DNA of 64,000 nucleotides from Flavobacteriales bacterium (GTDB taxonomy: Bacteria; Bacteroidota; Bacteroidia; Flavobacteriales_F; PHOS-HE28). Position 1 is the first letter of the stretch, and each line of letters begins with the position of its first letter. The stretch is from positions 2,151,497 to 2,215,496 of the forward strand of contig CP129489.1 of NCBI GenBank assembly GCA_030584065.1, given 5' to 3'. The position numbers and the translations under genes were made by a program. Below the pieces are notes generated by a model. That model was not told the origin of the DNA and searched no databases. It saw only the letters and a list, made by a program, of their open reading frames with translations. Of this stretch, positions 1 to 64,000 are shown one piece after another.

Positions 1-48
1 CCCGGACCGATGGTCCGGGCTTCGATCTCCGACGGGGATAGGCGCCGC

Positions 49-177
49 TCAGCAGGCCTTTTCGGCGGGCACCTTGGCCACCTTGCCATAAGCCGGGCAG
101 GAGTGGGTGCTGCCGCAGGAGGCGAGCAGCATGCCGCCCACCGCGATCACCGCCAATACAAGAAGCGCCTTTTTCAT
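49..177 (-). CDS. Small lipoprotein, 42 aa
   Basis: A 42-residue protein: a Lys-Lys start, a hydrophobic stretch, then the lipobox LLASC, giving a mature tail of only about 22 residues (CGSTHSCPAYGKVAKV followed by PAEKAC). It is probably a lipid-anchored envelope peptide. The STHSCPAYGK motif looks like a recurring tiny lipoprotein of Bacteroidota, but I know no function for it. Two further cysteines (in HSCP and at the C-terminus) could form a disulfide or bind metal. It is transcribed divergently from ung. The start is the only ATG that gives a complete signal peptide. Confidence 0.8.
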   Translation of the reverse strand: MKKALLVLAVIAVGGMLLASCGSTHSCPAYGKVAKVPAEKAC

Positions 178-291
178 CGTTGCGTGGTTTGTGTCCGGTG
201 ATTAGGACCTTTGAACGCCTGTCTTGCGGTCAAATTTAGCCCGTCGAACGGACGAGCCGTGGAAATGTTTCAACAAGCAGGCCTGTAATCC

Positions 292-996
292 GTGAATTCC
301 TCCACCCTGCCTGATAACGCCGAGCGCCGCCCGAATATTGGCGAGGGCTGGCACCGTGCACTGGAGGGCGAGTTCAACGCGCCCTACTTCAGCGAGTTGA
401 AGGCCTTCCTGGAAGCGGAACTGCGCCAGTACGCGGTGTTTCCGCGCGGCCGCGACATCTTCAACGCCTTCAACTCCACGCCTTTCGAAGCCGTGAAGGT
501 GGTGATCCTGGGCCAGGACCCTTACCACGGCCCCGGACAAGCCCACGGCCTCTGCTTCTCGGTGCCCAAGGGCATCGCCCCGCCGCCTTCGCTGCAGAAC
601 ATCTTCGCCGAGCTCGAACGCGACCTGGGACTGGGGAGGCCACCCCACGGCGACCTCTCCTCCTGGGCCGGCCAGGGCGTGCTGCTGCTCAATGCCACCC
701 TCACGGTGCGGGCCGACCAAGCCGGATCGCACCAGGGCCGCGGATGGGAGCGCTTCACGGACGCCGCCATCCAGCGGCTTTCGGAGCGGCAGGAGGGCAT
801 CGTCTTCCTGCTCTGGGGCCGCTTCGCGCAGCAGAAGGAGGGCCTGATCGACCATGAGCGGCACTATGTGCTGAAGGCCCCCCACCCCTCTCCCCTTTCC
901 GCCCACCGGGGCTTCATCGGCTGCGGCCACTTCAGTCAGGCCAACGAGCTCCTGGCGGCGCAGGGCAAAGCGACGATCGATTGGCGGCTGCCATGA
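292..996 (+). CDS. ung: Uracil-DNA glycosylase
   Basis: Family 1 uracil-DNA glycosylase, which removes uracil from DNA to start base-excision repair in the cytoplasm. It has the water-activating motif GQDPYHG at residues 74-80 (catalytic Asp76) and the minor-groove motif [11 protein letters not shown] near residues 198-208. The length, 234 aa, is usual for bacterial Ung. The start is a GTG at 292; no in-frame ATG precedes the conserved region. The stop overlaps the ATG of the downstream outer-membrane gene by 4 bases (ATGA), so the two are probably cotranscribed although functionally unrelated. Confidence 0.97.
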
Positions 997-2702
997 ACGC
1001 GATCCGCGCCGCCGCCTTGATCACCGGCCTTGCGGCTGCGGGGGCGTGCGCGGGACAGCGCCACAGGCTCCTCATCACCGGCGCTGATGCGCTGCCCGCC
1101 CGCTGGTCGCGGCCCATGGACCTGCCCTCGGCGGAGCGCGTGCCGGCGGCGGCCTCCGGCTTCCTCGCCTTCCTCCATGGCCAGGGCTACCTGGAGGCCA
1201 GCCTCGACACCTGCATCCGCAGCGGCGACACCACGCGCTGCGCCTTGGTGCCCGGTCGCGCCTACCGCTGGGCGCAGCTCAGCGGCACGGGGATCCCGGT
1301 GGAGATCGCGAGCCAGAGCCGGTTCAGGGAGAAGCTCTACGCGGGCCGGCCGGTGAGCCCGGCCGCGACCCGACGCCTGCTGGAGGACCTGCTGCGCCTC
1401 TGCGAGGACAACGGCCACCCCTTCGCTTGGGTGCGACTCGACAGCCTGCGGCACGATGCGGACGGGCTGCGGGCCACCGTGCGGCTCGACCGCGGACGCG
1501 CCGTGCGGTTCGATAGCGTGGTGGTGCGCGGCACGGCGCGCACCAGCATGCGCTACCTGCAGACCCACCTCGGCATCCGCCCGGGCGATGCCTACAACGA
1601 GAGCCTGGTGCGCGGCGTGGAGCGCCGGCTGCGCGAGCTGCCGTTCGTGACCCAGCGGCAGCGCCCCTATGTGCAATTCAACGAGGACCAGACGAAGCTC
1701 CACCTCTTCCTCGATGCGAAGAAGGCCAGCTCCGTGAACGGCATCCTGGGCGTGCAGCCCGACCCGGTGACGGGCAACGTGAAGCTCACGGGCGACCTGG
1801 ACCTCCGCCTGCGCAACGCCCTGCGGCGGGGCGAGGCCATCGACCTCAACTGGCGCAGCCTGGCCGATGCGACGCAGGACCTCCGGGTGCGCTTCAACCT
1901 GCCCTTCGCGCTGAATACGCCGATCGGAACCGATGCCAGCCTGAAGCTCTTCAAGCGCGACAGCACCTTCCTGGAAGTGACCGCCCGCGGCGCCCTCGAG
2001 TACCTCCTGCTGCGCGGCGACAAGGTGAGCGCCTTCGTCAACAGCAAGAGCAGCGAGCGGCTGGGGCGCGACCTGATCGCCGCTGCGGGCCTGGCCGATG
2101 TGCGCGTGCTCTCCTACGGCCTGGGCCTCTCGCGCGAGCGATTCGATTACCGGTTCAATCCGCGCAGCGGGCACAGCGTGCGCGTGGAGGGTTCCGTAGG
2201 GCGCAAGCGCACCACCACGGCGGTGATCGGCGACGCCGCACCGCCGCCCGAGGTGCGCACCGTGCAATACGAGCTGGAGGGCTCGGCCGTGGCGCACCTG
2301 CCCATCCGGCGGCGCAGCACGCTGCGGTTCGCCGCGCAAGGCGGCTGGATGGTGAACGACGACCTGTACCGCAATGAGCTGTACCGGATCGGCGGCCTGA
2401 AAACGCTGCGCGGGGCTGACGAGGCCTCCATCTTCTGCTCGGCCTTCGCCGTGGGCACCGTGGAGTACCGCTTCGTCTACGAGGAGAACTCCAACTTCTT
2501 CGTGTTCGTGGACCAGGCCTGGTGGGAGGATGCCACGCGCGGCACCCTGCTCACCGACACCCCGCGCGGCTTCGGCATCGGCACCACCTTCGAGACCAAG
2601 GCGGGGCTCTTCGGCCTCACCTATGCCCTGGGCCAGCAGTTCAGCAACCCCATCCTCCTCCGTGGAGGCAAGGTCCACTTCGGCTTCACCAGCCTGTTCT
2701 GA
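993..2702 (+). CDS. BamA/TamA-family (Omp85) outer-membrane protein
   Basis: A predicted 569-residue outer-membrane protein with a signal peptide ([20 protein letters not shown]), one or two POTRA-like modules in the first 230 residues or so, and a C-terminal beta-barrel ending in Phe, as outer-membrane barrels do. Motifs of the Omp85 surface-antigen domain are visible, such as [18 protein letters not shown] and [19 protein letters not shown]. It is shorter than essential BamA (usually above 750 aa), so it is more likely a TamA-like or accessory Omp85 protein than BamA itself. I chose the ATG at 993 over an upstream TTG because it starts the signal peptide directly and overlaps the ung stop. 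Confidence 0.85.
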
Positions 2703-2720
2703 GCGGCGCGAAGGCGGCCC

Positions 2721-3794
2721 TCAGGCCATGCCCACCCGGCGCAGGTGCGCGAGGTGCGAGCGCAATGCGCTCCGCATGGTGGGGAATTCGCGGTACTCGA
2801 TGCCGAATTCGGCGCACACCTGGCGCAGGCGGACGCTCAGCGCAGGATAGTGCACATGGCTGATCCGCGGGAAGAGGTGGTGCTCGATCTGGAAGTTGAG
2901 GCCCCCGAAGAGCCAGTTCCACACCCTGTTGCGCGTGGCGAAATTGGCGGTGGTCTCCACCTGGTGCACCGCCCACTCCGCCTCGATGCGGTGCCCGTCC
3001 CCCTCGGGGTGCACGAACTCCGCATGCTCCACCACGTGGGCGAGCTGGAAGACCACGCTGATGACGATGCCGGCGACGAAGACCATGACGCCATAGCCGG
3101 CGACCACGGGCAGCACCCCGACCTGCCACATGGGGAGGACCAGGAACAGCCCGATGTAGAAGACCTTGGAGGCCCAGAAGACGATGTGGTCCTTGGCCTT
3201 CATGGGGCGCAGCGGCGTGCCGTCGGCCACCTTGCCGCTGAAGTACTTGCGCAGGTCGTTGTAGAAGATCCAGAAGAGGTAGGTGGTGCCGTAGAGCAGC
3301 AGGCTGTACACATGCTGGAACCGGTGGAACCAATAGCGCTTCTGGCCGGGGTGCACCCGGATCCAGGGCTTGATGTCGATGTCATCGTCCATCCCCTCCA
3401 CATTGGTGAAGGTGTGGTGGTTCTCGTTGTGCTTGAGCTTCCACAGGTAGGCATTGCCGCCGAGGAAGTTGAGGCTGTGCGCCATCAGCTCGTTCACCCA
3501 CTTGCGCCGGCTGTAGCTGCCGTGGGCGCCATCGTGCATCACGTTGAAGCCGATGCTGGCCACCACGAGCCCCATGAGCGCGCAGAGGCCGAGCGCCAGC
3601 CACGGGGAGGCCGGGGTGAAGAACACGAGCACCACGTACAGGGCGGCCAGTGCCGCCCCCAGGATGCCGGTCTTCAGGTACAGCCTGTAGTCGCCGGTCT
3701 TGCTGATGTTGTTCTCCTTGAAGTAGGCCTCGGTGACTTCCCGGAGGCGTTGGAAGAAGACCGGAGCGGTCCTCGCGAATGTCGTCTGCGCCAT
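2721..3794 (-). CDS. Acyl-CoA / fatty-acid desaturase (front-end type)
   Basis: A membrane di-iron desaturase of 357 aa that would introduce a double bond into membrane acyl chains. The three histidine boxes are present: HDGAH at 87-91, HNENHH at 122-127 and QIEHH at 302-306. The QIEHH form, with Gln in place of the first His, is typical of the linoleoyl-CoA/delta-6-like front-end family. Two pairs of hydrophobic segments flank the boxes. No fused cytochrome b5 domain is present. It is convergent with the Omp85 gene. Its own promoter candidate, TACCTTTG, lies 8 nt before the ATG. Exact regiospecificity cannot be read from the sequence. Confidence 0.93.
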   Translation of the reverse strand: MAQTTFARTAPVFFQRLREVTEAYFKENNISKTGDYRLYLKTGILGAALAALYVVLVFFTPASPWLALGLCALMGLVVASIGFNVMHDGAHGSYSRRKWVNELMAHSLNFLGGNAYLWKLKHNENHHTFTNVEGMDDDIDIKPWIRVHPGQKRYWFHRFQHVYSLLLYGTTYLFWIFYNDLRKYFSGKVADGTPLRPMKAKDHIVFWASKVFYIGLFLVLPMWQVGVLPVVAGYGVMVFVAGIVISVVFQLAHVVEHAEFVHPEGDGHRIEAEWAVHQVETTANFATRNRVWNWLFGGLNFQIEHHLFPRISHVHYPALSVRLRQVCAEFGIEYREFPTMRSALRSHLAHLRRVGMA

Positions 3795-3802
3795 GTTCGC
3801 TG

Positions 3803-3810
3803 CAAAGGTA
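3803..3810 (-). promoter_or_regulatory. -7 box TACCTTTG of the desaturase gene
   Basis: On the minus strand this matches the Bacteroidota sigma -7 consensus TAnnTTTG exactly. It ends 8 nt before the start codon, so the mRNA leader would be only a few bases long. It supports the ATG at 3794 as the true start. Confidence 0.6.
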
Positions 3811-3924
3811 CCGCTCGGCGGATTCGGCCGCAGGGGGCCATTCGATCTTCTTCACGATCCGGTGGCAACCGCCACGTACCGATCCCGGGGCCGCCCCGTT
3901 GCATCCTTCGGTTCCTTTGCATCC

Positions 3925-4437
3925 ATGCCGCGTGCCCGCCTCATCGCCCTGCTGCCCGCGGCAGCGCTGGTCCTGCTCGGGCTGGGCTTGAAATGGTGGG
4001 CGCGTACGGCGACGGCGGAGGACCTCGGCTTCCTGATCGGCCCGGCGGCCTGGCTGGTGGGTGCGCTGGGCGGCGATGCGCCCATGGCCACCGCCGCCGG
4101 CATGGAGCTCCGCGGCCTGGGCATCGTCATCGACCGCTCGTGCGCGGGCATGGGCTTCCTGGTCACCGCACTCCTCAGCTTCGGGCTGATCGCCGCGCGC
4201 ACCGCCGCCTCCGCCGGACCGGGCCGGTTGGCCGCCCTCGGGCTTGCGCTGGCGGCCTATCCGCTCACGGTGGCGGTCAATGCCGGCCGCATCCTCACCC
4301 TGTGCGGCTTCCAGGGCCTGGGTTTCGGGCTGCCGCCCCGGCTGCATGAGGGCATCGGCGCCGTCTTCTTCCTCGCCGCGCTGGTCCTCGCCTCCGTCAC
4401 CGTCAACCGCCTCCTCGTGCATCGGCCCCGTTCCTGA
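3925..4437 (+). CDS. xrtK: Exosortase K
   Basis: An integral-membrane cysteine protease/transpeptidase of the exosortase family, 170 aa with about five hydrophobic segments. The family's catalytic triad positions are visible: Cys73 in DRSCAGMGFL, Arg122 in NAGRILTL and His141 in LHEGIGAVFF. It lies 3 bases upstream of a protein whose C-terminus carries the MSEP-type sorting signal, which is the known partner of exosortase K, and that identifies the subtype. The ATG at 3925 is chosen; longer readings in this frame would overlap the divergent desaturase and lack membrane character. It should act in the inner membrane on its neighbour. Confidence 0.9.
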   Translation: MPRARLIALLPAAALVLLGLGLKWWARTATAEDLGFLIGPAAWLVGALGGDAPMATAAGMELRGLGIVIDRSCAGMGFLVTALLSFGLIAARTAASAGPGRLAALGLALAAYPLTVAVNAGRILTLCGFQGLGFGLPPRLHEGIGAVFFLAALVLASVTVNRLLVHRPRS

Positions 4438-4440
4438 ACC

Positions 4441-7254
4441 ATGCGCACAACGCTCCACCCCGCCGGCATCCTCCTGGCTCACACGCTGCCGGCCGCAGCG
4501 CTCGCGGTGCTCTATGCCGATGCCCTCGCCGTTGCCAGGCCCCTGCTGGATGCGGAGAGCCTGGAGGCGTGGCGCATGATGGCCTTGGGGCTGGCTGCAC
4601 CCGCCCTTGCGGCCACGCTCTATGCCGCATGGGCATGGTGGAGAGGAACCGCGGTGAGCGCCCTCTACGGTGCACTCGCCTTCGTTGCCTACGTGCCCTT
4701 GCTGCTCCTCTTCGGCGAGCGCATGGATCACCTGTTCCCCAGCGAGGTTCCGCGCTGGATGATGCCGGAGGATGCCCCGTTCTATGCCTTCCGCCTGCTC
4801 GCGGTGCCGCTGGTGCATGCGCTGTTCGTGCTGGTGCGGACCTCGCTCCCCGATGGCGCGGCGCAGCGCCCCTGGCGCGACCTGCTGCTCGCGGCCGCCA
4901 TCCCCATCGCGGTCTTCCTCGGCTTCCAGCTCATTGCACCGTTCCGCGCCGCCGGGCCCTTCGAGGGCCATGCGTGGGCGGTGGTCGGCGCCGCGCTGGT
5001 GATCGGCTTCCACTTCCTCCTGCTCCGCGGGGTGCTCGCACTGGTGATGCGCCATGGCGATCGGCAAGGCCTCGCCATCGCGGTGCGCGCGCTGGTGGCG
5101 CTGGTGCTCCCCCTGCTCGGCCTTGCGCTCAACGAAGGGCGCTTCCCGGCCTTCTTCAGCCACATCCATCGGCCCTTCGGCGACCTCTCCCATCCGGGTT
5201 TCTGGCTGGCGGCCCTGCTGAATGCCGGGGCGGTGCTGTGGCCCTCGAGCACACAGCCCGCGGTGCGGCTCATTCAATTCGCGCTGCGCAGCGCCGGCTT
5301 CAGCTACGTGCTCTACTTCTTCGTGCTCTTCCTCCCCCTGCTGCCGCTGAGCGTCCTGGCCATCCTTTTCTTCGGCATAGGGCTCCTGCTGCTGGCCCCG
5401 CTCCTGCTCTTCGCGGTGCAGGCACGGATGCTCATCGCCGATGCCCGCTTCCTGCTCGCGCACCATCAGCCGCTGAAGCTGGCCGCGGTGTTCGCCGCAG
5501 CCCTGGGCGCGCTGCCCGCCGTGGTGACGATCGCTTACCTGCAGCACCGCACGGCGCTGCATGGCGCGCTGCGCCACGTGTTCGAGGCCGACCCCTCCAT
5601 GCCGGTGCGGCCCATCGATGCGGAACGCCTGGCCCGTGCGCTGGACCAGGTAGAGGCCAACCGCTCAGGCGGCAGCTGGAGCCGCACCCACACGCCCTTC
5701 CTCACCCCGTTCTACAACCGCATCGTCCTCGGCAGCCTCACGCTGAGCGAAGAGCGCGCGGCCATCCTCCGCAGCGTGTTCCTCGACGCACGGCCTGCTC
5801 CGCCGCCCGCCCGCCGCAACCCGCCTCCCGGCGCCAACACCGCGCTTGCGGATGCGGTGGTGGAAAGCCGCTACGAGGAGGGGCAGCAGGCATGGCGCTC
5901 CTTGGTGCACCTCGGCATCCGCAATACCGGCGCGGGGCAGGAGGAATACACCACCGCCATCCGCCTGCCGGCCGGTGCCTGGGTGACCGGCCATTACCTG
6001 GTGATCGAGGGCGACACCGTGCCGGGCCTCCTGGCCGAGCGGCGCGCCGCGCAATGGGTGTACAACAGCATCGTGGACGTGCGCCGCGACCCCAGCCTGC
6101 TGCGGCATACGGCACCCGATTGCCTGGAACTGCGCGTCTTCCCCGTGGAGGCCGGCCAGCGCCGGGCCTCCGGCATCGCGGTGCTGCACAAGGAGCCCAT
6201 CGCGCTGAGCATCGGCGACACCATGCTGGCGCTGGGCGACACCAGCCATGCCGCGCTGCCGGCGGATTCCGCCGCGCGTGCGCCGGGCGCCGCCTACCTC
6301 ACGGCGGCGGCGAAGCGGGCCCTGCCCTTGGTACGGCGCTCCCCGCACGTGCACCTGATCGTGGACGGCACCGAAGGCCAGCGCGGCCGCCGCCCCGAGG
6401 TGATCGAGCGGCTGCAGGCCTTCGTCCGTGCGGAGGGCCTTGACACCGCCCGCGTCACGCTGCACATCGCCGATGCCTACGGCACCAGCCTGCCCTATGG
6501 GAAGGCGGCGCTGCGCGCTTTCAGCCACCACGCCGGGCGGGGCGGCTGCTTCACCGACCGCATCATCCGCCGCATCCTCGTGGGCGCCTGCCTGCAGCCG
6601 GGGGCCGAGGCGCCCGTGATCGTGCTGGCGCCGAGCGTGCCGCCGCACGACCCCGCCAGCCTGGGCGTGCTGCTGGAGGACCTGTCGGCCGCGGCCGCGT
6701 GCCTGCCCGAAGGGGACCGCTTCCACGTGCTGGGCGGGTCCGGTTACCTGAGCGAGCGCCGCTTGCACGATCCGCTCCGGCAGGTGAACACCGAGCCGAC
6801 CGGCATCACCGTGCCGCCGGTGCACGCCTGGCCCGATGCGCAGCGCCCGCTCGGCTACCTCCCGGCATCGCCCGGCGGCGGCGTGCTGCTCGACCTGCCG
6901 CATGCGGGCCGGCTGAACGAGGCGCTACCCACCCCGTGGCAGCAGGGGCTGTGGATGCACGCCCGCTGGCAGGCGCACCTGCTGCGCTCCGCACAGCTGC
7001 CCGTGGCGGCCCGCGAGCTGGTGGGCGCCAGTTTCCGTGCGCAGGTGCTGCTGCCCGTGACGGCCTGGATCTGCCTGGAGAACGAGGCGCAGCGCAATGC
7101 CCTGCTGAAGAAGCAGGAGGAGCTGCTGAACGGCGCGGCCTCGCTCGATGCGGCGAACGAAGCGCTCACCCCCATGAGCGAGCCGGGTGCGGGCTGGATG
7201 CTCATCGCCTTGCTGGCAGCAGCAGCGGCGATCCTGTTCCGACGGGCGCGGTAG
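4441..7254 (+). CDS. MSEP-CTERM sorting-domain protein with VIT domain
   Basis: A 937-residue protein and the dedicated substrate of the adjacent exosortase. The N-terminal 400 residues or so contain around ten hydrophobic segments. A VIT-like domain follows at about 495-590 (LPAGAWVTGHYLVIEG, then the RRAAQWVYNSIVDVRRDPS block). The extreme C-terminus has the tripartite signal: MSEP at about 912-915, a hydrophobic helix (WMLIALLAAAAAILF) and a basic tail (RRAR). The family is known only as the partner of XrtK and its biochemical role is unknown. The start is 3 bases after the xrtK stop, implying one transcript. The minus-strand neighbour downstream is convergent. Confidence 0.9.
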   Translation: MRTTLHPAGILLAHTLPAAALAVLYADALAVARPLLDAESLEAWRMMALGLAAPALAATLYAAWAWWRGTAVSALYGALAFVAYVPLLLLFGERMDHLFPSEVPRWMMPEDAPFYAFRLLAVPLVHALFVLVRTSLPDGAAQRPWRDLLLAAAIPIAVFLGFQLIAPFRAAGPFEGHAWAVVGAALVIGFHFLLLRGVLALVMRHGDRQGLAIAVRALVALVLPLLGLALNEGRFPAFFSHIHRPFGDLSHPGFWLAALLNAGAVLWPSSTQPAVRLIQFALRSAGFSYVLYFFVLFLPLLPLSVLAILFFGIGLLLLAPLLLFAVQARMLIADARFLLAHHQPLKLAAVFAAALGALPAVVTIAYLQHRTALHGALRHVFEADPSMPVRPIDAERLARALDQVEANRSGGSWSRTHTPFLTPFYNRIVLGSLTLSEERAAILRSVFLDARPAPPPARRNPPPGANTALADAVVESRYEEGQQAWRSLVHLGIRNTGAGQEEYTTAIRLPAGAWVTGHYLVIEGDTVPGLLAERRAAQWVYNSIVDVRRDPSLLRHTAPDCLELRVFPVEAGQRRASGIAVLHKEPIALSIGDTMLALGDTSHAALPADSAARAPGAAYLTAAAKRALPLVRRSPHVHLIVDGTEGQRGRRPEVIERLQAFVRAEGLDTARVTLHIADAYGTSLPYGKAALRAFSHHAGRGGCFTDRIIRRILVGACLQPGAEAPVIVLAPSVPPHDPASLGVLLEDLSAAAACLPEGDRFHVLGGSGYLSERRLHDPLRQVNTEPTGITVPPVHAWPDAQRPLGYLPASPGGGVLLDLPHAGRLNEALPTPWQQGLWMHARWQAHLLRSAQLPVAARELVGASFRAQVLLPVTAWICLENEAQRNALLKKQEELLNGAASLDAANEALTPMSEPGAGWMLIALLAAAAAILFRRAR

Positions 7255-7294
7255 CGCATGGATCTCCCCGCGCGCATGCCGGCCCGAGCCGCTC

Positions 7295-8566
7295 TCAACG
7301 AAGCGCGTTGTATGCGAAGCGCATGATGCAGCCCTTGGCCATGCCCTTCTTGTCGCCCTCTGAGGAAATGAGCAGGTCACCGTTGGTGAGGAAGGCGAGG
7401 CCCTCGGGCTTGAAGTAGACCTCGGCAGGCAGCGGATGCACGGCCGTCTCCGTGCCATCGAAGACGACCAGGAGGCGATCGCTCGCGGAGAGCACATAGA
7501 GGGCCTGCGTGATCGGGTGGATGCCCGCGGCGGAGGGCTGGAAGTGCAGCCCAGGACCCGCCATCGCGGGGCTGATGCGCGCAAGGGCCTGCGCCACACC
7601 CGCGCTGCTGAGGGTCCGCACCACCTGTACGCGGCCATTGCGGCCGATGCGCTGCACCTGCCGGTCCTCTGCGGGACCGGTCACGGGCGCATCCTTGCTC
7701 ACGATGTGCGCCTCGCCGGTGGCCGCATCGAGGTAGAGCCCCTCCTGGTTGAGCGATGCCAGCGCGGGCATCTGCTCGTGGATCACCGTCCGACCCCGAC
7801 GATCCAGGTACACCAGATGGCCATCGCTGCGCAGCACAACGATGGTATCGCCGTGCACGGCGATGTCCTCGAAATCGCCCACGTCGGTGAAACGCAGCAC
7901 ATCGGTGATGCGCCCATCGCGCAGGTCGTAGGTGAACACGGCGCCCAGCTCATCCTGCACGCAGAGCACGCTACCATCGTCCGCCATCGCGATGCCCGAG
8001 ACCTCGCGAAGCAGGTCCGGCAGTTCATGCACGGTATCCGGGTCCAGCAGGTCATACCCGAGGCGGGGAAGGTCCTGTCCGCGCAGGCTGAACAAGCTCC
8101 ACTTGTCCGAGACGAGCAGCGCTGTTGGCTTGTACTTGCGGCCCGTGGTGGTGAAGTAGAGGTTCTGCTCCACGCCATCCAGCATGATCTCCACCTTCAG
8201 GAAGCTGGTATCCACGGCGGCCACCAATCCGATCTCGTCCAAGGCCCATCCCGCATGGTGCTTGGCGATTGCCTTCTCGATCCGCTCCATCACGGCGGCA
8301 TCGGGCCGCACCTCACGCTCCAGGTAGGTCACCCGCCCGTTGCTGATCCCGGCCTCCACCAATTCGGCTCCGCAGAGGTATTCCACTTCCACCAGGCCGG
8401 ACCCGGAGCGTTCGATGCTGAGGATATCGGCGGCGGGGCATTGCTCGCGCACCAGGTCGGCAATGCCGCGGTCATCGGTCACCTGGGCCATCGACGGCAC
8501 CGAGAGGCCGAATGCCAGGAAACAACCCGCGAGCAGCTGATGGAGGGGTGAGGGGATGGGATTCAT
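7295..8566 (-). CDS. Exported SdiA-regulated-like beta-propeller protein
   Basis: A 423-residue protein with a signal peptide ending in VPSMAQ. The region at about 30-170 resembles the repeated PepSY-like/beta-lactamase-inhibitor-like folds common in Bacteroidota. It is followed by an SdiA-regulated/NHL-type propeller at about 180-420 (motifs VSGIAMADDGSVLCVQDE, DFEDIAVHGDTIVVL, NQEGLYLDAATGEAHIVSK, KPEGLAFLTNGDLLISSEG). It is likely a periplasmic or surface binding or hydrolytic propeller; the substrate is unknown. It is divergent from the response-regulator gene, with a near-consensus -7 box (TGCCTTTG, 8578 to 8571 on this strand) just upstream. Confidence 0.75.
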   Translation of the reverse strand: MNPIPSPLHQLLAGCFLAFGLSVPSMAQVTDDRGIADLVREQCPAADILSIERSGSGLVEVEYLCGAELVEAGISNGRVTYLEREVRPDAAVMERIEKAIAKHHAGWALDEIGLVAAVDTSFLKVEIMLDGVEQNLYFTTTGRKYKPTALLVSDKWSLFSLRGQDLPRLGYDLLDPDTVHELPDLLREVSGIAMADDGSVLCVQDELGAVFTYDLRDGRITDVLRFTDVGDFEDIAVHGDTIVVLRSDGHLVYLDRRGRTVIHEQMPALASLNQEGLYLDAATGEAHIVSKDAPVTGPAEDRQVQRIGRNGRVQVVRTLSSAGVAQALARISPAMAGPGLHFQPSAAGIHPITQALYVLSASDRLLVVFDGTETAVHPLPAEVYFKPEGLAFLTNGDLLISSEGDKKGMAKGCIMRFAYNALR

Positions 8567-8640
8567 GCACGCAAAGGCATGATCCGAATCGGGGATCATT
8601 CTGGAATGCGAATCCCCATTTCCTTCCCACATCCGCCCGG

Positions 8641-8648
8641 TAGCTTTG
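8641..8648 (+). promoter_or_regulatory. -7 box TAGCTTTG of the two-component operon
   Basis: A perfect TAnnTTTG match that ends 5 nt before the ATG at 8654. This fixes the start of the response regulator and rules out the longer in-frame reading from 8579. The spacing predicts transcription starting at, or within a base or two of, the start codon. Confidence 0.7.
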
Positions 8649-8653
8649 ACTCC

Positions 8654-9331
8654 ATGAAGATCCTGGTGGTGGAGGATGAGCCCGGCCTGGCCGATGTGAT
8701 CGCCCGGTCGCTGGAGCGCGAGCACCATGTGGTGGAGCTCGCTTGCGACCACCGGACCGCCCGGCTGAAGCTCGCCGACCACAGCTACGACCTGATCTTG
8801 CTGGACATCATGCTGCCCGGCGGCAGTGGCTTCGACCTGCTGCGCGGCATGAAGGCCGCTGGCGCAGGGGGCAACGTGATCATCATCTCCGCCAAGGACT
8901 CCCTCGATGACAAGCTCACCGGACTCGACCTCGGGGCGGACGACTACCTCACCAAGCCCTTCCACATTGCCGAGCTGAACGCCCGCGTGCGCTCCGTGCT
9001 GCGCCGGAAGGCCCTCGGTGGAAACAGCACCATCAGCGCCGCCAACCTGCGCATGGACCCCGACGCGCGCAGCGTGCAGGTGGATGACGCCGAGCTCACC
9101 TTGAACCGCAAGGAGTTCGACACGCTGCTGCACCTGATGCTGAACAAGGACCGCCTCGTCTCCCGCGGCTCCCTGGCCGAACACGTGTGGGGCGACCATG
9201 CCGATGCCGGTGACGACCTCGACTTCATCTACTCGCAGATCAAGAACCTGCGCAGGAAGCTGAAGCAGAGCGGCGCCGCGCTGGAGATCCAGGCGGTGTA
9301 CGGCATCGGCTACAAACTGGTGGAGGCATGA
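8654..9331 (+). CDS. OmpR/PhoB-family response regulator
   Basis: A 225-aa DNA-binding response regulator. The receiver domain spans 1-118, with acidic residues at the start (VVEDEP), phospho-acceptor Asp51 in LILLDIMLPG and the conserved Lys in DDYLTKPF. The winged-helix domain covers about 130-225 and ends in the typical VYGIGYKL. The stop overlaps the ATG of the histidine kinase by 4 bases (ATGA), so the two are translationally coupled partners. The PepSY-like gene downstream is a plausible target, since such pairs often control PepSY genes in Bacteroidota; that is an inference. Confidence 0.95.
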   Translation: MKILVVEDEPGLADVIARSLEREHHVVELACDHRTARLKLADHSYDLILLDIMLPGGSGFDLLRGMKAAGAGGNVIIISAKDSLDDKLTGLDLGADDYLTKPFHIAELNARVRSVLRRKALGGNSTISAANLRMDPDARSVQVDDAELTLNRKEFDTLLHLMLNKDRLVSRGSLAEHVWGDHADAGDDLDFIYSQIKNLRRKLKQSGAALEIQAVYGIGYKLVEA

Positions 9332-10584
9332 GGCTGCTGAACCGCTCGCTGCTGCACCTCTCCGTCGTGCTGCTGCTCGTGCTGGCGGCCTGGGCCGTGG
9401 CCTTCTTCTTCATCGTGCGCCATGCCGTGGTGGACAGCATAGACGAAGGGCTGGAGGACCAGGAGGAAATCATCCGCCACCGGCTGGAACAGGACAGCAC
9501 CCTGCTGCGGATCCACGACCTCGGCCTCCACGGCTTCGCCTTCGCGCCGGTGGCGCAGAAAGTGAAGACCAGCTACCGCGACACCGTGCTCTTCGTCCCC
9601 AGCGAGGGGAAGCAGGAGCCCGTGCGGCTGCTCACCAAGTCCTTCCCCTACAACGGCGGCTATCAGCAATTGCGCATCTACACCAGCACGGTGGAGGAGG
9701 ACGACCTGATCGAGGACATCCTTGCGGCGCTCATCGGCCTCTACATCACCCTGCTGCTCACCATCATCATCGTGAACAACGTGGTGCTGCGGCGCGTGTG
9801 GCGGCCCTTCCATGCGATCCTCGACCAGCTCAAGGGCTTCCGTCTCGGATCGGGCCGCTCGCTGGCCGATGTGCCCACGGAGGTCAGCGAGTTCAGGGAA
9901 CTGAAGGCGGCCGCCAGCGCGCTCGTCCGCCACGCCATGGACACCTACGAGAACCAGCGGGCCTTCACCGAGAACGCAGCGCATGAGCTGCAGACGCCCT
10001 TGGCCATCGCCATCAACAGGCTGGAGCTCCTGGCCGAACGCCCTGCGAGCGAGGAGGAGCGCATGGCCGCCGTGGGCGAGGTGATCGCCTCCCTGGAGCG
10101 CTTGACGCGATTGAACAAGTCCCTGCTGCTGCTCGCCCGCATCGAGAACCGGCAATTTCCCGATGAACAGCCCATCTCCTTCACCGCGCTGCTGCGGGAT
10201 GTGGCGGAGGAGTTCGCCGATCTAGCGGCGCATCGCCAGGTGGAACTGGGCGTGCAGGCCGATGGCGACCTGGTGCGCTCCATGGACCCCGGCCTCGCGC
10301 GCATCCTGCTCAACAACCTCGTGAAGAACGCCATCATGCACAATGTGCCAGGCGGCACGGTGAAGGCCCAGGTCGATGCCACGGGCCTCACCATCCGCAA
10401 CACGGCTGCATCAGGGCCATTGGATCCCGCGCGCATCTTCGGCCGCTTCCACAAGGAGACCACCGCCGACGGAGGAACAGGCCTGGGGCTCGCCATCGCG
10501 AACGCCATCGCGCAACTGTACGGCCTGCGCATCACCTACGCGTTCGATGACGGGCATGTGATGCGCCTGGAAGCCACGGCCTGA
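9328..10584 (+). CDS. Sensor histidine kinase
   Basis: A 418-aa inner-membrane kinase and partner of the preceding response regulator. Transmembrane segments lie at about 12-31 and 131-153, bracketing a periplasmic sensor of about 100 residues. The HisKA domain has phospho-acceptor His219 in ENAAHELQTPLAI. The HATPase has an N-box (LLNNLVKNAIMHN), an F-box (IFGRFHKE) and a G2 box (GGTGLGLAIANAIA). The usual Asp of the G1 box is replaced by Asn (IRNTAASG), as in some Bacteroidota kinases. It would phosphorylate the regulator in response to an unknown envelope signal. Confidence 0.94.
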   Translation: MRLLNRSLLHLSVVLLLVLAAWAVAFFFIVRHAVVDSIDEGLEDQEEIIRHRLEQDSTLLRIHDLGLHGFAFAPVAQKVKTSYRDTVLFVPSEGKQEPVRLLTKSFPYNGGYQQLRIYTSTVEEDDLIEDILAALIGLYITLLLTIIIVNNVVLRRVWRPFHAILDQLKGFRLGSGRSLADVPTEVSEFRELKAAASALVRHAMDTYENQRAFTENAAHELQTPLAIAINRLELLAERPASEEERMAAVGEVIASLERLTRLNKSLLLLARIENRQFPDEQPISFTALLRDVAEEFADLAAHRQVELGVQADGDLVRSMDPGLARILLNNLVKNAIMHNVPGGTVKAQVDATGLTIRNTAASGPLDPARIFGRFHKETTADGGTGLGLAIANAIAQLYGLRITYAFDDGHVMRLEATA

Positions 10585-10647
10585 AGCATCCTTCCCAATT
10601 CCTTCCCGATCGCCTGCTTCCTTTTGGTGCATCAAACACCTTGCACC

Positions 10648-11118
10648 ATGAAGCACACCCGCCGATCGGCCCGCACGCTGGGCCTCGCCATCGCCGGCGC
10701 CGCCTTGATCAGCACCGCCGCCAAGGCCCAGGACCTGCAGCCATCGCAGGTGCCCGCGCCCGTGCTGAGCGCCTTCACCATGGCCTTCCCGAACGCCATG
10801 GACGTGGATTGGGACCTCAAGGGCACGCAATACAAGGTGGAGTTCGAGACCGGCCTGCTCTTCACCGACCACGAGGCGTGGTACGATGGCAGCGGCAAGC
10901 TGCTGCGGCATGAGGAGGAGACCTCCGCGAGCGACCTGCCTGCCGGGGTGGCAAGCACCATCGCCACGGAGTTCCCCGGCTACCGCATGGATGACGTGGA
11001 CCGCATCACGATTGACGGCACCGTCTCGTACGTCGTTGAACTGAAGCAGAAAGGCCAGCCGAAGTGGAAAGTGGCCTATGACAGCTCCGGCAAGCAGCTG
11101 CAGCGAGGCCAGTACTGA
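10648..11118 (+). CDS. Periplasmic PepSY-like domain protein
   Basis: A 156-aa exported protein with a signal peptide (about residues 1-29, cleavage after AKA) and two PepSY-like repeats (VLSAFTMAFPNAMDVDWDLK and later VASTIATEFPGYRMDDVD). Such proteins are periplasmic, and in Bacteroidota they often sit beside two-component systems. The ATG at 10648 is chosen because it begins the signal peptide; a degenerate -7 box (CACCTTGC, 10637-10644) ends 3 nt upstream of it. It is 63 bp downstream of the kinase gene, so it could be read through or use its own promoter. The molecular role is unknown. Confidence 0.75.
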   Translation: MKHTRRSARTLGLAIAGAALISTAAKAQDLQPSQVPAPVLSAFTMAFPNAMDVDWDLKGTQYKVEFETGLLFTDHEAWYDGSGKLLRHEEETSASDLPAGVASTIATEFPGYRMDDVDRITIDGTVSYVVELKQKGQPKWKVAYDSSGKQLQRGQY

Positions 11119-11253
11119 GGGATCCTGAGGCGGCATGGATCAGGCCATCCGCTGGCGCGCACGCCATCGCTTCTGGAAGAGCAGGCCCGGCCGTGTGTTG
11201 CTGCGCTCCAGCACCGCCCTGGTCGCGGTGGGGCTCCTCCTCGCCTGCACGGC

Positions 11254-11763
11254 TCACGGCAGCGGGAACCGCATCTCCGTCAACCCGAGCAGCGCGAAGT
11301 GCTCCTGCAATTCAGCGGAGCGCTCACCGCCGCGCGCGGCATGGTGCAGCAACGAGAGCCCGTGCGGCCCCTTTGCGCGCAAGAGATGCGGGAACGCTGC
11401 AAGCTGCGACTTCACCACGGCGGTTTGCCCCAGCATGGTGAGCACGAAGATGTTGGGCCGGGCACCGCGCGCCAGCAGGAACTCCGCCACCTCGCGGCTG
11501 CCCACATGGCCGGCGGCTTCCAAGGCGGTCTCGAAGTCGCCGCCGCCCCAGTCGTAGCACGCGTTCAGCAACCCGGGCTGCTCGTCGAGCATGCGCTTCA
11601 CGGCATCGAACTCCCCATGGCCCACGCGCACGAACTCCTTCACCAGCTCGTCCGGCAAGCGCGGGGGCTTGTCGTTGCCGGCGAGGTTCTGGGCGTGCAG
11701 GGGTAGCGCCCCCACGAGCGGCCAGCCGAGGGCGGTAGTGGCGAGGAAGTGCCTTCGATCCAT
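11254..11763 (-). CDS. Tat-exported ankyrin-repeat protein
   Basis: A 169-aa protein starting with a twin-arginine motif (DRRHFLATTAL) and hydrophobic region, so it is probably exported folded by the Tat pathway. The mature part contains about three ankyrin repeats (FDAVKRMLDEQPGLLNA, TALEAAGHVGSREVAEFLLA, SLLHHAARGGERSAELQEHF). Ankyrin repeats bind proteins; no enzymatic domain is present. It starts 10 bp downstream of the FtsX-type permease stop on the same strand, suggesting one transcript. The partner is unknown. Confidence 0.8.
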   Translation of the reverse strand: MDRRHFLATTALGWPLVGALPLHAQNLAGNDKPPRLPDELVKEFVRVGHGEFDAVKRMLDEQPGLLNACYDWGGGDFETALEAAGHVGSREVAEFLLARGARPNIFVLTMLGQTAVVKSQLAAFPHLLRAKGPHGLSLLHHAARGGERSAELQEHFALLGLTEMRFPLP

Positions 11764-11773
11764 GTTCGTTCGG

Positions 11774-14176
11774 TTACTCGTGCCGCAAGGCCTTCACCGG
11801 ATCCGTCTGCGCCGCCCTTATCGCCCGGAAGCTCACCGTGAAGGATGCGATGAGCAGCACCACCAGTCCCGCACCGAGGAACACCAGCGGCTCGATGTGC
11901 GTGCGGAAGGCGAAGTTCTCCAGCCAGCGGCCCACGCCGAACCACGCGAGCGGCACCGCCACCAGCGCACCCACGAGCACCAGCAGGAGGAAATCGCGGG
12001 TGACCTCCCAGGTGATGCGCAGCGTGTCGGCGCCCATCACCTTGCGGATGCCGATCTCGCGCGTGCGCTTCTCGGCCGTCCAGCTGGCGAGCGCGAAGAG
12101 GCCAAGGCAGGCGATGAAGACCGCGAGCAGGGAGAAGATGCCGACGAGCTGCGCCAGGCGGCCCTGCGCCTCGTACTGCATGTTGAGCTGATCGTCGAGG
12201 AACTGGTACTCGAAGGGGAAGTTGGTGGTGCGCGCGTTCCATTCCTTGCGCGCGGCCTCGATCACGGGCCTGGGGTCGCCGCCCTCGGTGCGGATGTAGA
12301 TGTACCGGAGCCACTGCGTAATGTCATTGGTCATGTCGAACACGAATGGGGCGACGGCCTTGAAGAGCGGATCGAAGGCGAAGTCCTTCGCCACGCCGAT
12401 CACGCGCTCCTCGCCATGCGGCGTGTCCATGCGCTCGCCGATGGCCTTGGCGGGATCATCGGGGTACAGCTGCCGGGCGAAGGTCTCGTTGATCACCACG
12501 CTCAGGGAATCATCGCCGGGGAAGTCGCGGCTGAACCAGCGACCGGCGAGCAGCTCGATGTCCATGGCCCGCTGGAACTCGGGGTTCACGTAGAGCGCGG
12601 GCAGGTAGGTCCACTTGCCCTGCTCCATGGTGCCCCAGTTGAACTCGTGGGTGTTGTGCTTCTTGCCGAGGATGTCGTTGGCCCAGCTCACGGCCTTCAC
12701 CCCGCTGATCTTCTTCAGCTCGGGGTAGACCGCCAGGTAGACATCCGCCATGGGCGCGCGCACGGGGATGAGCACCACCTGCTCCTTGGTGAATCCGAGG
12801 TCCACGGTGCGCAGGTGGTCGTGCTGGCGCTTCACGAAGACGGTGCCGATGATGAGCACCAGCGCGATGGCGAACTGCACCACCACCAGGGCTTTCCGCA
12901 GCGCCTGCCCGCGCGAGGTGCCGCCGCTGTTCCCCTTCAGCACCACCGCCGGCTGGAAGCTGCTGAGGAAGAAGGCCGGGTAGATGCCGCTGAGCAGGCC
13001 GAGCACCACCGCGAGGCCGAGCACGCCGGGCACCAGCATCGTCGGCAGCGGGATCATCTCACCCGCCAGCTCATTGAAGGCCGGCATCAGCAGCTTGATC
13101 AGCAGCAGGGCGATCAGCGCAGCGAGCATGCTCATGAGCACGCTCTCCAGCAGGAACTGGGCGATGAGCTGGCCGCGCGCCGCCCCCGCCGCTTTGCGCA
13201 CGCCCACCTCGCGGGCCCGGTACGCGCTGCGCGCCGTGGCCAGGTTCATGAAGTTCACGGCGGCCAGCACCAGGATGAAGAAGCCGATGGCCCAGAGGAT
13301 GTTCACGCTGCCCTTGTCGCCGTTCTGCCGCATCTCGAAGTCGAGCTTGCTGGTGAGGTGGATGTCCGCCAGCGGCTGCAGCTCGTGGCCGATCTGATCC
13401 TTGAGGAAGTCGGGGTAGTATTTCTGGATGAAGGCCGGAAAGACGCGCTCCGCCTCCGCTTCGGTCACGCCCTCCTTCAGCCGCACGTAGGTCCAGCACG
13501 GGTTCCACACCCAATTGTTGCGCTCGATCTTCTTCCAGTACTGCAGGATGGTGTAGATGCTCACCAGCCCCTCGAAGCGGATGTGCGAGTTGCGCGGAAG
13601 CTCGCCCAGCACGCCCGTCACCTGCACATCCATGGCGTTGTCCCACTTCATCATCCGGCCCATGGGGTCGGCATCGCCGAAGTACTTCTTCGCCAGCTCC
13701 TGGCTGAGCACGATGCTGCCGGGCTTGGTGAGCGCCGTCCTCGGATCGCCCTGCACGAGCGGATAACCGAAGAGCTCGAACACGGTGCTGTCCACCAGGT
13801 ACAGCCCGCTCTCGGTGAACATGCGGTCGGTGCTGAGGCTGTCGCCCACCTTCAGCGTGTGCTGCGGGTCCTGGAAATCGAACCAGCGGCAGTAGCGTTC
13901 CACCAGCTCCGGATGGTCGGCGTAGAGCGTGGGCCCCAGCCCGAAGACCATGCTGCTGCTGTGCTCCCCCTGCCCCTCCATCTCGATCTTGCCCACCACG
14001 CGGTACACGCGGTCATGATCGGGCACGAAACGGTCGAAGCTGCGCTGGTACCGCACGTAGAGCCCGATGAGCACGAAGCATGCGATGCCCGTGGCCAGGC
14101 CCAGCAGGTTGATGAGCGCGTAGCGCTTCTGCTTCCAGAGGTTGCGGAAGCCGGTGAGGAGGAGGTTCTGCAGCAT
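11774..14176 (-). CDS. ABC transporter permease (MacB/FtsX family)
   Basis: An 800-residue inner-membrane protein with two tandem MacB periplasmic-core plus FtsX modules: an N-terminal TM (KRYALINLLGLATGIACFVL), a large periplasmic domain, three TMs near 290-430, a second core, and a final three-TM block ending TDPVKALRHE. This double-module architecture is typical of Bacteroidota FtsX-like permeases. They are mechanotransmission-type exporters and need a separate ATPase. No ATPase gene is adjacent, so the cognate ATP-binding subunit must be elsewhere. The ATG at 14176 starts the membrane segment; an upstream extension in frame looks non-coding. A homologous gene lies at 56.9-59.3 kb. Confidence 0.9.
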   Translation of the reverse strand: MLQNLLLTGFRNLWKQKRYALINLLGLATGIACFVLIGLYVRYQRSFDRFVPDHDRVYRVVGKIEMEGQGEHSSSMVFGLGPTLYADHPELVERYCRWFDFQDPQHTLKVGDSLSTDRMFTESGLYLVDSTVFELFGYPLVQGDPRTALTKPGSIVLSQELAKKYFGDADPMGRMMKWDNAMDVQVTGVLGELPRNSHIRFEGLVSIYTILQYWKKIERNNWVWNPCWTYVRLKEGVTEAEAERVFPAFIQKYYPDFLKDQIGHELQPLADIHLTSKLDFEMRQNGDKGSVNILWAIGFFILVLAAVNFMNLATARSAYRAREVGVRKAAGAARGQLIAQFLLESVLMSMLAALIALLLIKLLMPAFNELAGEMIPLPTMLVPGVLGLAVVLGLLSGIYPAFFLSSFQPAVVLKGNSGGTSRGQALRKALVVVQFAIALVLIIGTVFVKRQHDHLRTVDLGFTKEQVVLIPVRAPMADVYLAVYPELKKISGVKAVSWANDILGKKHNTHEFNWGTMEQGKWTYLPALYVNPEFQRAMDIELLAGRWFSRDFPGDDSLSVVINETFARQLYPDDPAKAIGERMDTPHGEERVIGVAKDFAFDPLFKAVAPFVFDMTNDITQWLRYIYIRTEGGDPRPVIEAARKEWNARTTNFPFEYQFLDDQLNMQYEAQGRLAQLVGIFSLLAVFIACLGLFALASWTAEKRTREIGIRKVMGADTLRITWEVTRDFLLLVLVGALVAVPLAWFGVGRWLENFAFRTHIEPLVFLGAGLVVLLIASFTVSFRAIRAAQTDPVKALRHE

Positions 14177-14386
14177 GGGTGCGCCGAGGGGTGGACGCAA
14201 GGTGCTCCGACCTGCCCGCCGATGGGCGGATTCCGTGCGCTGGCGTTGCGTAGGTGACGGATGGTTGGCCCAACCATTCAACCTACCGTCCCCAGCGCAT
14301 ACGCTGCTCTGCTGGCGCATGCCGCTCCTCGCGCGGCCGTGGTGCAGCGGCACACCCACGCTCACCTTGGTTGAAACAACCTGCTC

Positions 14387-15418
14387 ATGCAACGCACCCT
14401 ACGCTTCATGCCCCGCATCGCCCTCGCGCTCGTGTGCGCCATCGTCTTCCGCGGCCTGCCGCGCGCGCAAGGGCTCTCCACCGCCGAGCTGCTCGCCCCC
14501 GTGGGGAGCAGTTTCCATCATTACCAGATCGCAGACCTCTTCCCGTGGGACACCCTGCAAGGCCCGGGCGTGCTGTGGGATTATGCGTGGACCGATGTCG
14601 ACAGCACCGACGACGTGACCTTCCTGGTGATCGAGCCCGATGAGGCGCCCGCCCTCCCGGACCATCCGACGGCCAATCGCGTCATCCGCTCCATCCAAGG
14701 CGACAATGACGACTACATCATCGACCGCTTCTACGAGGTGCAGGTGGACCGCGTGAGCGAGGTGGGCAGCGCGGGGCCCGTGCTGACCTACGCATTCGAC
14801 GACCCGGAGCTCGCCTATGGGCTGCCGATGCAGCTCGGCGATACCCTGTGGGACGACTACTGCTTCTGGTCAGACGGGCTGGGCGTCCAATACCACTTCT
14901 GCGGGTCGGGCTACGTGACGCACGACGCGACCGGGACGCTCATCCTCCCCTACGGCACCTTCACCGATGTGAAGCACGTGACCCAATGGCACACCAGCAG
15001 CGAGACCACGGGGCCCGGTGAGGACACCACCCGGTTCCACCGCCAGCAGTGGTTCGCGCCGGGCATCGCATTCCCCATCCTCGAGGTCAGGCTCACCACC
15101 TACGCCAATGGGTCCTACTTCGTGGGCGGGAGCCTCCTGGACGGCGATGCCTTCACCGCGATCCACGACACGGAGGCCCACGCATGGTCGGCCTTCCCGA
15201 ACCCCACAGCGGGTGTCCTCACGCTGCAGCGCGCCAGCGGCGGCACCGCTTGGATCGATGTGCTCGCCCCCGATGGCCGGGTGATGCTCGCCGATTCGTT
15301 CCGCGCGGGTGACACGCAGCGCAGCCTCGCGCTCCACGCCCTGCCGGCCGGTATCTACGTGGTGCGCGTCAGCGACGAAGCGGGGAGCACCGCCCGGCGG
15401 ATCATCAAAGGGGATTAG
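14387..15418 (+). CDS. T9SS type A sorting-domain secreted protein
   Basis: A 343-aa secreted protein with a signal peptide (about 1-28, ending LPRAQG), a beta-rich body and a C-terminal type A sorting domain of about 75 residues (SAFPNPTAGVLTLQ, later LPAGIYVVRVSDEAGSTARRI). The body shares the block LPYGTFTDV and a preceding Cys pair with the protein at 49.9-50.9 kb, so the two are paralogous cargo. It is exported through the type IX system to the surface or medium. No catalytic domain is recognisable. It is divergent from the FtsX-type permease across about 210 bp with no other feature seen. Confidence 0.85.
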   Translation: MQRTLRFMPRIALALVCAIVFRGLPRAQGLSTAELLAPVGSSFHHYQIADLFPWDTLQGPGVLWDYAWTDVDSTDDVTFLVIEPDEAPALPDHPTANRVIRSIQGDNDDYIIDRFYEVQVDRVSEVGSAGPVLTYAFDDPELAYGLPMQLGDTLWDDYCFWSDGLGVQYHFCGSGYVTHDATGTLILPYGTFTDVKHVTQWHTSSETTGPGEDTTRFHRQQWFAPGIAFPILEVRLTTYANGSYFVGGSLLDGDAFTAIHDTEAHAWSAFPNPTAGVLTLQRASGGTAWIDVLAPDGRVMLADSFRAGDTQRSLALHALPAGIYVVRVSDEAGSTARRIIKGD

Positions 15419-15583
15419 GCGCCCCCTGCTTCCCGCAGCGCCCCGCACCCGCGCGAGGCCCACCGGCAGCGCCACACGCTGGCGCTCCGCCCCGCGCGCA
15501 TGCGCGGCACCTTGGCCTCCGGGCCCTGGGCAGGCGTGGCATCGATGGCGCGGCCGCGCCGACCGGCCGTTTGCGGAACCTTA

Positions 15584-15626
15584 ACAAATGAACCGCCCGG
15601 CCGAACAAGCCTTTGGTTTCATTTGT
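15584..15626. promoter_or_regulatory. Inverted repeat, candidate MarR operator
   Basis: ACAAATGA at 15584-15591 is repeated in inverted orientation as TCATTTGT at 15619-15626, just upstream of the MarR-family gene. The stretch is markedly more AT-rich than its surroundings. Autoregulatory MarR operators are typically inverted repeats in this position. The spacing of 27 nt between arms is long for a single dimer, so each arm may be one half of a separate site. Confidence 0.4.
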
Positions 15627-15648
15627 AACCATTACGAACGCAACGGCC

Positions 15649-16110
15649 ATGCCCACCTCGTCCATCGGCTACTGGTGCTCCATCGCGGCGCACCAATACT
15701 TCGCACGGCTCCAGCAGAAGCTGGAGGGCCTGGACATCACGCACTGGTTCTACGTGCTGCTCACCATCGAGGAGGGGCACGGCGCGCTGAGCCAGCAGGA
15801 GCTGGCCGACAAGCTGGACCTGGACAAGGTGGCCATGACCCGCGCGCTGGACCACTTGGGCGGCAAGGGCTACGTGGAGCGCTGCGCCTGCGCAGGCGAC
15901 CGCCGCAAGCACCTGGTGAAGCTCACGCCCAAGGCGCGGCCCGCCGTGCGGGCCATCCGCAAGGCCTACGCCGAACTGAACGAGGAGGCCCTGCGCGGCG
16001 TGCGCAAGAGCGAGCGCGCCGCCTTCATGGAGCACCTGATGACGATCGTGAACAACCTGCGTCCGGCGGATGGCCCCGCGACCGTGACGACCAAACGCGT
16101 ACACCCATGA
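15649..16110 (+). CDS. MarR-family transcriptional regulator
   Basis: A 153-aa winged-helix regulator. The wHTH region is recognisable (LSQQELADKLDLDKVAMTRA, then the wing DRRKHLVKLTPKA). It is the first gene of an RND efflux operon and its stop overlaps the adaptor ATG by 4 bases, so it most likely represses the operon until it binds a ligand. The ATG at 15649 is preferred over a GTG at 15613, which would lie inside the candidate operator. A Cys pair (ERCACAGD) in the wing region might sense thiol-reactive compounds; that is speculative. Confidence 0.9.
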   Translation: MPTSSIGYWCSIAAHQYFARLQQKLEGLDITHWFYVLLTIEEGHGALSQQELADKLDLDKVAMTRALDHLGGKGYVERCACAGDRRKHLVKLTPKARPAVRAIRKAYAELNEEALRGVRKSERAAFMEHLMTIVNNLRPADGPATVTTKRVHP

Positions 16111-17168
16111 TGCGCAAGGCCTGGATTCTCGCCGCCGCCCCCCTGCTGCTGGCGGCCTGCGGAGGCAGCGATGAGCAGACCAAGGGCGGCGGTGCCATGC
16201 CCCCCATGGCCGTGGGCGTGCACGTGCTTCAGGGCGAGCCCCTGGACGATGCCCTGGTGGCCACCGGCACCCTGCTGGCCAACGAGGAGGTGCAGCTGGT
16301 GAGCGAGCTGGCCGGCCGCATCACCCACATCGGCTTCGAGGAGGGCGGCCCGGTGAGCGCCGGGCAGGTGCTGCTGCGCATCAACGACGATGAGCTGCAG
16401 GCCCAGTTGCGCAAGGCCGAGGCCCAGCTGCGCCTGGCGCAGGAGGACGAGGCCCGCAAGCAGCAGCTGCTCGCCGTGAGCGGCATCAGCCTGGAACAGT
16501 TCGATGCCGCCCGCACCGCGGTGGCCGGCCTGCAGGCCGATGCCGACGACCTGCGCGCGCGCATCGCCAAGAGCGTGATCCGCGCGCCCTTCGGCGGCCG
16601 GGTGGGGCTGCGCAGCGTGAGCGAGGGCGGCTTCGTGGCGGCCGGAACGCCCATCGCGCGGCTGCACCAGACCGATCCCATGAAGGTGGAGTTCGCCGTG
16701 CCCGAGCGCTACGGCCGCAGCCTGGCGGCGGGCTCCGCCATCACCTTCACCCTGGAGGGCGATACGGCCACCTACACCGGCGCCGTGTACGCGGTAGACC
16801 CCAGCGTGGACGCCGCCACCCGCACGGTGAAGGTGCGTGCCCGCACGGGCAACGCCCACGGCCGCCTGATTCCCGGCGCCTTCGCCAAGGTGCAGGTGCG
16901 GCTGCAGCGCATCCCCGACGCGCTGGTGATCCCCGCCGAGGCGCTGATCCCCGACATCCAGGGCCAGAAGGTGCTGCTGATGAAGGGCGGCACCGCCGTG
17001 AGCGCCCGCGTGCAGCTGGGCCTGCGCACCGCCGAGCGCGTGCAGCTCACCAGCGGCGTGCAGCCGGGCGACTCGGTGATCGTCACCGGCCTGCTGGCCC
17101 TGCGCGACGGGGCGGCGGTGCGGCCCTTGGGCGGACAGGCGGAGAAGAAGGCGAATGCGGAGAAGTGA
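16107..17168 (+). CDS. RND efflux periplasmic adaptor (membrane fusion protein)
   Basis: A 353-aa lipoprotein adaptor linking an RND pump to TolC. The lipobox LLAAC places the lipidated Cys at residue 18. A biotinyl-lipoyl-like half (ELAGRITHIGFEEGGPVSAGQVLLRI) flanks a coiled-coil hairpin rich in Gln, Ala and Glu. A beta-barrel domain follows (VEFAVPERYGRSLAAG) and a membrane-proximal domain ends the protein (ALIPDIQGQKVLLM). It starts in ATGA overlap with the MarR gene; a second in-frame ATG follows at once. It works with the pump and TolC genes downstream. Confidence 0.95.
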   Translation: MMRKAWILAAAPLLLAACGGSDEQTKGGGAMPPMAVGVHVLQGEPLDDALVATGTLLANEEVQLVSELAGRITHIGFEEGGPVSAGQVLLRINDDELQAQLRKAEAQLRLAQEDEARKQQLLAVSGISLEQFDAARTAVAGLQADADDLRARIAKSVIRAPFGGRVGLRSVSEGGFVAAGTPIARLHQTDPMKVEFAVPERYGRSLAAGSAITFTLEGDTATYTGAVYAVDPSVDAATRTVKVRARTGNAHGRLIPGAFAKVQVRLQRIPDALVIPAEALIPDIQGQKVLLMKGGTAVSARVQLGLRTAERVQLTSGVQPGDSVIVTGLLALRDGAAVRPLGGQAEKKANAEK

Positions 17169-17312
17169 ATGGTGAACAGGTGAATGGTGAATGGTGAATG
17201 GCGAATGGGTGAATGGTGGATGGTGAATGGTGAATGGTGAATGGTGAATGGTGAATGGCGAATGGGTGGATGGTGAATAGCGAAAAGGTGAGTGGCGAAC
17301 AGTCAATGGTGA
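17165..17312 (+). repeat. Degenerate heptamer tandem repeat (GGTGAAT)n
   Basis: About 20 units of a 7-base motif, GGTGAAT with GGCGAAT, GGTGGAT and GGGTGAAT variants, starting at the adaptor stop codon. Scattered decayed units continue to about 17345. The opposite strand reads (ATTCACC)n, and one inverted remnant sits at 17404-17412. The repeat lies inside the efflux operon, between adaptor and pump genes. It is non-coding, since 7 is not a multiple of 3 and no start context is present. The rest of the gap to 17417 shows nothing else. Confidence 0.85.
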
Positions 17313-17417
17313 ACAAGGGAGATCGAATGGCGAACGATGAGCATCCAACAGGGGTCGGCGAACGGCGCGTAGTCCAAGGAGCCACCAGTCACCAACTCCC
17401 AGTCGCCATTCACCCCG

Positions 17418-17425
17418 GGACTTTG
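17418..17425 (+). promoter_or_regulatory. Degenerate -7 box (GGACTTTG) before the RND pump gene
   Basis: The TTTG half of TAnnTTTG is perfect, the TA half is not. The box ends 5 nt before the pump ATG, the same spacing as at several stronger promoters here. It could be an internal promoter that uncouples the pump from the adaptor across the repeat. Confidence 0.3.
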
Positions 17426-17430
17426 CACGC

Positions 17431-20400
17431 ATGACCATCAGCTCCATCAGCATCAACCGGCCCGTGCTCGCCACGGTGATCTCGATCCTGATCGTGCTGT
17501 TCGGCGGCATCGGCTTCACCTTCCTCGGTGTGCGCGAGTACCCCAGCGTGGACCCGCCCATCATCACCGTCACCACCAACTACGTGGGCGCCAACGCCGA
17601 CGTGGTGGAGAGCCAGATCACCGAGGTGCTGGAGGAGAGCATCAACGGCATCGCGGGCATCCGCACCCTCACCAGCGTGAGCAGCGACGGGCGCAGCACC
17701 ATCACCGTGGAGTTCGAGCTGGACGTGGACCTGGAGGCCGCCGCCAACGACGTGCGCGACCGGGTGAGCCGCAGCGTGCGCAACCTGCCCGCCGATGTGG
17801 AGCCGCCCATCGTGGCCAAGAGCGATGCGGACAGCAACCCCATCCTGTCGATGACCATCCAGAGCGATGAGCGCAGCATGCTGGAGCTCTCGCTGATCGC
17901 CAACGACGTCTTCAAGGAGCGGCTGCAGACCATCCCCGGCGTGAGCGCCATCAACATCTGGGGCGAGAAGAAGTACAGCATGAAGCTGCTGCTCGACCCC
18001 GTGAAGATGGCCGGCCTGGGCATCACCCCGGCCGATGTGCGCGCCGCGCTCGACCGCGAGAACGTGGAGCTGCCCGCCGGCCGCATCGAGGGCTTCCGCA
18101 CCGAGCTCAGCATCCGCACCCTGGGCCGCCTCACCACCGCCGAGCAGTTCAACGACCTGATCCTGCGCGATGCCGGCGGGCGCGTCATCAAGCTCAAGGA
18201 CGTGGGCCTGGCCGAGCTGCGGCCCGAGAACGAGCGCAGCCTGCTGCGCGGCAACGGCGGCGTGCCCCAGGTGGCCGTGGCCGTCACCCCCCAGCCCGGC
18301 AGCAACTACGTGGCCATCGCCGACGAATTCCACAAGCGCGTGGCGCAGATCAAGAAGGACCTCCCCGCCGACCTGCGCTACAACATCGCCCTCGACACTA
18401 CCGTGGGCATCCGCGCCGCCATCCTGGAGGTGGAGGAGACCATCCTCATCGCCTTCGGCCTGGTGGTGCTCGTCATCTTCCTCTTCCTGCGCGACTGGCG
18501 CACCACGCTCATCCCCGTGGTGGCCATCCCCATCTCCCTCATCGGCGCCTTCTTCATCATGTACGTGGCGGGCTTCAGCATCAACATCCTCACGCTGCTC
18601 GCCATCGTGCTGGCCACCGGCATCGTGGTGGACGATGCCATCGTGGTGCTGGAGAACATCTACGCCAAGATCGAGGGCGGCATGGACCCGATGCGCGCCG
18701 GCCACGAGGGCAGCAAGGAGATCACCTTCGCCATCATCAGCACCACCATCACGCTGGCGGCGGTCTTCCTGCCCATCATCTTCCTCAGCGGGCTCACCGG
18801 CCGCCTCTTCCGCGAGTTCGGCATCGTGGTGGCCGGCTCGGTGCTCATCAGCGCGGTGGTCTCCCTCACCCTCACCCCCATGATGAGCGCGCGCATGCTG
18901 CGCCACAAGACGAAGCACAGCCGCTTCTTCGAGGTCACCGAGCGCTTCTTCAACCGGCTGGCCGCCGCCTACCAGCGCTCGCTCGCCGCCTTCCTGCGCC
19001 GCCGCCGCTGGGCCTTCGCCATCATGCTCGCCAGCGGCGCGCTCATCTGGGGCGCTGGCGCCCAGCTGCAAAGCGAGCTGGCCCCCATGGAGGACAAGAG
19101 CCGCTTCATGATCCAGAGCACCGCCCCCGAGGGCACCAGCTTCGAGCTCATGAACGACTACCTCGCGCGGATCATCGAGGTGGCGGACACCCTGCCCGAG
19201 CGCCAGGCCCTCATCAGCGTCACCGCCCCCGGCTTCGGCACCGCCAGCAGCACCAACAACGGCTTCGTGCGCGTGGCTTTGGTGCCGCCCGGCGAGCGCA
19301 GCCGCACGCAGGACGAGCTGGCCAAGGCCGTGATGGCGAAGATCCAGGGCTTCAACCTGGCCCGCAGCTTCGTGATCCAGGAGCCCACCATCGGCGGCTC
19401 GCGCTTCACCCGCCTGCCGGTGGAGTACGTGATCCAGGCGCCCGACTTCGAGCGGCTCCGCGCCGTGATCCCCGCCTTCATGGAGAAGGCCGCGCAGGAC
19501 AAGACCTTCCGCGTGGTGGACCTCAACCTCAAGTTCAACAAGCCCGAGCTGAACGTGGAGATCGACCGCGACCGCGCGCGCGCCATGGGCGTCACCATGC
19601 AGGACATCGCCGAGACCCTGCAGCTCTACTTCAGCGGCCAGCGCTACGGCTACTTCATCATGAACGGCAAGCAGTACCAGGTGATCGGCCAGGCCACGCG
19701 CGACAACCGCGACGCACCCATCGACCTCAGCAGCGCCTATGTGCGCAACGACAAGGGCGAGCTCATCCAGCTGGACAACCTGGTGCGCCTCAGCGACCGC
19801 AGCACCCCGCCGCAGCTCTTCCGCTACAACCGCTATGTGAGCGCCACCGTGAGCGCCGACCCCGCCGAGGGCTACACCATCGGCGACGGCATCGCCGCCA
19901 TGGACCGCATCAAGAAGGAGGTGCTCGACGACAGCTTCAGCACCGCCCTGGGCGGCGTGAGCAAGGAGTTCGCCGAGAGCGGCAGCAGCCTCCTCTTCGC
20001 CTTCCTCCTGGCCCTGGTGCTCATCTTCCTCATCCTCGCCGCGCAGTTCGAGAGCTTCGTGGATCCGCTGGTGGTGATGCTCACCGTGCCCCTGGCCCTG
20101 GCCGGCGCCGTGGTGAGCCTCTGGATCGGCGGCCACACGCTCAACATCTTCTCGCAGATCGGCATCATCGTGCTCGTGGGCCTGGTCACCAAGAACGGCA
20201 TCCTCATCGTGGAGTTCGCCAACCAGCGCAAGGAACAGGGCCTGCAAAAGATGGACGCCGTGGTGGACGCCGCAGGCCAGCGCTTCCGCCCCATCCTCAT
20301 GACCAGCCTGGCCACCATCCTCGGCGCGCTGCCCATCGCCCTGGGCCTGGGCGCCGCCGCCAGGAGCCGCTTGCCCATGGGCGTGGCCATCATCGGCGGG

Positions 20401-20526
20401 CTGCTGTTCGCGCTGGTGCTCACCCTCTACGTGGTGCCGGCGCTCTACAGCTACATGAGCCGCGAGCGCAGCGCCGAACCGCCGCAGGCCCCCGCAGCGG
20501 ACCACGAACACGCACCGCACGCATGA
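17431..20526 (+). CDS. RND multidrug efflux permease (AcrB/MexF type)
   Basis: A 1031-aa inner-membrane proton/drug antiporter of the hydrophobe/amphiphile efflux family. It has the expected duplicated 6+6 TM plan with two large periplasmic loops. TM4 carries the proton-relay acidic pair in GIVVDDAIVVLENIYAKIE. The end of the second membrane domain shows the typical LVTKNGILIVEFANQ and SLATILGALPIALGLG blocks. It is full length for the family. Its stop overlaps the TolC ATG by 4 bases. Substrates cannot be deduced. A mirror-image open frame of nearly the same length on the other strand is a GC-codon shadow. Confidence 0.97.
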   Translation: MTISSISINRPVLATVISILIVLFGGIGFTFLGVREYPSVDPPIITVTTNYVGANADVVESQITEVLEESINGIAGIRTLTSVSSDGRSTITVEFELDVDLEAAANDVRDRVSRSVRNLPADVEPPIVAKSDADSNPILSMTIQSDERSMLELSLIANDVFKERLQTIPGVSAINIWGEKKYSMKLLLDPVKMAGLGITPADVRAALDRENVELPAGRIEGFRTELSIRTLGRLTTAEQFNDLILRDAGGRVIKLKDVGLAELRPENERSLLRGNGGVPQVAVAVTPQPGSNYVAIADEFHKRVAQIKKDLPADLRYNIALDTTVGIRAAILEVEETILIAFGLVVLVIFLFLRDWRTTLIPVVAIPISLIGAFFIMYVAGFSINILTLLAIVLATGIVVDDAIVVLENIYAKIEGGMDPMRAGHEGSKEITFAIISTTITLAAVFLPIIFLSGLTGRLFREFGIVVAGSVLISAVVSLTLTPMMSARMLRHKTKHSRFFEVTERFFNRLAAAYQRSLAAFLRRRRWAFAIMLASGALIWGAGAQLQSELAPMEDKSRFMIQSTAPEGTSFELMNDYLARIIEVADTLPERQALISVTAPGFGTASSTNNGFVRVALVPPGERSRTQDELAKAVMAKIQGFNLARSFVIQEPTIGGSRFTRLPVEYVIQAPDFERLRAVIPAFMEKAAQDKTFRVVDLNLKFNKPELNVEIDRDRARAMGVTMQDIAETLQLYFSGQRYGYFIMNGKQYQVIGQATRDNRDAPIDLSSAYVRNDKGELIQLDNLVRLSDRSTPPQLFRYNRYVSATVSADPAEGYTIGDGIAAMDRIKKEVLDDSFSTALGGVSKEFAESGSSLLFAFLLALVLIFLILAAQFESFVDPLVVMLTVPLALAGAVVSLWIGGHTLNIFSQIGIIVLVGLVTKNGILIVEFANQRKEQGLQKMDAVVDAAGQRFRPILMTSLATILGALPIALGLGAAARSRLPMGVAIIGGLLFALVLTLYVVPALYSYMSRERSAEPPQAPAADHEHAPHA

Positions 20527-21815
20527 GGGTCCCCGCCACCATCGCCGTCCTCCTCCTCGCCGCCGCCGCCGCGGCGCAGGTGCTCACCGCCGAGGAGGCC
20601 GTGCGCATCGCCGTGGAGCAGAACCACGGCATCCGCATGGCGCGCCTCGATGCCCGCAGCGCCGAGATCATGAACACCGCCGGCAACGCCGGCATGCTGC
20701 CCACCCTCGACGCCGTGGGCCAGTACAGCATCGACAACAGCGCCACCAAGCAGACCTTCTTCAGCGGCGAGGTGCGCGAGCGCGACAACGCCGACCAGCG
20801 CGTGCTCGATGCCGCCGTGCAGCTCAACTGGACCGTCTTCGACGGGCTGTCCATGTGGGCCGCCAAGGACAGGCTGGAGGCCCTGGAGCTGATCGGGCAG
20901 ACGCAGCTGCGGCAGCGCATCGAGGCCACCGTCTACGAGGCGCTGGCCGCCTACTACCAGCTGGTGCAGCTGCGCCGCGCCATCGCCGTGCAGCAGCAGG
21001 GCGTGCACATCAGCCGCGAGCGCCTCGCCATCGCGCAATCCGCCGAGCGCATCGGCAGCGGCAGCGGCCTGCAAGTGGTGCAGGCGCGGCTCGACCTCAG
21101 CGCCGACAGCGCCGCCGTGCTCGACCTGCAGGTGCAGGAGGCCGTGGGCGCCGCCCGCCTCAACGCCCTGCTGGGCCGCGACCCCGCCACCCCCGTGCAG
21201 GTGGCCGCCGAGGTGCCCGCCGCCGAGCCCCTGCAGCTGGCCGAGGTGCAGCAGGCCGCACGGCAGGCCAACAGCGAGCTGCAGCAGGCCCGGCAGCAGC
21301 GCATCGCCGCCGACCTCAGCGTGAAGGAGCTCACCGGCGCGCTGCTCCCGCGCATCGACCTCTTCGCCAACTACGGCTACACGCGCAGCACCAGCGCCGT
21401 GGGCATCCTGCAGAGCAACCAGGCCCTCGGCCCCGACTACGGCGCGCGCGTCAGCATCCCGCTCTACCGCGGATCGCAGGCCAGCCGCGCGCTGGAGGTG
21501 GCCAAGCTGAGCCGCGAGCAGGCCGCCCTGGCCGCCCAGCAGACCGAGCTCTTCCTGGAGGAGAGCCTGCTCAACGCCTGGGCCGCCTACGCCACCGCCA
21601 ACCAGCGCGTGGCCCTGGAGGAGCAGAACCTCGATGGCGCCCGCACCCAGGCCGAGGTGGCCCTGGAGAGCTACCGCCTGGGCGCCATCACCGCCGTGGA
21701 GCTGCGCGAGGTGCAGCTGGGCCTCGTGGGCGCCGAGCAGCGCCTGCTGGTGGCCCGCTACCAGGCCAAGCTCGCCGAGCTGCAGCTGAAGTGGCTGGCG
21801 GGCCGGCTGGTGTGA
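20523..21815 (+). CDS. TolC-family outer-membrane efflux protein
   Basis: A 430-aa outer-membrane channel with a signal peptide (about 1-18) and two homologous OEP halves rich in Ala, Gln and Leu coiled coil (QLRQRIEATVYEALAAYYQL and TELFLEESLLNAWAAYATA are equivalent helices). It completes the tripartite efflux pump with the adaptor and RND permease upstream, and its start overlaps the permease stop (ATGA). The C-terminus ends soon after the last helix, as in Bacteroidota members. Confidence 0.94.
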   Translation: MRVPATIAVLLLAAAAAAQVLTAEEAVRIAVEQNHGIRMARLDARSAEIMNTAGNAGMLPTLDAVGQYSIDNSATKQTFFSGEVRERDNADQRVLDAAVQLNWTVFDGLSMWAAKDRLEALELIGQTQLRQRIEATVYEALAAYYQLVQLRRAIAVQQQGVHISRERLAIAQSAERIGSGSGLQVVQARLDLSADSAAVLDLQVQEAVGAARLNALLGRDPATPVQVAAEVPAAEPLQLAEVQQAARQANSELQQARQQRIAADLSVKELTGALLPRIDLFANYGYTRSTSAVGILQSNQALGPDYGARVSIPLYRGSQASRALEVAKLSREQAALAAQQTELFLEESLLNAWAAYATANQRVALEEQNLDGARTQAEVALESYRLGAITAVELREVQLGLVGAEQRLLVARYQAKLAELQLKWLAGRLV

Positions 21816-21830
21816 GGCGCGCGCCCCGCC

Positions 21831-21838
21831 TAACTTCC
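21831..21838 (+). promoter_or_regulatory. -7-like box TAACTTCC
   Basis: A TAnnTT match whose last two bases differ from the consensus. It ends 5 nt before the ATG at 21844. This suggests the downstream gene has its own promoter and a nearly leaderless message rather than depending on the efflux operon. Confidence 0.45.
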
Positions 21839-21843
21839 GCCCC

Positions 21844-22764
21844 ATGCTGCGCCTCCCCGCCCTGCTCGCCCTGTGCTGCGCCGCCGCCGCCGCAGCTGCC
21901 CAGCCGCTCACCGGCGCGCAGCCCGATGCCGGCTTCGGCTTCGCCTTCACCATCCCCGAGGGCTGGGTGGGCGCCGCCAGCGCCGAAGGCTACGTGATCG
22001 GCCACCAGACCGTGCCCGGCATGGTGCTGGTGGCGCCCAAGCACCACGGCGACCTGGCCGCCCTGCAGCGCACCTTCGCCGAAAGCACCGACGACGGCAC
22101 CAGCAGCCTGCGCGCCGTGGCCCCGCCCCAGACCCTGGCCGACGGCAGCGTGCGCGTGGAGCAGCGCGGCACCGTGGAGGGCGCGCCCGTGAAGGTGGTG
22201 GCCATCGCCAAGCTCAACCCGCACGGCGGCAACACCGCCAACCTCATGGCCCTGGCCGCCGCCGATGGCTTCAGCCCGCAGCTGGAGCAGGCCCTCCTGG
22301 CCGTGCACCGCAGCGTGCGCTACACCGCCGCGCCGCGCACCGCCGGCGCCGACGGCCCGCCTGACGCCCAGTGGAAGCAGCGCCTGGCCGGCGCGCGCCT
22401 CACCTACATGGACAGCTACAACAGCCCCGCGGCCACCGAGGGCGGCATCGGCGGCGGCTACAGCATCCACCGCCGCATCGACCTCTGCCCCGAGGGGCAT
22501 TTCAAGACCGACGGCTCCGCATCCCACAGCTTCAGCGGCGCCGACGTATCGGCCGTGAGCAGCGGCAGCAGCGCCGGCGAGGGCCGCTGGAGCGCCGTGC
22601 GCGGCAGCGACGGCAATGCGCTGCTGCGCCTGCGCTTCAACGACGGGCGCGTGGCCGAATACCGGCTGGGCTGGCAGGAGGGCAAGACCTACCTCAACGG
22701 CGAGCGCTGGTACCGCACCACCCTGGCCAGCGACGGGCCGGAGTACGCACCGGCCTGCCCCTGA
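21844..22764 (+). CDS. Exported protein of unknown function, 306 aa
   Basis: It has a signal peptide of about 18 residues (poly-Ala core, AAAAQ cleavage). The first half (FTIPEGWVGAASAEGYVIG onward) resembles the PsbP/DUF1795-like fold often found after the phrase IPEGW. The second half contains a compact beta-rich module (GGYSIHRRIDLCPEGHFKTD, then NGERWYRTTLA). It is probably periplasmic or surface-exposed; no catalytic motif is seen. It is convergent with a small gene, separated by a GC hairpin. It follows the efflux operon by only 28 bp but has its own promoter candidate. Confidence 0.7.
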   Translation: MLRLPALLALCCAAAAAAAQPLTGAQPDAGFGFAFTIPEGWVGAASAEGYVIGHQTVPGMVLVAPKHHGDLAALQRTFAESTDDGTSSLRAVAPPQTLADGSVRVEQRGTVEGAPVKVVAIAKLNPHGGNTANLMALAAADGFSPQLEQALLAVHRSVRYTAAPRTAGADGPPDAQWKQRLAGARLTYMDSYNSPAATEGGIGGGYSIHRRIDLCPEGHFKTDGSASHSFSGADVSAVSSGSSAGEGRWSAVRGSDGNALLRLRFNDGRVAEYRLGWQEGKTYLNGERWYRTTLASDGPEYAPACP

Positions 22765-22780
22765 GCCGCCCGCAGGCGGC
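22765..22780. terminator. Bidirectional hairpin between convergent genes
   Basis: A perfect 6-bp stem (GCCGCC / GGCGGC) with a 4-base loop fills the 18-bp gap between the convergent genes. There is no T-tract, so it is a possible rather than proven terminator. Confidence 0.4.
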
Positions 22781-22782
22781 GC

Positions 22783-23007
22783 TTACTTGCCCTTGCGGTC
22801 CTTGGGGCCCGGCACCACCTCGATCACCTGGGCTTCCGGGTAGCGGGTCTTCCACGACTCGAAGCTCTTCATGCTCTTCAGCAGCACCACCGTGCGGTGG
22901 TTCAGCCGCACGCGGATGCAATCGGCATCGGCCGTGGCGGGCCGCAGCACCACCGGCTCCTTGCGGCCGTGGCTGCCCTTGGCGGGGGCTTTGCGCGTCG
23001 TGCTCAT
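22783..23007 (-). CDS. Conserved-looking small basic protein, 74 aa
   Basis: A 74-aa protein with a Lys/Arg-rich start (MSTTRKAPAKGSHGRKE) and a compact C-terminal part (VRLNHRTVVLLKSMKSFESW, YPEAQVIEVVPGPKDRKGK). It has no membrane segment or signal peptide, so it should be cytoplasmic and could bind nucleic acid. I do not recognise the family. Codon use (GC-rich third positions) matches real genes nearby. It is convergent with the 306-aa exported protein gene. Confidence 0.6.
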   Translation of the reverse strand: MSTTRKAPAKGSHGRKEPVVLRPATADADCIRVRLNHRTVVLLKSMKSFESWKTRYPEAQVIEVVPGPKDRKGK

Positions 23008-23276
23008 GCGTTGGGGGTATCGGTGGCCCAGCGGCGCGGCAGGCGCCGGAGCGGGGTTAGGGCCATGGGTGACAGTTGCAGCATCGGCTTGCCCAAGGGG
23101 GGCATCTTCTGGGGTCCCTCCCGAGGGAACCGTTGCACCGCGCCAGCATGGCGCCGTGCCGCCCGGGAACGACCGGCGCGGCCCCTGCCGCCGCCGGATC
23201 CCCGGCGGGCGAGGCCGGGCACGTCAGCAAGATACGGCCTGCGCGCCTCCCGGCCAACACCCGCGCCCAAATAAGC
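23008..23276. other. Intergenic region, no gene seen
   Basis: Very GC-rich sequence between the 74-aa gene and the tandem hairpins. Short open frames exist on both strands, but none has a plausible start context, signal peptide or familiar motif. I see nothing else in it. Confidence 0.6.
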
Positions 23277-23339
23277 GCGGCGCCCAGGCGGAGGGGCGCC
23301 GCTGCAAACGGGAAAGCCCCGGCCGAGGTGCCGGGGCTT
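23277..23339 (-). terminator. Two tandem hairpins, candidate double terminator
   Basis: Stem 1 pairs GCGGCGCCC (23277-23285) with GGGCGCCGC (23294-23302). Stem 2 pairs AAGCCCCGG (23314-23322) with CCGGGGCTT (23331-23339). Both have perfect 9-bp stems and 8-nt loops. They lie just downstream of the minus-strand gene ending at 23366. Reading in that gene's direction, only a short T-run follows stem 2. Confidence 0.5.
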
Positions 23340-23365
23340 CCGCATCAACAGGTCAGCTGCTGCGT

Positions 23366-23986
23366 TCAGGCGGCGCGGCCCATCGCCGGGTCGGCCTGCA
23401 GGCCCTCGCCCGCGCTGCCCAGGGCGCTCACCGTGAACCAGTAGGCCTTGTAGCTCTCCAGCCCCTTGGCCTGGTAGCTGGCGCGGGTGGTGTACGCGAG
23501 GAACTGCCAGTTGGCCTCCACCGTGGGGTCGCTCTCCGTCCACCACACCTTGTAGCCGTAGGCGCCGCGCTCATGCCGCCAGCGGATGTCCAGCGTGCCC
23601 TTGCTCTTGGTGGTCAGCGCGCGCAGACGCTGCACCATGCCCGGCACACCGATCGGCTCGGGCTGCCGGCGCAGCTCAAAACCGCTCGTCGCCAGCTTGG
23701 CCGCATCGCCCTTCGCCTCCATCCGCACATAATCCGCAACGGTCCGCAGCATCTCCTGCGCATCCCCGATCAGCACATCCCGTTGCACCTTGCTCGCCTT
23801 GCTGCCGTCGGTGGCCTCCTCGATGGCCGCCTCCAGCGCATCCCCCTTGCTCGTCATCTCCGCCAACGTCACCGGGGGGGTGGGGAAGAAGGCGTTGCCG
23901 GTCAGCTTGGCCACCACGTTGCGGAGCAGCGCGAGCAGGCGTACGGCGTTCAACAAGGACAGCGACAGCTTGATGTTCGCTTTCAT
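23366..23986 (-). CDS. Fibronectin III-like protein, 206 aa
   Basis: A 206-aa protein without a clear signal peptide. The first 110 residues are helical (LTGNAFFPTPPVTLAEMTSK, then a region rich in Ala, Asp and Lys). The C-terminal 90 or so resemble a fibronectin type III fold (WRHERGAYGYKVWWTESDP, TRASYQAKGLESYKAYWFTV). Similar proteins are, to my recollection, common and uncharacterised in Bacteroidota, sometimes in several copies. Two identical 14-bp palindromes lie 100-180 bp upstream of its start and may be its operators. Confidence 0.65.
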   Translation of the reverse strand: MKANIKLSLSLLNAVRLLALLRNVVAKLTGNAFFPTPPVTLAEMTSKGDALEAAIEEATDGSKASKVQRDVLIGDAQEMLRTVADYVRMEAKGDAAKLATSGFELRRQPEPIGVPGMVQRLRALTTKSKGTLDIRWRHERGAYGYKVWWTESDPTVEANWQFLAYTTRASYQAKGLESYKAYWFTVSALGSAGEGLQADPAMGRAA

Positions 23987-24087
23987 CGTCTTCCGCCCCG
24001 TGGATCCGGTGGGGCGAGGCCGTTTCTGTTAGTGATCCGGGGCCTGTTACGCAGCCCCCTGCAGCACCCCCCTCCGGCGCGGGCCGA

Positions 24088-24103
24088 TATGCCATATGGC
24101 ATA
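24088..24103. promoter_or_regulatory. Palindrome 1, TATGCCATATGGCATA
   Basis: A perfect 16-bp palindrome in an otherwise very GC-rich region, about 100 bp upstream of the minus-strand gene starting at 23986. Its 14-bp core is repeated exactly 63 bp away. A perfect dyad of this size is the usual form of a dimeric regulator site. Confidence 0.55.
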
Positions 24104-24151
24104 ACCGCGTTCGCCTGCACCCCGCACGGCACGCGCCGCCGCAGGCGGCCC

Positions 24152-24165
24152 ATGCCATATGGCAT
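24152..24165. promoter_or_regulatory. Palindrome 2, ATGCCATATGGCAT
   Basis: An exact copy of the 14-bp core of the first palindrome. The centre-to-centre distance is 63 bp, about six helical turns, so proteins bound to both would face the same side of the DNA. The candidate binder is unknown; the XRE-type regulator nearby is one possibility. Confidence 0.55.
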
Positions 24166-24259
24166 ATTCGGCGCGCTTCGTAACCCTTGCCCGGCACCTG
24201 CGCCCCGGCCCGGCCGCGCAAGCAGCGCACGGCCCGGTGCAGGCGGCCCAGGCCGGCCC

Positions 24260-24655
24260 ATCACTACGGGGCGAGTCCCCGATCACCACGGGGCAAGTCC
24301 CCGATCACTACGGGATGAGTACCCGAGAACTACGGGATGAGTACCCCATCACTACGGGGTGAGTACCCGATCACTAAGGGGTGAGTAGCCCATCACTACG
24401 GGATGAGTACCCGATCACTACGGGATGAGTAGCCCATCACTACGGGGTGAGTACCCGATCACTACGGGGTGAGTACCCGACCACTACGGGGTGAGTACCC
24501 GATCACTACGGGATGAGTAGCCCATCACTACGGGGTGAGTACCCGACCACTACGGGGTGAGTACCCGATCACTACGGGATGAGTACCCGATCACTACGGG
24601 GTGAGTACCTAATCACCACGGGATGAGTAGCCGATCACTACGGGGTGAGTACCCC
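24260..24655 (+). repeat. 22-bp tandem array, 18 units
   Basis: Exactly 18 head-to-tail units of 22 bp with no insertion or deletion (18 x 22 = 396 bp). The consensus is ATCACTACGGG(G/A)TGAGTA, then (C/G)CC(G/C). Substitutions are few and sit mainly at unit positions 12, 19 and 22. Each unit holds short dyads: TCAC and GTGA six bases apart, and CCCG and CGGG seven apart across the unit border. The array is non-coding in all frames. No spacers are present, so it is not CRISPR. The flanks (23987-24259 and 24656-24746) hold only the two palindromes. Confidence 0.95.
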
Positions 24656-24746
24656 GGCACCACAGCAGGCAGGCTGAGCGCTCCGCCCTGCCCAAGCGCA
24701 CACCGCAGCACCACCGGCGGATGCGCCGCCGCGCAGCGCACCGGCC

Positions 24747-25034
24747 TCAGGCCTGCGGGCCCATGGCCGCACGGCCCTTGCCCCAGCTGTGCATGGGCTG
24801 CCTCACCGGCTCCTCCGCCTGCACCACCCGCAGCGTATCGAACCAGCCCAGCGGCACTTCCAGGTACAGCGCTATGCGCTCCACCTCCCAGAAGTAGGGC
24901 TTGCTCCGCCCGTTCTCGATCTTGCTCAAGCGCGTCTGCCCCATGCCCGTCGCACGCCCCAGCTGCGACTGGCTCCACCCCTTCCGCTCGCGGTAGTACC
25001 GGATCCGGTCTCCGAGGGTCATCATGGAACTCAT
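24747..25034 (-). CDS. XRE-family helix-turn-helix regulator
   Basis: A 95-aa DNA-binding protein. The HTH is clear at about 7-62 (LGDRIRYYRERKGWSQSQLG, MGQTRLSKIENGRSKP), followed by a short tail of unknown function. There is no C-terminal peptidase or ligand domain. It lies between the 22-bp array and the defence island, so it may bind the array or control neighbouring defence genes; neither is shown. Two internal ATGs (residues 4 and 5) are alternative starts that would not remove the HTH. Confidence 0.9.
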   Translation of the reverse strand: MSSMMTLGDRIRYYRERKGWSQSQLGRATGMGQTRLSKIENGRSKPYFWEVERIALYLEVPLGWFDTLRVVQAEEPVRQPMHSWGKGRAAMGPQA

Positions 25035-25250
25035 GGGTCAACAAGGCCGATTACCGGCGGCCCTCCCCTAAAGCTTTGCACCGGATGCGGCCCCTGCAAG
25101 CGCCGCTGGCCCCGGCTTCACCAACGGCGCCGTGTGGAAAGGCAGCGGTGGGAAAGGGCGGCGGGTTGACTGGGGCTCAGGCCAATAGGCTGCTTGGCTG
25201 CGCCACCTTTACCTATAGAGGACCATCCCAGCTGCAGTAGGCGGAAGCGA
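25035..25250. other. Divergent intergenic region
   Basis: The 228-bp gap between the XRE-type regulator and the HNH gene contains the HNH promoter at its right end. I see no other gene or repeat in it. Confidence 0.5.
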
Positions 25251-25258
25251 TAACTTGC
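25251..25258 (+). promoter_or_regulatory. -7-like box TAACTTGC of the HNH endonuclease gene
   Basis: Ends 4 nt before the GTG at 25263. The same eight bases with the same 4-nt spacing precede hsdR at 36873-36880. This supports GTG as the start codon and suggests a leaderless message. Confidence 0.55.
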
Positions 25259-25262
25259 CCAG

Positions 25263-26204
25263 GTGCCAGCAAGCCCTCTGCCCGACTACCTGCGCTTGAA
25301 CCGAGCCAATGGGCAGGCACCGCACAAGCCCATCCTGCTCTTGGCCGTATTACGGGCATTCGATGAGGGGCTGATCATCGAGAACAGGATACGTCCGGAA
25401 CCGGAGCTGATCAACCTGTTCAATGGCTACTGGTCCGCACTTGTGCACGACCCCAGGTCCCAATGCCGCTTCTACCTGCCATTCTTCTACTTGCGCAATG
25501 AGCGATCCGGTCTGTGGACGCTTCACACCCTGTCCGGCTTCGAGCACGGGCTCACCCGTGGGAAGGACATCAAGAGCCTAGGCGCCCTGCTCAGCTTTGA
25601 AGCCTACGCCACCTTAAGGCCCGATGTGTTCAACCGATGGCGCGTTGCCACGCATCGCGCCGCCGACCGGCTCCTCATCATGGCCAAGTACTTCCCCGGC
25701 CAACCGTTACCGCTGGAACTGCCCGACCAACTGCGTGACATCGAGAAGCAGATCGTCTCCGATCCGCCCGAGGTCTACGTGGCCCGCCAACTGCAGCGGC
25801 TCCAATCCGAAGAGGAAGAAGACCAGCTGCTGCGCAGCGCAGCCTTCAAGCGGAAGATACCCGAGCTCTACGGCTATCAATGCGCCATCACGGGTCTTCG
25901 TGTGAGTACCACCCGTGGCCCAAGCTTGATTGACGCCTGTCACATCGTGCCATGGGCCGATTCGTTCGATGACACGATCAGCAACGGCATTGCACTCTGT
26001 CCCAATATGCACCGTGCGTTCGACCGCGGGCTTATCAGTATCGGTTCCGACTACCGCGTCTTGGTGAACAAGGACCTTCAGGAAGCCGAGAGCACCCATG
26101 CCATCCGGCCGTTCGAGGGAAAGCTGCTCGACCTACCCAAGGAGGCGGTGCACCGCCCCGCTCCTGAGAACTTGACAAGGCATAGGGAGCGATGGGGGTT
26201 CTGA
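25263..26204 (+). CDS. HNH endonuclease, putative modification-dependent restriction enzyme
   Basis: A 313-aa protein. The C-terminal HNH nuclease (about 200-275) has CAITGLRV, LIDACHIVPWADS, SNGIALCPNMHRAFD and GLISIG, containing the His-Asn-His core as in the HNH_2 family. The N-terminal 120 residues (HKPILLLAVLRAFDEGL, FNGYWSAL, FYLPFFYLRNE, GLW) resemble the domain that recognises phosphorothioated or methylated DNA in ScoMcrA-type enzymes; this is my reading of the pattern. It therefore probably cuts modified foreign DNA. It starts with GTG, supported by the promoter 4 nt upstream. It opens the defence island. Confidence 0.85.
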   Translation: MPASPLPDYLRLNRANGQAPHKPILLLAVLRAFDEGLIIENRIRPEPELINLFNGYWSALVHDPRSQCRFYLPFFYLRNERSGLWTLHTLSGFEHGLTRGKDIKSLGALLSFEAYATLRPDVFNRWRVATHRAADRLLIMAKYFPGQPLPLELPDQLRDIEKQIVSDPPEVYVARQLQRLQSEEEEDQLLRSAAFKRKIPELYGYQCAITGLRVSTTRGPSLIDACHIVPWADSFDDTISNGIALCPNMHRAFDRGLISIGSDYRVLVNKDLQEAESTHAIRPFEGKLLDLPKEAVHRPAPENLTRHRERWGF

Positions 26205-26215
26205 GGCTTAAGGTG

Positions 26216-27049
26216 TCAGGACCTTAAGACAGTAGCACGGTAGCTGATTGCGTCCAGCTTCAACTTGTCCTCAAGGCTGCCAGCGAGCATGTACAACCGA
26301 GGTTGCTGGTACAGCTCAAAGACGCGATAGAGGCGCGCCGCATCGGGGTGTTCACGCGCGTGTTCCAGTTCATTCCGCGTAATCATGAACGGCGTTCCGA
26401 TCTTGAAGGGAGTCGACTTCACCTCAATGTGCAGTTCACGCTCGTTGGTATCGTAGGAGAGGATGTCATACCCCAGCCCGTCACCACGGGTGATGGAAAC
26501 GTGTTCAACCGCATCAGCTAGTTCGTGCCGCCCCTCCGCTTTCAGGCGTGTCCGCTCAAAATGCAGCACCCATTGTTCACCGGCCAATCCGATCTCCTTG
26601 CAGTTCGCTTCCTTCTCGGCGATCTCCTCCTGTGAGATGATCGTGCCACCTCGCTTGGGTCCTTTTGTGAAACCCACAGGTGGATCGCATACCGTCGCAG
26701 CATCGAAGAGGTCCGTCGTGTACGGAACGACGAGCTTCTTGCGATACCGCTGCAAGATGACCAGCGCCTCCGGGTGGTCCCGCACATACTGAAGGGTGAC
26801 CGGTTCAAGCGATCGCTGGATGTTCACCAGGGGAGGGAGTCCTCTCAGGTAGGGATGGTCATGCAGCACCAGCACGGCACTGATGTTCTGCATCTTCTTT
26901 TCGTAGCCACCCGGCACACGCCCCCATTGCCGCGCTAATGAACGATAGACCTCGGCCTTGTTGAGCCGTTGTCCCGCTAGTTCACGCTCCATGAGCATGA
27001 AGTAGGCGCTCAACGTAGCCTCAACCTCTGGCTGTTCCCATCCTTTCAT
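26216..27049 (-). CDS. DUF3883-domain protein (nuclease-like), defence-associated
   Basis: A 277-aa cytoplasmic protein. The C-terminal DUF3883 part has the pattern GLGYDILSYDTNERELHIEVKS: an Asp, then Glu-x-Lys, as in PD-(D/E)XK nuclease folds. The N-terminal 110 residues (VYRSLARQWGRVPGGYEKKM, NISAVL) look like a separate helical domain with the motif often seen in HNH-associated proteins. DUF3883 occurs widely in restriction and anti-phage loci. It is convergent with the HNH gene, 11 bp apart, and divergent from hsdM. Base composition is more AT-rich than the housekeeping genes, hinting at transfer. Confidence 0.8.
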   Translation of the reverse strand: MKGWEQPEVEATLSAYFMLMERELAGQRLNKAEVYRSLARQWGRVPGGYEKKMQNISAVLVLHDHPYLRGLPPLVNIQRSLEPVTLQYVRDHPEALVILQRYRKKLVVPYTTDLFDAATVCDPPVGFTKGPKRGGTIISQEEIAEKEANCKEIGLAGEQWVLHFERTRLKAEGRHELADAVEHVSITRGDGLGYDILSYDTNERELHIEVKSTPFKIGTPFMITRNELEHAREHPDAARLYRVFELYQQPRLYMLAGSLEDKLKLDAISYRATVLRS

Positions 27050-27550
27050 TTGCCATCCCCTGGCCTTTCCGCCCCAAGATCGTCATCCTAGACCAATCAA
27101 CGACAACACGCATTGTGCTACCCGCCTCAGTGGGTTCGACACGGGCCGGCCTATCGGTGGAGTGCAAGCGCGCTCCTGAGCTTGGCAGGCTGCGGCCAAC
27201 GATATGCTCACGATGCAGATACAGCGCTTCGCCTATCTGATGTGGAAATGCCGGAGTGCGGAGGATGCGAATCGCTTGGCCGTTCATTGCGAGCGGAACT
27301 CGGTTACCCCCCGCAGGGTCTCCTTCTTCGGGACCCTGCGGCGCTGTATAAGGCCGCAGGGGCTCTTCGTTCCTCAGGAGACCCTGCGGAGGTTGAAGTG
27401 CCAAAAGCCATTGAGCGTAATGGCCGCGCCACGATTCACCATCAGCTAGTGCAGCCAATGGGCTGCTCAGCTTTGCACGGCAGAACCATTCCAGCTCGGC
27501 TTCGGGTAGTCACCTCCGGTTGAGGACCTGTTGAGCCGGCATCCCCTGCC
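27050..27550. other. Divergent intergenic region before hsdM
   Basis: About 500 bp with no supportable gene. It holds one double-hairpin palindromic element (27311-27389) and the hsdM -7 candidate at its right end. Short frames across the palindrome are repeat artefacts. Confidence 0.6.
27311..27389 (+). repeat. Interspersed double-hairpin palindrome, copy 1
   Basis: 79 bp made of two hairpins. The first pairs CCGCAGGGTCTCC with GGGACCCTGCGG across a 6-base loop. The second pairs CCGCAGGGGCTC with GGAGACCCTGCGG. The first and last arms are exact reverse complements, so the whole element can also fold as one long stem. This copy has one changed arm base run (GGGGCTC). It is flanked on the left by GGTTACCCC, as in copy 2. 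It sits upstream of hsdM. Confidence 0.9.
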
Positions 27551-27558
27551 TATTTTGC
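27551..27558 (+). promoter_or_regulatory. -7-like box TATTTTGC of hsdM
   Basis: A TAnnTTGC-type box ending 10 nt before the hsdM ATG. It is the same variant as at the HNH and hsdR genes but with a longer gap, which predicts a leader of only a few bases. Confidence 0.4.
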
Positions 27559-27568
27559 CCCTCCTACC

Positions 27569-29647
27569 ATGTCCACCGACACCCACAAGCAGCTCGCCAA
27601 CTTCATCTGGAGCATCTGCAACCTGCTGCGCGGCCCGTACAAGCGCAACGAGTACCGCAAGGTGATCCTGCCCCTCACCGTGCTCAAGCGCTTCGACAGC
27701 ATCTTGGCGCCCACCAAGGCCAGGGTGCTGGCCGAGCACGCGAAGCACCAGGGCAAGAGCGAGACCGTGCAGTTCAGCCTGCTCACCACTGTGAGCGGCG
27801 TGAAGTTCTACAACACCAGCCCGCTCGATTTCGGCAAGCTGCTGGACGACCCAAGCAACGTGGCCAGCAGCCTCACCGGCTACATCAACGGCTTCAGCCC
27901 CAACGTGCGGGCCATCTTCGAGAAGTTCAAGATCGGCGAGCAGGTGGCCTACATGGCCGAGAAGGACCTGCTCTACCGCGTGGTGAAGGCCTTCCAGAGC
28001 GAGGCGCTGGACCTGCGGCCCGAGAAGGTGGACAACGTGCAGATGGGCTATGTCTTCGAGGAGCTGATCCGCATCGGTGCGGAACAGAGCAACGAGGAGG
28101 CCGGGGACCACTTCACCCCGCGCGAGGTGATCCAGCTGATGGTGAACCTGCTGCTGAGCGACGAGACCGACCTGGCCCGAAGCCACGTGGTGAAGACCAT
28201 CTACGACCCCACCTGCGGCACCGGCGGCATGCTCAGCACCGCCGAACAATACCTGCGCAACCTGAACAGCAAGGCCAACCCGCAGCTCTTCGGGCAGGAC
28301 TTCAACGACGAGTCGTGGGCCGTGTGCAAGAGCGACATGCTGATCAAGGGCGAGAACGCCGACAACATCAAGCTGGGCGATACGCTGAAGGACGACCAGC
28401 ACGCCGGCGCGCAGTTCGATTACATGCTGGCCAACCCGCCCTTCGGCGTGGAGTGGAAGCAGCAGCAGAGGACCGTGGAGGATGAGCACCTGAAGCTGGG
28501 CTACAAGGGCCGCTTCGGCGCCGGGCTGCCCCGCATCAACGATGGGGCCTTCCTCTTCCTGCAGCACATGCTGAGCAAGATGCGGCCTGTGGACAAGGGC
28601 GGCAGCCGCATCGCCATCGTGTTCAACGGCAGCCCGCTCTTCACGGGCGATGCGGGCAGCGGCGAAAGCGAGATCCGCCGCTGGATCATTGAGAACGACT
28701 GGCTGGAAGGCATCGTGGCGCTGCCGGACCAGCTCTTCTACAACACCGGCATCAGCACCTACATCTGGGTGCTCACCAACCGCAAGGCGAAGGAGCGCAA
28801 GGGCCGGGTGCAGCTGCTGGACGCGCGGCCCTTCTTTGTAAAAATGCGCAAAAGCCTTGGCAACAAGCGCAACCGCATCGGCGACGGCACCGAGAACACG
28901 CCGGACCAGATCGCCACCATCACCAAGCTCTACGGGGAGTTCCGCGATGGGGCCACGCACTCCTTCACGGTGGATGGCCAAGCGCTGGAGCGGGTGGTGA
29001 GCAAGGTGTTCCCCAACGCACACTTCGGCTACCGCAAGATCGCCGTGGAGCGGCCGCTGCAACTGAACTTCCAGGCCAGCCCCGAGCGCATCGCACGGCT
29101 GGACGAGGTGAAGGCCTTCGCGAACCTGGCCACGAGCAAGAAGGTGAAGAACGATGCCGCCCGCCTGCAGGAGATCGAGGCCGGGCGCCAGCGCCAGCAG
29201 GCTATCAAGGCGATGCTGGAGGGCATGGGCGATGCGCACTACAAGGACCGCAAGGCCTTCCTTGCCGATCTGAAGAAGGCGGCCAAAGCAGCGGGCCTCA
29301 CCTTGGATGCTGCGGAAACGAAGGCCATCCTCACCGCCCTGGGCGAGCGCGACCCCCGGGCCGCCGTGTGCACCGATGCGAAGGGACGCCCTGAGCCCGA
29401 CAGCGAGCTGCGCGATACCGAGAGCGTGCCGCTGAGCGAGCCCATTGAGGCCTACTTCCAGCGCGAGGTGCTGCCCCATGTGCCCACGGCCTGGGTGGAT
29501 GCCGACAAGACCAAGGTGGGCTACGAGATCCCGCTGACGCGTGAGTTCTATGTGTACACGCCGCCCCGCCCGCTGGAGGCCATCGAGGCCGAGATCGAGG
29601 GGCTGGAGAAGGAGATCGTGGAGATGCTGAAAGGGATCACCGCGTGA
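27569..29647 (+). CDS. hsdM: Type I restriction-modification methyltransferase subunit HsdM
   Basis: A 692-aa N6-adenine DNA methyltransferase, the modification subunit of a type I system. The HsdM N-terminal domain (LANFIWSICNLLRGPYKRNE) precedes the catalytic domain with SAM motif I (DPTCGTGGM, about 213-221) and catalytic motif IV (NPPF, about 290). The long C-terminal part ends in a coiled coil (LEAIEAEIEGLEKEIVEML). It works with HsdS and HsdR encoded 3.5 and 7.2 kb downstream. The last 77 bp before the final codon are duplicated at 31875-31951, beyond an inserted gene pair. Confidence 0.97.
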   Translation: MSTDTHKQLANFIWSICNLLRGPYKRNEYRKVILPLTVLKRFDSILAPTKARVLAEHAKHQGKSETVQFSLLTTVSGVKFYNTSPLDFGKLLDDPSNVASSLTGYINGFSPNVRAIFEKFKIGEQVAYMAEKDLLYRVVKAFQSEALDLRPEKVDNVQMGYVFEELIRIGAEQSNEEAGDHFTPREVIQLMVNLLLSDETDLARSHVVKTIYDPTCGTGGMLSTAEQYLRNLNSKANPQLFGQDFNDESWAVCKSDMLIKGENADNIKLGDTLKDDQHAGAQFDYMLANPPFGVEWKQQQRTVEDEHLKLGYKGRFGAGLPRINDGAFLFLQHMLSKMRPVDKGGSRIAIVFNGSPLFTGDAGSGESEIRRWIIENDWLEGIVALPDQLFYNTGISTYIWVLTNRKAKERKGRVQLLDARPFFVKMRKSLGNKRNRIGDGTENTPDQIATITKLYGEFRDGATHSFTVDGQALERVVSKVFPNAHFGYRKIAVERPLQLNFQASPERIARLDEVKAFANLATSKKVKNDAARLQEIEAGRQRQQAIKAMLEGMGDAHYKDRKAFLADLKKAAKAAGLTLDAAETKAILTALGERDPRAAVCTDAKGRPEPDSELRDTESVPLSEPIEAYFQREVLPHVPTAWVDADKTKVGYEIPLTREFYVYTPPRPLEAIEAEIEGLEKEIVEMLKGITA
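29564..29640 (+). repeat. Direct repeat A, 3' end of hsdM
   Basis: 77 bp inside the hsdM coding end, repeated in the same orientation at 31875-31951 with only two mismatches. The two copies are 2311 bp apart and bracket the AlbA_2-ParA gene pair. Confidence 0.95.
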
Positions 29648-29649
29648 AC

Positions 29650-29657
29650 GAACTTTG
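29650..29657 (+). promoter_or_regulatory. -7-like box GAACTTTG before the AlbA_2 gene
   Basis: Matches TAnnTTTG in seven of eight informative or free positions (first T replaced by G). It ends 4 nt before the ATG at 29662. The inserted cassette would thus bring its own promoter. Confidence 0.4.
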
Positions 29658-29661
29658 AGGC

Positions 29662-30855
29662 ATGTTGACCGACGAGCAACTGGTCGAGCTCTGGAAGGGT
29701 GGCGAATCGGAATTCGTGGAGTTCAAACCCTCCACCTCCGACAAGGCCGACATCTACCACGATATCTGTGCGTTCAGCAACGACGTGAACGACAGCGGAA
29801 GGACCGGAGTGATCTTCATCGGGCTGAATGATGACGGAACGGTAACCGGCATCAACATCACTGACCGGCTGATCAGGGAACTTGCGCTGATCCGTATGCA
29901 GCCGCATGTGCAACCCATGCCCGACATGGCGGTGAACAAGCATGTGCTGAACGGAGCTGAATTGGCGGTGATCCAAGTGCGCCCATCTGATCTGGCACCG
30001 GTGAAGTATGCCGGGAGAACGTGCATACGGGTGGGTACGGTGCGCCATACCGCCAGTCCGGAACAAGATGATCGCTTGAGCGAACGCAGACGGGCCAAGA
30101 ACCTGCCGTTCGATGTGCAGCCCGCATCGGGGGTCACACTGGCGGATCTGGACCTGCAGTACTTTGAACAGGTCTATCTGCCCATGGCTTTCGCGCCTGA
30201 CGTGATAGAAGCGAACAAGCGAACGATCGAGCAGAAGCTGGCATCGCTCCGGTTCGTTGTTGGCCCTTCGGATCCACAGCCTACTGTGCTGGGCGCCTTG
30301 GTGCTCGGGCTGGACCCCACCTTTGCTGTGCCCGGGGCCCGCATCGAGCTGTTGCGCATCGATGGGTCCAGGCTTTCCGACCCGGTCGTGGCCTCGCTGA
30401 AGATCACCGGCCGGTTGCAAGATCTGTTGCAACGCCTGGATGAAGTGCTCAAATTGAATATCCGTACGAGCGTGGACATCCGTTCCGGTGCGCGCGAAGT
30501 GAGCAAGCCGGACTATCCGCTGGTCGCCTTGCAGCAGCTTACGCGTAATGCGGTCATGCACCGCAACTACCGGGGCACACACGCACCGATCCGGATCCTC
30601 TGGTTCGCTGACCGGGTGGAGATCCACAGCCCGGGTGGCCCGTTCGGTCGGGTGAACGTGGCGAACTATGGCCAACCCGGCGTAACCGACTACCGCAACC
30701 CGAGCCTGGCGGATGCCATGGTCACTTTGGGCTTTGCACGGGCCTACGGGCTCGGCCTGGAAACTGCCCGTGATGCGTTGGCCCAGAACGGGAATGCCCC
30801 CATGGAAGTGACCGCTACGCCGGACAACATCCTCACCATTCTTCAACCAGCATGA
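29662..30855 (+). CDS. AlbA_2/Schlafen-like ATP-binding protein
   Basis: A 397-aa cytoplasmic protein. An AlbA_2 (divergent AAA_4, Schlafen-like) domain covers residues 1-130 or so (ESEFVEFKPSTSDKADIYHD, GVIFIGLNDDGTVTGI). The C-terminal part is an HATPase_c_4-type region (QQLTRNAVMHRNYRG, DRVEIHSPGGPFG, GLGLETARDAL). In this family the N-domain can bind or cleave nucleic acid, and members are common in defence islands. The stop overlaps the ParA gene start by 4 bases, so the two form a unit. That unit is inserted between hsdM and its downstream genes. Confidence 0.85.
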   Translation: MLTDEQLVELWKGGESEFVEFKPSTSDKADIYHDICAFSNDVNDSGRTGVIFIGLNDDGTVTGINITDRLIRELALIRMQPHVQPMPDMAVNKHVLNGAELAVIQVRPSDLAPVKYAGRTCIRVGTVRHTASPEQDDRLSERRRAKNLPFDVQPASGVTLADLDLQYFEQVYLPMAFAPDVIEANKRTIEQKLASLRFVVGPSDPQPTVLGALVLGLDPTFAVPGARIELLRIDGSRLSDPVVASLKITGRLQDLLQRLDEVLKLNIRTSVDIRSGAREVSKPDYPLVALQQLTRNAVMHRNYRGTHAPIRILWFADRVEIHSPGGPFGRVNVANYGQPGVTDYRNPSLADAMVTLGFARAYGLGLETARDALAQNGNAPMEVTATPDNILTILQPA

Positions 30856-31853
30856 GCGTACCCGTCATCACCTTCTTCAACAACAAGGGCGGTGTGGGCA
30901 AAACCTCGCTGGTGTACCATGTGGCCTGGATGCTCAACAACCTGGGCGTGCGCACACTGGCCGTGGACCTGGATCCGCAGGCCAACCTCACGGCTGCGTT
31001 CATGACGGATGAGGTGTTGGAGGAGATGTGGGCCGACCCACCATCCAACAGTACCATTTACGGGTGCATTGAACCACTCTCCAGCGGTACGGCCGATGTG
31101 CAGACACCCGAATTGACAGAGATCGCCGAGAACCTCTGGCTGCTCAATGGCGATATGCGGTTGAGTGCTTTGGAGGATGAGCTCAGCAGCCAATGGCCCG
31201 ATTGCATGGACAGGAAGGTGCGTGCCTTTCGGGTGGTCAGCGCGATCTCGCGCGTGATCCAAGCCGGCGCCAAGGATGTCCGCGCAGAGGTCATCGTGGC
31301 TGATGTCGGCCCTTACCTGGGTGCCTTGAACCGGGCCGCCATGGTGGCCACCGACCATGTAGTGGTGCCGCTGGCGGCCGACCTGTTCAGCATGAAAGGG
31401 CTCGAGAACCTGGGACGCACCCTTCGTGCGTGGCGCGAGCAATGGCAGGAGCGCTTGCCACGCAATCCGGAGGCGAGCATCCCCTTGCCACAAGGGAACA
31501 TGCAGCCCGCAGGCTATGTGTTGATGCAGCACGCCGTACGCTTGGACAGGCCCGTGCAAGCCTACCAGAAGTGGGTGGACAAGGCGCCGGGGATCTATGC
31601 ACGGTATGTGCTGGGTACTCCGGAACCCGTTCCGGGAAACGACCCGAACCGGATCGACATGATCAAGCATTACCGCAGCTTGATGCCCATGGCACAGGAA
31701 GCGCGCAAGCCCATGTTCCACCTGAAGCCTGCGGATGGGGCCATCGGGGGCCATGTGGCCGCTGTGCAAGCCTGCTACCGGGACTTCGATCGGCTTACCC
31801 GGGAGATCCTGAAACGCACCGGGCTTCCGGAGCCGGCCATCCCCGCCTTGTGA
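30852..31853 (+). CDS. ParA/MinD-family ATPase
   Basis: A 333-aa deviant-Walker ATPase: KGGVGKT at about residues 12-18, the Walker A' region LAVDLDPQANLTAA and the switch region VIVADVGPYLGALNRAAM. The C-terminal 130 residues or so are an extension beyond the core fold. No ParB gene or parS-like cluster is near, so chromosome or plasmid partition is unlikely. The tight coupling (ATGA) to the AlbA_2 protein suggests it energises or positions that protein. The pairing is unfamiliar to me. Confidence 0.88.
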   Translation: MSVPVITFFNNKGGVGKTSLVYHVAWMLNNLGVRTLAVDLDPQANLTAAFMTDEVLEEMWADPPSNSTIYGCIEPLSSGTADVQTPELTEIAENLWLLNGDMRLSALEDELSSQWPDCMDRKVRAFRVVSAISRVIQAGAKDVRAEVIVADVGPYLGALNRAAMVATDHVVVPLAADLFSMKGLENLGRTLRAWREQWQERLPRNPEASIPLPQGNMQPAGYVLMQHAVRLDRPVQAYQKWVDKAPGIYARYVLGTPEPVPGNDPNRIDMIKHYRSLMPMAQEARKPMFHLKPADGAIGGHVAAVQACYRDFDRLTREILKRTGLPEPAIPAL

Positions 31854-31856
31854 ACC

Positions 31857-31958
31857 ATGCTCAACGCATCTGCACCCCGCCCGCTGGAAGCCATCGAGGC
31901 CGAGATCGAGGGGCTGGAGAAGGAGATCGTGGAGATGCTTAAAGGGATCACGACATGA
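31857..31958 (+). pseudogene. Duplicated hsdM C-terminal fragment, 33-codon ORF
   Basis: A 33-codon open frame starts just after parA and encodes five new residues, then the HsdM C-terminal coiled-coil tail (APRPLEAIEAEIEGLEKEIV, EMLKGIT) almost unchanged. It derives from direct repeat B (31875-31951). Its TGA overlaps the ATG of the PD-(D/E)XK gene, so it preserves the 4-base coupling that HsdM presumably once had with that gene. It could still be translated as a leader peptide. It lacks all methyltransferase domains. Confidence 0.85.
31875..31951 (+). repeat. Direct repeat B, copy of the hsdM 3' end
   Basis: Second copy of the 77-bp sequence at 29564-29640, in the same orientation, differing at two bases (GGAGGCC to GGAAGCC, CTGAAA to CTTAAA). 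It stays in frame and joins smoothly to the following nuclease gene. Confidence 0.95.
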
Positions 31959-33166
31959 GCATGGACGTGGGGGCGAGCCTCACCTGGCTTGACGAGTTCG
32001 CTCAAGCATTGCCGGCACTGCCTGCCCGCCGGAAGACCTTGTTCGACATCATGGGGAATGGCGCCAGTGAGCTCACCATGAGCGCACTGCTCGCCTTCTA
32101 CCTGGACCAGCATGAAGAGCATGGATTCGGCGACCTGTTCCTGCGCAGCCTGCTGGACGCGCTGGAGGAGAAGGGCTTGCTGGCGGACGAGGTGTGGCGC
32201 AGCGTTCGGGCGGATGCGATGGACTTTGAGGTGGTGCAGGAGTGGGCCACCAAAGGGCGCAACAAGAAGTACATCGATCTGGTGATCACCGGACCCGCGC
32301 GTGAAGGGGGCGATGGCTATGCTTGGGCCATCCTCATCGAGCACAAGATCAACGCGGCGGTATACAATCGTCTGGACATCTATGCCGAAGCCGTTACGGC
32401 CGATCCGAAAGTGTGCGTGGTGCTCGCACCCGTGGCGCATGTGGTGAATGAGCCGGGCTGGCACCCCTTGACGCATGCTGAACTGCTGCACCACGTGAAG
32501 CGGAACCTGGCAACCGCCCTGCCAGGGGCCGATGACCGGCACCTGCTCTTTCTGCGCGACTTCCTTTCCAACCTGGACACCACCATGAAGCAGAACGAGG
32601 ACTTGGCGCACCGGCACCGCATGACCGTGTTGAACAGCTATGCGGACCGGGTGGAGGAACTGACCCGGCTGCGCGACCAGCTGCAACGGCACTTCATCGC
32701 CGCGCTCGATGCCGCCATGCTCCAACGCGGCTTCAAGCAGGAGCAATCCACCGCGAACACCATCACACGGATGTACTATGCGGTGCCGAAGAAGTACCAT
32801 GCACAGGATGCCGTGGCCTGGGCGTTCCGCATCTGGGTGCCCGTGCACCAGATCGTGGACAAAGGCACCTTCGTCCTCAACTTCGAGCTGAACGAGCCGA
32901 AGAACACCGTGCACGGTGGGGCCGTGAAAAATGCTTTGCGCCTGGCGGGCTGGTTCGCAACGCCACAGATGACCGAGGGGGTGGGTGGCGCCGAGGGACA
33001 GGCCTTCTGCCACATCGCCGTGGTGAAGGCACCGTTGGACAAGGCCTTGACCATTCGCCAGGGGATAGAGGCTGTACTGGACACCACGCTCTTCCGCGAC
33101 CAGGGGCGGTTGATCCACGAGGCCATTACAGCCTTGGTAACAGCCCAAGCAGCCAAGCAGGAATGA
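31955..33166 (+). CDS. PD-(D/E)XK nuclease-superfamily protein
   Basis: A 403-aa cytoplasmic protein with the PDDEXK_4-type core near residues 85-130: Asp in KYIDLVITG, then the Glu-x-Lys in WAILIEHKINAAVYNRLD. The N-terminus (LTMSALLAFYLDQHEEHGFG) matches the helical start common in this family of defence-associated nucleases. The C-terminal half is of unknown function. Its stop overlaps hsdS by 4 bases, so it is translated as part of the restriction operon and may be an accessory nuclease of the type I complex or a passenger defence gene. Confidence 0.82.
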   Translation: MSMDVGASLTWLDEFAQALPALPARRKTLFDIMGNGASELTMSALLAFYLDQHEEHGFGDLFLRSLLDALEEKGLLADEVWRSVRADAMDFEVVQEWATKGRNKKYIDLVITGPAREGGDGYAWAILIEHKINAAVYNRLDIYAEAVTADPKVCVVLAPVAHVVNEPGWHPLTHAELLHHVKRNLATALPGADDRHLLFLRDFLSNLDTTMKQNEDLAHRHRMTVLNSYADRVEELTRLRDQLQRHFIAALDAAMLQRGFKQEQSTANTITRMYYAVPKKYHAQDAVAWAFRIWVPVHQIVDKGTFVLNFELNEPKNTVHGGAVKNALRLAGWFATPQMTEGVGGAEGQAFCHIAVVKAPLDKALTIRQGIEAVLDTTLFRDQGRLIHEAITALVTAQAAKQE

Positions 33167-34491
33167 GCGCCACCAAACCCTCCGGCATCCCCTGGCTCGG
33201 CGAGGTGCCCGCCCATTGGGAGGTGAAGCGTATCAAATCCGTTGTGGTCAGATCGGAGAATGGCGCTTGGGGTGAGGATGAGGCAGGTGACGAGAATGAT
33301 GTGTTCTGCTACAGAGCGGCTGACTTCGATACTGATCGAATGTTGGTCACCGCAGAGAAGCTTGTTCGCCGCAATGTGCCTCCGGAGGTATTTCGACGGA
33401 AGGCGGTCCGGCCAGAACACCTCTTGATCGAGAAGTCCGGTGGCGGAGAGAATGTGCCCGTAGGGCGGGTCGTTCGTTCATTGCTGCATGAGCCCGCGGT
33501 TTTCTCCAACTTCCTTGGGCTGATCGAAGTTGATGAGGCACAGGCGGACAGCAACTACATGCGGTACACCTTCTGGCACCTGTACAGTGGGAAGGTGCCT
33601 TGGCGCTCGATCAAGCAGACGACCGGCCTCCAGAACCTGGACACTTCATCGTACTTCGACGAGAGGATCGCCCTCCCCCCCCTCCCCGAGCAACGCGCCA
33701 TCGCGGCCTTTTTGGACGAGCGCACGGCGCGGATCGATGCCCTGGTGGCGCGCAAGCGGCGGCTGGTGCAGCTGCTGAAGGAGAAGCGCCAGGCTTTGAT
33801 CACCCGCGCGGTAACGCGGGGGCTGGACCCCAAGGTGAAGATGAAGGAGAGCGGGGTGCCGTGGCTGGGGGAGGTGCCGGAACATTGGTCCCTTCCAGCG
33901 TTGAACAGCCGATACGAGATCCTTCTCGGGAAGATGCTAGACGAAAAGCGTCTGACCAAAACAGACCTTGTACCCTACTTGCGGAACATCGACGTGCAAT
34001 GGGATCGGGTGAACACCGAGGATCTGCATGAGATGGACATAGCGCCGAGTGAGTATGAGCGGTTCACACTCAGGCCAGGCGATCTGCTTGTATGCGAGGG
34101 CGGTGACATCGGCCGTACGGCAACATGGAGAGGTGAATTGGCCCTATGTGCATTCCAGAAGGCTGTGCATCGTGTTCGGCCTCGTAGTGCATCTGAGCAT
34201 CCGCGATATCTTTTCTATACGATGGTGGCTGTCCATGGTCGTGGAGTTTTCCTTGCTGAAGGGAACCCGAACACGATACCACACCTTACCGGAGAGAAGT
34301 TCCGTCGTTATCGCTTCCCACAGCCACCTCATGAAGAGCAAGTGGCAATAGCTGAACACTTAGACCAGATGACCACCCGCATCGACGCGCTGGTGACGAA
34401 GGTGGAGGCTGCGGTGGAGCGGTTGCAGGAGTACCGTACGGCGCTGATCAGCGCGGCGGTGACGGGGAAGGTTCAGATACCGATCAGATGA
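33163..34491 (+). CDS. hsdS: Type I restriction-modification specificity subunit HsdS
   Basis: A 442-aa specificity subunit that determines the DNA target of the HsdM/HsdR complex. It has two target-recognition domains, each introduced by the same phrase (GIPWLGEVPAHWE near residue 7 and GVPWLGEVPEHWS near 230) and followed by conserved coiled-coil spacers (LPEQRAIAAFLDERTARIDA and EEQVAIAEHLDQMTTRIDA). The TRD-coding stretches at about 33.24-33.65 and 33.89-34.36 kb are visibly more AT-rich than the spacers, as expected when TRDs are exchanged by recombination. It overlaps the upstream nuclease gene by 4 bases. Confidence 0.96.
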   Translation: MSATKPSGIPWLGEVPAHWEVKRIKSVVVRSENGAWGEDEAGDENDVFCYRAADFDTDRMLVTAEKLVRRNVPPEVFRRKAVRPEHLLIEKSGGGENVPVGRVVRSLLHEPAVFSNFLGLIEVDEAQADSNYMRYTFWHLYSGKVPWRSIKQTTGLQNLDTSSYFDERIALPPLPEQRAIAAFLDERTARIDALVARKRRLVQLLKEKRQALITRAVTRGLDPKVKMKESGVPWLGEVPEHWSLPALNSRYEILLGKMLDEKRLTKTDLVPYLRNIDVQWDRVNTEDLHEMDIAPSEYERFTLRPGDLLVCEGGDIGRTATWRGELALCAFQKAVHRVRPRSASEHPRYLFYTMVAVHGRGVFLAEGNPNTIPHLTGEKFRRYRFPQPPHEEQVAIAEHLDQMTTRIDALVTKVEAAVERLQEYRTALISAAVTGKVQIPIR

Positions 34492-34526
34492 TCGGGCGAT
34501 CAGAAGATCAGACCATTCGAGTGCCC

Positions 34527-34534
34527 TAACTTTG
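34527..34534 (+). promoter_or_regulatory. -7 box TAACTTTG
   Basis: A perfect TAnnTTTG match ending 4 nt before the ATG at 34539, in the 47-bp gap after hsdS. The 255-aa gene and the PemK gene would be transcribed from it as a leaderless message. Confidence 0.7.
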
Positions 34535-34538
34535 GGTC

Positions 34539-35306
34539 ATGTTCACCGGCGGCCCCAGCATCGAAAGCCCCATTCTGCCCTACCGGGAGTGGGCCGTGGA
34601 GCGGGGTAACCCGTTGCAGCGGGCCAGCAAGGCCTACATGGAGCACTTGCTCGCCGTGCTGCAAAGCCGCAAGCAGTTGCCCAAGGCGGTGGCCGCCTTA
34701 AGGAACGAGCAGTTCGCGTTGCGGATCAAGGCCTTGGAATGGCTGGCCCAGGATGGCTTCGACCTGGAGGAGTGGCAGCAACGCAAGGAGCGGGAATTGA
34801 AGGCGCATGAGCACGCACCCGGCCTGGAGCTGTTGGTGCTGAACATGCGGTTCGCCTTGCAAGCCGGTGCGGATGTGTTTCGCGGTCTGAAGGCGAAGGG
34901 CGTGGATCTGGAGAACATGGACAAGGGCCAGGTGGCGGCCATGGACGGCATCACGTTCGAGCAGTTCGAGGCGGTGATCAATCTGGCCGTGCCGCACGGT
35001 GAGGCCGCGCACATGATCCTCACTTGGTTGTATGCCAGCATGGATATGGAAGCCGGTCTGCTGATGGGGGAGGCCGTGCTGGAGGAGGATGTGCGCGTGA
35101 GCGCCGCCCGCGTGGAGGACCTGAACGCCTTTCTGGTACCCGCCGCGCAGACCTACGCGGCCTGCGCCCGCCTGATGCGCCTGGTGCCGGTGAACGAGGT
35201 GCCTGCGGCCAGCTTGGTGCAGCAGCCAGCGCCCAAGGGCTACATCCGCCAGCAACAGCAGTTGGCGGAGCTGGGCATTGCGGACTGGTTCAAGCAGTGG
35301 GCCTGA
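34539..35306 (+). CDS. Unknown protein, 255 aa, coupled to a PemK/MazF toxin
   Basis: A cytoplasmic, mostly helical 255-aa protein (YMEHLLAVLQSRKQLPKAVA, LQAGADVFRGLKAKGVDLE, AHMILTWLYASMDMEAGLLM). It has no recognisable catalytic motif and no family I can name. Its TGA overlaps the ATG of the PemK/MazF-like toxin gene (TGATG), so it occupies the place of the antitoxin, though it is about three times as long as a usual MazE/PemI. It has its own strong -7 box. Role as antitoxin or third defence component is inference from position only. Confidence 0.65.
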   Translation: MFTGGPSIESPILPYREWAVERGNPLQRASKAYMEHLLAVLQSRKQLPKAVAALRNEQFALRIKALEWLAQDGFDLEEWQQRKERELKAHEHAPGLELLVLNMRFALQAGADVFRGLKAKGVDLENMDKGQVAAMDGITFEQFEAVINLAVPHGEAAHMILTWLYASMDMEAGLLMGEAVLEEDVRVSAARVEDLNAFLVPAAQTYAACARLMRLVPVNEVPAASLVQQPAPKGYIRQQQQLAELGIADWFKQWA

Positions 35307-35653
35307 TGGCGGACCTGGCACCGGGCACCATTGTGGATGTGGATCTGGGCGAGCCCCCGGCCACCAAAGGACACGAGCAGCAGAAGCGCAGGCCCTGCGT
35401 AGTGGTGGTGCACCTGACGAAACTGGGCCTGTTGGTAGTGATCCCGATCAGCGGCAACCGGCCAACGCACGTCGCCTTCACCTCGCTGGCGCTTGCAGCC
35501 AGTGCGGCCAATGGGCTCGCAAAGGATTCTTACGCGCTATGCCACCAGGTACGGTCCGTTTCGCCCGAGCGCATGAAAAAGGTGCGCGGCCAACTGGGTG
35601 CGCTTGACCTGGAGCGGGTGCGTGGGGTGCTGAAGGGGATGATGCAGTTGTGA
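35306..35653 (+). CDS. PemK/MazF-family toxin
   Basis: A 115-aa protein with the PemK/MazF fold pattern: the start LAPGTIVDVDLGEPPATKGH, then RRPCVVVVHL, VVIPISGNRPTHVAF and the C-terminal CHQVRSVSPERM. The Arg-Pro and Ser-Pro-x-Arg segments are those of the RNase active site in this family. It would cleave mRNA unless neutralised. It begins in TGATG overlap with the 255-aa gene, so it is translated from the same message. The ATG at 35306 is the family-typical start; a longer in-frame reading lies within the upstream gene. Confidence 0.85.
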   Translation: MADLAPGTIVDVDLGEPPATKGHEQQKRRPCVVVVHLTKLGLLVVIPISGNRPTHVAFTSLALAASAANGLAKDSYALCHQVRSVSPERMKKVRGQLGALDLERVRGVLKGMMQL

Positions 35654-35757
35654 GGTGGGCGATCATGCCGTGCATGTGGCTGGCGTTGGCCCGGTCTACC
35701 ACGCTCTGGGGGTCAACGATTTAACACGGGGTCGCATCGCCAGCGGTCGCGTGATCC

Positions 35758-35765
35758 TAACTTGG
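35758..35765 (+). promoter_or_regulatory. -7-like box TAACTTGG
   Basis: Ends 6 nt before the GTG at 35772. I used it to choose that GTG as the start of the DUF433 gene in place of a GTG 117 bp upstream, whose extra residues look unstructured. Confidence 0.5.
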
Positions 35766-35771
35766 CGCTCG

Positions 35772-36440
35772 GTGAGCACCTTGGTTAAACCCGGTCTTGG
35801 TCTCGGCGCCTTCTCGGTTCCGGACATTGCCGTTATCCTGCAACTGCCGCAGGGTAAGGTGAGGCGGTTATTGAACCAGGTCTGGGACCACCGACTGGGC
35901 CAGGAGCTGTTCGGCGACACCTTTTCCACGAGCATCGGCGCCCACAAGTACGTGAACTTCCATGTGCTCATTGAGTTCTACGTCTATTTTGAGCTGAGGC
36001 AGCTCGGTGTTACCGCACAGCAGATCGTGAAGGCACGCAATGCCATGCGCAAGGACCTGGGCACCGAACACCCATTCGCCACGGCACACGTGCTGAGCCA
36101 TGGCAAGAAGATCTGGTACAACTACATGGACAGTGTGGTGAACGCGGATGGCAGCCGCCAGACCAACTTCGTGAACATGGTGCAGGACTACGCCAGGAAG
36201 ATCGACTTCAACCTGGACTTCATGGCGGAACGGTTCTGGCCCTTGGGCAAGCAACGGAGCGTGGTGGTGGACCCGAAGCATCAGTTCGGTGCGCCTACCG
36301 TGCCCGGCACCAACATCAACGCGCAAGTGCTCTTTCAGATGAGCAAGAGCGGCGAACGGGTCGAGTCGCTCGCGGCGTTGTACGACCTGGATGTGAAGGA
36401 CGTGCGGGACGCGATCCTGCTCTACGAACGAGCAGCGTGA
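35772..36440 (+). CDS. DUF433-family antitoxin with N-terminal HTH
   Basis: A 222-aa protein. The start (FSVPDIAVILQLPQGKVRRL) is a MerR-like helix-turn-helix. The C-terminus (NINAQVLFQMSKSGERVESL, YDLDVKDVRDAILLYE) is the DUF433 module. DUF433 proteins are the antitoxin partners of DUF5615 PIN-like toxins, and exactly such a gene follows with a 4-base or near overlap. It likely binds its own promoter and neutralises the toxin. It is longer than the usual DUF433 antitoxin of about 80 aa because of the HTH and a middle domain. Confidence 0.82.
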   Translation: MSTLVKPGLGLGAFSVPDIAVILQLPQGKVRRLLNQVWDHRLGQELFGDTFSTSIGAHKYVNFHVLIEFYVYFELRQLGVTAQQIVKARNAMRKDLGTEHPFATAHVLSHGKKIWYNYMDSVVNADGSRQTNFVNMVQDYARKIDFNLDFMAERFWPLGKQRSVVVDPKHQFGAPTVPGTNINAQVLFQMSKSGERVESLAALYDLDVKDVRDAILLYERAA

Positions 36441-36445
36441 ACCGC

Positions 36446-36844
36446 ATGAAGATCTATTTCGACGAGAACCTCTCGCCCCATCTTGCCCGCGGGTTGCACC
36501 ACCTGAGCCAAGGACACCTGAGGGGTGCGGACATCATTTCCGCGTTCGATGACCCAGGCAAGGGAACCAAGGACGAGGACCTCCTGAAGTTTCTGGCATC
36601 GAAGAAGGCCATCCTGATCACGAAGGATATCAATATCCATCGTGACCGGATGGTCGCGGAGGAGTGCAGGAAACTCGGCTTGGGCATGTTCTTCTTGAAG
36701 CTTCCCCAGAATGAGGGCAAGTACTGGGATATTGTACGAGCGGTGATCAAGCATTGGGAGCCCATCGTGGAGATCATCAACACGAAGAAGGCGCCCTTTG
36801 CCTACGAGGTGACTCCGAAGGCGGGCCCGCGTCCGTTGAAGTAG
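36446..36844 (+). CDS. DUF5615 PIN-like toxin
   Basis: A 132-aa PIN-like protein: the family signature KIYFDENLSPHLARGL at the N-terminus, then DEDLLKFLASKKAILITKD, with the acidic residues expected of a PIN-type RNase site. It pairs with the preceding DUF433 antitoxin as a VapBC-like toxin-antitoxin system. A GTG at 36437 overlapping the upstream stop (GTGA) is an alternative start adding three residues; I prefer the ATG because the family begins at MKIYFDE. It sits just before hsdR, inside the restriction locus. Confidence 0.83.
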   Translation: MKIYFDENLSPHLARGLHHLSQGHLRGADIISAFDDPGKGTKDEDLLKFLASKKAILITKDINIHRDRMVAEECRKLGLGMFFLKLPQNEGKYWDIVRAVIKHWEPIVEIINTKKAPFAYEVTPKAGPRPLK

Positions 36845-36872
36845 GGCCTGGAGGCTTTTTCTGTTCGCGTTC

Positions 36873-36880
36873 TAACTTGC
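36873..36880 (+). promoter_or_regulatory. -7-like box TAACTTGC of hsdR
   Basis: Ends 4 nt before the hsdR ATG. It is identical in sequence and spacing to the box of the HNH endonuclease gene. Restriction subunit expression could thus be controlled separately from the methyltransferase. Confidence 0.55.
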
Positions 36881-36884
36881 TCGC

Positions 36885-39800
36885 ATGTCCAAGGTGACGA
36901 GCGAAGCCACCTTCGAGGCCTACCTCGAAGAGATCCTGCACGAAAAGAGCGGTTGGCACTCCCTGCCCAAGAGCGGCTGGGACAAGGCCAATGCCTATTT
37001 CTCGGCGGAGGTGCTGGGCTTCATCCAGCGGACGCAGGAGAAGCTGTGGCAGCAGATGGCCAAGCTGCACGGCGCCGACCTGGAACCCAAGTTGCTGGAC
37101 GCCCTGCTGAAGGAACTGGAGCTGAAGGGCACGCTGCATGTGCTGCGCCACGGCTTCAAGTTCTATGGCAAGCTGTTCCGCATGGCCTACTTCAAGCCCG
37201 CCCACGGCCTGAACCCGGAGGTGCTGGCGCTGTATGCCGAGAACCGCCTTGGCGTGAGCCGCCAGATCCCCTGCCACCCGAACGACGGCAGCGAGATGGA
37301 CCTGACCTTCTGCCTGAACGGCCTGCCCGTGGCCACCTGCGAGCTGAAGAACCCCGCCACGCATCAGACCTGGCGCGATGCGGTGAAGCAGTACCAGCAC
37401 GACCGCGACCCCAACGCCCCGCTGTTCCGTTACCAGAAGCGCGCCTTGGTCCACTTCGCCGCCGATGTTGAAGAGGTACACATGTGTACCCGGCTGGCTC
37501 GGGAGAAGAGCGTGTTCCTGCCCTTCAACCGGGGCAGCCACCCCGGCGAGGTGCAATGCGGCGCAGGCAATCCGCAGCACCCCAGCGGCTACCGCACCGG
37601 CTATTTCTGGGAGGAAGTGCTGCAACGCGACAGCTTCCTGGACATCCTGGGGCACTTCATCTTCACCGAGCACAAGGAGGAGCAGGTGAACGAGGCGGGC
37701 GGGGCCAGCCGCATGGTGAAGATGGAGACCACGGTGTTCCCCCGCTACCACCAGCTGGACGCGGTGCGCAAGCTGATCGCGGCAGCGCGGGAGGGCGGAC
37801 CGGGCAGCAACTACCTGATCCAGCACAGCGCGGGCAGCGGCAAGACCAACAGCATCAGCTGGCTGGCGCACCGGCTGGCCAGCTTGCACGATGCGCAGGA
37901 CCGCAAGGTGTACGACTGCGTGGTGGTGATCACCGACCGGCGTGTGCTGGACCAGCAGTTGCAGGACGCCATCTACCAAATAGAGCACGCGCAGGGCGTG
38001 GTGAAGGCCATCGACGACAACAGCCGTCAATTAGCGGAGGCACTGGTGGACGGCACCAGCATTGTGATCACCACGCTGCAGAAGTTCCCGCATGTGCTGC
38101 GCGGCCTGCTGAACATCGCCGCCGGGGGCAGCTACGAGGAGCTGAGCGAGGTGGAGCGGCAGATGGCCGCGGAACAGGCCGCGCTGTATGAAAGCAAGAT
38201 CGGGGGCAGGCGCTACGCCATCATCGTGGACGAGGCCCACAGCAGCCAGACCGGTGAGGCGGCCAAGGACCTGAAGGCGATACTTGGTGCCGGACAGGAA
38301 GGCGAAGAGGACGAGGAACTGAGCAGCGAGGACATGCTGACGCGCGTGATGAGCGCGCGGGGCAAGCAGAAGAACCTGAGCTTCTTCGCCTTCACGGCCA
38401 CGCCCAAGCCCAAGACGCTGCAGCTCTTTGGTGCGCCCTTCCACCTGTACAGCATGCGGCAGGCGATCGAGGAGCGCTTCATCCTGGACGTGGTGCAGCA
38501 CTACACCACCTACGCCACCTACTACAAGCTGGTGAAGGCCGTGGAGGACGACCCGAACCTGCCCAAGAAGAAAGCCACGCGGCAGCTGGCCAAGTTCATG
38601 AGCCTGCACCCGCACAACATCGAGCAGAAGACCGAGGTGATGGTGGAGCACTTCCGCCTGCACGTGCGGCACCTGCTGGACGGCAAGGCCAAGGCCATGG
38701 TGGTGTGCAGCAGCCGCCTGCATGCCGTGCGCTATTTCCAGGCCTTCCAGCGCTACATCAAGGCCCATGGCTATGCGGACGTGAACCCGCTGGTGGCCTT
38801 CAGCGGCAAGGTGAAGGACGAGGACATGACCTTCACGGAGCCCTCGCTGAACATCGATGTGGCGAACGGCCGGCCCATCAGCGAAGCCCAGTTACCGGAG
38901 CGCTTCGACAGTCCGGATCACAACGTGCTGCTGGTGGCCAACAAATACCAGACAGGCTTCGACCAGCCCAAGCTCCACACCATGTACGTGGACAAGCGCT
39001 TGGACGGCGTGCAGGCCGTGCAGACGCTGAGCCGCCTGAACCGTCGCTACACCGGCAAGGAAAAGCCCTTCGTGCTGGACTTCGTGAACAGTGCGGAGGA
39101 CATCTACACGGCCTTCAAGCCCTACTACGATGCCACCAGCCTGAAGGAGCCCGCGGACCCGGCCCAACTGGAAGCGCTGAAGCATGAGCTGGATGCCATG
39201 CAGGTGTACCACAGCCATGAAGTGGAGGCCTTCGCTGCCATCTTCTACCAGCCCGCCACCAAGCACAAGAAGGCCGATCACGGCCGCCTGGAGAAGCACG
39301 TGCAACCCGCCGTGGACCGCTTCAAGGCCTTGGAGAACGAGGATGCGCGTCAGGCTTTCCGTGACAAGCTGAAGGCCTACGTGAACCTCTACGCCTTCCT
39401 GAGCCAGATCCGCCCCTGGGCCGATGCCGACCAGGAGAAGCTGTACAGCTACGCCCGCTTCCTGTTGCCGCACCTGCCCAGCAGCCGCGAGGCCCGCGTG
39501 GTGGACCCCAGCGATGATGTGGCCCTCCGCTACTACCGCCTGGAACGCGTGGGCACCGGCACCATCGACCTGAAGACCGGGGATGTGGTGCCGATCGGTG
39601 GCCCGGTGGCCGTGGGCACCGGCAAGCCCGAGGATCCCGAGGTGCCGCTATCCACCATCGTAGGCGTGCTGAACGAGCGCTTCAGCACGGAGTTCACCGA
39701 AGCGGACCAGCTCTTCTTCGATCAGATCCAGGCCGAAGCTGCCGAGGATCAGCGCGTGATCGATACGGCGCTTGCGAACCCGGAGGATAAGTTCATCCTC

Positions 39801-39965
39801 GGCATCCGCGAGCTGGTGGACCACCTGATGGTGCAGCGCATGGGCAAGAACGACAAGCTGGTGACGCGCTACCTGGATGACGGTGCGTTCAAGGAGATCG
39901 CACTGGCGCTGATGGGGAGGGCGTTGTACAAGCGGATCACCGCAGGTGAGGATCGAGCAGTGTGA
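36885..39965 (+). CDS. hsdR: Type I restriction-modification endonuclease/translocase subunit HsdR
   Basis: A 1026-aa motor and nuclease subunit. The N-terminal PD-(D/E)XK nuclease is seen in MDLTFCLNGLPVATCELKN (Asp then Glu-x-Lys). SF2 helicase motifs follow: Walker A in HSAGSGKTNSISWL, DEAH in IIVDEAHSSQTGE and motif III in FFAFTATPKPKT. The helicase C-terminal block has VANKYQTGFDQPKL and VQTLSRLNRRY. It is full length. With HsdM and HsdS it makes a complete type I system, although the three genes are spread over 12.4 kb and separated by six others. Confidence 0.97.
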   Translation: MSKVTSEATFEAYLEEILHEKSGWHSLPKSGWDKANAYFSAEVLGFIQRTQEKLWQQMAKLHGADLEPKLLDALLKELELKGTLHVLRHGFKFYGKLFRMAYFKPAHGLNPEVLALYAENRLGVSRQIPCHPNDGSEMDLTFCLNGLPVATCELKNPATHQTWRDAVKQYQHDRDPNAPLFRYQKRALVHFAADVEEVHMCTRLAREKSVFLPFNRGSHPGEVQCGAGNPQHPSGYRTGYFWEEVLQRDSFLDILGHFIFTEHKEEQVNEAGGASRMVKMETTVFPRYHQLDAVRKLIAAAREGGPGSNYLIQHSAGSGKTNSISWLAHRLASLHDAQDRKVYDCVVVITDRRVLDQQLQDAIYQIEHAQGVVKAIDDNSRQLAEALVDGTSIVITTLQKFPHVLRGLLNIAAGGSYEELSEVERQMAAEQAALYESKIGGRRYAIIVDEAHSSQTGEAAKDLKAILGAGQEGEEDEELSSEDMLTRVMSARGKQKNLSFFAFTATPKPKTLQLFGAPFHLYSMRQAIEERFILDVVQHYTTYATYYKLVKAVEDDPNLPKKKATRQLAKFMSLHPHNIEQKTEVMVEHFRLHVRHLLDGKAKAMVVCSSRLHAVRYFQAFQRYIKAHGYADVNPLVAFSGKVKDEDMTFTEPSLNIDVANGRPISEAQLPERFDSPDHNVLLVANKYQTGFDQPKLHTMYVDKRLDGVQAVQTLSRLNRRYTGKEKPFVLDFVNSAEDIYTAFKPYYDATSLKEPADPAQLEALKHELDAMQVYHSHEVEAFAAIFYQPATKHKKADHGRLEKHVQPAVDRFKALENEDARQAFRDKLKAYVNLYAFLSQIRPWADADQEKLYSYARFLLPHLPSSREARVVDPSDDVALRYYRLERVGTGTIDLKTGDVVPIGGPVAVGTGKPEDPEVPLSTIVGVLNERFSTEFTEADQLFFDQIQAEAAEDQRVIDTALANPEDKFILGIRELVDHLMVQRMGKNDKLVTRYLDDGAFKEIALALMGRALYKRITAGEDRAV

Positions 39966-39995
39966 GCGCGGTCCTGAATAGGAATTGTCGATAGG

Positions 39996-40247
39996 CTACC
40001 ACTTCTCGCCCTGCGGCGGATGGATGGTGTAGATCACCGATGGGTCCCCGGGAAGTGGCCCACCCCGACGGTCCGCGATCAGTTCTACGAATTCATCGAG
40101 TCCCGGCTCGTAGAAGGCTTGGATGCCATAGGGTCCATACTCGTACAGGACGGCAGTAGTGCCATTGAGCCCTTCCGCCAGGGCCTTTTCCTTTAGCTGG
40201 GCACGGCGGTGCTTGAAGTCGGTTATGATGGCGTGAATGAGTTCCAT
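39996..40247 (-). CDS. Small acidic protein of unknown function, 83 aa
   Basis: An 83-aa cytoplasmic protein (MELIHAIITDFKHRRAQLKE, VLYEYGPYGIQAFYEPGLDE, DPSVIYTIHPPQGEKW). I do not recognise the family. It is convergent with hsdR, and a promoter-like TACCTTCC lies 4 nt before its ATG. The longer open frame upstream runs into a palindromic repeat and is rejected. Position at the edge of the defence island gives no firm functional clue. Confidence 0.6.
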   Translation of the reverse strand: MELIHAIITDFKHRRAQLKEKALAEGLNGTTAVLYEYGPYGIQAFYEPGLDEFVELIADRRGGPLPGDPSVIYTIHPPQGEKW

Positions 40248-40251
40248 GGCT

Positions 40252-40259
40252 GGAAGGTA
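40252..40259 (-). promoter_or_regulatory. -7-like box TACCTTCC of the 83-aa gene
   Basis: A TAnnTT match on the minus strand ending 4 nt before the ATG at 40247. The spacing repeats that of other genes here and fixes the start. Confidence 0.45.
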
Positions 40260-40272
40260 CAGGTTACCCCAT

Positions 40273-40351
40273 CCGCAGGGTCTCCGTCTTCGGGACCCTG
40301 CGGCGCTGCACAAGGCCGCAGGGTCCCTTCGTTCCTCAGGAGACCCTGCGG
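40273..40351 (+). repeat. Interspersed double-hairpin palindrome, copy 2
   Basis: The canonical 79-bp form: CCGCAGGGTCTCC, loop GTCTTC, GGGACCCTGCGG, linker CGCTGCACAAGG, CCGCAGGGTCCC, loop TTCGTTCCTCA, GGAGACCCTGCGG. Arms 1 and 4, and arms 2 and 3, are exact reverse complements. It is preceded by GGTTACCCC like copy 1. It lies in the 407-bp gap between the 83-aa gene and the YCF48-like gene; the rest of that gap (40352-40654) shows no supportable gene. Confidence 0.95.
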
Positions 40352-40654
40352 AGGTGGAAAGCTCCGCAGCCTGCGTCTACCCAGCCCTGAAGTCCCCGCA
40401 GGCTCTCCTCCTCCGTTAGCCGCTGCCTTGCCTTGGATGGATGAAGAGCCCCGCGCTTCAGCACCCCCACCTTGGCGCAAGCGTCCACGCGCTTCCCGTG
40501 CAGCAGCGTGGTCCGAGGCACCCGTGCGAAGCCCGCTTGTTCACGTTCGGGGGCCTTGCCCGATGTAGGGCATGGCGCTCCCGATGAGGAAGTGCCTCCG
40601 CAGCAGGCGCGGATCATGCCTGCTACCCGATCAGCGCACGAAGCCCCCTTGCAC

Positions 40655-41869
40655 ATGACGAAGCATACTGCCCTCCTCCTCACCAGCATGGCCACGGCCT
40701 GCTGTGCCCAGGCCCAGCAATGGGAAGTGCTGCCCACGGGCGTTAGCACCGCGTTGCGCGATGTGTTCTTCATCTCCACCGCCAAGGGTTGGGCGGTGGG
40801 CGACGGGAACGTGATCCTCACCACGAATGATGGTGGCGACAGCTGGACGCCCCAGGTATCCGGCATGGGCGGCAGCACCAACCTGCGCGCGGTGTACTTC
40901 ACCTCAGCCACGAAGGGCTGGGTGGTGGGCAGCAACGAGACGCTGCTGACCACCGATGACGGGGGCGCCACCTGGACCGGCACCTCCTCCACGCCCGGCA
41001 CGGACTACAACGACCTGATCTTCACATCGCCCGACACGGGCTACATCGTGGGCGGTGGGGGCCTTACCGGCGTGATCAAGCGGACCACCAACGGCGGTCA
41101 GACCTGGAGCAGCACCACGGTGGACCGCATCCTGAACGCGGTCCACTTCATATCGGGCACGAAAGGCTGGGCCTGCGGATCGCGCGGGGTGATCCACCAT
41201 ACCGCCGATGGCATCAACTGGACGCAACAGGTGGCCGCCGGTTCCAGCCAGACCTTGAACCTCGTCGCGATCCACATGCTCTCGGAGCAGGAGGGCTGGG
41301 CTGGCGGCAATCCGGCCAACCTGAAGCGGACGGTGGATGGCGGGGCCACGTGGACCAACGCGCCATCGGGCACCAATGCGGGGAAGACCGGCATCTACTT
41401 CAGCGACAGCCAGAACGGCTGGGCCAGCACCACCACCCCCTTGGGCGGCGGTCCGTGCCCCAGCGGATGCCCCTTGCGCTACACCACGGACGGTGGCCTC
41501 ACTTGGTCGTCGGACTCCCTGCAGGTGGTCACCATCAACAGGCTGCGCTTCCGCGACCCCGCGCTGGGCGCTGCCGCTGCGAACAACGGGCTGGTGCTGC
41601 GCTTCTTCTCGCCCAGCACCGGAGTGGAAGCGCCGGCGGAGGCGGCGAACAACATCCTGCTGAGCCCGAACCCGGTCCCCGAATGGCTCACCATCACCAG
41701 TGCGGAGCCGCTGCGCACGGTGGAGGTCTTCGATGCCCTGGGTGCCCTGGTGCTGCGCGCGCAAGGCGATGTGAAGAGCATCGATGTGCGTGCCATGCCG
41801 CCGGGCAGCTATGCCCTCCGCTCCACTTCCGTGGCGGGGCAGCAGGTGCAGCGCTTCGTGAAGGAGTAG
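40655..41869 (+). CDS. YCF48-like repeat protein with T9SS sorting domain
   Basis: A 404-aa secreted protein with a signal peptide (about 1-20, ending CCAQAQ), then five or six YCF48/BNR-like propeller repeats, each of the form GWAVGDGNVILTTNDGGDSW. The C-terminal 70 residues or so are a type A sorting domain (LLSPNPVPEWLTITSAEPLR, MPPGSYALRSTSVAGQQVQR). It is exported through T9SS to the surface. The repeats form a beta-propeller; the ligand is unknown. I chose the ATG at 40655 because it starts the signal peptide. Confidence 0.88.
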   Translation: MTKHTALLLTSMATACCAQAQQWEVLPTGVSTALRDVFFISTAKGWAVGDGNVILTTNDGGDSWTPQVSGMGGSTNLRAVYFTSATKGWVVGSNETLLTTDDGGATWTGTSSTPGTDYNDLIFTSPDTGYIVGGGGLTGVIKRTTNGGQTWSSTTVDRILNAVHFISGTKGWACGSRGVIHHTADGINWTQQVAAGSSQTLNLVAIHMLSEQEGWAGGNPANLKRTVDGGATWTNAPSGTNAGKTGIYFSDSQNGWASTTTPLGGGPCPSGCPLRYTTDGGLTWSSDSLQVVTINRLRFRDPALGAAAANNGLVLRFFSPSTGVEAPAEAANNILLSPNPVPEWLTITSAEPLRTVEVFDALGALVLRAQGDVKSIDVRAMPPGSYALRSTSVAGQQVQRFVKE

Positions 41870-41918
41870 CAGCCAGCACCGGCACGGGGGGCACGGCTTC
41901 CGCTTGGCGATTACCCCC

Positions 41919-41999
41919 CCGCAGGGTCTCCGTCTTCGGGACCCTTGAACCGCCGCAGGGTCCTTTGCCGCCGCAGGGTCTCCGCCACGGGACCCTGCG
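41919..41999 (+). repeat. Interspersed palindrome, degenerate copy 3
   Basis: A rearranged version: arm CCGCAGGGTCTCC with its GTCTTC loop but a broken partner (GGGACCCTTGAAC), a middle arm CCGCAGGGTCC, then an intact hairpin at 41971-41999 with loop GCCAC. It lies directly after the YCF48-like gene. The remaining gap to 42222 contains no gene I can support. Confidence 0.8.
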
Positions 42000-42222
42000 C
42001 TCTGGTTGAGAACTACTCCGTAGGCCCACCATCCACCACACCTCGACCGTCGCCTAAACCTCGGTCGGCGCCAGCGAAAGGAAGTCCATCCAGCTATGGC
42101 ATATCTTCGGTTCAATGCCCGATCGTCAAGAACCGCAAGCACCGGCGAACAGGAGCACTGGCTGGTGGCTCTTACGAGCACGAACCGTTCTAAGAGTTCT
42201 TGCTGTCAAGTGCATTGAGACC

Positions 42223-43401
42223 ATGCGCAAGCGCCGACGCTTCTTCGTCCAAGCAGCAAGCCTGGCCTGCGTTGCTCTCTTGCTCTTCGGCTATGTAGCG
42301 CTCATCGCGGTCGCCTTGGGCAGGGTGGCGCATTTCGTGGAACCGCATACCAACCTTGACGAGAATTTCGACCTGTATGACTACTACTTCAGGGCACGCA
42401 CAGAAAGGATCAGGATGCTCCACGGTGACATCCTCATCGTGAACGTTGACTCCTCGACCCGCACCATGCGTGCAGATGCGATCGAACGCATACTCGCGGG
42501 CGCACCGGAATGTGTAGTGCTGGACTTTTACATGCGGCCCAGTGATACCACGGACCTCAAGGGTATGCAGCGCATCAATTCCCAAATACGAACGAACCCG
42601 AACGTGGTAGCGGCCTACCCCTTGGATACGGTCAATGGCCGGCTACAGCCCGCGCCGGGTTATTTGGCCCAGTACCCCCACCCGGAACGCTTCGGGTTCT
42701 GGGATCTGCAGTACCAGCCTGCTCGCTATACCATCAGAAAGGTCCTGATGTGGGTGGAGCACGGCAATGCCGATACTGCATTCAGCCTCACCGCTCAGGT
42801 ACTGCGTGCTGTGGATCGCTCCGTGTTCAAGGAAGTAACCCAAAGGTCTTCGGCGGTGCGCGTGAACTACCGCCAAATGCACGAAGGGCATCCCTTTGTG
42901 ACCGTTCCGATCGGCGAACTGCTGAGCTTGGAGCCTTTGGAATTCAATAAGCGCACGCATGGGAAGATCGTTTTTCTCGCGAAGATGGGCGAGAGAGGTG
43001 GGAATGACTGGCACTACACTCCGTTGAACGAGAATTCGTTCGGTCATGCTGAACGAGATATGCCAGGTGTGCTGGTGCATGCCCAAACGCTCGCCATGTT
43101 CCTGAACCACGACACCCTGCATGAATTAGCGCTGGTGCCATCTCTGATCTTGGCCTGGCTCATTGCTTTCCTTGTAGGAATGCTATTGATGGAAATACAT
43201 CGTCGATCGATCGTGGCCTATGCGGTTCTAAAGATCCCTATCTTCATCGTGTCGTCATTGGTCGTGCTATTCGCAGGAATGTGGCTTTTCGAGCGCTCCA
43301 TCATGCTACCCTTCAGCGTCCTCTTGGTCCCCATGTGGCTGAGCGGTGAAGCGCGAGAGATCATCGACGACCTTGGTAAACGAAAAACCAAAGGACCATG
43401 A
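42223..43401 (+). CDS. CHASE2-domain membrane protein
   Basis: A 392-aa protein. One TM lies near the N-terminus (LACVALLLFGYVALIAVAL). A periplasmic CHASE2 domain spans about 35-310 (DILIVNVDSSTRTM, VVLDFYMRPSD, FGFWDLQYQPARYTIRKV, VHAQTLAMFLN). Three C-terminal TMs follow (about 315-385). CHASE2 is an extracytoplasmic sensor usually attached to a kinase, cyclase or protease; here the protein ends just after the last TM with no output domain. It overlaps the next gene by 4 bases, so the partner may be there. It is more AT-rich than its neighbours, suggesting acquisition. Confidence 0.85.
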   Translation: MRKRRRFFVQAASLACVALLLFGYVALIAVALGRVAHFVEPHTNLDENFDLYDYYFRARTERIRMLHGDILIVNVDSSTRTMRADAIERILAGAPECVVLDFYMRPSDTTDLKGMQRINSQIRTNPNVVAAYPLDTVNGRLQPAPGYLAQYPHPERFGFWDLQYQPARYTIRKVLMWVEHGNADTAFSLTAQVLRAVDRSVFKEVTQRSSAVRVNYRQMHEGHPFVTVPIGELLSLEPLEFNKRTHGKIVFLAKMGERGGNDWHYTPLNENSFGHAERDMPGVLVHAQTLAMFLNHDTLHELALVPSLILAWLIAFLVGMLLMEIHRRSIVAYAVLKIPIFIVSSLVVLFAGMWLFERSIMLPFSVLLVPMWLSGEAREIIDDLGKRKTKGP

Positions 43402-43844
43402 ACATCAAAAACCTATTGGCTTCTGATGGTGCCCTCATCGCTTTTGTGCTAGTGCCATCTATCGCAACAGCTCAAATGTCTTTCACTGCGTACGATGTGT
43501 ACGGCGAAGTGACCGAGCTGGAGTTGGGTGGTGCCACCATAACCGTGAGTAGTGGTTCCATTATCGAGTCGACCTCCCGCCTGTACGTCAGCCAGCACAG
43601 TTGGGTGAGGTTGAAATCGAAGTCCATGACCGAGGATTGTCTCATAGTGGGGCCTGATATCATCGATGTTGGCAAGAACATGGAGTCGCTCCTGGAACCT
43701 GGAATGAAGAGGTTCGAGCGCGGACTCTTCCACAAGGAAGAACCGAAGCATGCAATTGGTGGGGCTTACTTGCATTTAAAGGACCAACGGTTAAATCCCT
43801 TCTCCGATGAGTCGTCAAAGCCAGAGAAGATCCGCAGGCCTTGA
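43398..43844 (+). CDS. Exported FecR-like small protein, 148 aa
   Basis: A 148-aa protein with a signal peptide (about 1-25, ending SIATAQ). The middle (GGATITVSSGSIIESTSRLY, VSQHSWVRLKSKSM) resembles the beta-rich FecR-like domain that senses ligands in the periplasm. The rest has no clear domain. It is coupled by ATGA overlap to the CHASE2 gene. CHASE2 and FecR-like proteins often co-occur in Bacteroidota signalling loci, frequently with a caspase-like protein, but none is encoded here. AT-rich compared with flanking genes. Confidence 0.65.
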   Translation: MNIKNLLASDGALIAFVLVPSIATAQMSFTAYDVYGEVTELELGGATITVSSGSIIESTSRLYVSQHSWVRLKSKSMTEDCLIVGPDIIDVGKNMESLLEPGMKRFERGLFHKEEPKHAIGGAYLHLKDQRLNPFSDESSKPEKIRRP

Positions 43845-43880
43845 AGGGAACGTAGGCCTGAGGACTCAGGTCTAGCCCCC

Positions 43881-44055
43881 CCGCAGGGTCTCCGTCTTCG
43901 GGACCCTGCGGCGCTTAACCCCCCGCAGGGTCTCCGCTTCGGGACCCTGCGGTTCTGCACAAGGCCGCAGGGTCCCTTCGTTCCTCAGGAGACCCTGCGG
44001 AGGTTGAGGGTCTCCGTCTTCGGGACCCTGCGGCGCTACCCCCCGCAGGGTCTTT
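43881..44055 (+). repeat. Clustered interspersed palindromes, copy 4
   Basis: A compound array. A single hairpin occupies 43881-43911. A complete double hairpin covers about 43923-44000 (loops GCTTC and TTCGTTCCTCA). A third hairpin lacking its first bases follows at 44008-44032. A lone arm (CCGCAGGGTCTTT) starts at 44043. Units are separated by short C-rich spacers such as TTAACCCC. The rest of the 43845-44199 gap shows no gene. The tandem arrangement implies local duplication or insertion of one element beside another. Confidence 0.9.
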
Positions 44056-44199
44056 GCTGCGCTGGCGTTCAGCGAGTGATGCATCATTGCGTGCCACCAC
44101 CCGGTGCGCACCCCTTGCCGGGCAACCGCCGGTCACCCGAACGCACGTTCTGTCCTGGCCGGGGCAGCGAACGCAGTATGGCCGGCGTCACGGTAGCGG

Positions 44200-46101
44200 A
44201 TGATGTCGGTCCGGAGTATCGCCACGCTCATGGGCGTGTGCCTGGCGGTGACGCTGAGCGCACAGCCGCAGCACCGCAACTGGTTCTTCGGCCACCATGC
44301 CGGGCTGGACATGTCCGCTGGCATGCCCCAGGCCATCGGCGGATCGCCCATGCAGACCGATGAGGGGGTGGCCAGCATCTCCGATGCGAACGGCCAGCTG
44401 CTGTTCTACACCAATGGCGAAACGGTGTGGAATGCGCAGCACCAGGCGATGCCCAACGGTACCGGGCTGGCCGGGCACTTCAGTTCGTCGCAGAGCGCGT
44501 TGATCGTGCCGGATCCCGCGAACGGCAGCCGCTACTACGTCTTCACCACGCCCGCCCAGGTGCTCATCTCCGGGGGGGTGTACGATGGGCTCTCCTGGTC
44601 CATGGTGGACATGACCTTGGATGGTGGCTGGGGGGATGTGAGCGTGAAGAACGTGGAGCTCGCGGGGCCCGTGGTGGAGAAGTTGAGCGCCACGCGCCAT
44701 GCGAACGGGGTGGATGCCTGGGTGGTGGCGCACGGCTGGCAGAACGCCACCTACTACGCCTACCTGGTCACCTGCACCGGTGTGGAGGGGCCGGTGATCA
44801 GCGAGGCGGGACGGGCCATGATGAACGACCCGGGTGATGGGCGCAGCTCCGCCATGGGCTGCATGCAATTCTCCGCGCAGGGCGATCGCCTGGCCAGTGT
44901 ATGGGTGCATTACGCTGCGGACCTCACGCACGAGGTCCGCATGGATGTGCTGGATTTCGACAAGGCCACGGGAACGCTCACGGATGCCTTCGCGGACACA
45001 CGCGTACCGGGCCCGCAGGATGTGATCCGTCCTTATGGGGTCTGCTTCTCGCCCAACGGGCGGCTGCTCTATCGATCGGACCATGGGCTGCTGGGCGGCA
45101 TCGCCTACAGCGCGATCCTGCAATACGACCTGGGCGCGGCGGACCCCATGGCCAGCGAACAGGAGGTGGCCACGGTGAACAGCCCCGCCATCGGCACGCT
45201 GCAGCGCCACGAGGGAAGGATCTATGCGGCGCGGCTGGATGGCGCCCAGTACATCACGCGCATCGCGCAGCCGGACGTGGTGGGCACCGGTTGCACGGTG
45301 GAGCATGCCTTCGCCTCGATCGCACCGGGCATCGGCACCTGGGGCCTGCCGAACCACTGGGACAACTACCCGGCACCCGCCCCCCTGGACCCGATCGCGC
45401 TCACCGACACCATGCTGTGCGGTGCGGCCTCCATGACCCTCCAAGCCGTATGGCAGCATCCGTTCCATGCGGCGCAATACCTGTGGAGCACCGGCGCCAC
45501 CGGCCCCTCCATCGTGGTCGATACCAGCGGCCTGTACGCGGTGCAGGTGATCCTGCCCTGCACCACCTTGTTCGATACGGTGCGGGTGACGATCGATGCG
45601 CGCACCATCGAACTCGGTCCGGACCTGGCGCTCTGTGAGGGCGACAGCGTGCGGCTGCGGATCGACGCCGCGGATGCCGTTTCCGTCCGCTGGCAGGATG
45701 GCTCACAGGACAGCAGCCATACCGCCAGCCGGGATGGGCTCGTCCGCGTGGATGTGCAATGGACCAACGGCTGCCTGGCGAGCGATTCACTCCTGGTCCA
45801 GACGCGCGATTGCCGGTGCCCCTTCTTCATCCCCAACGCCTTCACCCCGAATGACGACGGCATCAACGACCAGTGGGGACCGGCCTTTGAATGCGCGCTG
45901 CTGGACTACCAGCTCGTGGTGTACGACCGCTGGGGAAGCCCCCTGCTTCACCTTGCCGATCCCGACTCGGTCTGGGACGGCACCGTGCAGGGAGTGCCCC
46001 TGCCATCCACGGTGCTGGCCTACGACCTCAACTACGCGTGGCATGATGGCAAGGCTGTGCAGCATCGCGCACGCACCGGGCACGTGACCCTGGTGCGTTG
46101 A
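44200..46101 (+). CDS. T9SS type B sorting-domain (gliding-motility-associated C-terminal) protein
   Basis: A 633-aa secreted protein. The signal peptide ends at about LSAQ. The first 400 residues form a propeller-like body (HRNWFFGHHAGLDMS, SQSALIVPDPANGSRYYVF). Ig-like segments follow at about 400-540. The C-terminus is the type B sorting domain (FFIPNAFTPNDDGINDQWGP, VVYDRWGSPLLHLADPD, VWDGTVQG). It would be exported by T9SS and held at the cell surface. The start is the first of two adjacent ATGs. It is convergent with the propeller lipoprotein gene, with palindrome copy 5 between. Confidence 0.9.
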   Translation: MMSVRSIATLMGVCLAVTLSAQPQHRNWFFGHHAGLDMSAGMPQAIGGSPMQTDEGVASISDANGQLLFYTNGETVWNAQHQAMPNGTGLAGHFSSSQSALIVPDPANGSRYYVFTTPAQVLISGGVYDGLSWSMVDMTLDGGWGDVSVKNVELAGPVVEKLSATRHANGVDAWVVAHGWQNATYYAYLVTCTGVEGPVISEAGRAMMNDPGDGRSSAMGCMQFSAQGDRLASVWVHYAADLTHEVRMDVLDFDKATGTLTDAFADTRVPGPQDVIRPYGVCFSPNGRLLYRSDHGLLGGIAYSAILQYDLGAADPMASEQEVATVNSPAIGTLQRHEGRIYAARLDGAQYITRIAQPDVVGTGCTVEHAFASIAPGIGTWGLPNHWDNYPAPAPLDPIALTDTMLCGAASMTLQAVWQHPFHAAQYLWSTGATGPSIVVDTSGLYAVQVILPCTTLFDTVRVTIDARTIELGPDLALCEGDSVRLRIDAADAVSVRWQDGSQDSSHTASRDGLVRVDVQWTNGCLASDSLLVQTRDCRCPFFIPNAFTPNDDGINDQWGPAFECALLDYQLVVYDRWGSPLLHLADPDSVWDGTVQGVPLPSTVLAYDLNYAWHDGKAVQHRARTGHVTLVR

Positions 46102-46222
46102 GCGCGGACGGAGCGGTGCACCGCGTGGCGATGGACCCCACAAGGATCTTCCTCAAGCCTCGGCAGGGGCTCTCGAGGCGGCCCCTCCCCTCCCACCCTG
46201 CAGGTCTTGGACTTCTAGACTT

Positions 46223-46301
46223 CCGCAGGGTCTCCGTCTTCGGGACCCTGTGGCGCCGCACAAGGCCGCAGGGTCCCATCGTTCCTCAGGAGACCCTGCG
46301 G
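46223..46301 (+). repeat. Interspersed double-hairpin palindrome, copy 5
   Basis: A full 79-bp copy with two arm or linker changes (CTGTGG in arm 2, CGCCGCACAAGG linker). It sits between two convergent genes, where its hairpins could also act as a two-way terminator. Confidence 0.92.
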
Positions 46302-46322
46302 AGGTTTAGGGGTTGAACAGGC

Positions 46323-47387
46323 CTACCGGAACCGCAGGGGCGTGAACCCCTGCCCATCGCTGCGGCTGATGGCGGTGCCATCGGTGATGACCCAATGGCC
46401 GCCGCCCTGTGCCTTGGCCATCATCCAGATGGAATTGCCGGGCAGGCCATGCGCGGTGGTGTGCTGCACCAGCTCCTCACCGGCCAGCGTCCACAGGCCG
46501 GCATCGATGGTGCCGACCCAGAGCTGGCCTGCGGCATCGTCGCTCAGGGTCCACACCCGCGCCAGGGAGACGGGATCGTCCGCCACCCGGTGCTCCTTCA
46601 GGAAGGCGGGGTTGCCCAGGCCGCGGGCCTCGGTGAGGTTGGTGAGGGTGTGCCCATCGTAGCGGAAGAGCCCCGCGCCGTTGTTGCCGAACCAGAGGTG
46701 GCCCGCGCGGTCCTGGAAGATGCAGCGCACCGCGGCATCGCTGAGGCCTGCTTCGGTGAACCAGGTGGTGCTGCGCCCATCGAAGCGGCACACCCCTTTC
46801 TGTTCGGTGCCGAACCACACGTTGCCCGCGCGGTCCTGCAGCCAGCAGTACACGCTGTAGGGCCGTGAGGCGTTGTTGGCCTCGGGCCGATAGTCCGGCG
46901 GGGTGATGGTGAAGTTGACGAAGGAGCGGCCGTTGTACTGGCAGATGCCGCCCTCATGCGCGAAGTACAGGTCGCCCGGGGCGGGGCGCACCGGCACCCG
47001 CGGCGCGTTGCGGATGATGGGGGTGAGGTCCGCGAAGCCCCGTTCGTCCAGGCGGCAGAAGCCCTTGGGCGTGGTGAACCACAGGGCCCCGTTCGCATCC
47101 TGCTCGATCTTCCACACGTGATCGCTGCACAGGCCGTGCTTGGTGGTGATGTGCCGGAGGCTGCTGTCGGTGCAGTGGTACACGCCCTGCCCGTTGCTGG
47201 CGATCCAGAGGTCGCCGCGGCTGTCCTGGAAGACCCAGTCCAGCTTGGTGCCCAGGGTCCTTGCGGGTTCGCCCAGGGGCGCGGCGGCCGCTGGTGCCAT
47301 GGTGCCGGCCGCAGGCGGGGCCTCCTGCGCGTTGCAGGCGGCGAGCAGCCCCAGGAGGGCAAAGGGTGGAAGGGTGCGAGGGAACAT
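46323..47387 (-). CDS. Two-component-regulator-propeller lipoprotein
   Basis: A 354-aa lipoprotein (lipobox LLAAC, lipidated Cys18). It consists of regulator-propeller (Reg_prop) repeats of about 40 residues, such as DLWIASNGQGVYHCTDSSLR, ALWFTTPKGFCRLDERG, NVWFGTEQKGVCRFDGRS and HLWFGNNGAGLFRYDGHT. Such repeats form the periplasmic sensor of hybrid two-component proteins, but here there is no Y_Y_Y domain, TM helix or kinase, so it stands alone, perhaps as a ligand-binding partner. The ATG at 47387 begins the lipoprotein signal; a promoter-like TACTTTCC (47418 to 47411) lies 23 nt upstream. Confidence 0.82.
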   Translation of the reverse strand: MFPRTLPPFALLGLLAACNAQEAPPAAGTMAPAAAAPLGEPARTLGTKLDWVFQDSRGDLWIASNGQGVYHCTDSSLRHITTKHGLCSDHVWKIEQDANGALWFTTPKGFCRLDERGFADLTPIIRNAPRVPVRPAPGDLYFAHEGGICQYNGRSFVNFTITPPDYRPEANNASRPYSVYCWLQDRAGNVWFGTEQKGVCRFDGRSTTWFTEAGLSDAAVRCIFQDRAGHLWFGNNGAGLFRYDGHTLTNLTEARGLGNPAFLKEHRVADDPVSLARVWTLSDDAAGQLWVGTIDAGLWTLAGEELVQHTTAHGLPGNSIWMMAKAQGGGHWVITDGTAISRSDGQGFTPLRFR

Positions 47388-47410
47388 GGGCAGCGATGCG
47401 GAGCGCGCAG

Positions 47411-47418
47411 GGAAAGTA
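47411..47418 (-). promoter_or_regulatory. -7-like box TACTTTCC of the propeller lipoprotein gene
   Basis: A TAnnTT match on the minus strand, 23 nt before the ATG at 47387. It overlaps neither the nearby palindrome remnant nor the coding region, and excludes the longer open frame upstream. Confidence 0.4.
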
Positions 47419-47425
47419 CGCTCGC

Positions 47426-47508
47426 CCCGCAGGGTCCTCTTCAAGAGACCAAAAACCTCCCCCGCAGATTACTCCTTCCGCAGGGTCTCCGTCTTCGGCC
47501 CCCTGCGG
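47426..47508 (+). repeat. Interspersed palindrome, degenerate copy 6
   Basis: Remnant arms (CCGCAGGGTCCTC near 47427) and one hairpin at 47478-47508 (CCGCAGGGTCTCC, loop GTCTTC, partner GGCCCCCTGCGG with a base change). It lies between the divergent lipoprotein and AraC-type regulator genes. Confidence 0.75.
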
Positions 47509-47585
47509 CGCTGCGCCGCCCGGCTGCATCCGTCATCGGAATCCCTGTCCGTCACCATCGGCGGAAGGCCCATGCCCCACCGGCC

Positions 47586-47593
47586 TAGCTTTG
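47586..47593 (+). promoter_or_regulatory. -7 box TAGCTTTG of the AraC-type regulator gene
   Basis: A perfect TAnnTTTG match 10 nt before the ATG at 47604. A GGAG lies between, so this message could have a short leader with a Shine-Dalgarno-like site. Confidence 0.65.
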
Positions 47594-47603
47594 AGTGGAG
47601 GCC

Positions 47604-48572
47604 ATGGCACGCTGCCCCTATTGCGAAAGCACGCGCTCGCTGCTGGTGGGCCAGGTGTTCTGCTCGCGCCACGCCGATGCCGACATGCGGGCGCTGCAGA
47701 GCGGCACGCTCTACATCCGCACGCGGCGGCTGGAGGAATGCGCCGACCATGTGTCGCGCCTCTCGGTGCGGCTGATGCTGAACGGACGGCAGTGGTACAG
47801 GGTGGGCGGCGCCGACCGCGTGGTGCATGCGGAGAATTTCCTGGTGCTCGACCAGGGCCAGCACTACCGCACGGCCTTCAGCGGCGAGCACGAGCAGGAG
47901 ATGCTGATGGTGGGCTTCAAGCCCGGCCTGGCCGCCGAGGCGCTGCGCACCCGCACCGCCACGGCCGAGCAACTCCTCGACGACCCCTGGCAGTGCGGCC
48001 CCGACCCCCTGTTCGGCGACGCGCTGCACCGGATGAACGACACCGTGAGCCGGCTGTTCGCGCGGCTGCACGCCCTGGTGCATGCGCCGGCACAGGCGGT
48101 GGAGCCCACCGAAGCGGAGGAGCTGCACGACCGCCTGCTCGAGCACCTGCTGGACCTGCGGGCCGGTGAGCGCGCCGCAGCGGACCGGCTGCCGGCCTTG
48201 CGCGCCGCCACGCGCCGCGAGCTGTGGAGGCGCCTCACCATCGCGCGCGACCATGCCCATGCGCACGTACACGATCCGCTCACCGTTGCGCAGCTGGCCC
48301 GCGTAGCCTGCCTCAGCGAGCACCACTTCAAGCGCCTCTTCCGGCAGGCCTTCGGGCGGCCGCCGCACGCCTACCTGCATGCGCTGCGGATGGACCGGGC
48401 GCGCCAGCTGCTGCTCGGCACCGACCTGCCCGTGCATGCCGTGACGGCGGCCGTGGGCCTGGTGGACACCAGTTCCTTCGTGCGAAGCTACCGGCAGTAC
48501 CACGGGCGCACCCCGGGCATGGAACGCCACGGCGCCCACCACCTTGATCGGCATGAAGCAGGGCGGGAATAG
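47604..48572 (+). CDS. AraC-family transcriptional regulator
   Basis: A 322-aa regulator. Two C-terminal HTHs span about 215-305 (LTVAQLARVACLSEHHFKRL and the second helix VHAVTAAVGLVDTSSFVRSY, followed by the family signature YRQYHGRTPG). The N-terminal part resembles a cupin-like effector domain (FLVLDQGQHYRTAF), preceded by an unusual CPYCES with a third Cys near residue 20. That could bind metal or sense redox state. The ATG at 47604 follows a consensus -7 box. It precedes the exported-protein run and may regulate it; that is inference. Confidence 0.9.
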   Translation: MARCPYCESTRSLLVGQVFCSRHADADMRALQSGTLYIRTRRLEECADHVSRLSVRLMLNGRQWYRVGGADRVVHAENFLVLDQGQHYRTAFSGEHEQEMLMVGFKPGLAAEALRTRTATAEQLLDDPWQCGPDPLFGDALHRMNDTVSRLFARLHALVHAPAQAVEPTEAEELHDRLLEHLLDLRAGERAAADRLPALRAATRRELWRRLTIARDHAHAHVHDPLTVAQLARVACLSEHHFKRLFRQAFGRPPHAYLHALRMDRARQLLLGTDLPVHAVTAAVGLVDTSSFVRSYRQYHGRTPGMERHGAHHLDRHEAGRE

Positions 48573-48635
48573 CCCGACCCGCACACGGGCTGCGCAGCAC
48601 CGGCGCAGACCTTGCCGCAGCCAACCGATGGGACG

Positions 48636-49730
48636 ATGAACCACCGAACGATCCGCCTTCCCCAATTCGCCGCCGCGGGGCTGCTCGCGCTGGCAACCGG
48701 CTCCGCAACGGCGCAATCGCCCGTGATCGGAACGGACGCCTTCTTCCAGGTCGGGGCCGCCTACCTCCGCGATGTGCACGACGTGACCCCGGCCCTGGAA
48801 CAGGCCCTGCAAGCCGCCGTAGGCCCCGACTACCTGCTGGACCTTGCGCCCTTGAGCAGTGCCTTCCTGTACACGACCGATTCGCTCTCCTGCATCAGCG
48901 CACCCGGCAACTACATCTTCTTCCCGGACTACTTCGACACGGCCAACGTGGCGCTGCAGCTCTTCGACGCGCTGGGCAATGATGCCCTCTACCTCTTCCT
49001 GCACCAGGCCGACCGCATCCAGTACGTGGGTGGCGCGCCGAACGGCTCCTTCAACGAGATCGTGTGGCAGCAATTCCCCGACCTGCGCTTCACGCTCGAA
49101 CTGGAGGAGGGCATCGCCTATGGCCATGCCCATACCGACACGGTGCAGGGCTACTTCCTGGACGCCTCGGGCAGTGACGGCCATTACGTGCGCGGATACC
49201 GCAGCACGGTGGCGGACGGCTATGGCAGCATCCTCATGCCCGATGGAACGGTTGTGCCCCAAACGCTCCGCATGCGCAGCGTGATCACCGCCACGGACTC
49301 CAACGGCTTCTTCGGGGTCAACCCCATCCAGGACACCTTGTACACCTGGTATGCCGAAGGGGTGGACGGACCCTTGATGACCTGGGGCCACAACAGCGCA
49401 CTCTATGCCGGCTACATCGGTTCCGCGCGGGAACTGCTCGCCGTGTACCGGCGATCGCCCGGCACCGGGCTGTCCGTTCCCGTCGCGGGCATGGCTGCCG
49501 CGTCCGTCGTTCCCGACCCCACCACCGGGCCGGTGCTCATCCGCATGGGCGCCGCCGACCGGCCGTGCACCGTGCGCCTGCTGGACGCTTCGGGCCGCGA
49601 ACTGCAGCGGTGGACCGGGGCCACCGGATCCGTGCAGGCCGACCTGTCCGGACACGCGCCGGGCCTGTACGTGGTGCTGATCGAGCGGGACGGCTACCGC
49701 TGGCTGCGCACCGTGCGGATCATCCCCTGA
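48636..49730 (+). CDS. T9SS type A sorting-domain secreted protein
   Basis: A 364-aa protein with a signal peptide (about 1-26, ending TATAQS-like: GSATAQ), a body of unknown fold (YIFFPDYFDTANVALQLFD, DGYGSILMPDGTVVPQTLRM) and a C-terminal sorting domain (VVPDPTTGPVLIRMGAADRP, then HAPGLYVVLIERDGY). Parts of the body parallel the other two cargo proteins (14.4 and 49.9 kb), notably the LMPDGT block. It is the first gene of the long plus-strand run after the AraC-type regulator. Confidence 0.8.
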   Translation: MNHRTIRLPQFAAAGLLALATGSATAQSPVIGTDAFFQVGAAYLRDVHDVTPALEQALQAAVGPDYLLDLAPLSSAFLYTTDSLSCISAPGNYIFFPDYFDTANVALQLFDALGNDALYLFLHQADRIQYVGGAPNGSFNEIVWQQFPDLRFTLELEEGIAYGHAHTDTVQGYFLDASGSDGHYVRGYRSTVADGYGSILMPDGTVVPQTLRMRSVITATDSNGFFGVNPIQDTLYTWYAEGVDGPLMTWGHNSALYAGYIGSARELLAVYRRSPGTGLSVPVAGMAAASVVPDPTTGPVLIRMGAADRPCTVRLLDASGRELQRWTGATGSVQADLSGHAPGLYVVLIERDGYRWLRTVRIIP

Positions 49731-49880
49731 GGGCATGCGCGGCCATCAGGCAGGGGCCGGCCATTGCCCCGAACAACCGTTGCCCGTTCCATCATTGCGG
49801 ATAGCACGTTCTGCACATGCCGCGCCCTGCGGCCCACGGCACATTGGCCCCGCGTCGCCCACAAGCGCCGCACCAACGCC

Positions 49881-50891
49881 ATGAAGAATGCATACGCGCT
49901 GCTCCTCTCGGCCTGCCTCTCGCCCGTGCTCCGCGCACAGGTGCTCACCTACCAGGACCTGATGCCTGCCGTGGGCGACACCTTCTACCTGCACGGCGTG
50001 GAGGGCGATGAAGACTTCGACCCCGGGCCGGCCGGCTTCGGCGTGGTGTGGGACCACAGCGCCCTGGCCATCGTCACAACCGCTTACACCGCCATCGCCA
50101 GCATCGCGCCCGAAGACGCGCCGCACCAAAGCCTCTTCCCCGAATCGGACCATGTGCGCAAGCAATGGCTGAGCTTCGACCCCGCCTGGATCACCTACCG
50201 CTACTACGACCGGCGCGAGGAGGGCCTCTATGAACTGAGTTCCATGGGTCCGGTGATCGAGTACGTGTACGACAACGACGAGCTCGTGCAGTCCATCCCG
50301 CACCTCTATCCGGACACCATCGCCGACAACTACTGCTACGAATCCACGGGGCTCGGCGCCACCTACCACACCTGCGGCACCACCACGCAATGGATCGATG
50401 GCAGCGGCACCCTGCTGATGCCCTACGGCACCTTCACCGATGTGGTGCGCAGCCAGGTGCTCACCACCGGCATCGCCGACGGCTCGCCCGAGGACACCAC
50501 CCTTGCCCGCTTCACGCGCTGGTGGGCGCCGGGCCTCGGGGCGCCGCTGATGGAGCTCTATGCCTTCACCGGATCGAACGGCTCGGTGCTGCGCACGGTA
50601 ACGGTGCTCGACCCCTCCACCGCACTGGCCATCCCCTTCCGTGGGCAGGCCCCGGCGCGGGTGGCACCCAACCCGGCCCGGGGCTGGGCCACCCTCAGCA
50701 CCCCGGCCCTCGCCACCGGCGGCACCCTGCGCATCCATGCCGCCGACGGCCGCCTGCTGCAGGAGCAAGCGATTCCCCGCGGCGCCGACACCCACCGCAT
50801 CGACCTTTCCGCCCTGCCGCACGGCACGCTCTTCCTCGTGCTCAGCACCCCCGCGGGCAGCACCACCCACCGCATCGTGCACACCCCTTGA
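49881..50891 (+). CDS. T9SS type A sorting-domain secreted protein
   Basis: A 336-aa secreted protein with a signal peptide (about 1-20, ending LRAQ), a body containing DNYCYESTGLGATYHTCGTT and LLMPYGTFTDVVRSQVL (closely similar to the protein at 14.4 kb) and a sorting domain (RVAPNPARGWATLSTPALAT, LPHGTLFLVLSTPAGSTTHR). The ATG at 49881 is the only one that starts the signal peptide; upstream in-frame sequence looks non-coding. Three bases separate it from the PDZ-hydrolase gene. Confidence 0.83.
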   Translation: MKNAYALLLSACLSPVLRAQVLTYQDLMPAVGDTFYLHGVEGDEDFDPGPAGFGVVWDHSALAIVTTAYTAIASIAPEDAPHQSLFPESDHVRKQWLSFDPAWITYRYYDRREEGLYELSSMGPVIEYVYDNDELVQSIPHLYPDTIADNYCYESTGLGATYHTCGTTTQWIDGSGTLLMPYGTFTDVVRSQVLTTGIADGSPEDTTLARFTRWWAPGLGAPLMELYAFTGSNGSVLRTVTVLDPSTALAIPFRGQAPARVAPNPARGWATLSTPALATGGTLRIHAADGRLLQEQAIPRGADTHRIDLSALPHGTLFLVLSTPAGSTTHRIVHTP

Positions 50892-50894
50892 ATC

Positions 50895-52229
50895 ATGCGC
50901 CACCGCTCCCTGCCCTTCCTCCTGCCGGCCCTGCTCATGCTACTCGGCGCCAACGCCTGCACCGGGCAGCAGCTGCCGCGCCGCGTCTTCCTCGGCATCC
51001 GCATGGAGCGGGTGACGGACGACCTGCGCCGCATCATGGGCGTAGGCGCCACGCCCGGCGTGCTGGTGGCCGAGGTGCTGCCCGGCGGTTCGGGCGAGGC
51101 CGCCGGCTGGCAGCGCGGCGACCTGCTGACGGAGCTGGGCGGACAGCCGGTGGCCAGTCCCGATGAAGTGCTCGTGGCCCTGGCGCAGCACCAGAGCGGC
51201 AGCACCCTCGCCTACCGCCTGCTGCGGGACCGGAAGCCCCTCGCCGGCAGCATGACGCTGCGCGGATGGCCCGAGGAGCGCTACCCCGACCTGCGCGTGG
51301 AATACACCGCGCACGCCACCGTGAACGGCGTGCAGCGCGCCATCCTCACCCGGCCGCGCACGCGCCAGCCGGACAAGGCCCCGCTGGTGGCCTTCATCGG
51401 CGGCATCGGGTGCTATTCCCTCGACTCCCCGCTGGATACCGCACGGAGCGAGGTGCAGCTGCTCAACGCGCTCAGCCGCATGGGCTACGCCTGCGCCCGG
51501 CTGGAGAAGCCCGGCATGGGCGATGCCGCGCGCTCCAGCACCGCCTGCGGCGAGGTGAGCTTCATGCATGAGATGACGGGCTACGCCGAGATGATCGCCC
51601 AGCTGAAGCGGCGCGCCGACATCGACAGCAGCAGCGTCACCATCATCGGCCACAGCATGGGCGGGGTCTTCGCACCGCTGGTGGCGCAGCGCACGCCGGT
51701 GCAGCGCATCGTGGCCTACGGCACCATCGGCAGCAACTTCCTGGAGCACCTGCTGAAGACGCGGCGCACCATCGGCGAGGCCTACGGATGGGATGCCGAG
51801 CGCACCGATGCCTTCATCAAGGACTTCGGCGAATGCGCCGCCTGGTACTTCGCCGACCGCCTCAGCTCCGCGCAGGCCGCCGCCCGGAAGCCGGTATGCG
51901 CCGAATACGCCGGCATCTTCGATGTCCGTGCCCGCGCTTACAACGACGAGCTCTATGCGCTGAGCATCCCGGCGGCATGGAAGGGCTTCCGGGGCAGGAC
52001 CCTGCTCCTCTGGGGCGAGGCCGACTACATCGCCGCCCGGCACGACCACGAACTGCTGCGCGGCCTCATCGAGGCCGCGCACCCCGGCAGCGTCACCTTC
52101 CAGGTGGTGCCCGATGCCGACCACGGCATGCACCAGGCCGACGACTTCAAGGCCGCCGTGGCGGGCAGCGGGCCGTACCAGCAGCTGGTGGGCCGCGCGG
52201 TAACGGAATGGATGCCGCGCGTGCGATGA
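50895..52229 (+). CDS. Exported PDZ-domain alpha/beta hydrolase
   Basis: A 444-aa protein with a signal peptide near its N-terminus (hydrophobic LLPALLMLLGANACTG, possibly a lipobox). A PDZ domain lies at about 30-115 (FLGIRMERVTDDLRRIMG, GVLVAEVLPGGSGEAAGWQR). An alpha/beta-hydrolase follows with nucleophile elbow GHSMGG near 252, an acid in LLLWGEADYI and His in DADHGMH. It is likely a periplasmic esterase or peptidase of the acyl-peptidase-like group. The stop overlaps the DUF885 gene (ATGA). Confidence 0.85.
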   Translation: MRHRSLPFLLPALLMLLGANACTGQQLPRRVFLGIRMERVTDDLRRIMGVGATPGVLVAEVLPGGSGEAAGWQRGDLLTELGGQPVASPDEVLVALAQHQSGSTLAYRLLRDRKPLAGSMTLRGWPEERYPDLRVEYTAHATVNGVQRAILTRPRTRQPDKAPLVAFIGGIGCYSLDSPLDTARSEVQLLNALSRMGYACARLEKPGMGDAARSSTACGEVSFMHEMTGYAEMIAQLKRRADIDSSSVTIIGHSMGGVFAPLVAQRTPVQRIVAYGTIGSNFLEHLLKTRRTIGEAYGWDAERTDAFIKDFGECAAWYFADRLSSAQAAARKPVCAEYAGIFDVRARAYNDELYALSIPAAWKGFRGRTLLLWGEADYIAARHDHELLRGLIEAAHPGSVTFQVVPDADHGMHQADDFKAAVAGSGPYQQLVGRAVTEWMPRVR

Positions 52230-53530
52230 GAGCGATGCTCGCCCTGGCGATCGGAGTGTGCGCGGCGCAGGTGGGCCGTGCCCAAGGCGGCACCGCGCTG
52301 CACGCGCTGCTGCAGGACTTCACCGCCGGCTATGCCGCATGGGCGCCCGAGCCCTTCGCGCTCGATCTGCGGGAGCGCCTGGCATCCGTGCCGCCCGATA
52401 GCGTGCTGGCGGCACAGCAACGCTTCTTCAGCGAGCAACAGCGCCTGCTGCTCGGTGCGCACGCGGAAGGGGCCACCGCCGAGGAGCGCCTGCTGCTCGC
52501 CACGGCGCGCTTCGAGGTGGCGCACCAGCTGCACCGCATCACCGTGGAGCGCCGCTGGCTGCAGGCCGGGCGGCCCATGCCCGCGCACGGCGTGCACGGC
52601 CTCCCCGACCACCAGGAGTGGTACCGGCTGCTGGTGCGGCGCTTCACCGGCTATGAGCGCACGCCGCAGGAGCTGGTGGCCTTCGGCGCGGCGGAGGCGG
52701 AGCGCTGCCACCAGGCGATCGGGCGCCTGCGCGCGCTGCTCGGTGCCGCGCCCCAAGGCGGCTGGATCACGGACAAGGCCGAGGTGCTGCAGCGCTTCGC
52801 CGCGCTGGACAGCACGGTGCGCACGCGGCTTTCCGGATTCGTGGGCGCCGTGGAGCTGCCGCCCATCCACCCCATGGAATGGCCCGACGCCGGCCCGCAC
52901 ACCCCGCCCGGCATCTACCTCTCGCGCGCGCACAACGCCTATGGCGCGGATGTGTTCCAATTCAACTTCCACAACGGCCGCTTCGATGCCCGCGCGCTGG
53001 ACTGGCTCTACCTGCACGAGGCCATCCCCGGCCATCACCTGCAAGCAAGCCTGCGCCAGGCCGCCGCGGCGACCGACCTGCGCGCCCACCTGCTCTATCC
53101 GGGCAACTTCGAGGGCTGGGCCTGTTATGTGGAGGACTACGGCCAGGAACTCGGCGCCTACGCAGACCCCTTGCAGGAGCTCGGCAAATGGGAGTGGGAC
53201 CTGGTGCGCTCGGTGCGCGTGGCGCTCGATGCGGGCATCCACGGCCTCGGCTGGTCGCGCCAGGAGGCGCTGACCTATTGGGAGGAGCACATCCCCGGGG
53301 TGCCCGAACTGGCCGACCGCGAGGTGACGCGCGTGACCAACTGGGCCGCCCAAGCGCTGAGCTACAAGGTGGGCGCCGACGCCATCCAGCGGCTGCGCGA
53401 GCGGCTTGCCGCCGAGCTCGGTCCGCGCTTCGATGCGGCACGCTTCCACCGCGCCTTCCTGGAGATGGGGATGCTGCCCCTGCCCGTGATCGAGGAGCAG
53501 CTGGCGGCGCACCTGCACAAAGGACCATGA
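52226..53530 (+). CDS. DUF885-family exported putative metallopeptidase
   Basis: A 434-aa protein with a signal peptide (about 1-19, ending VGRAQ). The DUF885 signature is clear near residue 265: LHEAIPGHHLQ, a His-Glu-x-x-x-Gly-His-His zinc-site variant, then FEGWACYVEDYGQELGAY. The C-terminal part (ALSYKVGADAIQRLRERL) fits the family. DUF885 proteins are related to M3/M32-like carboxypeptidases. It is shorter than many members (550-600 aa). It overlaps both neighbours by 4 bases, hence tightly coexpressed with a hydrolase on each side. Confidence 0.87.
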   Translation: MRAMLALAIGVCAAQVGRAQGGTALHALLQDFTAGYAAWAPEPFALDLRERLASVPPDSVLAAQQRFFSEQQRLLLGAHAEGATAEERLLLATARFEVAHQLHRITVERRWLQAGRPMPAHGVHGLPDHQEWYRLLVRRFTGYERTPQELVAFGAAEAERCHQAIGRLRALLGAAPQGGWITDKAEVLQRFAALDSTVRTRLSGFVGAVELPPIHPMEWPDAGPHTPPGIYLSRAHNAYGADVFQFNFHNGRFDARALDWLYLHEAIPGHHLQASLRQAAAATDLRAHLLYPGNFEGWACYVEDYGQELGAYADPLQELGKWEWDLVRSVRVALDAGIHGLGWSRQEALTYWEEHIPGVPELADREVTRVTNWAAQALSYKVGADAIQRLRERLAAELGPRFDAARFHRAFLEMGMLPLPVIEEQLAAHLHKGP

Positions 53531-54948
53531 AGCGCCAGACGATCACCGCCGGCCTCTGCCTGATCCTGCAAGCGCTGCACGCGCAGCACGCGCGGATCGA
53601 TTCCCTGATGCGCGTGATCGCGGACCGCACCGAATTCAGCGGCACCGTGCTCGTGGCCGACCGGGGCGAGGTCATCTACCACAAGGCCTTCGGCCTGGCC
53701 AGCCGCGAGTGGAACGTGCCCAATACCGTCGAATCCCGGTACAAGCTCGCCTCGCTCAGCAAGCAGTTCACCGCGCTGCTCATCCTGCAGCTCGCGCATG
53801 AAGGCAAGCTCTCGCTCGATGATCCGCTGGTGAAGCACATCCCCGCGTACCGGGTGCAGCACGCGGAGAGGATCACCCTCCGCCATGTGCTGTCGCACAC
53901 CTCCGGCATCCCCAATTACCATGTGATCCCCGGTTTCGACAGCGTGGTGGCCAAACAGCCGCGCACCCTGGAACGCTTCGTGGACCTCTTCCTGGACAAG
54001 CCCCTGCTGTTCGAGCCCGGGAGCGCATCGCACTACTCCAACCTCGGGTACTCCGCGCTCGCGCTGGTCGTGGAGCGCGTGACCGGGAAGCCCTTCAGCG
54101 AGCAGCTGCGGACCCGGGTCTTCGAGCCAGCGGGCATGGTGGACAGCTTCACGGAGGACGATCCGCGTGTGATGCCGCGCATGGCGCAGGGCTACGTGAA
54201 CACCTGGACCAGCTACGACCGTGAAGCCTACCGCGATCCCTCCTCCGTGATCGGTTCCGGCCATGTGTCCAGCACGACGATGGACCTCTTCCGGTACGAC
54301 CGTGCCTTGCGCAACGGCACCTTGCTGCCCACCCACCTGCAGGCCGCGTGGATCAGGCCGGTGCGCGGCGACTTCGGCCTTGGCTGGATGGTGATGCGCT
54401 ACTTCGTGCCCGGCCGGGACAGCGTCACGGTGGCCTACCACGATGGCGGCAACCGGGGCTTCACCACGGTGATGTACCGATTCATCGAGAACGACCGCTG
54501 CATCGTGGTGCTGTCCAATACGAGCATGTACGACATCTACGGCGTGGCCGGGCGCATCGCGCGGATCCTCCACGGACGGGAGGTCCCTCCCGTGAAGCGG
54601 CCCTTGGTACAGGCGATCGCGCGGATCCTGAAGAACGAGGGCCGCGAACAGGCCTTGGCATTCTTCCGGCGGCACCGCAGCGACCCGGAGTACACCTTGG
54701 ACGGTGCAGCGGCCAACTCGCTCGGCTACCTGCTGATGGGCCAGGGACGGCTGGAGGATGCCGTGTGCGTGTTCGAATTGAACGTGGAGGCATTCCCGGA
54801 GGTGGCCGATCCGTATGACAGCCTTGCCGAGGGCTACATGAAACAAGGTCGGCGCGAACTGGCGATCGCGAACTACAAGCATTCGCTGGAGCTCGATCCG
54901 CATAACGAGAACGCCAAGGTGATGCTGAAGAAACTCGGTGCCCCATGA
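53527..54948 (+). CDS. Serine hydrolase (beta-lactamase/class C-like) with TPR repeats
   Basis: A 473-aa exported protein with a signal peptide ending at about ALHAQ. The class C beta-lactamase/D,D-peptidase-like domain covers about 25-340, with SxxK (SLSK, about 76-79), the YSN motif near 169 and HDGG in place of the KTG triad near 302. TPR-like repeats occupy about 380-470 (LGYLLMGQGRLEDAVCVFEL, EGYMKQGRRELAIANYKHSL). It may act on peptides or esters. It overlaps both neighbours by 4 bases. Confidence 0.9.
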   Translation: MKRQTITAGLCLILQALHAQHARIDSLMRVIADRTEFSGTVLVADRGEVIYHKAFGLASREWNVPNTVESRYKLASLSKQFTALLILQLAHEGKLSLDDPLVKHIPAYRVQHAERITLRHVLSHTSGIPNYHVIPGFDSVVAKQPRTLERFVDLFLDKPLLFEPGSASHYSNLGYSALALVVERVTGKPFSEQLRTRVFEPAGMVDSFTEDDPRVMPRMAQGYVNTWTSYDREAYRDPSSVIGSGHVSSTTMDLFRYDRALRNGTLLPTHLQAAWIRPVRGDFGLGWMVMRYFVPGRDSVTVAYHDGGNRGFTTVMYRFIENDRCIVVLSNTSMYDIYGVAGRIARILHGREVPPVKRPLVQAIARILKNEGREQALAFFRRHRSDPEYTLDGAAANSLGYLLMGQGRLEDAVCVFELNVEAFPEVADPYDSLAEGYMKQGRRELAIANYKHSLELDPHNENAKVMLKKLGAP

Positions 54949-55850
54949 TGAACACCCCGCTTCCGCTCGTCTTCTGCCTGCTCGGCGCAGCGTGCCAGAG
55001 CGTGCCGCCGCCGCCGGAACCCTCCATCGCGCAGCACGCGATGGCAACGGACACCCTGCTGCTCCACGAGCCCGGCGTGGAGAACGCCTATCCCCGGCTC
55101 TCCGCCGATGGGAGGCGCATCCTGTACCAGAGCAACCGCACGGGCACCTGGCAGCTCTTCATCATGGACCTCGCCACCGGTGCGCAGCAGCGCGTCACGC
55201 ACGACGCCCACAACAACAACTTCGTGGACTGGAGCGCGGACAACGAATGGATCGCCTTCGTCAGCGACCGCGACGGCAACGAGGAGGTCTACCGCATGCG
55301 CACGGACGGCTCCGGGCTCGAGCGGCTGACCAGTGATCCCGCACGCGACATCCACCCCTACTTCAGCCCCGATGGCCGCTACCTGCTCTTCAACAGCACG
55401 CGCGGCAACGGCTCGCTGGATGTGTACCGCCTCGACCTGGGCACCCGCCAGGTGATGCGCCTCACCGACACGCCGATGGAGGAGACCTGCGCCCGCTATG
55501 CGCCCGGCATGGAGCGCATCGTGCTGCTGCGCAACGACGCGACCAGCGACGACGTCGTGATCCTCGACCTCAGCACCGGGCTGGTGGACAACCTCACACG
55601 CACCCCCACGGTGATCGATGGCTGGCCCATGTACAGCGTCGATGGGCGCTGGATCTACTACAGCACCATGGCCAGCGGGCAGCACAGCATCCACCGCGTG
55701 CATCCCGATGGCTCCGGCGATGAGACGATCACGCAGGCCGGGCCGGGCGAGGAGGACGGCCGCGCCTTCATCGGCCGCGATGGGCGAACGCTGATCTACA
55801 ACAAGCGGCACCACGGCGCGATCGACATCCGCCGCCTGGCACTGCCATGA
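54945..55850 (+). CDS. TolB-like WD40/PD40 propeller lipoprotein
   Basis: A 301-aa lipoprotein (lipobox LLGAAC) built of PD40 repeats: YPRLSADGRRILYQSNRTGT, DWSADNEWIAFVSDRDGNEE and HPYFSPDGRYLLFNSTRGNG are three clear copies. These form a beta-propeller as in TolB and the propeller of S9 peptidases, but no peptidase domain is attached. It is probably periplasmic. It starts with ATGATG overlapping the upstream stop and overlaps the next gene by 4 bases. Confidence 0.85.
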   Translation: MMNTPLPLVFCLLGAACQSVPPPPEPSIAQHAMATDTLLLHEPGVENAYPRLSADGRRILYQSNRTGTWQLFIMDLATGAQQRVTHDAHNNNFVDWSADNEWIAFVSDRDGNEEVYRMRTDGSGLERLTSDPARDIHPYFSPDGRYLLFNSTRGNGSLDVYRLDLGTRQVMRLTDTPMEETCARYAPGMERIVLLRNDATSDDVVILDLSTGLVDNLTRTPTVIDGWPMYSVDGRWIYYSTMASGQHSIHRVHPDGSGDETITQAGPGEEDGRAFIGRDGRTLIYNKRHHGAIDIRRLALP

Positions 55851-56764
55851 ATCCACGCACCATGACCGCACGCACATCCTCCGGCTGCTTCCTCGGCGGC
55901 ATCGCCAACCTCCTCATGCCCATCGCCCTGCACGCCCAGCCGCTGCACTTCAACGACAGCTCCGCCTGGTCGGAGGAGCACTGGCGCTTCGAGGGCCTGG
56001 AGGCGCAGCACTTGCTCTTCACCATCACCGTGCAAGGCGATACCGCCATCCAGGGGCAGCTGTACAAGCGGTTGCGGCGGCAGGGCACGGCCACCATCGC
56101 ACCGCTGCTCGGCGACCCGCCGCCGCCGCCGGTCACCCTGGCGATCGATGCCTATGCCGGTGCCCTCCGGGCCGACAGCGCTGAAGGCCGTTGGTGGGTG
56201 GTGCTGCCCGGCGAGGGTGATCCCCGCCTGCTCTACGACTTCAACCTCGCGGTTGGCGATACGTTATCCGGCACGTATGGCGACTGCGCTGCCGCGCCCA
56301 TCGTCACGAGCATCGATGCCAGCTGGTTCAACGGCCGCGCGCACCGGCGCTTCGTGCTCTCGGGCGGGCGCTACCTCATCGAAGGCATCGGTGCAAGCTC
56401 CGGCCTTTTCGGCTACCTCTGCCAGCTATTCGAAGAGTACGGCTGTCTGCAAGCCTACACCCAAGGGGATGCGCATTGGGCGGTGCTCGGCTGCGGGCCG
56501 CTCACCACGGCGATGCCGGATGATCCCCGTGATGGGAAGGCCGCACGCGCATTCCCCAACCCCACCGCGGGCAGCGTCACCGTACCTGGGCTGCGACCCG
56601 GCCAACGGGCCGCGGTGCACGACATCGCAGGGCGCTGCCTGGCCACGGTCCGCGTCGATGGCCACGGCTCCATCGATCTCGGCATGCTGCCCGCCGGCAC
56701 CTACTTGCTCTTGCCGCTCACCGCATCGGGCCGGCAGGCTCCGCTTCGGGTGGTGAAGCAATAG
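55847..56764 (+). CDS. T9SS type A sorting-domain secreted protein
   Basis: A 305-aa protein with a signal peptide (about 1-31, ending ALHAQ), a compact body with several Cys residues (YGDCAAAP, LCQLFEEYGCLQ) and a C-terminal sorting domain (AFPNPTAGSVTVPGLRPGQR, LPAGTYLLLPL). The body recalls other unnamed Bacteroidota cargo proteins. It is last in the overlapping gene run, and the FtsX-type permease gene is convergent 90 bp further. A second ATG six codons on is an alternative start. Confidence 0.8.
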   Translation: MNPRTMTARTSSGCFLGGIANLLMPIALHAQPLHFNDSSAWSEEHWRFEGLEAQHLLFTITVQGDTAIQGQLYKRLRRQGTATIAPLLGDPPPPPVTLAIDAYAGALRADSAEGRWWVVLPGEGDPRLLYDFNLAVGDTLSGTYGDCAAAPIVTSIDASWFNGRAHRRFVLSGGRYLIEGIGASSGLFGYLCQLFEEYGCLQAYTQGDAHWAVLGCGPLTTAMPDDPRDGKAARAFPNPTAGSVTVPGLRPGQRAAVHDIAGRCLATVRVDGHGSIDLGMLPAGTYLLLPLTASGRQAPLRVVKQ

Positions 56765-56854
56765 CCGCGCGCGGGCCGGCCGAAGGGCTCGACCGCAGCG
56801 CCCTCACCGCAAGGGCGCCATCGCAGTAGCGTTCCCCCGGCCCTGGGCGACGGC

Positions 56855-59272
56855 TCACTCGTAGCGCAGGGCCTTCACGGGATCGGCCATCGCGGCCTTG
56901 TAAGCCTGCACCGATACCGTGAGCACCGTGACGAGCAGGGTGATGAGCAAGGCCGCCGCGTAGAGCAGCGGCGAGATGCGGGTGTGGTAGGCAAAGGTCT
57001 CCAGCCAACGGCCGATGGCGTAGAAGGCCAGCGGGAAGGCCACCAGGAGCGCCAGGCCCAGCAGCACCACGAACTCGGTGTTGAGGCGCCGGACGATATC
57101 GAACAGCGGTGCGCCCATCACGCGCCGGATGCCGATCTCGCGCGTGCGCTGCCGCGCGGTGAAGTAGGCCAGGCCGTAAAGGCCCATCACCGTGAGCAGG
57201 ATGGTGAGCACGGCGAAGGCGGCGAAGACGCGGTAGAGCCTGTCCTCGGCCTGGTAGAGCTGCGCGATGCTGTCGGTGAGGAAGGTGGCCTCCCACTCGG
57301 CATCGGGGAAGAGCCGCTTCCACTCCCCTTGCAGCGTGGCGAGCTGCTGCCCCACATCGCCGGGCTGCAGGCGCAGCACCAGGTGCTGCGCGCCGTACCG
57401 CTGGCTGCTCTGGAAGAGCACGAGCGGCTCGATCGGCGTGTGCAAGCTGGTGTAGTGGAAATCCTTGAGCACCCCGATGACGGTGAGCTCCTGGTCGGCG
57501 CTGTCGCCCGGTATGAAGATCTTCTCAGCCAGCGGATCACGCCAGCCGAAGGCCTTCACGGCGCTCTCGTTCACCATCACGGCGTTGTCGCGGTCGCTGG
57601 GGATGGCAGGGTCGAAGTAGCGCCCGGCCACCAGCTCCACGCCGAGCAGCGCGGGGAGATCGGCATCGGTGCTCATGGTGGGCATGGGCTTGTCGATGCG
57701 ACCTTCTGGCGTGTTGGCCTTCAGCACCCAGCGGCCGCTGCCCTGGCCGGGCAGGTGCTGCGTGAAGGAGGCGGCCGTGACGAAGCTCTGCCGCAGGTGC
57801 TCGTCCTTCACCGGCCGCAGCCTGTCCCACGCCAGCGTATCCGGCCCGGGCGGCAGCGGCATGGCGATGCTGAGCAGGTTCTCCTTGCGGAAGCCCATGT
57901 CCGTGCTGCGCAGCCAGTGCAACTGGGCGAACACGGCCAGGGTGCCCACCACCATGAAGAGGGCGATGGCGAACTGCGCGCCCATGAGCACCTTGCGCAC
58001 GCGGTTGCGGCCGGCCCCGCCGGCCACGCCCTCTTTCAGCAGGAGCTGCGGCGCGAAGCGCGAGAGGAAGAAGGCCGGGTAGCTGCCCGCCACCACGCCG
58101 ATGGCGATGAGGATGAGCGCCAGCGCGCCCACGAAGCTCCCGCGCAGCACCACCTCCATGCCGATGGCCTTCCCAGTGATGCTGTTGAACGCCGGCAGCG
58201 CCAGCCAGAGCAGCCCCAGGGCCACCGCGATGCCGATGAGCGCGATCAGCACGCTGCCGCCGATGAACTGGGCCACGAGCTGGCCGCGCTGCGCGCCGCA
58301 CACCTTGCGCAACGCCACCTCCTTGGCGCGCCGGGTGGCGTCAGCGGTGCTCATGTTGATGTAATTGATGCAGGCGATGGCAAGGATGAGCACGGCCACG
58401 ATGGCGAAGAGGGTGACGTAGGCCTTGTTGCCCTTCTTCGGCGTGTCATAGATGAGCGCGTTGTTGAAGTGCACCTCGCGCAGTGGCTCCAGGTTGAAGC
58501 GGATGCTGCCCTGGAACTCCTCGCCGCCCCATTGCGGGATGATGTACTTGTCGACGAAGGCGTCCATCTTGGCCTGGAACGCGTGCTCGTCCACACCGGG
58601 TGCGAGCACGAGGTAGTTGAAGCAACTGTTGTTGCCCCAGCTCTGCGCCAGCTGCTCCTTCGCCTGCGGCGGCATGCCGAGCCGGCTCATGAACACGCCC
58701 ATGGGGATGTGGGTGTTCTCCGCCTGCCCGTCGATGACGCCGGCCACCTTCAGGGTGCGTCCATTGCGCGTCACCAGCTTGCCGATGGGGTCCTCCGCGC
58801 CGAACATGCGCGTGGCCATCTCCTGCATGATGACGATGTTGTCCGGCTCATCGAGCGCATCGGGCCCGCCGTGCGTGAAGGTGAAGTCGAAGGTGCGGAA
58901 GGTGCTGGTGTCGGCATTGTGTCCGTCGGCTGCCACGAACTTCCGGCCCTCGTATTCGAGCGTGGTCTGCCCCAGCTGATAGAGCGAGACGCCCGCCTCG
59001 ATGTCGGGGTACTCGCGCAGCAGGGCCTCCATGATGGGGAAGGGCGTGATGCCGAAGTCGTCCTTCACATCGCCGAACTGGTAGTGGGCCTGGATGCGGT
59101 AGATGCGGTCGGCCTTGCGGTGGTGCGCGTCGAAGCTGAGCTCGTCCTGCACGTAGATGTGGATGAGCAGGCAGGCCGCCACGCCGATGGCAAGGCCGAT
59201 GATGTTGAGCGCGGCAAAGAGGGTGTCGCGCTTCAGGGTGCGCCAGGCGATGAGGAGGTAGTTGCGCCACAT
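56855..59272 (-). CDS. ABC transporter permease (MacB/FtsX family)
   Basis: An 805-aa inner-membrane protein with the same two-module plan as the gene at 11.8-14.2 kb: TM1 (TLFAALNIIGLAIGVAACLL), a periplasmic core, three TMs (about 280-410), a second core, and a C-terminal triple TM ending DPVKALRYE. Both proteins have the motif KEVALRKVCGAQRGQLVAQF or its equivalent before a TM. No ATPase gene is adjacent. It is convergent with the exported-hydrolase run. The 779-residue open frame on the opposite strand is a shadow. Confidence 0.9.
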   Translation of the reverse strand: MWRNYLLIAWRTLKRDTLFAALNIIGLAIGVAACLLIHIYVQDELSFDAHHRKADRIYRIQAHYQFGDVKDDFGITPFPIMEALLREYPDIEAGVSLYQLGQTTLEYEGRKFVAADGHNADTSTFRTFDFTFTHGGPDALDEPDNIVIMQEMATRMFGAEDPIGKLVTRNGRTLKVAGVIDGQAENTHIPMGVFMSRLGMPPQAKEQLAQSWGNNSCFNYLVLAPGVDEHAFQAKMDAFVDKYIIPQWGGEEFQGSIRFNLEPLREVHFNNALIYDTPKKGNKAYVTLFAIVAVLILAIACINYINMSTADATRRAKEVALRKVCGAQRGQLVAQFIGGSVLIALIGIAVALGLLWLALPAFNSITGKAIGMEVVLRGSFVGALALILIAIGVVAGSYPAFFLSRFAPQLLLKEGVAGGAGRNRVRKVLMGAQFAIALFMVVGTLAVFAQLHWLRSTDMGFRKENLLSIAMPLPPGPDTLAWDRLRPVKDEHLRQSFVTAASFTQHLPGQGSGRWVLKANTPEGRIDKPMPTMSTDADLPALLGVELVAGRYFDPAIPSDRDNAVMVNESAVKAFGWRDPLAEKIFIPGDSADQELTVIGVLKDFHYTSLHTPIEPLVLFQSSQRYGAQHLVLRLQPGDVGQQLATLQGEWKRLFPDAEWEATFLTDSIAQLYQAEDRLYRVFAAFAVLTILLTVMGLYGLAYFTARQRTREIGIRRVMGAPLFDIVRRLNTEFVVLLGLALLVAFPLAFYAIGRWLETFAYHTRISPLLYAAALLITLLVTVLTVSVQAYKAAMADPVKALRYE

Positions 59273-59423
59273 GGCCCCAAGGTGGAACGGGACCAGGGTG
59301 CTGCGAGGTCTGTTGTGCGCTGAAGTTGGCCGCGTGACGGGCGGTTGGCGGACCGGCCCTCATGCATGACCCGGGTGCAGGGTGCGGATGACCGCCGTCA
59401 ATTCAAGCGGCGCCCCTCGTGCC

Positions 59424-59431
59424 TAAGTTTC
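59424..59431 (+). promoter_or_regulatory. -7-like box TAAGTTTC
   Basis: A TAnnTTT match directly before an ATG at 59433 (1 nt gap). Transcription would start within or after that ATG, which favours the next in-frame ATG at 59460 as the translated start. Confidence 0.4.
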
Positions 59432-59459
59432 CATGAAACTCGCGAACACCCACACCCCA

Positions 59460-59780
59460 ATGGCCACCAAGAAGACCGCCAAGGCCCCTGTCCGGAAGAC
59501 GAGCGCCAAGGCCGCGGCGAAAGCCGTGAAGCCTGTCGCAAAAGCCACGAAGCCCCGCCTGGGCCTTGTGGGCAAGCCGAAGCCCAAGACCGCCGATGCG
59601 CGCATGCCCGGTGAACAGCATCCCGGCCAGACGGGCATGACGGCGCGCATGCATGAGCAGCCCGGGTCGCAGATCGAACGTGAACGCCATGTGTATGGCG
59701 GCAGCACCCGACCGAAGAGCGGAGCGGGGCGCACGAACAAAAAGGCGGTGGCCAAGTCGCGTCGCGGAACGAAAAAGTAG
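59460..59780 (+). CDS. Lys/Ala-rich basic protein (histone H1-like), 106 aa
   Basis: A small, very basic protein. The first 45 residues are Lys/Ala/Pro repeats (MATKKTAKAPVRKTSAKAAA, KAVKPVAKATKPRLG), like the tails of bacterial histone H1-like proteins. The second half contains SQIERERHVYGGSTRPKSGA and a basic end (KSRRGTKK). It likely binds nucleic acid or coats DNA. An ATG nine codons upstream (59433) is the alternative start; I prefer 59460 because of the promoter position. Confidence 0.65.
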   Translation: MATKKTAKAPVRKTSAKAAAKAVKPVAKATKPRLGLVGKPKPKTADARMPGEQHPGQTGMTARMHEQPGSQIERERHVYGGSTRPKSGAGRTNKKAVAKSRRGTKK

Positions 59781-59833
59781 GCTTCGACAGCACGCCATGG
59801 GTGACTCTCCAGCCCGCGTGAGCGCTCCACCAT

Positions 59834-62116
59834 TCAGTAGGTCACTGTCACCCCCACGCCCCAGCCCATGTCGCTGTCGTAGTGCGTGCTCAGCGCCCAG
59901 CTCTTGTCCAGCACATAACGCAGTCGCTCCATGTGCTCCAGGTCGCTGTTGCCCATCAGGTCGAGCCGCAGGCGCGGGGTGAGCGGGATGTCCTCGCGCA
60001 TCAGCTGGGCGCGTAGCTGTCCGTCGGTGTCGATGCGCGCATCGAACACCAGGAGCATGGGCAGGGTGTATTGGAACCCGGCATGCAGCACGCTCCGGCT
60101 GTTCTTGGTGTTACGCTGCCCGAAGAGGTTCTCCTCCGCATCATCGCCGTGGCCTTCGCGCGTGCGCCAGTCGATGCCGATGTTCGGGAACCACCACTGC
60201 ATCTTGCCGAGGAATCGGCCGAAGTGCATCTCCACTTCCTGCCCGTGCATGGGGGTATAGCCGAGGCGCCATTCCGCCTGCAGGTTCCAGCGCTTGTTCA
60301 TCAGCATGGCCTCCCCGTCGTTGCCGTTGGTGGCGAAGTCGTTCTGGGCCATGAAGTGCCAGGCCTTGTCCTCGCGCAGGAACAGGCGCTCCGCCTTGCG
60401 GGCATCGGGCAGCACGGGGTTGGGCCGCGGCGCGGGGTTCACGAACACCCGGCCCATGCCGCTCATCATGTGGTAGAGGATGTGGCAGTGGAAGAACCAA
60501 TCGCCCTCCTCGGTGGCGGCGAACTCGATGGTGTCCGTTTCCATGGGCATGATGTCGAGCACATTCTTCAACGGGGCATGCTCGCCCTGGCCGTTCACCA
60601 CCCGGAAGAAGTGCCCGTGCAGGTGCATGGGGTGGCGCATCATGCTGTTGTTGGTCAGGATGATGCGCACGTTCTCGCCCTTGCGGATGAGGATGCGGTC
60701 GGTCTCGCTCACCGTACGGTTGTCGATGGCCCACAGGTAGCGGTTCATGTTCCCCGTGAGGGTGAACATCAGCTCCTTCACCGAACCGTGCGGCAGGGTC
60801 GTGGGCGTGGGTGATCGCAGCATGGCATAGTTCAACGTCACGATGTCGGAGAGCGCATTGCTGTTGTAGCGGTCGGCACCCTCGTCGGTATGCGACAGCT
60901 CTTTCGGACCGGTGATCTCTGGATACATCACCACGTTCATGTCCATCTGCTGCAGGCTCATGTGCATGCCCATGTCATCCAGGTCCCCATTCATCTTCAT
61001 CATGTCGTTCATCATCTTCATGCCCTCGAAGTACTTCAGGGGCTGGAGCGGAGCGGCGAGCTGGCGGATGCCGGAGCCGAGCCACACCGAGGCGGAGCGC
61101 ACGCGGTCCTCGCTCGTGGCCAGCAGTTCATAGGCCGTGCTGTCGGCGGGGATGGTGACGATGATGTCGTAGGTCTCGGCCACGCCCATGATGAAGCGGT
61201 CCACCTCAACGGGCTCCACGTCCATGCCGTCGCTGGCCACCACGGTCATCTTCCCGCCGGCATAGGTGATCCAGAAGTAGCTGCTCGCCCCGCCGTTGAT
61301 CAGGCGGATGCGCACCCGGTCGCCCGCCTTCAACCGGGGCGCTTCGTCCACCGGCCGGCCGTTCGCGAGGATGCGGTCGTAATACACATCGCTCACGTCC
61401 ATGGCGTTCATCCGCTTCCACTCGTTGGTGAGCTTGATGCCGAACGCACCATCCTTGATGGCATCGCTGTAGCTCTGCACGGTTCCTGGCCGAGACTGGT
61501 GTTTCTTGATCGCGCTCCAGTCGTTGGCGGCATGCAGCCTACGGTGCACCTCCTTCGGCTTCATGTCGGTCCACTCGCTGAGGATCACCACGTGCTCTGG
61601 CATGGGCGCGGCATTCCGCTTGTGGATGATGAGCGCACCGTGCATGCCGTTCTGTTCCTGCAAGCCCGTGTGCGAATGGTACCAATACGTGCCGCTTTGC
61701 ACCAGCGGGAACTTGTACACCTGCGTTTCACCCGCCTTGATGGGCGCGGTGGTGAGGTGGGGCACGCCATCAAGGTGGTAAGGCAGGATCAGGCCATGCC
61801 AATGCAGGGAGGTCTCCTCCTTTGCCATTGCGTTGCGTACCACGATCATCGCCGTATCACCTTCCGTGAAGGTGAGCGTCGGCATGGGGATGCTCCCGTT
61901 CACCGCGTAGGCCTTGCGGGGCTTGCCGGTGTAGTCGACGATGGTGTCCGTGATGACGAGGTCGTACCGCGTGACCTTGGGTGTGAAGTCCCCGAGCGGA
62001 CCGGAGGTGCCCAAGGCTGGATGACCGACATGCTGGGCCTGCACGTGCATCATCCCCGGCAGCCCGTGCAGGAGCACCAGCAGCAGTACCGATCGGATGT
62101 TGGAGGAAAACTGCAT
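59834..62116 (-). CDS. Multicopper oxidase with C-terminal CopB-like outer-membrane domain
   Basis: A 760-aa exported protein with a signal peptide ending at about VQAQ. Three cupredoxin domains carry the copper sites: HWHG 105-108, YHSHTG about 146-151, HPMHLHGHFF near 492, and the type 1 site FHCHILYHMMSGMG near 542. A Met-rich segment (MKMMNDMMKMNGDLDDMGMH) resembles the Cu(I)-binding inserts of CopA/CueO. The last 190 residues or so (WRLGYTPMHGQEVEMHFGR onward) resemble CopB-type beta-barrels, as in some Bacteroidota. It would oxidise Cu(I). It is 7 bp downstream of the HMA-DUF3347 gene. Confidence 0.92.
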   Translation of the reverse strand: MQFSSNIRSVLLLVLLHGLPGMMHVQAQHVGHPALGTSGPLGDFTPKVTRYDLVITDTIVDYTGKPRKAYAVNGSIPMPTLTFTEGDTAMIVVRNAMAKEETSLHWHGLILPYHLDGVPHLTTAPIKAGETQVYKFPLVQSGTYWYHSHTGLQEQNGMHGALIIHKRNAAPMPEHVVILSEWTDMKPKEVHRRLHAANDWSAIKKHQSRPGTVQSYSDAIKDGAFGIKLTNEWKRMNAMDVSDVYYDRILANGRPVDEAPRLKAGDRVRIRLINGGASSYFWITYAGGKMTVVASDGMDVEPVEVDRFIMGVAETYDIIVTIPADSTAYELLATSEDRVRSASVWLGSGIRQLAAPLQPLKYFEGMKMMNDMMKMNGDLDDMGMHMSLQQMDMNVVMYPEITGPKELSHTDEGADRYNSNALSDIVTLNYAMLRSPTPTTLPHGSVKELMFTLTGNMNRYLWAIDNRTVSETDRILIRKGENVRIILTNNSMMRHPMHLHGHFFRVVNGQGEHAPLKNVLDIMPMETDTIEFAATEEGDWFFHCHILYHMMSGMGRVFVNPAPRPNPVLPDARKAERLFLREDKAWHFMAQNDFATNGNDGEAMLMNKRWNLQAEWRLGYTPMHGQEVEMHFGRFLGKMQWWFPNIGIDWRTREGHGDDAEENLFGQRNTKNSRSVLHAGFQYTLPMLLVFDARIDTDGQLRAQLMREDIPLTPRLRLDLMGNSDLEHMERLRYVLDKSWALSTHYDSDMGWGVGVTVTY

Positions 62117-62123
62117 GACACGA

Positions 62124-62984
62124 TCAGCGGCTGATGGTCTCCTTCACACTACCGCAGGTCATCATCTGTGACCCGTAGAAGGGGTTCTTGATGGCCTTAT
62201 CCCGGCTGAGCCAGTCGGCGCCGCCCTCGTACATGGGGCAGTGATCCCGATAGATCGGCGTGGTGGCAGGCGCTGCCTTTGCGAGCTCGGTCATCGGAGC
62301 AGTCAGCTCCGCGAAAGCCTTGCGCTGCTTGGCAAGATCCGCAGTGCCTACGATAACACCACTGGTGTTCGCCAGTCGCTCCATCACCTTCATCCAAACC
62401 AGGTGAGCGGTGTGTTCCATAGCATCCATTTCCACATTTCGCAAAGCGGCGTCGAAGGCTTTGGCGCGGGCTTGCGCGTCGGTGGCATTTGATGCCACCA
62501 GGGCATCCTTCAGTGCGAAGTAGGTATCGAAGACCGGGGCCAGTGGGTCCGTGGTCCCTTGTTCGATCGCAGCCTCCGCCGTGTCAGAATGGTGACCAGC
62601 GTGCTCCGAATGCGCGTTTGTTCCTGGGCTTGCAGCAAATGGAGCGCGTTTGAAGCTGCGCTCGTACTGGCAACATCCGGGCAGCGCGGCATAGGCGGCA
62701 TCGGGAGCCAGGTACTGCTCGCTGTCGTACCCGGCCTGTGCGATGCGCTGCAATACCGCATCCAGCGAAGTGCGCGTGCTGTCGTAGGTGATGCGTGCGG
62801 TCTTCGCGTCAACATCCCAGTCGACTTCGGCTTCACCCTTCACGTAGGCGGCCTTCTCGATGGTCTTCTCGCACATGGGGCAGTCGCCGTCCACCCGGAC
62901 GGTCACCGTGCGCGCATTCTTCAGTTGTGCGTTGCAACCCGGCAGCAGCAGCAGGGTAGCGATCAATAGACCGATGGTTTTCAT
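62124..62984 (-). CDS. Lipoprotein with HMA and DUF3347 domains, copper binding
   Basis: A 286-aa lipoprotein (lipobox LLPGC). A heavy-metal-associated domain with CPMC occurs at about 35-38 (GDCPMCEKTIEKAAYVKGE), then a His-rich linker (HSEHAGHHSD), then DUF3347 (DPLAPVFDTYFALKDALVAS, CPMYEGGADWLSRDKAIKNP, FYGSQMMTCG). This combination is typical of CusB-associated copper-handling proteins of Bacteroidota. It likely passes copper in the periplasm between the P-type ATPase and the multicopper oxidase. It lies 30 bp downstream of the ATPase gene. Confidence 0.9.
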   Translation of the reverse strand: MKTIGLLIATLLLLPGCNAQLKNARTVTVRVDGDCPMCEKTIEKAAYVKGEAEVDWDVDAKTARITYDSTRTSLDAVLQRIAQAGYDSEQYLAPDAAYAALPGCCQYERSFKRAPFAASPGTNAHSEHAGHHSDTAEAAIEQGTTDPLAPVFDTYFALKDALVASNATDAQARAKAFDAALRNVEMDAMEHTAHLVWMKVMERLANTSGVIVGTADLAKQRKAFAELTAPMTELAKAAPATTPIYRDHCPMYEGGADWLSRDKAIKNPFYGSQMMTCGSVKETISR

Positions 62985-63014
62985 GGTCGTTCGTTTGGAG
63001 GTTCGTTCGATGTT

Positions 63015-64000
63015 TCACTTGTCCAGTTTCGCCCAGCGTAGTCTGAGGCTGTTGCTCACCACGCTCACGCTGCTCAGCGCCATCGCCGCACCGGCGATCA
63101 TGGGGTCCAGCAGGAAACCGTTGATGGGGTAAAGCACACCAGCCGCGATGGGGATGCCGATGATGTTGTAGATGAAGGCCCAGAAGAGGTTCTGGCGGAT
63201 GAGCGCCACGGTGCGGCGGGAGAGTTGGATGGCGCGCGGGATGGCGTTGAGGTCCGTGGCGATCAGGGTCAGGCGCGCCACGTCCAAGGCGATGTCGCTG
63301 CCCTTGCCCATGGCGATGCCCACATCGGCCTTCGCCAGCGCCTCGCTGTCGTTGATGCCGTCGCCCACCATGGCCACCACGTGGCCCTGCTGCTGCAGGC
63401 CGGTCACGAAGGCGCCCTTGTCCTTGGGCAGCACCTCGCTGCGAAAGTCGTCGATGCCCACGGCCTGGGCCACGGCCTGCGCGGTGCGGCGCGCATCACC
63501 GGTCTGCATGTACACCTTGATGCCGGCGCGCTTCAGGCGTGCGATGGCCGAGGCGGCCGAAGGCTTGATGCGGTCGGCGATGGCCACGGCGGCGCGCACC
63601 TGCGTGCCCTCCGCCACCCACACCACCGTGTGCGCTGCCTCCTGCCAGCGCTTCTCGTGCGTGCGCCACTCGCCGGTGACGACGATGCCGTTCTCCTCCA
63701 GCAACCGGCGATTACCCACGAGCCAGCCCGACCCGTTCACCGTGGCCTTGACGCCCTTACCGGTGAGGCTGTCGAACGCGCCCACCGCAGCGGCCTGGTG
63801 CACGCCGGCGGCATGCAGGTGCCGAACGACCGCCTCGGCCAGGGGATGCTCGGACCGCGCTTCGATCGCGAGCACCGCGGCGCCGACGGGCTGTTCGGTC
63901 AACCCCACGGCCTCCACCACCTCAGGCTTGCCTTCGGTGATGGTGCCGGTCTTGTCGAGCACGATGGCGGTGATGTTGCGTGCGCGCTCCAGGCTGTCGG
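63015..64000 (-). CDS. copA: Copper-translocating P-type ATPase, partial (C-terminal part)
   Basis: A P1B-type ATPase cut by the window edge; the visible 327 codons cover the end of the protein. They contain the phosphorylation site DKTGT (first motif, near 63.95 kb), the ATP-binding HP dipeptide in SEHPLAEAV, and the hinge VAMVGDGINDSEALAKADVG, followed by the last two TMs (NLFWAFIYNIIGIPIAAGVL). HMA domains and the CPC-type metal site would lie to the right of position 64000. Copper specificity is inferred from the neighbours (DUF3347 and multicopper oxidase). It is the first visible gene of the copper operon. Confidence 0.93.
   Translation of the reverse strand, partial: DSLERARNITAIVLDKTGTITEGKPEVVEAVGLTEQPVGAAVLAIEARSEHPLAEAVVRHLHAAGVHQAAAVGAFDSLTGKGVKATVNGSGWLVGNRRLLEENGIVVTGEWRTHEKRWQEAAHTVVWVAEGTQVRAAVAIADRIKPSAASAIARLKRAGIKVYMQTGDARRTAQAVAQAVGIDDFRSEVLPKDKGAFVTGLQQQGHVVAMVGDGINDSEALAKADVGIAMGKGSDIALDVARLTLIATDLNAIPRAIQLSRRTVALIRQNLFWAFIYNIIGIPIAAGVLYPINGFLLDPMIAGAAMALSSVSVVSNSLRLRWAKLDK

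Follow-up and report, generated by a model that had tools for sequence, protein, structure and literature searches.

In this study, we observed that a tandem array of 18 contiguous 22-bp units in a wastewater flavobacterium is, with high confidence, one member of a class-wide family of arrays that share their architecture and are linked to genes of a fibronectin type III (FN3) protein family. Almost all of these arrays have a period of 21 or 22 bases although their sequences differ, which points to a type of DNA control element not recognised before. This class-wide element is apparently undescribed so far; a keyword search of the open-access literature returned no prior description of such arrays, and an unindexed description is possible. 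About three quarters of the examined members of this widespread, uncharacterised Bacteroidia family carry a long non-coding array of conserved geometry and non-conserved sequence. Searches by repeat sequence miss elements of this type, whose conserved property is spacing. The features of the module in the window (the whole stretch of 64,000 nucleotides that was analysed) are listed in Table 1. On the minus strand, the XRE gene is followed by the array, the leader and the FN3 gene.

Table 1. Features of the array module, with positions in the window.
Feature	Position	Strand	Remarks
FN3-family gene, 206 aa	23366..23986	-	N-terminal helices and C-terminal fibronectin type III domain; companion family of the arrays
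Leader, array to FN3 start codon	23987..24259	-	273 bp; median 242 bp over 58 loci
Proximal palindrome (likely operator) TATGCCATATGGCATA	24088..24103	.	starts at -117 from the FN3 start codon
Distal palindrome (likely operator) ATGCCATATGGCAT	24152..24165	.	starts at -179 from the FN3 start codon
Tandem array, 18 units x 22 bp	24260..24655	.	unit GTAGTGATCGGGTACTCACCCC in the direction of the FN3 gene
XRE/HTH_3 regulator gene, 95 aa	24747..25034	-	Pfam HTH_31 and HTH_3; orientation of the FN3 gene; directly upstream of the array; gene order shared by relatives

Read unit by unit, the 396 bases of the window array are free of indels, and TRF reported the array at 24260-24654 with a period of 22, 18.0 copies, 87% matches, 0% indels and a score of 587. 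Each reading frame is interrupted, and the best frame is open across only 25% of the array. These results confirm the preliminary description of this DNA, which had noted an indel-free, non-coding array of 18 units of 22 bp. In an ungapped self-alignment of the upstream region, the best score was 268, compared to 13 at most in shuffled upstream regions. Sequence variation at unit positions 12 (G/A) and 19 (C/G) was confirmed as well (A12 in seven units, G19 in four, both jointly in three), but the variants form a mosaic instead of the two clean unit types that had been suggested. Likewise, the short dyads noted in each unit exist (CGGG..CCCG and GGGT..ACCC), but the symmetry of the window unit is not above that of its own shuffles (z -1.1), and an excess is seen only over the whole set of arrays. 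The unit sequence has no second occurrence in the complete, 3.9-Mb genome of this strain, and the array DNA gave zero matches in 57 relatives, plasmids and phages. Three single exact 18-mer matches in IMG/VR were taken as chance. The earlier proposal that absence from all relatives, together with a lack of binding and transcript, would mark the array as a neutral satellite is misleading: the sequence is absent from the 57 relatives, and the architecture is present almost everywhere with other sequence.

For a genus-centred set, upstream regions of 80 FN3 homologues were extracted and 58 arrays were kept. At most of these loci, the region from about -750 to -150 contains a tandem array whose period is 21, 42 or 63, or 22, 44 or 66, and self-alignment scores reach up to 400 (13 at most in shuffles). 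In the genome of the window strain, all four FN3 homologues (L042, L121, L075 and L111) have an array, and in 864 kb of the same genome (the window and 40 spaced stretches amounting to 800 kb) a short period combined with a length above 300 bp is seen in only two arrays, each located at an FN3 gene. A class-wide profile search detected the FN3 family in 50 of 295 genomes from many families, and upstream regions from those genomes again carry arrays. Pooled over 136 FN3 loci, a strong upstream tandem array is present at 102, and in 101 of these the period equals k x 20-22 bp; values of 21 or 42 prevail, with 22 or 44 in the clade of the window gene. Of the 34 weaker loci, 29 still have their peak within this range of periods (28% would be expected; p 7e-12). 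At most periods the mean score lies flat at about 6; it rises only at 21/42/63/84 (53-75) and 22/44/66/88 (18-26). No signal was found at 31-32 or 52-53 bp in the 136 pooled loci; thus, the unit corresponds to two helical turns, not to one or three. The two-turn pattern is also present in other families of the class.

The constant association is that of array and FN3 gene, and the relevant partner is this gene rather than the defence island that the preliminary description had named as a neighbour. The XRE gene and the defence-type genes beyond 25263 are as it described them. The 206-aa FN3 protein matches Pfam fn3 with an E value of 9.5e-5, just under the cut-off, and its AlphaFold model (mean pLDDT 93.6) consists of N-terminal helices and an FN3 domain. 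The matches listed by Foldseek for this model are FN3 domains; for the N-terminal helices, only FN3-domain proteins are among the matches listed. FN3 homologues are multicopy in the genus, with up to 19 matches per genome, and none was found in viral contigs, plasmids or phages. The C-terminus is Ala-Ala in 56 of the 79 FN3-family proteins of one alignment (A1) and resembles a ClpXP-type degron.

The sequence of the arrays is private to each locus. Consensus units of different loci show background similarity (mean about 11 of 20, null 11.3) unless their FN3 proteins are more than approximately 70% identical. At the two closest paralogues in the genome of the window strain, the arrays are nearly equal in span (-677..-270 and -671..-272) and their units are unrelated. 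Indels are rare: when gaps were allowed, 54 arrays yielded 16,808 matches, 2,887 substitutions and only 13 indel bases, and 46 of the 54 are free of indels. In Flavobacteriales bacterium UBA2426, which has an FN3 protein 99% identical to that of the window, unit and array edges are the same (locus L132), but at least 27 units are visible instead of 18; this count is approximate, as it comes from a short-read MAG with an N gap within the array. A second array is largely collinear and differs little between the two strains. The idea of a hypervariable satellite was therefore well founded, since the unit varies between species and the copy number differs within one.

Next to the question of sequence stands that of the level at which the arrays act. 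A coding heptapeptide repeat, prompted by open frames in 21-bp arrays, was ruled out by a mod-3 test and by the periods 20, 22, 61 and 62 bp, which allow no constant frame per unit; substitutions were biased in only 2 of 42 arrays of the genus set and 0 of 31 of the class set, i.e., there is no codon phase. The 22-bp arrays rotate the frame and are mostly interrupted. An RNA hairpin, one of the options in the preliminary description, was dropped for want of strand asymmetry: the fold energies of sense and antisense RNA do not differ (26 of 53, p 0.63, genus set; 18 of 38, p 0.47, class set), and Rfam gave no match for the array. The fold z of the arrays has a median of -0.5. At the DNA level, circular dyad symmetry of the units, computed over about 90 arrays, is above that of shuffles (z +1.5, p 4.5e-9, genus-centred set; z +2.1, p 6e-9, class set), and the palindromic cores CATG and GATC are two- to threefold enriched compared to the flanks (z about 4.7). 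Conservation of the dyad arms exceeds that of the remaining unit positions only marginally (0.105 vs 0.139, p 0.08). Units were also examined for a substructure of heptamers (21 = 3 x 7) and for repeats of half a unit; both were rejected, with no clear similarity within units at offsets 7, 10 and 11. A Bacteroidetes -33/-7 promoter was not found on either side of the array.

The leader between array and FN3 gene contains two palindromes with centres 63 bp apart. The sequence ATATGCCATATGGCAT has four perfect matches in the genome, namely in the window pair and in the pair before the FN3 paralogue at 1976596, which has the same palindromes, an unrelated array and no XRE gene nearby. In another genome (G007), a palindrome of other sequence is present in exactly two copies, 62 bp apart and equally distant from its FN3 gene as in the window, and several loci of the clade of the window gene have a palindrome that begins near -117. 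This fixed geometry makes it likely that the palindromes are operators of the XRE regulator. The regulator upstream of the array is an XRE protein in most loci of the 22-bp clade and a LuxR-type response regulator in a 21-bp subclade; beyond the genus, most loci have no conserved regulator beside the array. The array unit and the distal palindrome are unrelated in sequence, and the XRE protein more likely binds the palindrome pair than the array, on which it probably does not act. In the leader of locus L089, at about -126 from the FN3 start, a perfect inverted repeat with 18-bp arms consists of two copies of CCCCCGGTATACCGGGGG.

Our favoured explanation, to which we give about an even chance, is that the array is a DNA platform in phase with the helix, on which a dimeric protein that co-evolves with it binds, and that the FN3 gene is controlled in this way. 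The two-turn spacing, the suppressed indels, the dyads and the lack of an RNA or coding signal together point to protein sites on the same face. Of the protein-binding array proposed in the preliminary description, the sites on one face are thus still the best reading; the adjacent XRE protein as their binder is not. The window array would belong to a family of cis-acting elements that accompany FN3-family genes of Bacteroidia and act at the level of double-stranded DNA. Such an element would comprise about 6-28 dyad-like units of exactly two helical turns (21 bp; 22 bp in the clade of the window gene) and would present binding sites on one face of the helix to a dimeric protein, which would bind along its length and control the FN3 gene some 240 bp downstream. 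As the sequence is private even among the copies in one genome, the binder would be either locus-specific or indifferent to sequence. Potentially, the site sequence drifts freely together with its private binder, unequal exchange homogenises the units and alters their number, and selection acts on the spacing. We infer that a dimeric, locus-specific protein, either the FN3 protein or a linked regulator, binds the array and that this binding sets FN3 expression. The FN3 protein is a candidate on two grounds: it accompanies the arrays throughout, and it is basic (family median pI 9.1). More tentatively, and with somewhat less than even probability, the arrays might be two-turn dyad satellites under selection for length, with a sequence private to each gene copy that co-evolves with a self-recognising partner, possibly the FN3 protein, so that each paralogue would have an orthogonal DNA address. 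If a private binder exists, the paralogues provide orthogonal pairs of protein and DNA site that evolved in nature and in which the co-evolution of proteins and their sites can be studied; if not, the arrays are a striking bacterial satellite with a locked period.

Counting against this platform model are the unremarkable symmetry of the window unit, the marginal difference in conservation of the dyad arms and the many loci outside the genus without a conserved regulator at the array; in addition, tandem turnover might hold the period without selection. The arrays would then be neutral minisatellites: unequal exchange or slippage would homogenise the sequence upstream of FN3 genes, the period would be an inherited accident and the array functionless. 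This agrees with unit sequences that are unconstrained between species and alike only among close homologues, with a copy number that differs within a species, and with locus L123, in which the array has decayed while the putative operator and the XRE gene remain. However, the period is held at 21 or 22 across many families despite full replacement of the sequence, indels are few, dyads are enriched, and the arrays are strictly tied to one gene family with none comparable elsewhere in the 864 kb, so that we consider neutrality unlikely. Direct binding of the units by the neighbouring regulator (the XRE protein of the 22-bp clade or the LuxR-type protein of the 21-bp subclade), in the manner of an iteron or operator, is rather improbable. 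The conserved order of regulator, array and FN3 gene in a single orientation and the dyads in the units would fit such binding, as would the regulator type that tracks the period, but phylogeny confounds the latter link. It is the leader palindromes that resemble operators, and their perfect copies are found only as pairs before two paralogues; the private pair of G007 keeps nearly the same spacing, and the units are unlike the palindromes. Many arrays lack a linked regulator, and since the paralogue at 1976596 combines shared operators with a different array and no XRE gene, a linked regulator cannot account for array binding at every locus.

We assign little probability to a transcribed array that acts as a repeat RNA, be it as a hairpin array, as a sponge or, in the manner of a type III antitoxin, as the RNA partner of the FN3 protein. 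The tandem array just upstream of a gene and in its orientation recalls ToxIN, and some units fold well (L080, L126 and L130); the absence of better folding in the sense direction, the median fold z and the lack of an Rfam match argue against this, the FN3 fold is not that of a ribonuclease, and the two-turn period would be left unexplained. Similarly doubtful is an expression rheostat or contingency locus, in which changes in copy number would alter FN3 expression in clonal populations and steps of whole turns would keep the helical phase upstream of the promoter. It would account for the additional units between unchanged edges in UBA2426 and for a multigene family with private arrays, but the second array barely differs between the two strains, the count comes from a gapped short-read MAG, and at 400 bp the phase should matter little.

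In general, plasmid iterons and centromeres such as the 20-bp parC repeats of pSK41 consist of tandem units of about two turns, which place sites on the same face beside the gene of a DNA-binding protein. The repeats of the window and of the family are likewise about two turns long and in fixed phase. However, the window array is chromosomal, its neighbours are XRE and FN3 genes without a Rep or Par gene in the module, and 6 kb separate it from the ParA-like gene at 30852; moreover, array and FN3 family are absent from the plasmid records searched, and the units of the many homologues in a genome are mutually unrelated and not conserved among them. Like bacterial minisatellites or VNTRs in promoters, the arrays are tandem, non-coding, homogenised and (by the approximate UBA2426 count) variable in copy number within a species, but they are tied class-wide to one gene family and are almost indel-free, with dyads and a period fixed at 21/22 while the sequence is free. 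In eukaryotic satellites, e.g., the alpha satellite of about 171 bp, monomer length is kept while the sequence turns over fast. The FN3 arrays share this trait, but are bacterial, have 21/22-bp units, lie upstream of genes and span hundreds of bp. Like the type III toxin-antitoxin system ToxIN, FN3 loci have a tandem array of private sequence upstream of a gene, but the product, with its helices and FN3 domain, lacks the ToxN/TenpN ribonuclease fold, RNA structure gives no signal, the units are shorter and many more in number, and about 240 bp separate array and gene. Unlike an XRE operator array, the window unit does not share the sequence of the palindromes, the putative XRE operators. Unlike CRISPR, the units are contiguous without unique spacers, and no cas gene is among the neighbours scanned.

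The module is adjoined by a defence-type island (25263-31853) that encodes an HNH nuclease, a NOV_C protein (PADLOC PDC-S36), HsdM, an AlbA_2 protein and a ParA-like ATPase. The HNH nuclease resembles phosphorothioate-dependent restriction enzymes, and a close homologue neighbours an FN3/array locus (L106) in another genome. Other repeats were also detected. A degenerate 7-bp array (GTGAATG, about 20 copies, with indels) at 17148-17313, just upstream of an RND-type efflux gene (17431-20526), is of a different kind from the 22-bp array. A 42-bp repeat at 43879-43974 contains the stem CGCAGGGTC...GACCCTGCG; a similar stem in the 61-bp tandem repeat of L033/L049 (G024) suggests a dispersed repeat family in the genus. 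Elsewhere in the genome of the window strain, a short 21-bp array of 4.6 copies (L182:7670-7766) is made of 7-bp blocks, and a 229-bp tandem repeat of 4.9 copies (L071:2252-3381) lies just downstream of the FN3 paralogue at 1976596.

Follow-up and report, generated by a model that had tools for sequence, protein, structure and literature searches.

A duplicated hsdM 3′ end next to an AlbA_2-ParA cassette in a type I restriction-modification operon: a probable translational adapter

Introduction

Genomic islands that integrate at the 3′ ends of genes restore the gene and leave direct repeats of the gene end. Type I restriction-modification operons are already known to hold embedded genes: TgvAB lies within the type I operon of V. 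cholerae VPI-2 (PMC11411939), and DarTG2 between hsdS and hsdR in EPEC (PMC12255303). The hsdM and hsdS genes of EcoKI are translationally coupled (PMC3510504). A stop/start overlap couples genes, an effect that requires no more than a short 3′ piece of the preceding gene (PMC6728339, PMC10666635). Termination-reinitiation in E. coli works with as little as the last 15 nt of the upstream gene, and is almost lost when a gap of 38 nt is present (PMC10666635). The C-terminal tail of HsdM also features in a proposed origin of the type IB enzymes, in which it was incorporated and duplicated in HsdS (PMC3510504). How an insert can enter a junction in which two genes share bases, with neither gene broken, is unexplained in the literature that we searched, and a copied tail would explain it.

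The locus described here belongs to a Flavobacteriales bacterium and lies in a window of 64,000 nt (contig CP129489.1), to which all coordinates below refer. It is similar to the TgvAB and DarTG2 loci in that accessory, possibly defence-like genes likewise sit among the hsd genes of one operon. The accessible parts of those two papers make no mention of copies of hsd ends at the edge of the insert, and the slot occupied by DarTG2 is hsdS-hsdR (PMC11411939, PMC12255303). Within the open-access literature searched, a limited set that leaves most subscription journals and preprints outside, we found no description of copied hsd gene ends at the borders of embedded cargo. Here, we report that the 3′ end of hsdM is present on both sides of an AlbA_2-ParA gene pair. 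The pair is probably a cassette in a cargo slot of the type I operon, kept there through the duplicated hsdM 3′ end, with the copy serving as a termination-reinitiation adapter.

Results

Organization of the operon and the 77-bp repeat

The operon consists, in order, of hsdM, an AlbA_2/HATPase_c_4 gene, a ParA gene, a micro-ORF, a PDDEXK_4 nuclease gene, hsdS, further genes and hsdR, and all features given here are on the + strand. The first gene, hsdM (27569-29647), encodes a type I methyltransferase of 692 aa (PF12161, HsdM_N; PF02384, N6_Mtase; PADLOC MTase_I, 929 bits). Cargo gene 1 (29662-30855, 397 aa) has SLFN_AlbA_2 and HATPase_c_4-like domains (PF04326, 1.6e-16; PF13749, 9e-14), and is overlapped through ATGA by cargo gene 2 (30852-31853, 333 aa), which encodes a ParA/MinD-type ATPase (PF13614, 2.8e-27). 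The PDDEXK_4/PDC-S26 nuclease-like gene (31955-33166, 403 aa; PF14281, 4e-11) shares another ATGA with hsdS (33163-34491, 442 aa; PF01420; PADLOC Specificity_I, 352 bits), and hsdR (36885-39965, 1026 aa) matches PF04313, PF18766 and a T1R_D3-like domain. Based on the presence of hsdM, hsdS and hsdR of matching families at a single locus, we designated it a type I restriction-modification operon, and the co-oriented non-hsd genes that sit among the hsd genes as embedded cargo. Of the cargo proteins, the nuclease has a defence-family match in PADLOC (PDC-S26, 151 bits), and AlbA_2 and ParA match weakly. The relatives of ParA found in phages and plasmids are distant ones only.

Copy 1 of the repeat (29564-29640) is the native hsdM 3′ end, which encodes the C-terminal helical tail and aligns with the hsdM tails of two genus relatives, G002 and G003. 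Copy 2 (31875-31951) was located 2311 bp away by the repeat search and is identical at 75 of 77 positions. Both mismatches are synonymous (GAG/GAA and CTG/CTT), the tail copy scores 131 bits against the hsdM end, and the identity stops immediately 5′ of the stop codons (ACCGCGTGA vs ACGACATGA). No third site for the repeat exists in the complete 3.9-Mb genome, in which the sole other match is 34 nt at 85%. A transposon insertion, expected to leave a short target duplication of fixed length and terminal inverted repeats, is not supported as the source: the 77-nt repeat has counterparts of variable length at other loci, and no transposase is present at the window locus.

Copy 2 keeps the hsdM reading frame and is contained in an ORF with its own ATG (31858-31958), which encodes MLNASAPRPLEAIEAEIEGLEKEIVEMLKGITT followed by the stop codon. 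This micro-ORF of 33 codons begins 4 nt past the ParA stop (31853), and its stop codon, TGA, shares bases with the nuclease start codon at 31955 (ATGA, 31955-31958). The junction has one of the two overlaps, 4 or 1 nt, of termination-reinitiation pairs, and the micro-ORF would supply the translated upstream stretch of at least about 15 nt that is required before the overlap (PMC10666635). Both the duplication and the in-frame second copy with its 4-base overlap, which had been noticed in the sequence-only reading, are thus confirmed. From these features and the equivalent tail copies at other loci, we propose that the micro-ORF is a translational adapter.

The cargo slot in genus relatives

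Among the other genomes of the genus that were searched, an hsdM of the window type is present in only two of 44. In G002, hsdM (92% over the protein alignment) is joined via ATGA to a 362-aa gene, which is followed by hsdS, and the pair is absent. The product of this gene also matches PDDEXK_4 and PDC-S26, and it is another nuclease than that of the window. The arrangement hsdM-ATGA-PDC-S26-hsdS supports the earlier proposal that hsdM once overlapped the nuclease gene directly; the exact nuclease allele of the window is joined to hsdM in no relative. The slot of G003 holds a different gene of 286 aa.

G036 carries the AlbA_2-ParA pair without hsdM, in agreement with the earlier description of the pair as an insert. 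Its ParA is identical to that of the window at 315 of 333 residues (95%). Directly 5′ of the AlbA_2 gene, a remnant retains the TGA end and 40 of 50 bases of the hsdM tail, which points to an hsdM origin. Because the pair occurs elsewhere in G036 together with this remnant, it is mobile and was probably located behind an hsdM at one time. A leader peptide occurring apart from hsdM was not encountered, and the nearest exception is this remnant, which lies on the 5′ side of the pair.

G036 also has a TPR gene whose 3′ end is copied twice around the same pair (126 nt at 91% and 77 nt at 96%), and no gene begins directly after the copy. Gene ends are thus duplicated in some insertions where coupling offers no reason for it. 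Copying of gene ends may be a process in its own right, with coupling as a filter that retains such events in operons.

Copies of the hsdM end at other type I loci

A GTDB genome search provided 80 loci with a related hsdM, and additional loci were obtained from family searches (Chlorobiaceae, Chromatiaceae and the family of Methylomonas). With the true hsdM stop and the first hsdS ORF as boundaries, 45 loci were classified as empty and 55 as filled. The last 150 nt of each hsdM were then compared with the interval to hsdS at a threshold of 35 bits. A copy of the hsdM 3′ end reached the threshold in 9/55 filled loci, just before hsdS or another gene. Control segments of 150 nt from the same hsdM genes gave no match to their own downstream intervals at 35 bits (0/385), and the mirror test, which looked to the left of the cargo for a copied hsdS start, was likewise negative at 35 bits (0/55). 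The copy is real, recurs in independent lineages and is specific to the hsdM end, not the hsdS start. By lineage and cargo, we estimate at least seven independent duplication events, some of the loci being interrelated. A first version of the survey with a cruder hsdS finder contained 60 filled loci and 10 without a found hsdS, and gave one interior-segment match, in L036.

The copies are 77 nt long in the window, 120 in L139, 130 in L071, 119 in L144, 142 in L142, 50 in L072, 36 in L024 and 37 in both L026 and L086. L145 has a copy of 34 nt that scores below this set. In L012, the cargo is flanked on either side by 15 nt of the hsdM end together with about 60 nt of the spacer that follows it. 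The pattern extends to phyla other than that of the window, and the cargo at copy-bearing loci differs (YhcG, RhuM, Fic/Doc, HicAB-like and AlbA_2-ParA; the HicAB-like pairs were called by eye and have no Pfam match). The idea that a copied end preserves both junctions therefore holds for other cargo in other phyla.

In all of the fetched DNA, 18 gene ends among 1082 ORFs have a downstream copy, with one tandem-array artefact included. About half of these are hsdM ends, an enrichment with a Fisher p of about 8e-6 on rounded, approximate gene counts, and the ends of non-hsdM genes are copied at a rate near the background of gene starts and interiors. The junction that follows hsdS shows a similar pattern, with the hsdS 3′ end copied in L164 (90 nt, with an ATGA end at the next gene) and in L115, where the copied stretch runs through the spacer and includes the start codon of the next gene. 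A regex search for tails at unrelated positions returned solely the true hsdM tails of L056 and L071.

These numbers bear on whether the copy is a neutral scar, left without a role by insertions that happen to duplicate gene ends. The TPR case in G036, with no adjacent downstream gene, and the decay of older copies are what such a scar would produce, whereas the strong enrichment at hsdM ends, relative to other genes and to hsdS starts, and the termination of the copies at the downstream start codon are not. We regard a scar devoid of function as unlikely.

The 4-nt hsdM/hsdS overlap is present in 42/45 empty loci. An upstream ORF overlaps hsdS by 4 nt in 41/55 filled loci, a somewhat generous count because the best candidate start was chosen. 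A clear copy is absent in 46/55 filled loci, in many of which the end of the cargo itself overlaps hsdS. Duplication is therefore one route and not a requirement, and the two copies are not universal.

Further searches covered other groups. The type I loci inspected in complete E. coli genomes have an HsdM from other groups, and hsdS directly follows hsdM in 4/4. A plasmid tblastn search with HsdM returned only relatives below 60% identity, and searches in Pseudomonas, the Diaphorobacter family (L045) and the order to which L038 belongs added few further loci or none.

Empty and filled sites and the origin of the copy

Where the cassette is absent, a single junction is present. In the Chlorobiaceae locus L019, hsdM and hsdS are joined by ATGA at a single junction, and its hsdM DNA is 94% identical to that of L024 across the last 390 nt. 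In L024, a YhcG-like gene separates hsdM from hsdS, and 36 nt of the hsdM end are repeated behind it; this right copy plus the hsdS start align across the L019 junction. L111 and L112 are also empty. A second set comprises the empty loci L140, L143 and L146 and the filled loci L071, L139 and L144. The empty site with a single tail junction that was anticipated for an insertion was thus found at an independent locus.

The copy could have been brought in by homology-driven integration, in which a circle or fragment with cargo and an hsdM tail recombines with the resident tail in a Campbell-like single crossover. The tail would then be a recombination handle by which cassettes move among hsdM loci. 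Such a scheme would explain where the copy came from, and it leaves room for the copy to act in translation. The direct repeats have the expected geometry, and the remnant of about 50 nt (40/50) 5′ of the stray pair in G036 suggests that the tail can travel with the pair. Moreover, L071 (HicAB-like) and L142, L144 and L145 (RhuM) have a common micro-ORF start codon, as if cargo had been swapped behind one tail. However, both copies in L024 have the same derived 3′ bases, unlike L019, whereas a single crossover would place the recipient's end at the right. The copy breakpoints vary widely, and no circle or free form was seen. Taken together, this origin is possible but doubtful.

In the youngest cases, the two copies are more alike than either is to the tails of relatives, an argument for copying of the resident tail rather than for a donor-borne one. 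Such closeness, or near-identity over long stretches, is found in the window, L024 and L139, and favours in situ copying or later gene conversion. The right copies of L071 and L142 do not have the tail of their own hsdM as the closest match. The joining itself may have occurred by template switching, by illegitimate joining or by recombination with a circle that bears a tail.

Anatomy and sequence changes of the copies

The 3′ edge of the copy is nearly always at the overlapping start of the next gene. In contrast, the 5′ edge is variable (about -35 to -141 relative to the stop), giving copy lengths of about 35 to 142 nt. The hsdM frame is open to the overlapping stop in 10/10 listed loci. The copy forms a short ORF in the window, L139, L071, L144, L142, L145 and L072, and is fused in frame to a cargo ORF in L024, L026 and L086, where 11-15 tail residues are left. 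The micro-ORFs of L071, L142, L144 and L145 start at the same hsdM codon, changed from AAG to ATG, despite their differing cargo.

In site-specific integration, the repeats would be attL and attR of a recombinase with its target at the 3′ end of hsdM, similar to islands at tRNA genes. The geometry is that of such islands, with a restored gene 3′ end and a copy at the far end, and it recurs around the TPR gene in G036. A Pfam scan of the ten proteins encoded between 27569 and 39965 revealed no integrase or recombinase domain, however, and neither the 5′ edge nor the copy length is fixed across loci. The cargo types are unrelated, and the copy terminates at the next start codon. We therefore consider this explanation highly improbable. 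Of the two forms of cassette swapping envisaged in the sequence-only reading, the site-specific one is not supported, and the homology-driven one is a possible origin.

Older copies diverge from HsdM, with 16/45 codons changed in L142. A change of the LLKGL to LLEGL type, which creates a GGAGG or GAGGGG ribosome-binding sequence, occurs in 4/7 right copies, which no longer have to encode HsdM. Glutamate at this position is found in 4/7 right copies vs 2/29 HsdM proteins (p = 0.008, for sequences that are not phylogenetically independent). The Shine-Dalgarno energies of right vs left copies differ in the same direction with borderline significance (Wilcoxon p = 0.055), and some copies are not phylogenetically independent of one another. 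The window copy has neither the LLKGL to LLEGL-type change nor a Shine-Dalgarno change. These sequence comparisons are suggestive of Shine-Dalgarno strengthening in the copies.

The open frame might also indicate a functional micro-protein, in which separately made HsdM C-terminal helices bind HsdS or HsdM and tune enzyme assembly. Several copies are ORFs of 46-49 codons with their own ATG, and the C-terminus of HsdM is near the N-terminus of HsdS (PMC3510504). However, the tail residues retained in L024, L026 and L086 are few and fused to cargo proteins, older copies such as that of L142 alter many residues, and a charge-changing K-to-E substitution recurs. A protein-level role thus seems quite unlikely.

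Discussion

In this HsdM family, hsdM usually overlaps the next gene by 4 nt (ATGA), so that the ribosome-binding and restart region of the next gene would lie within the last hsdM codons. An insert at the junction would either cut hsdM or strip the next gene of this region, unless the region were duplicated. With the restart region inside hsdM, the insertion would have survived with a second hsdM 3′ end beyond the insert. The tail copy would then be a termination-reinitiation adapter that keeps the downstream gene coupled after the insertion, and selection for coupling would lead to the retention of such insertions; we infer the translational role from known biology. The earlier suggestion was that the copied tail spares hsdM; more likely, what it serves is the translation of the gene behind it rather than the integrity of hsdM itself.

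The junction is similar to known termination-reinitiation pairs in its overlap and short 3′ piece (PMC6728339, PMC10666635, PMC3510504). Those pairs are native junctions or designed fusions, whereas here a natural second 3′ piece follows an insert. L024, L026 and L086 carry natural fusions similar to the reporter fusions of PMC10666635. The locus also shares its flanking direct repeats and whole gene with islands at gene 3′ ends, but differs from them in that no recombinase was found, the breakpoints are variable and the copy ends at the next start codon. The proposed origin of type IB enzymes likewise invokes duplication of the HsdM C-terminal tail (PMC3510504). In that proposal, the tail becomes part of HsdS, whereas at the loci described here it precedes the next gene, either as a micro-ORF or fused to cargo.

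The copied tail is a sequence scar that marks recent insertions and their borders, and tail copies may help to locate further embedded cargo genes. The explanation also yields a clear prediction for translation. More tentatively, overlapping operons might take in foreign genes by duplicating the restart region of the downstream gene. The tails would then be reusable borders for cargo swapping, and type I loci would be expression-preserving slots that operate without a dedicated recombinase.

The second cargo slot of the operon, between hsdS (33163..34491, plus strand) and hsdR (36885..39965, plus strand), holds toxin-antitoxin-like genes in the window (35306-36844). A PemK/MazF-like toxin gene (35306-35653) is followed by a DUF433 and PIN-like pair (35655-36844). 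Other repeats in the window comprise an intergenic tandem array of a 22-bp unit (24169-24718) and seven interspersed copies of a GC-rich element (CCGCAGGGTCTCC...GGGACCCTGCGG; at 27298, 40260, 41906, 43868, 43990, 46210, and 47465), which could form a hairpin.

In three of the compared loci (L164, L115, and L087), inserts lie downstream of hsdS, and the hsdS 3′ end is copied on their far side. The copy terminates in L164 in an ATGA at the next gene and extends in L115 across the spacer up to the next start codon.

L011 (G036:C70), the locus of a congeneric genome that carries an AlbA_2-ParA pair without hsdM, contains repeats of the end of a TPR-protein gene adjoining recA (6351-6476, 10169-10245, and 12784-12909). 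The last 77-126 nt of this gene are copied twice, both copies terminate at the stop codon, and the cargo flanked by the copies consists of an Rhs-like fragment/ORF6N-like gene, followed by AlbA_2-ParA. The geometry is identical to that of the hsdM-end copies, but no downstream gene adjoins in L011.

When the pairs of the window (29662-31853) and L011 (10469-12660) were compared, ParA was identical at 315 of 333 residues. AlbA_2 shares 43 of its first 50 residues, whereas identity beyond them is only approximately 50-68% per 50 residues, which suggests that the middle of AlbA_2 may be mosaic or fast-evolving.
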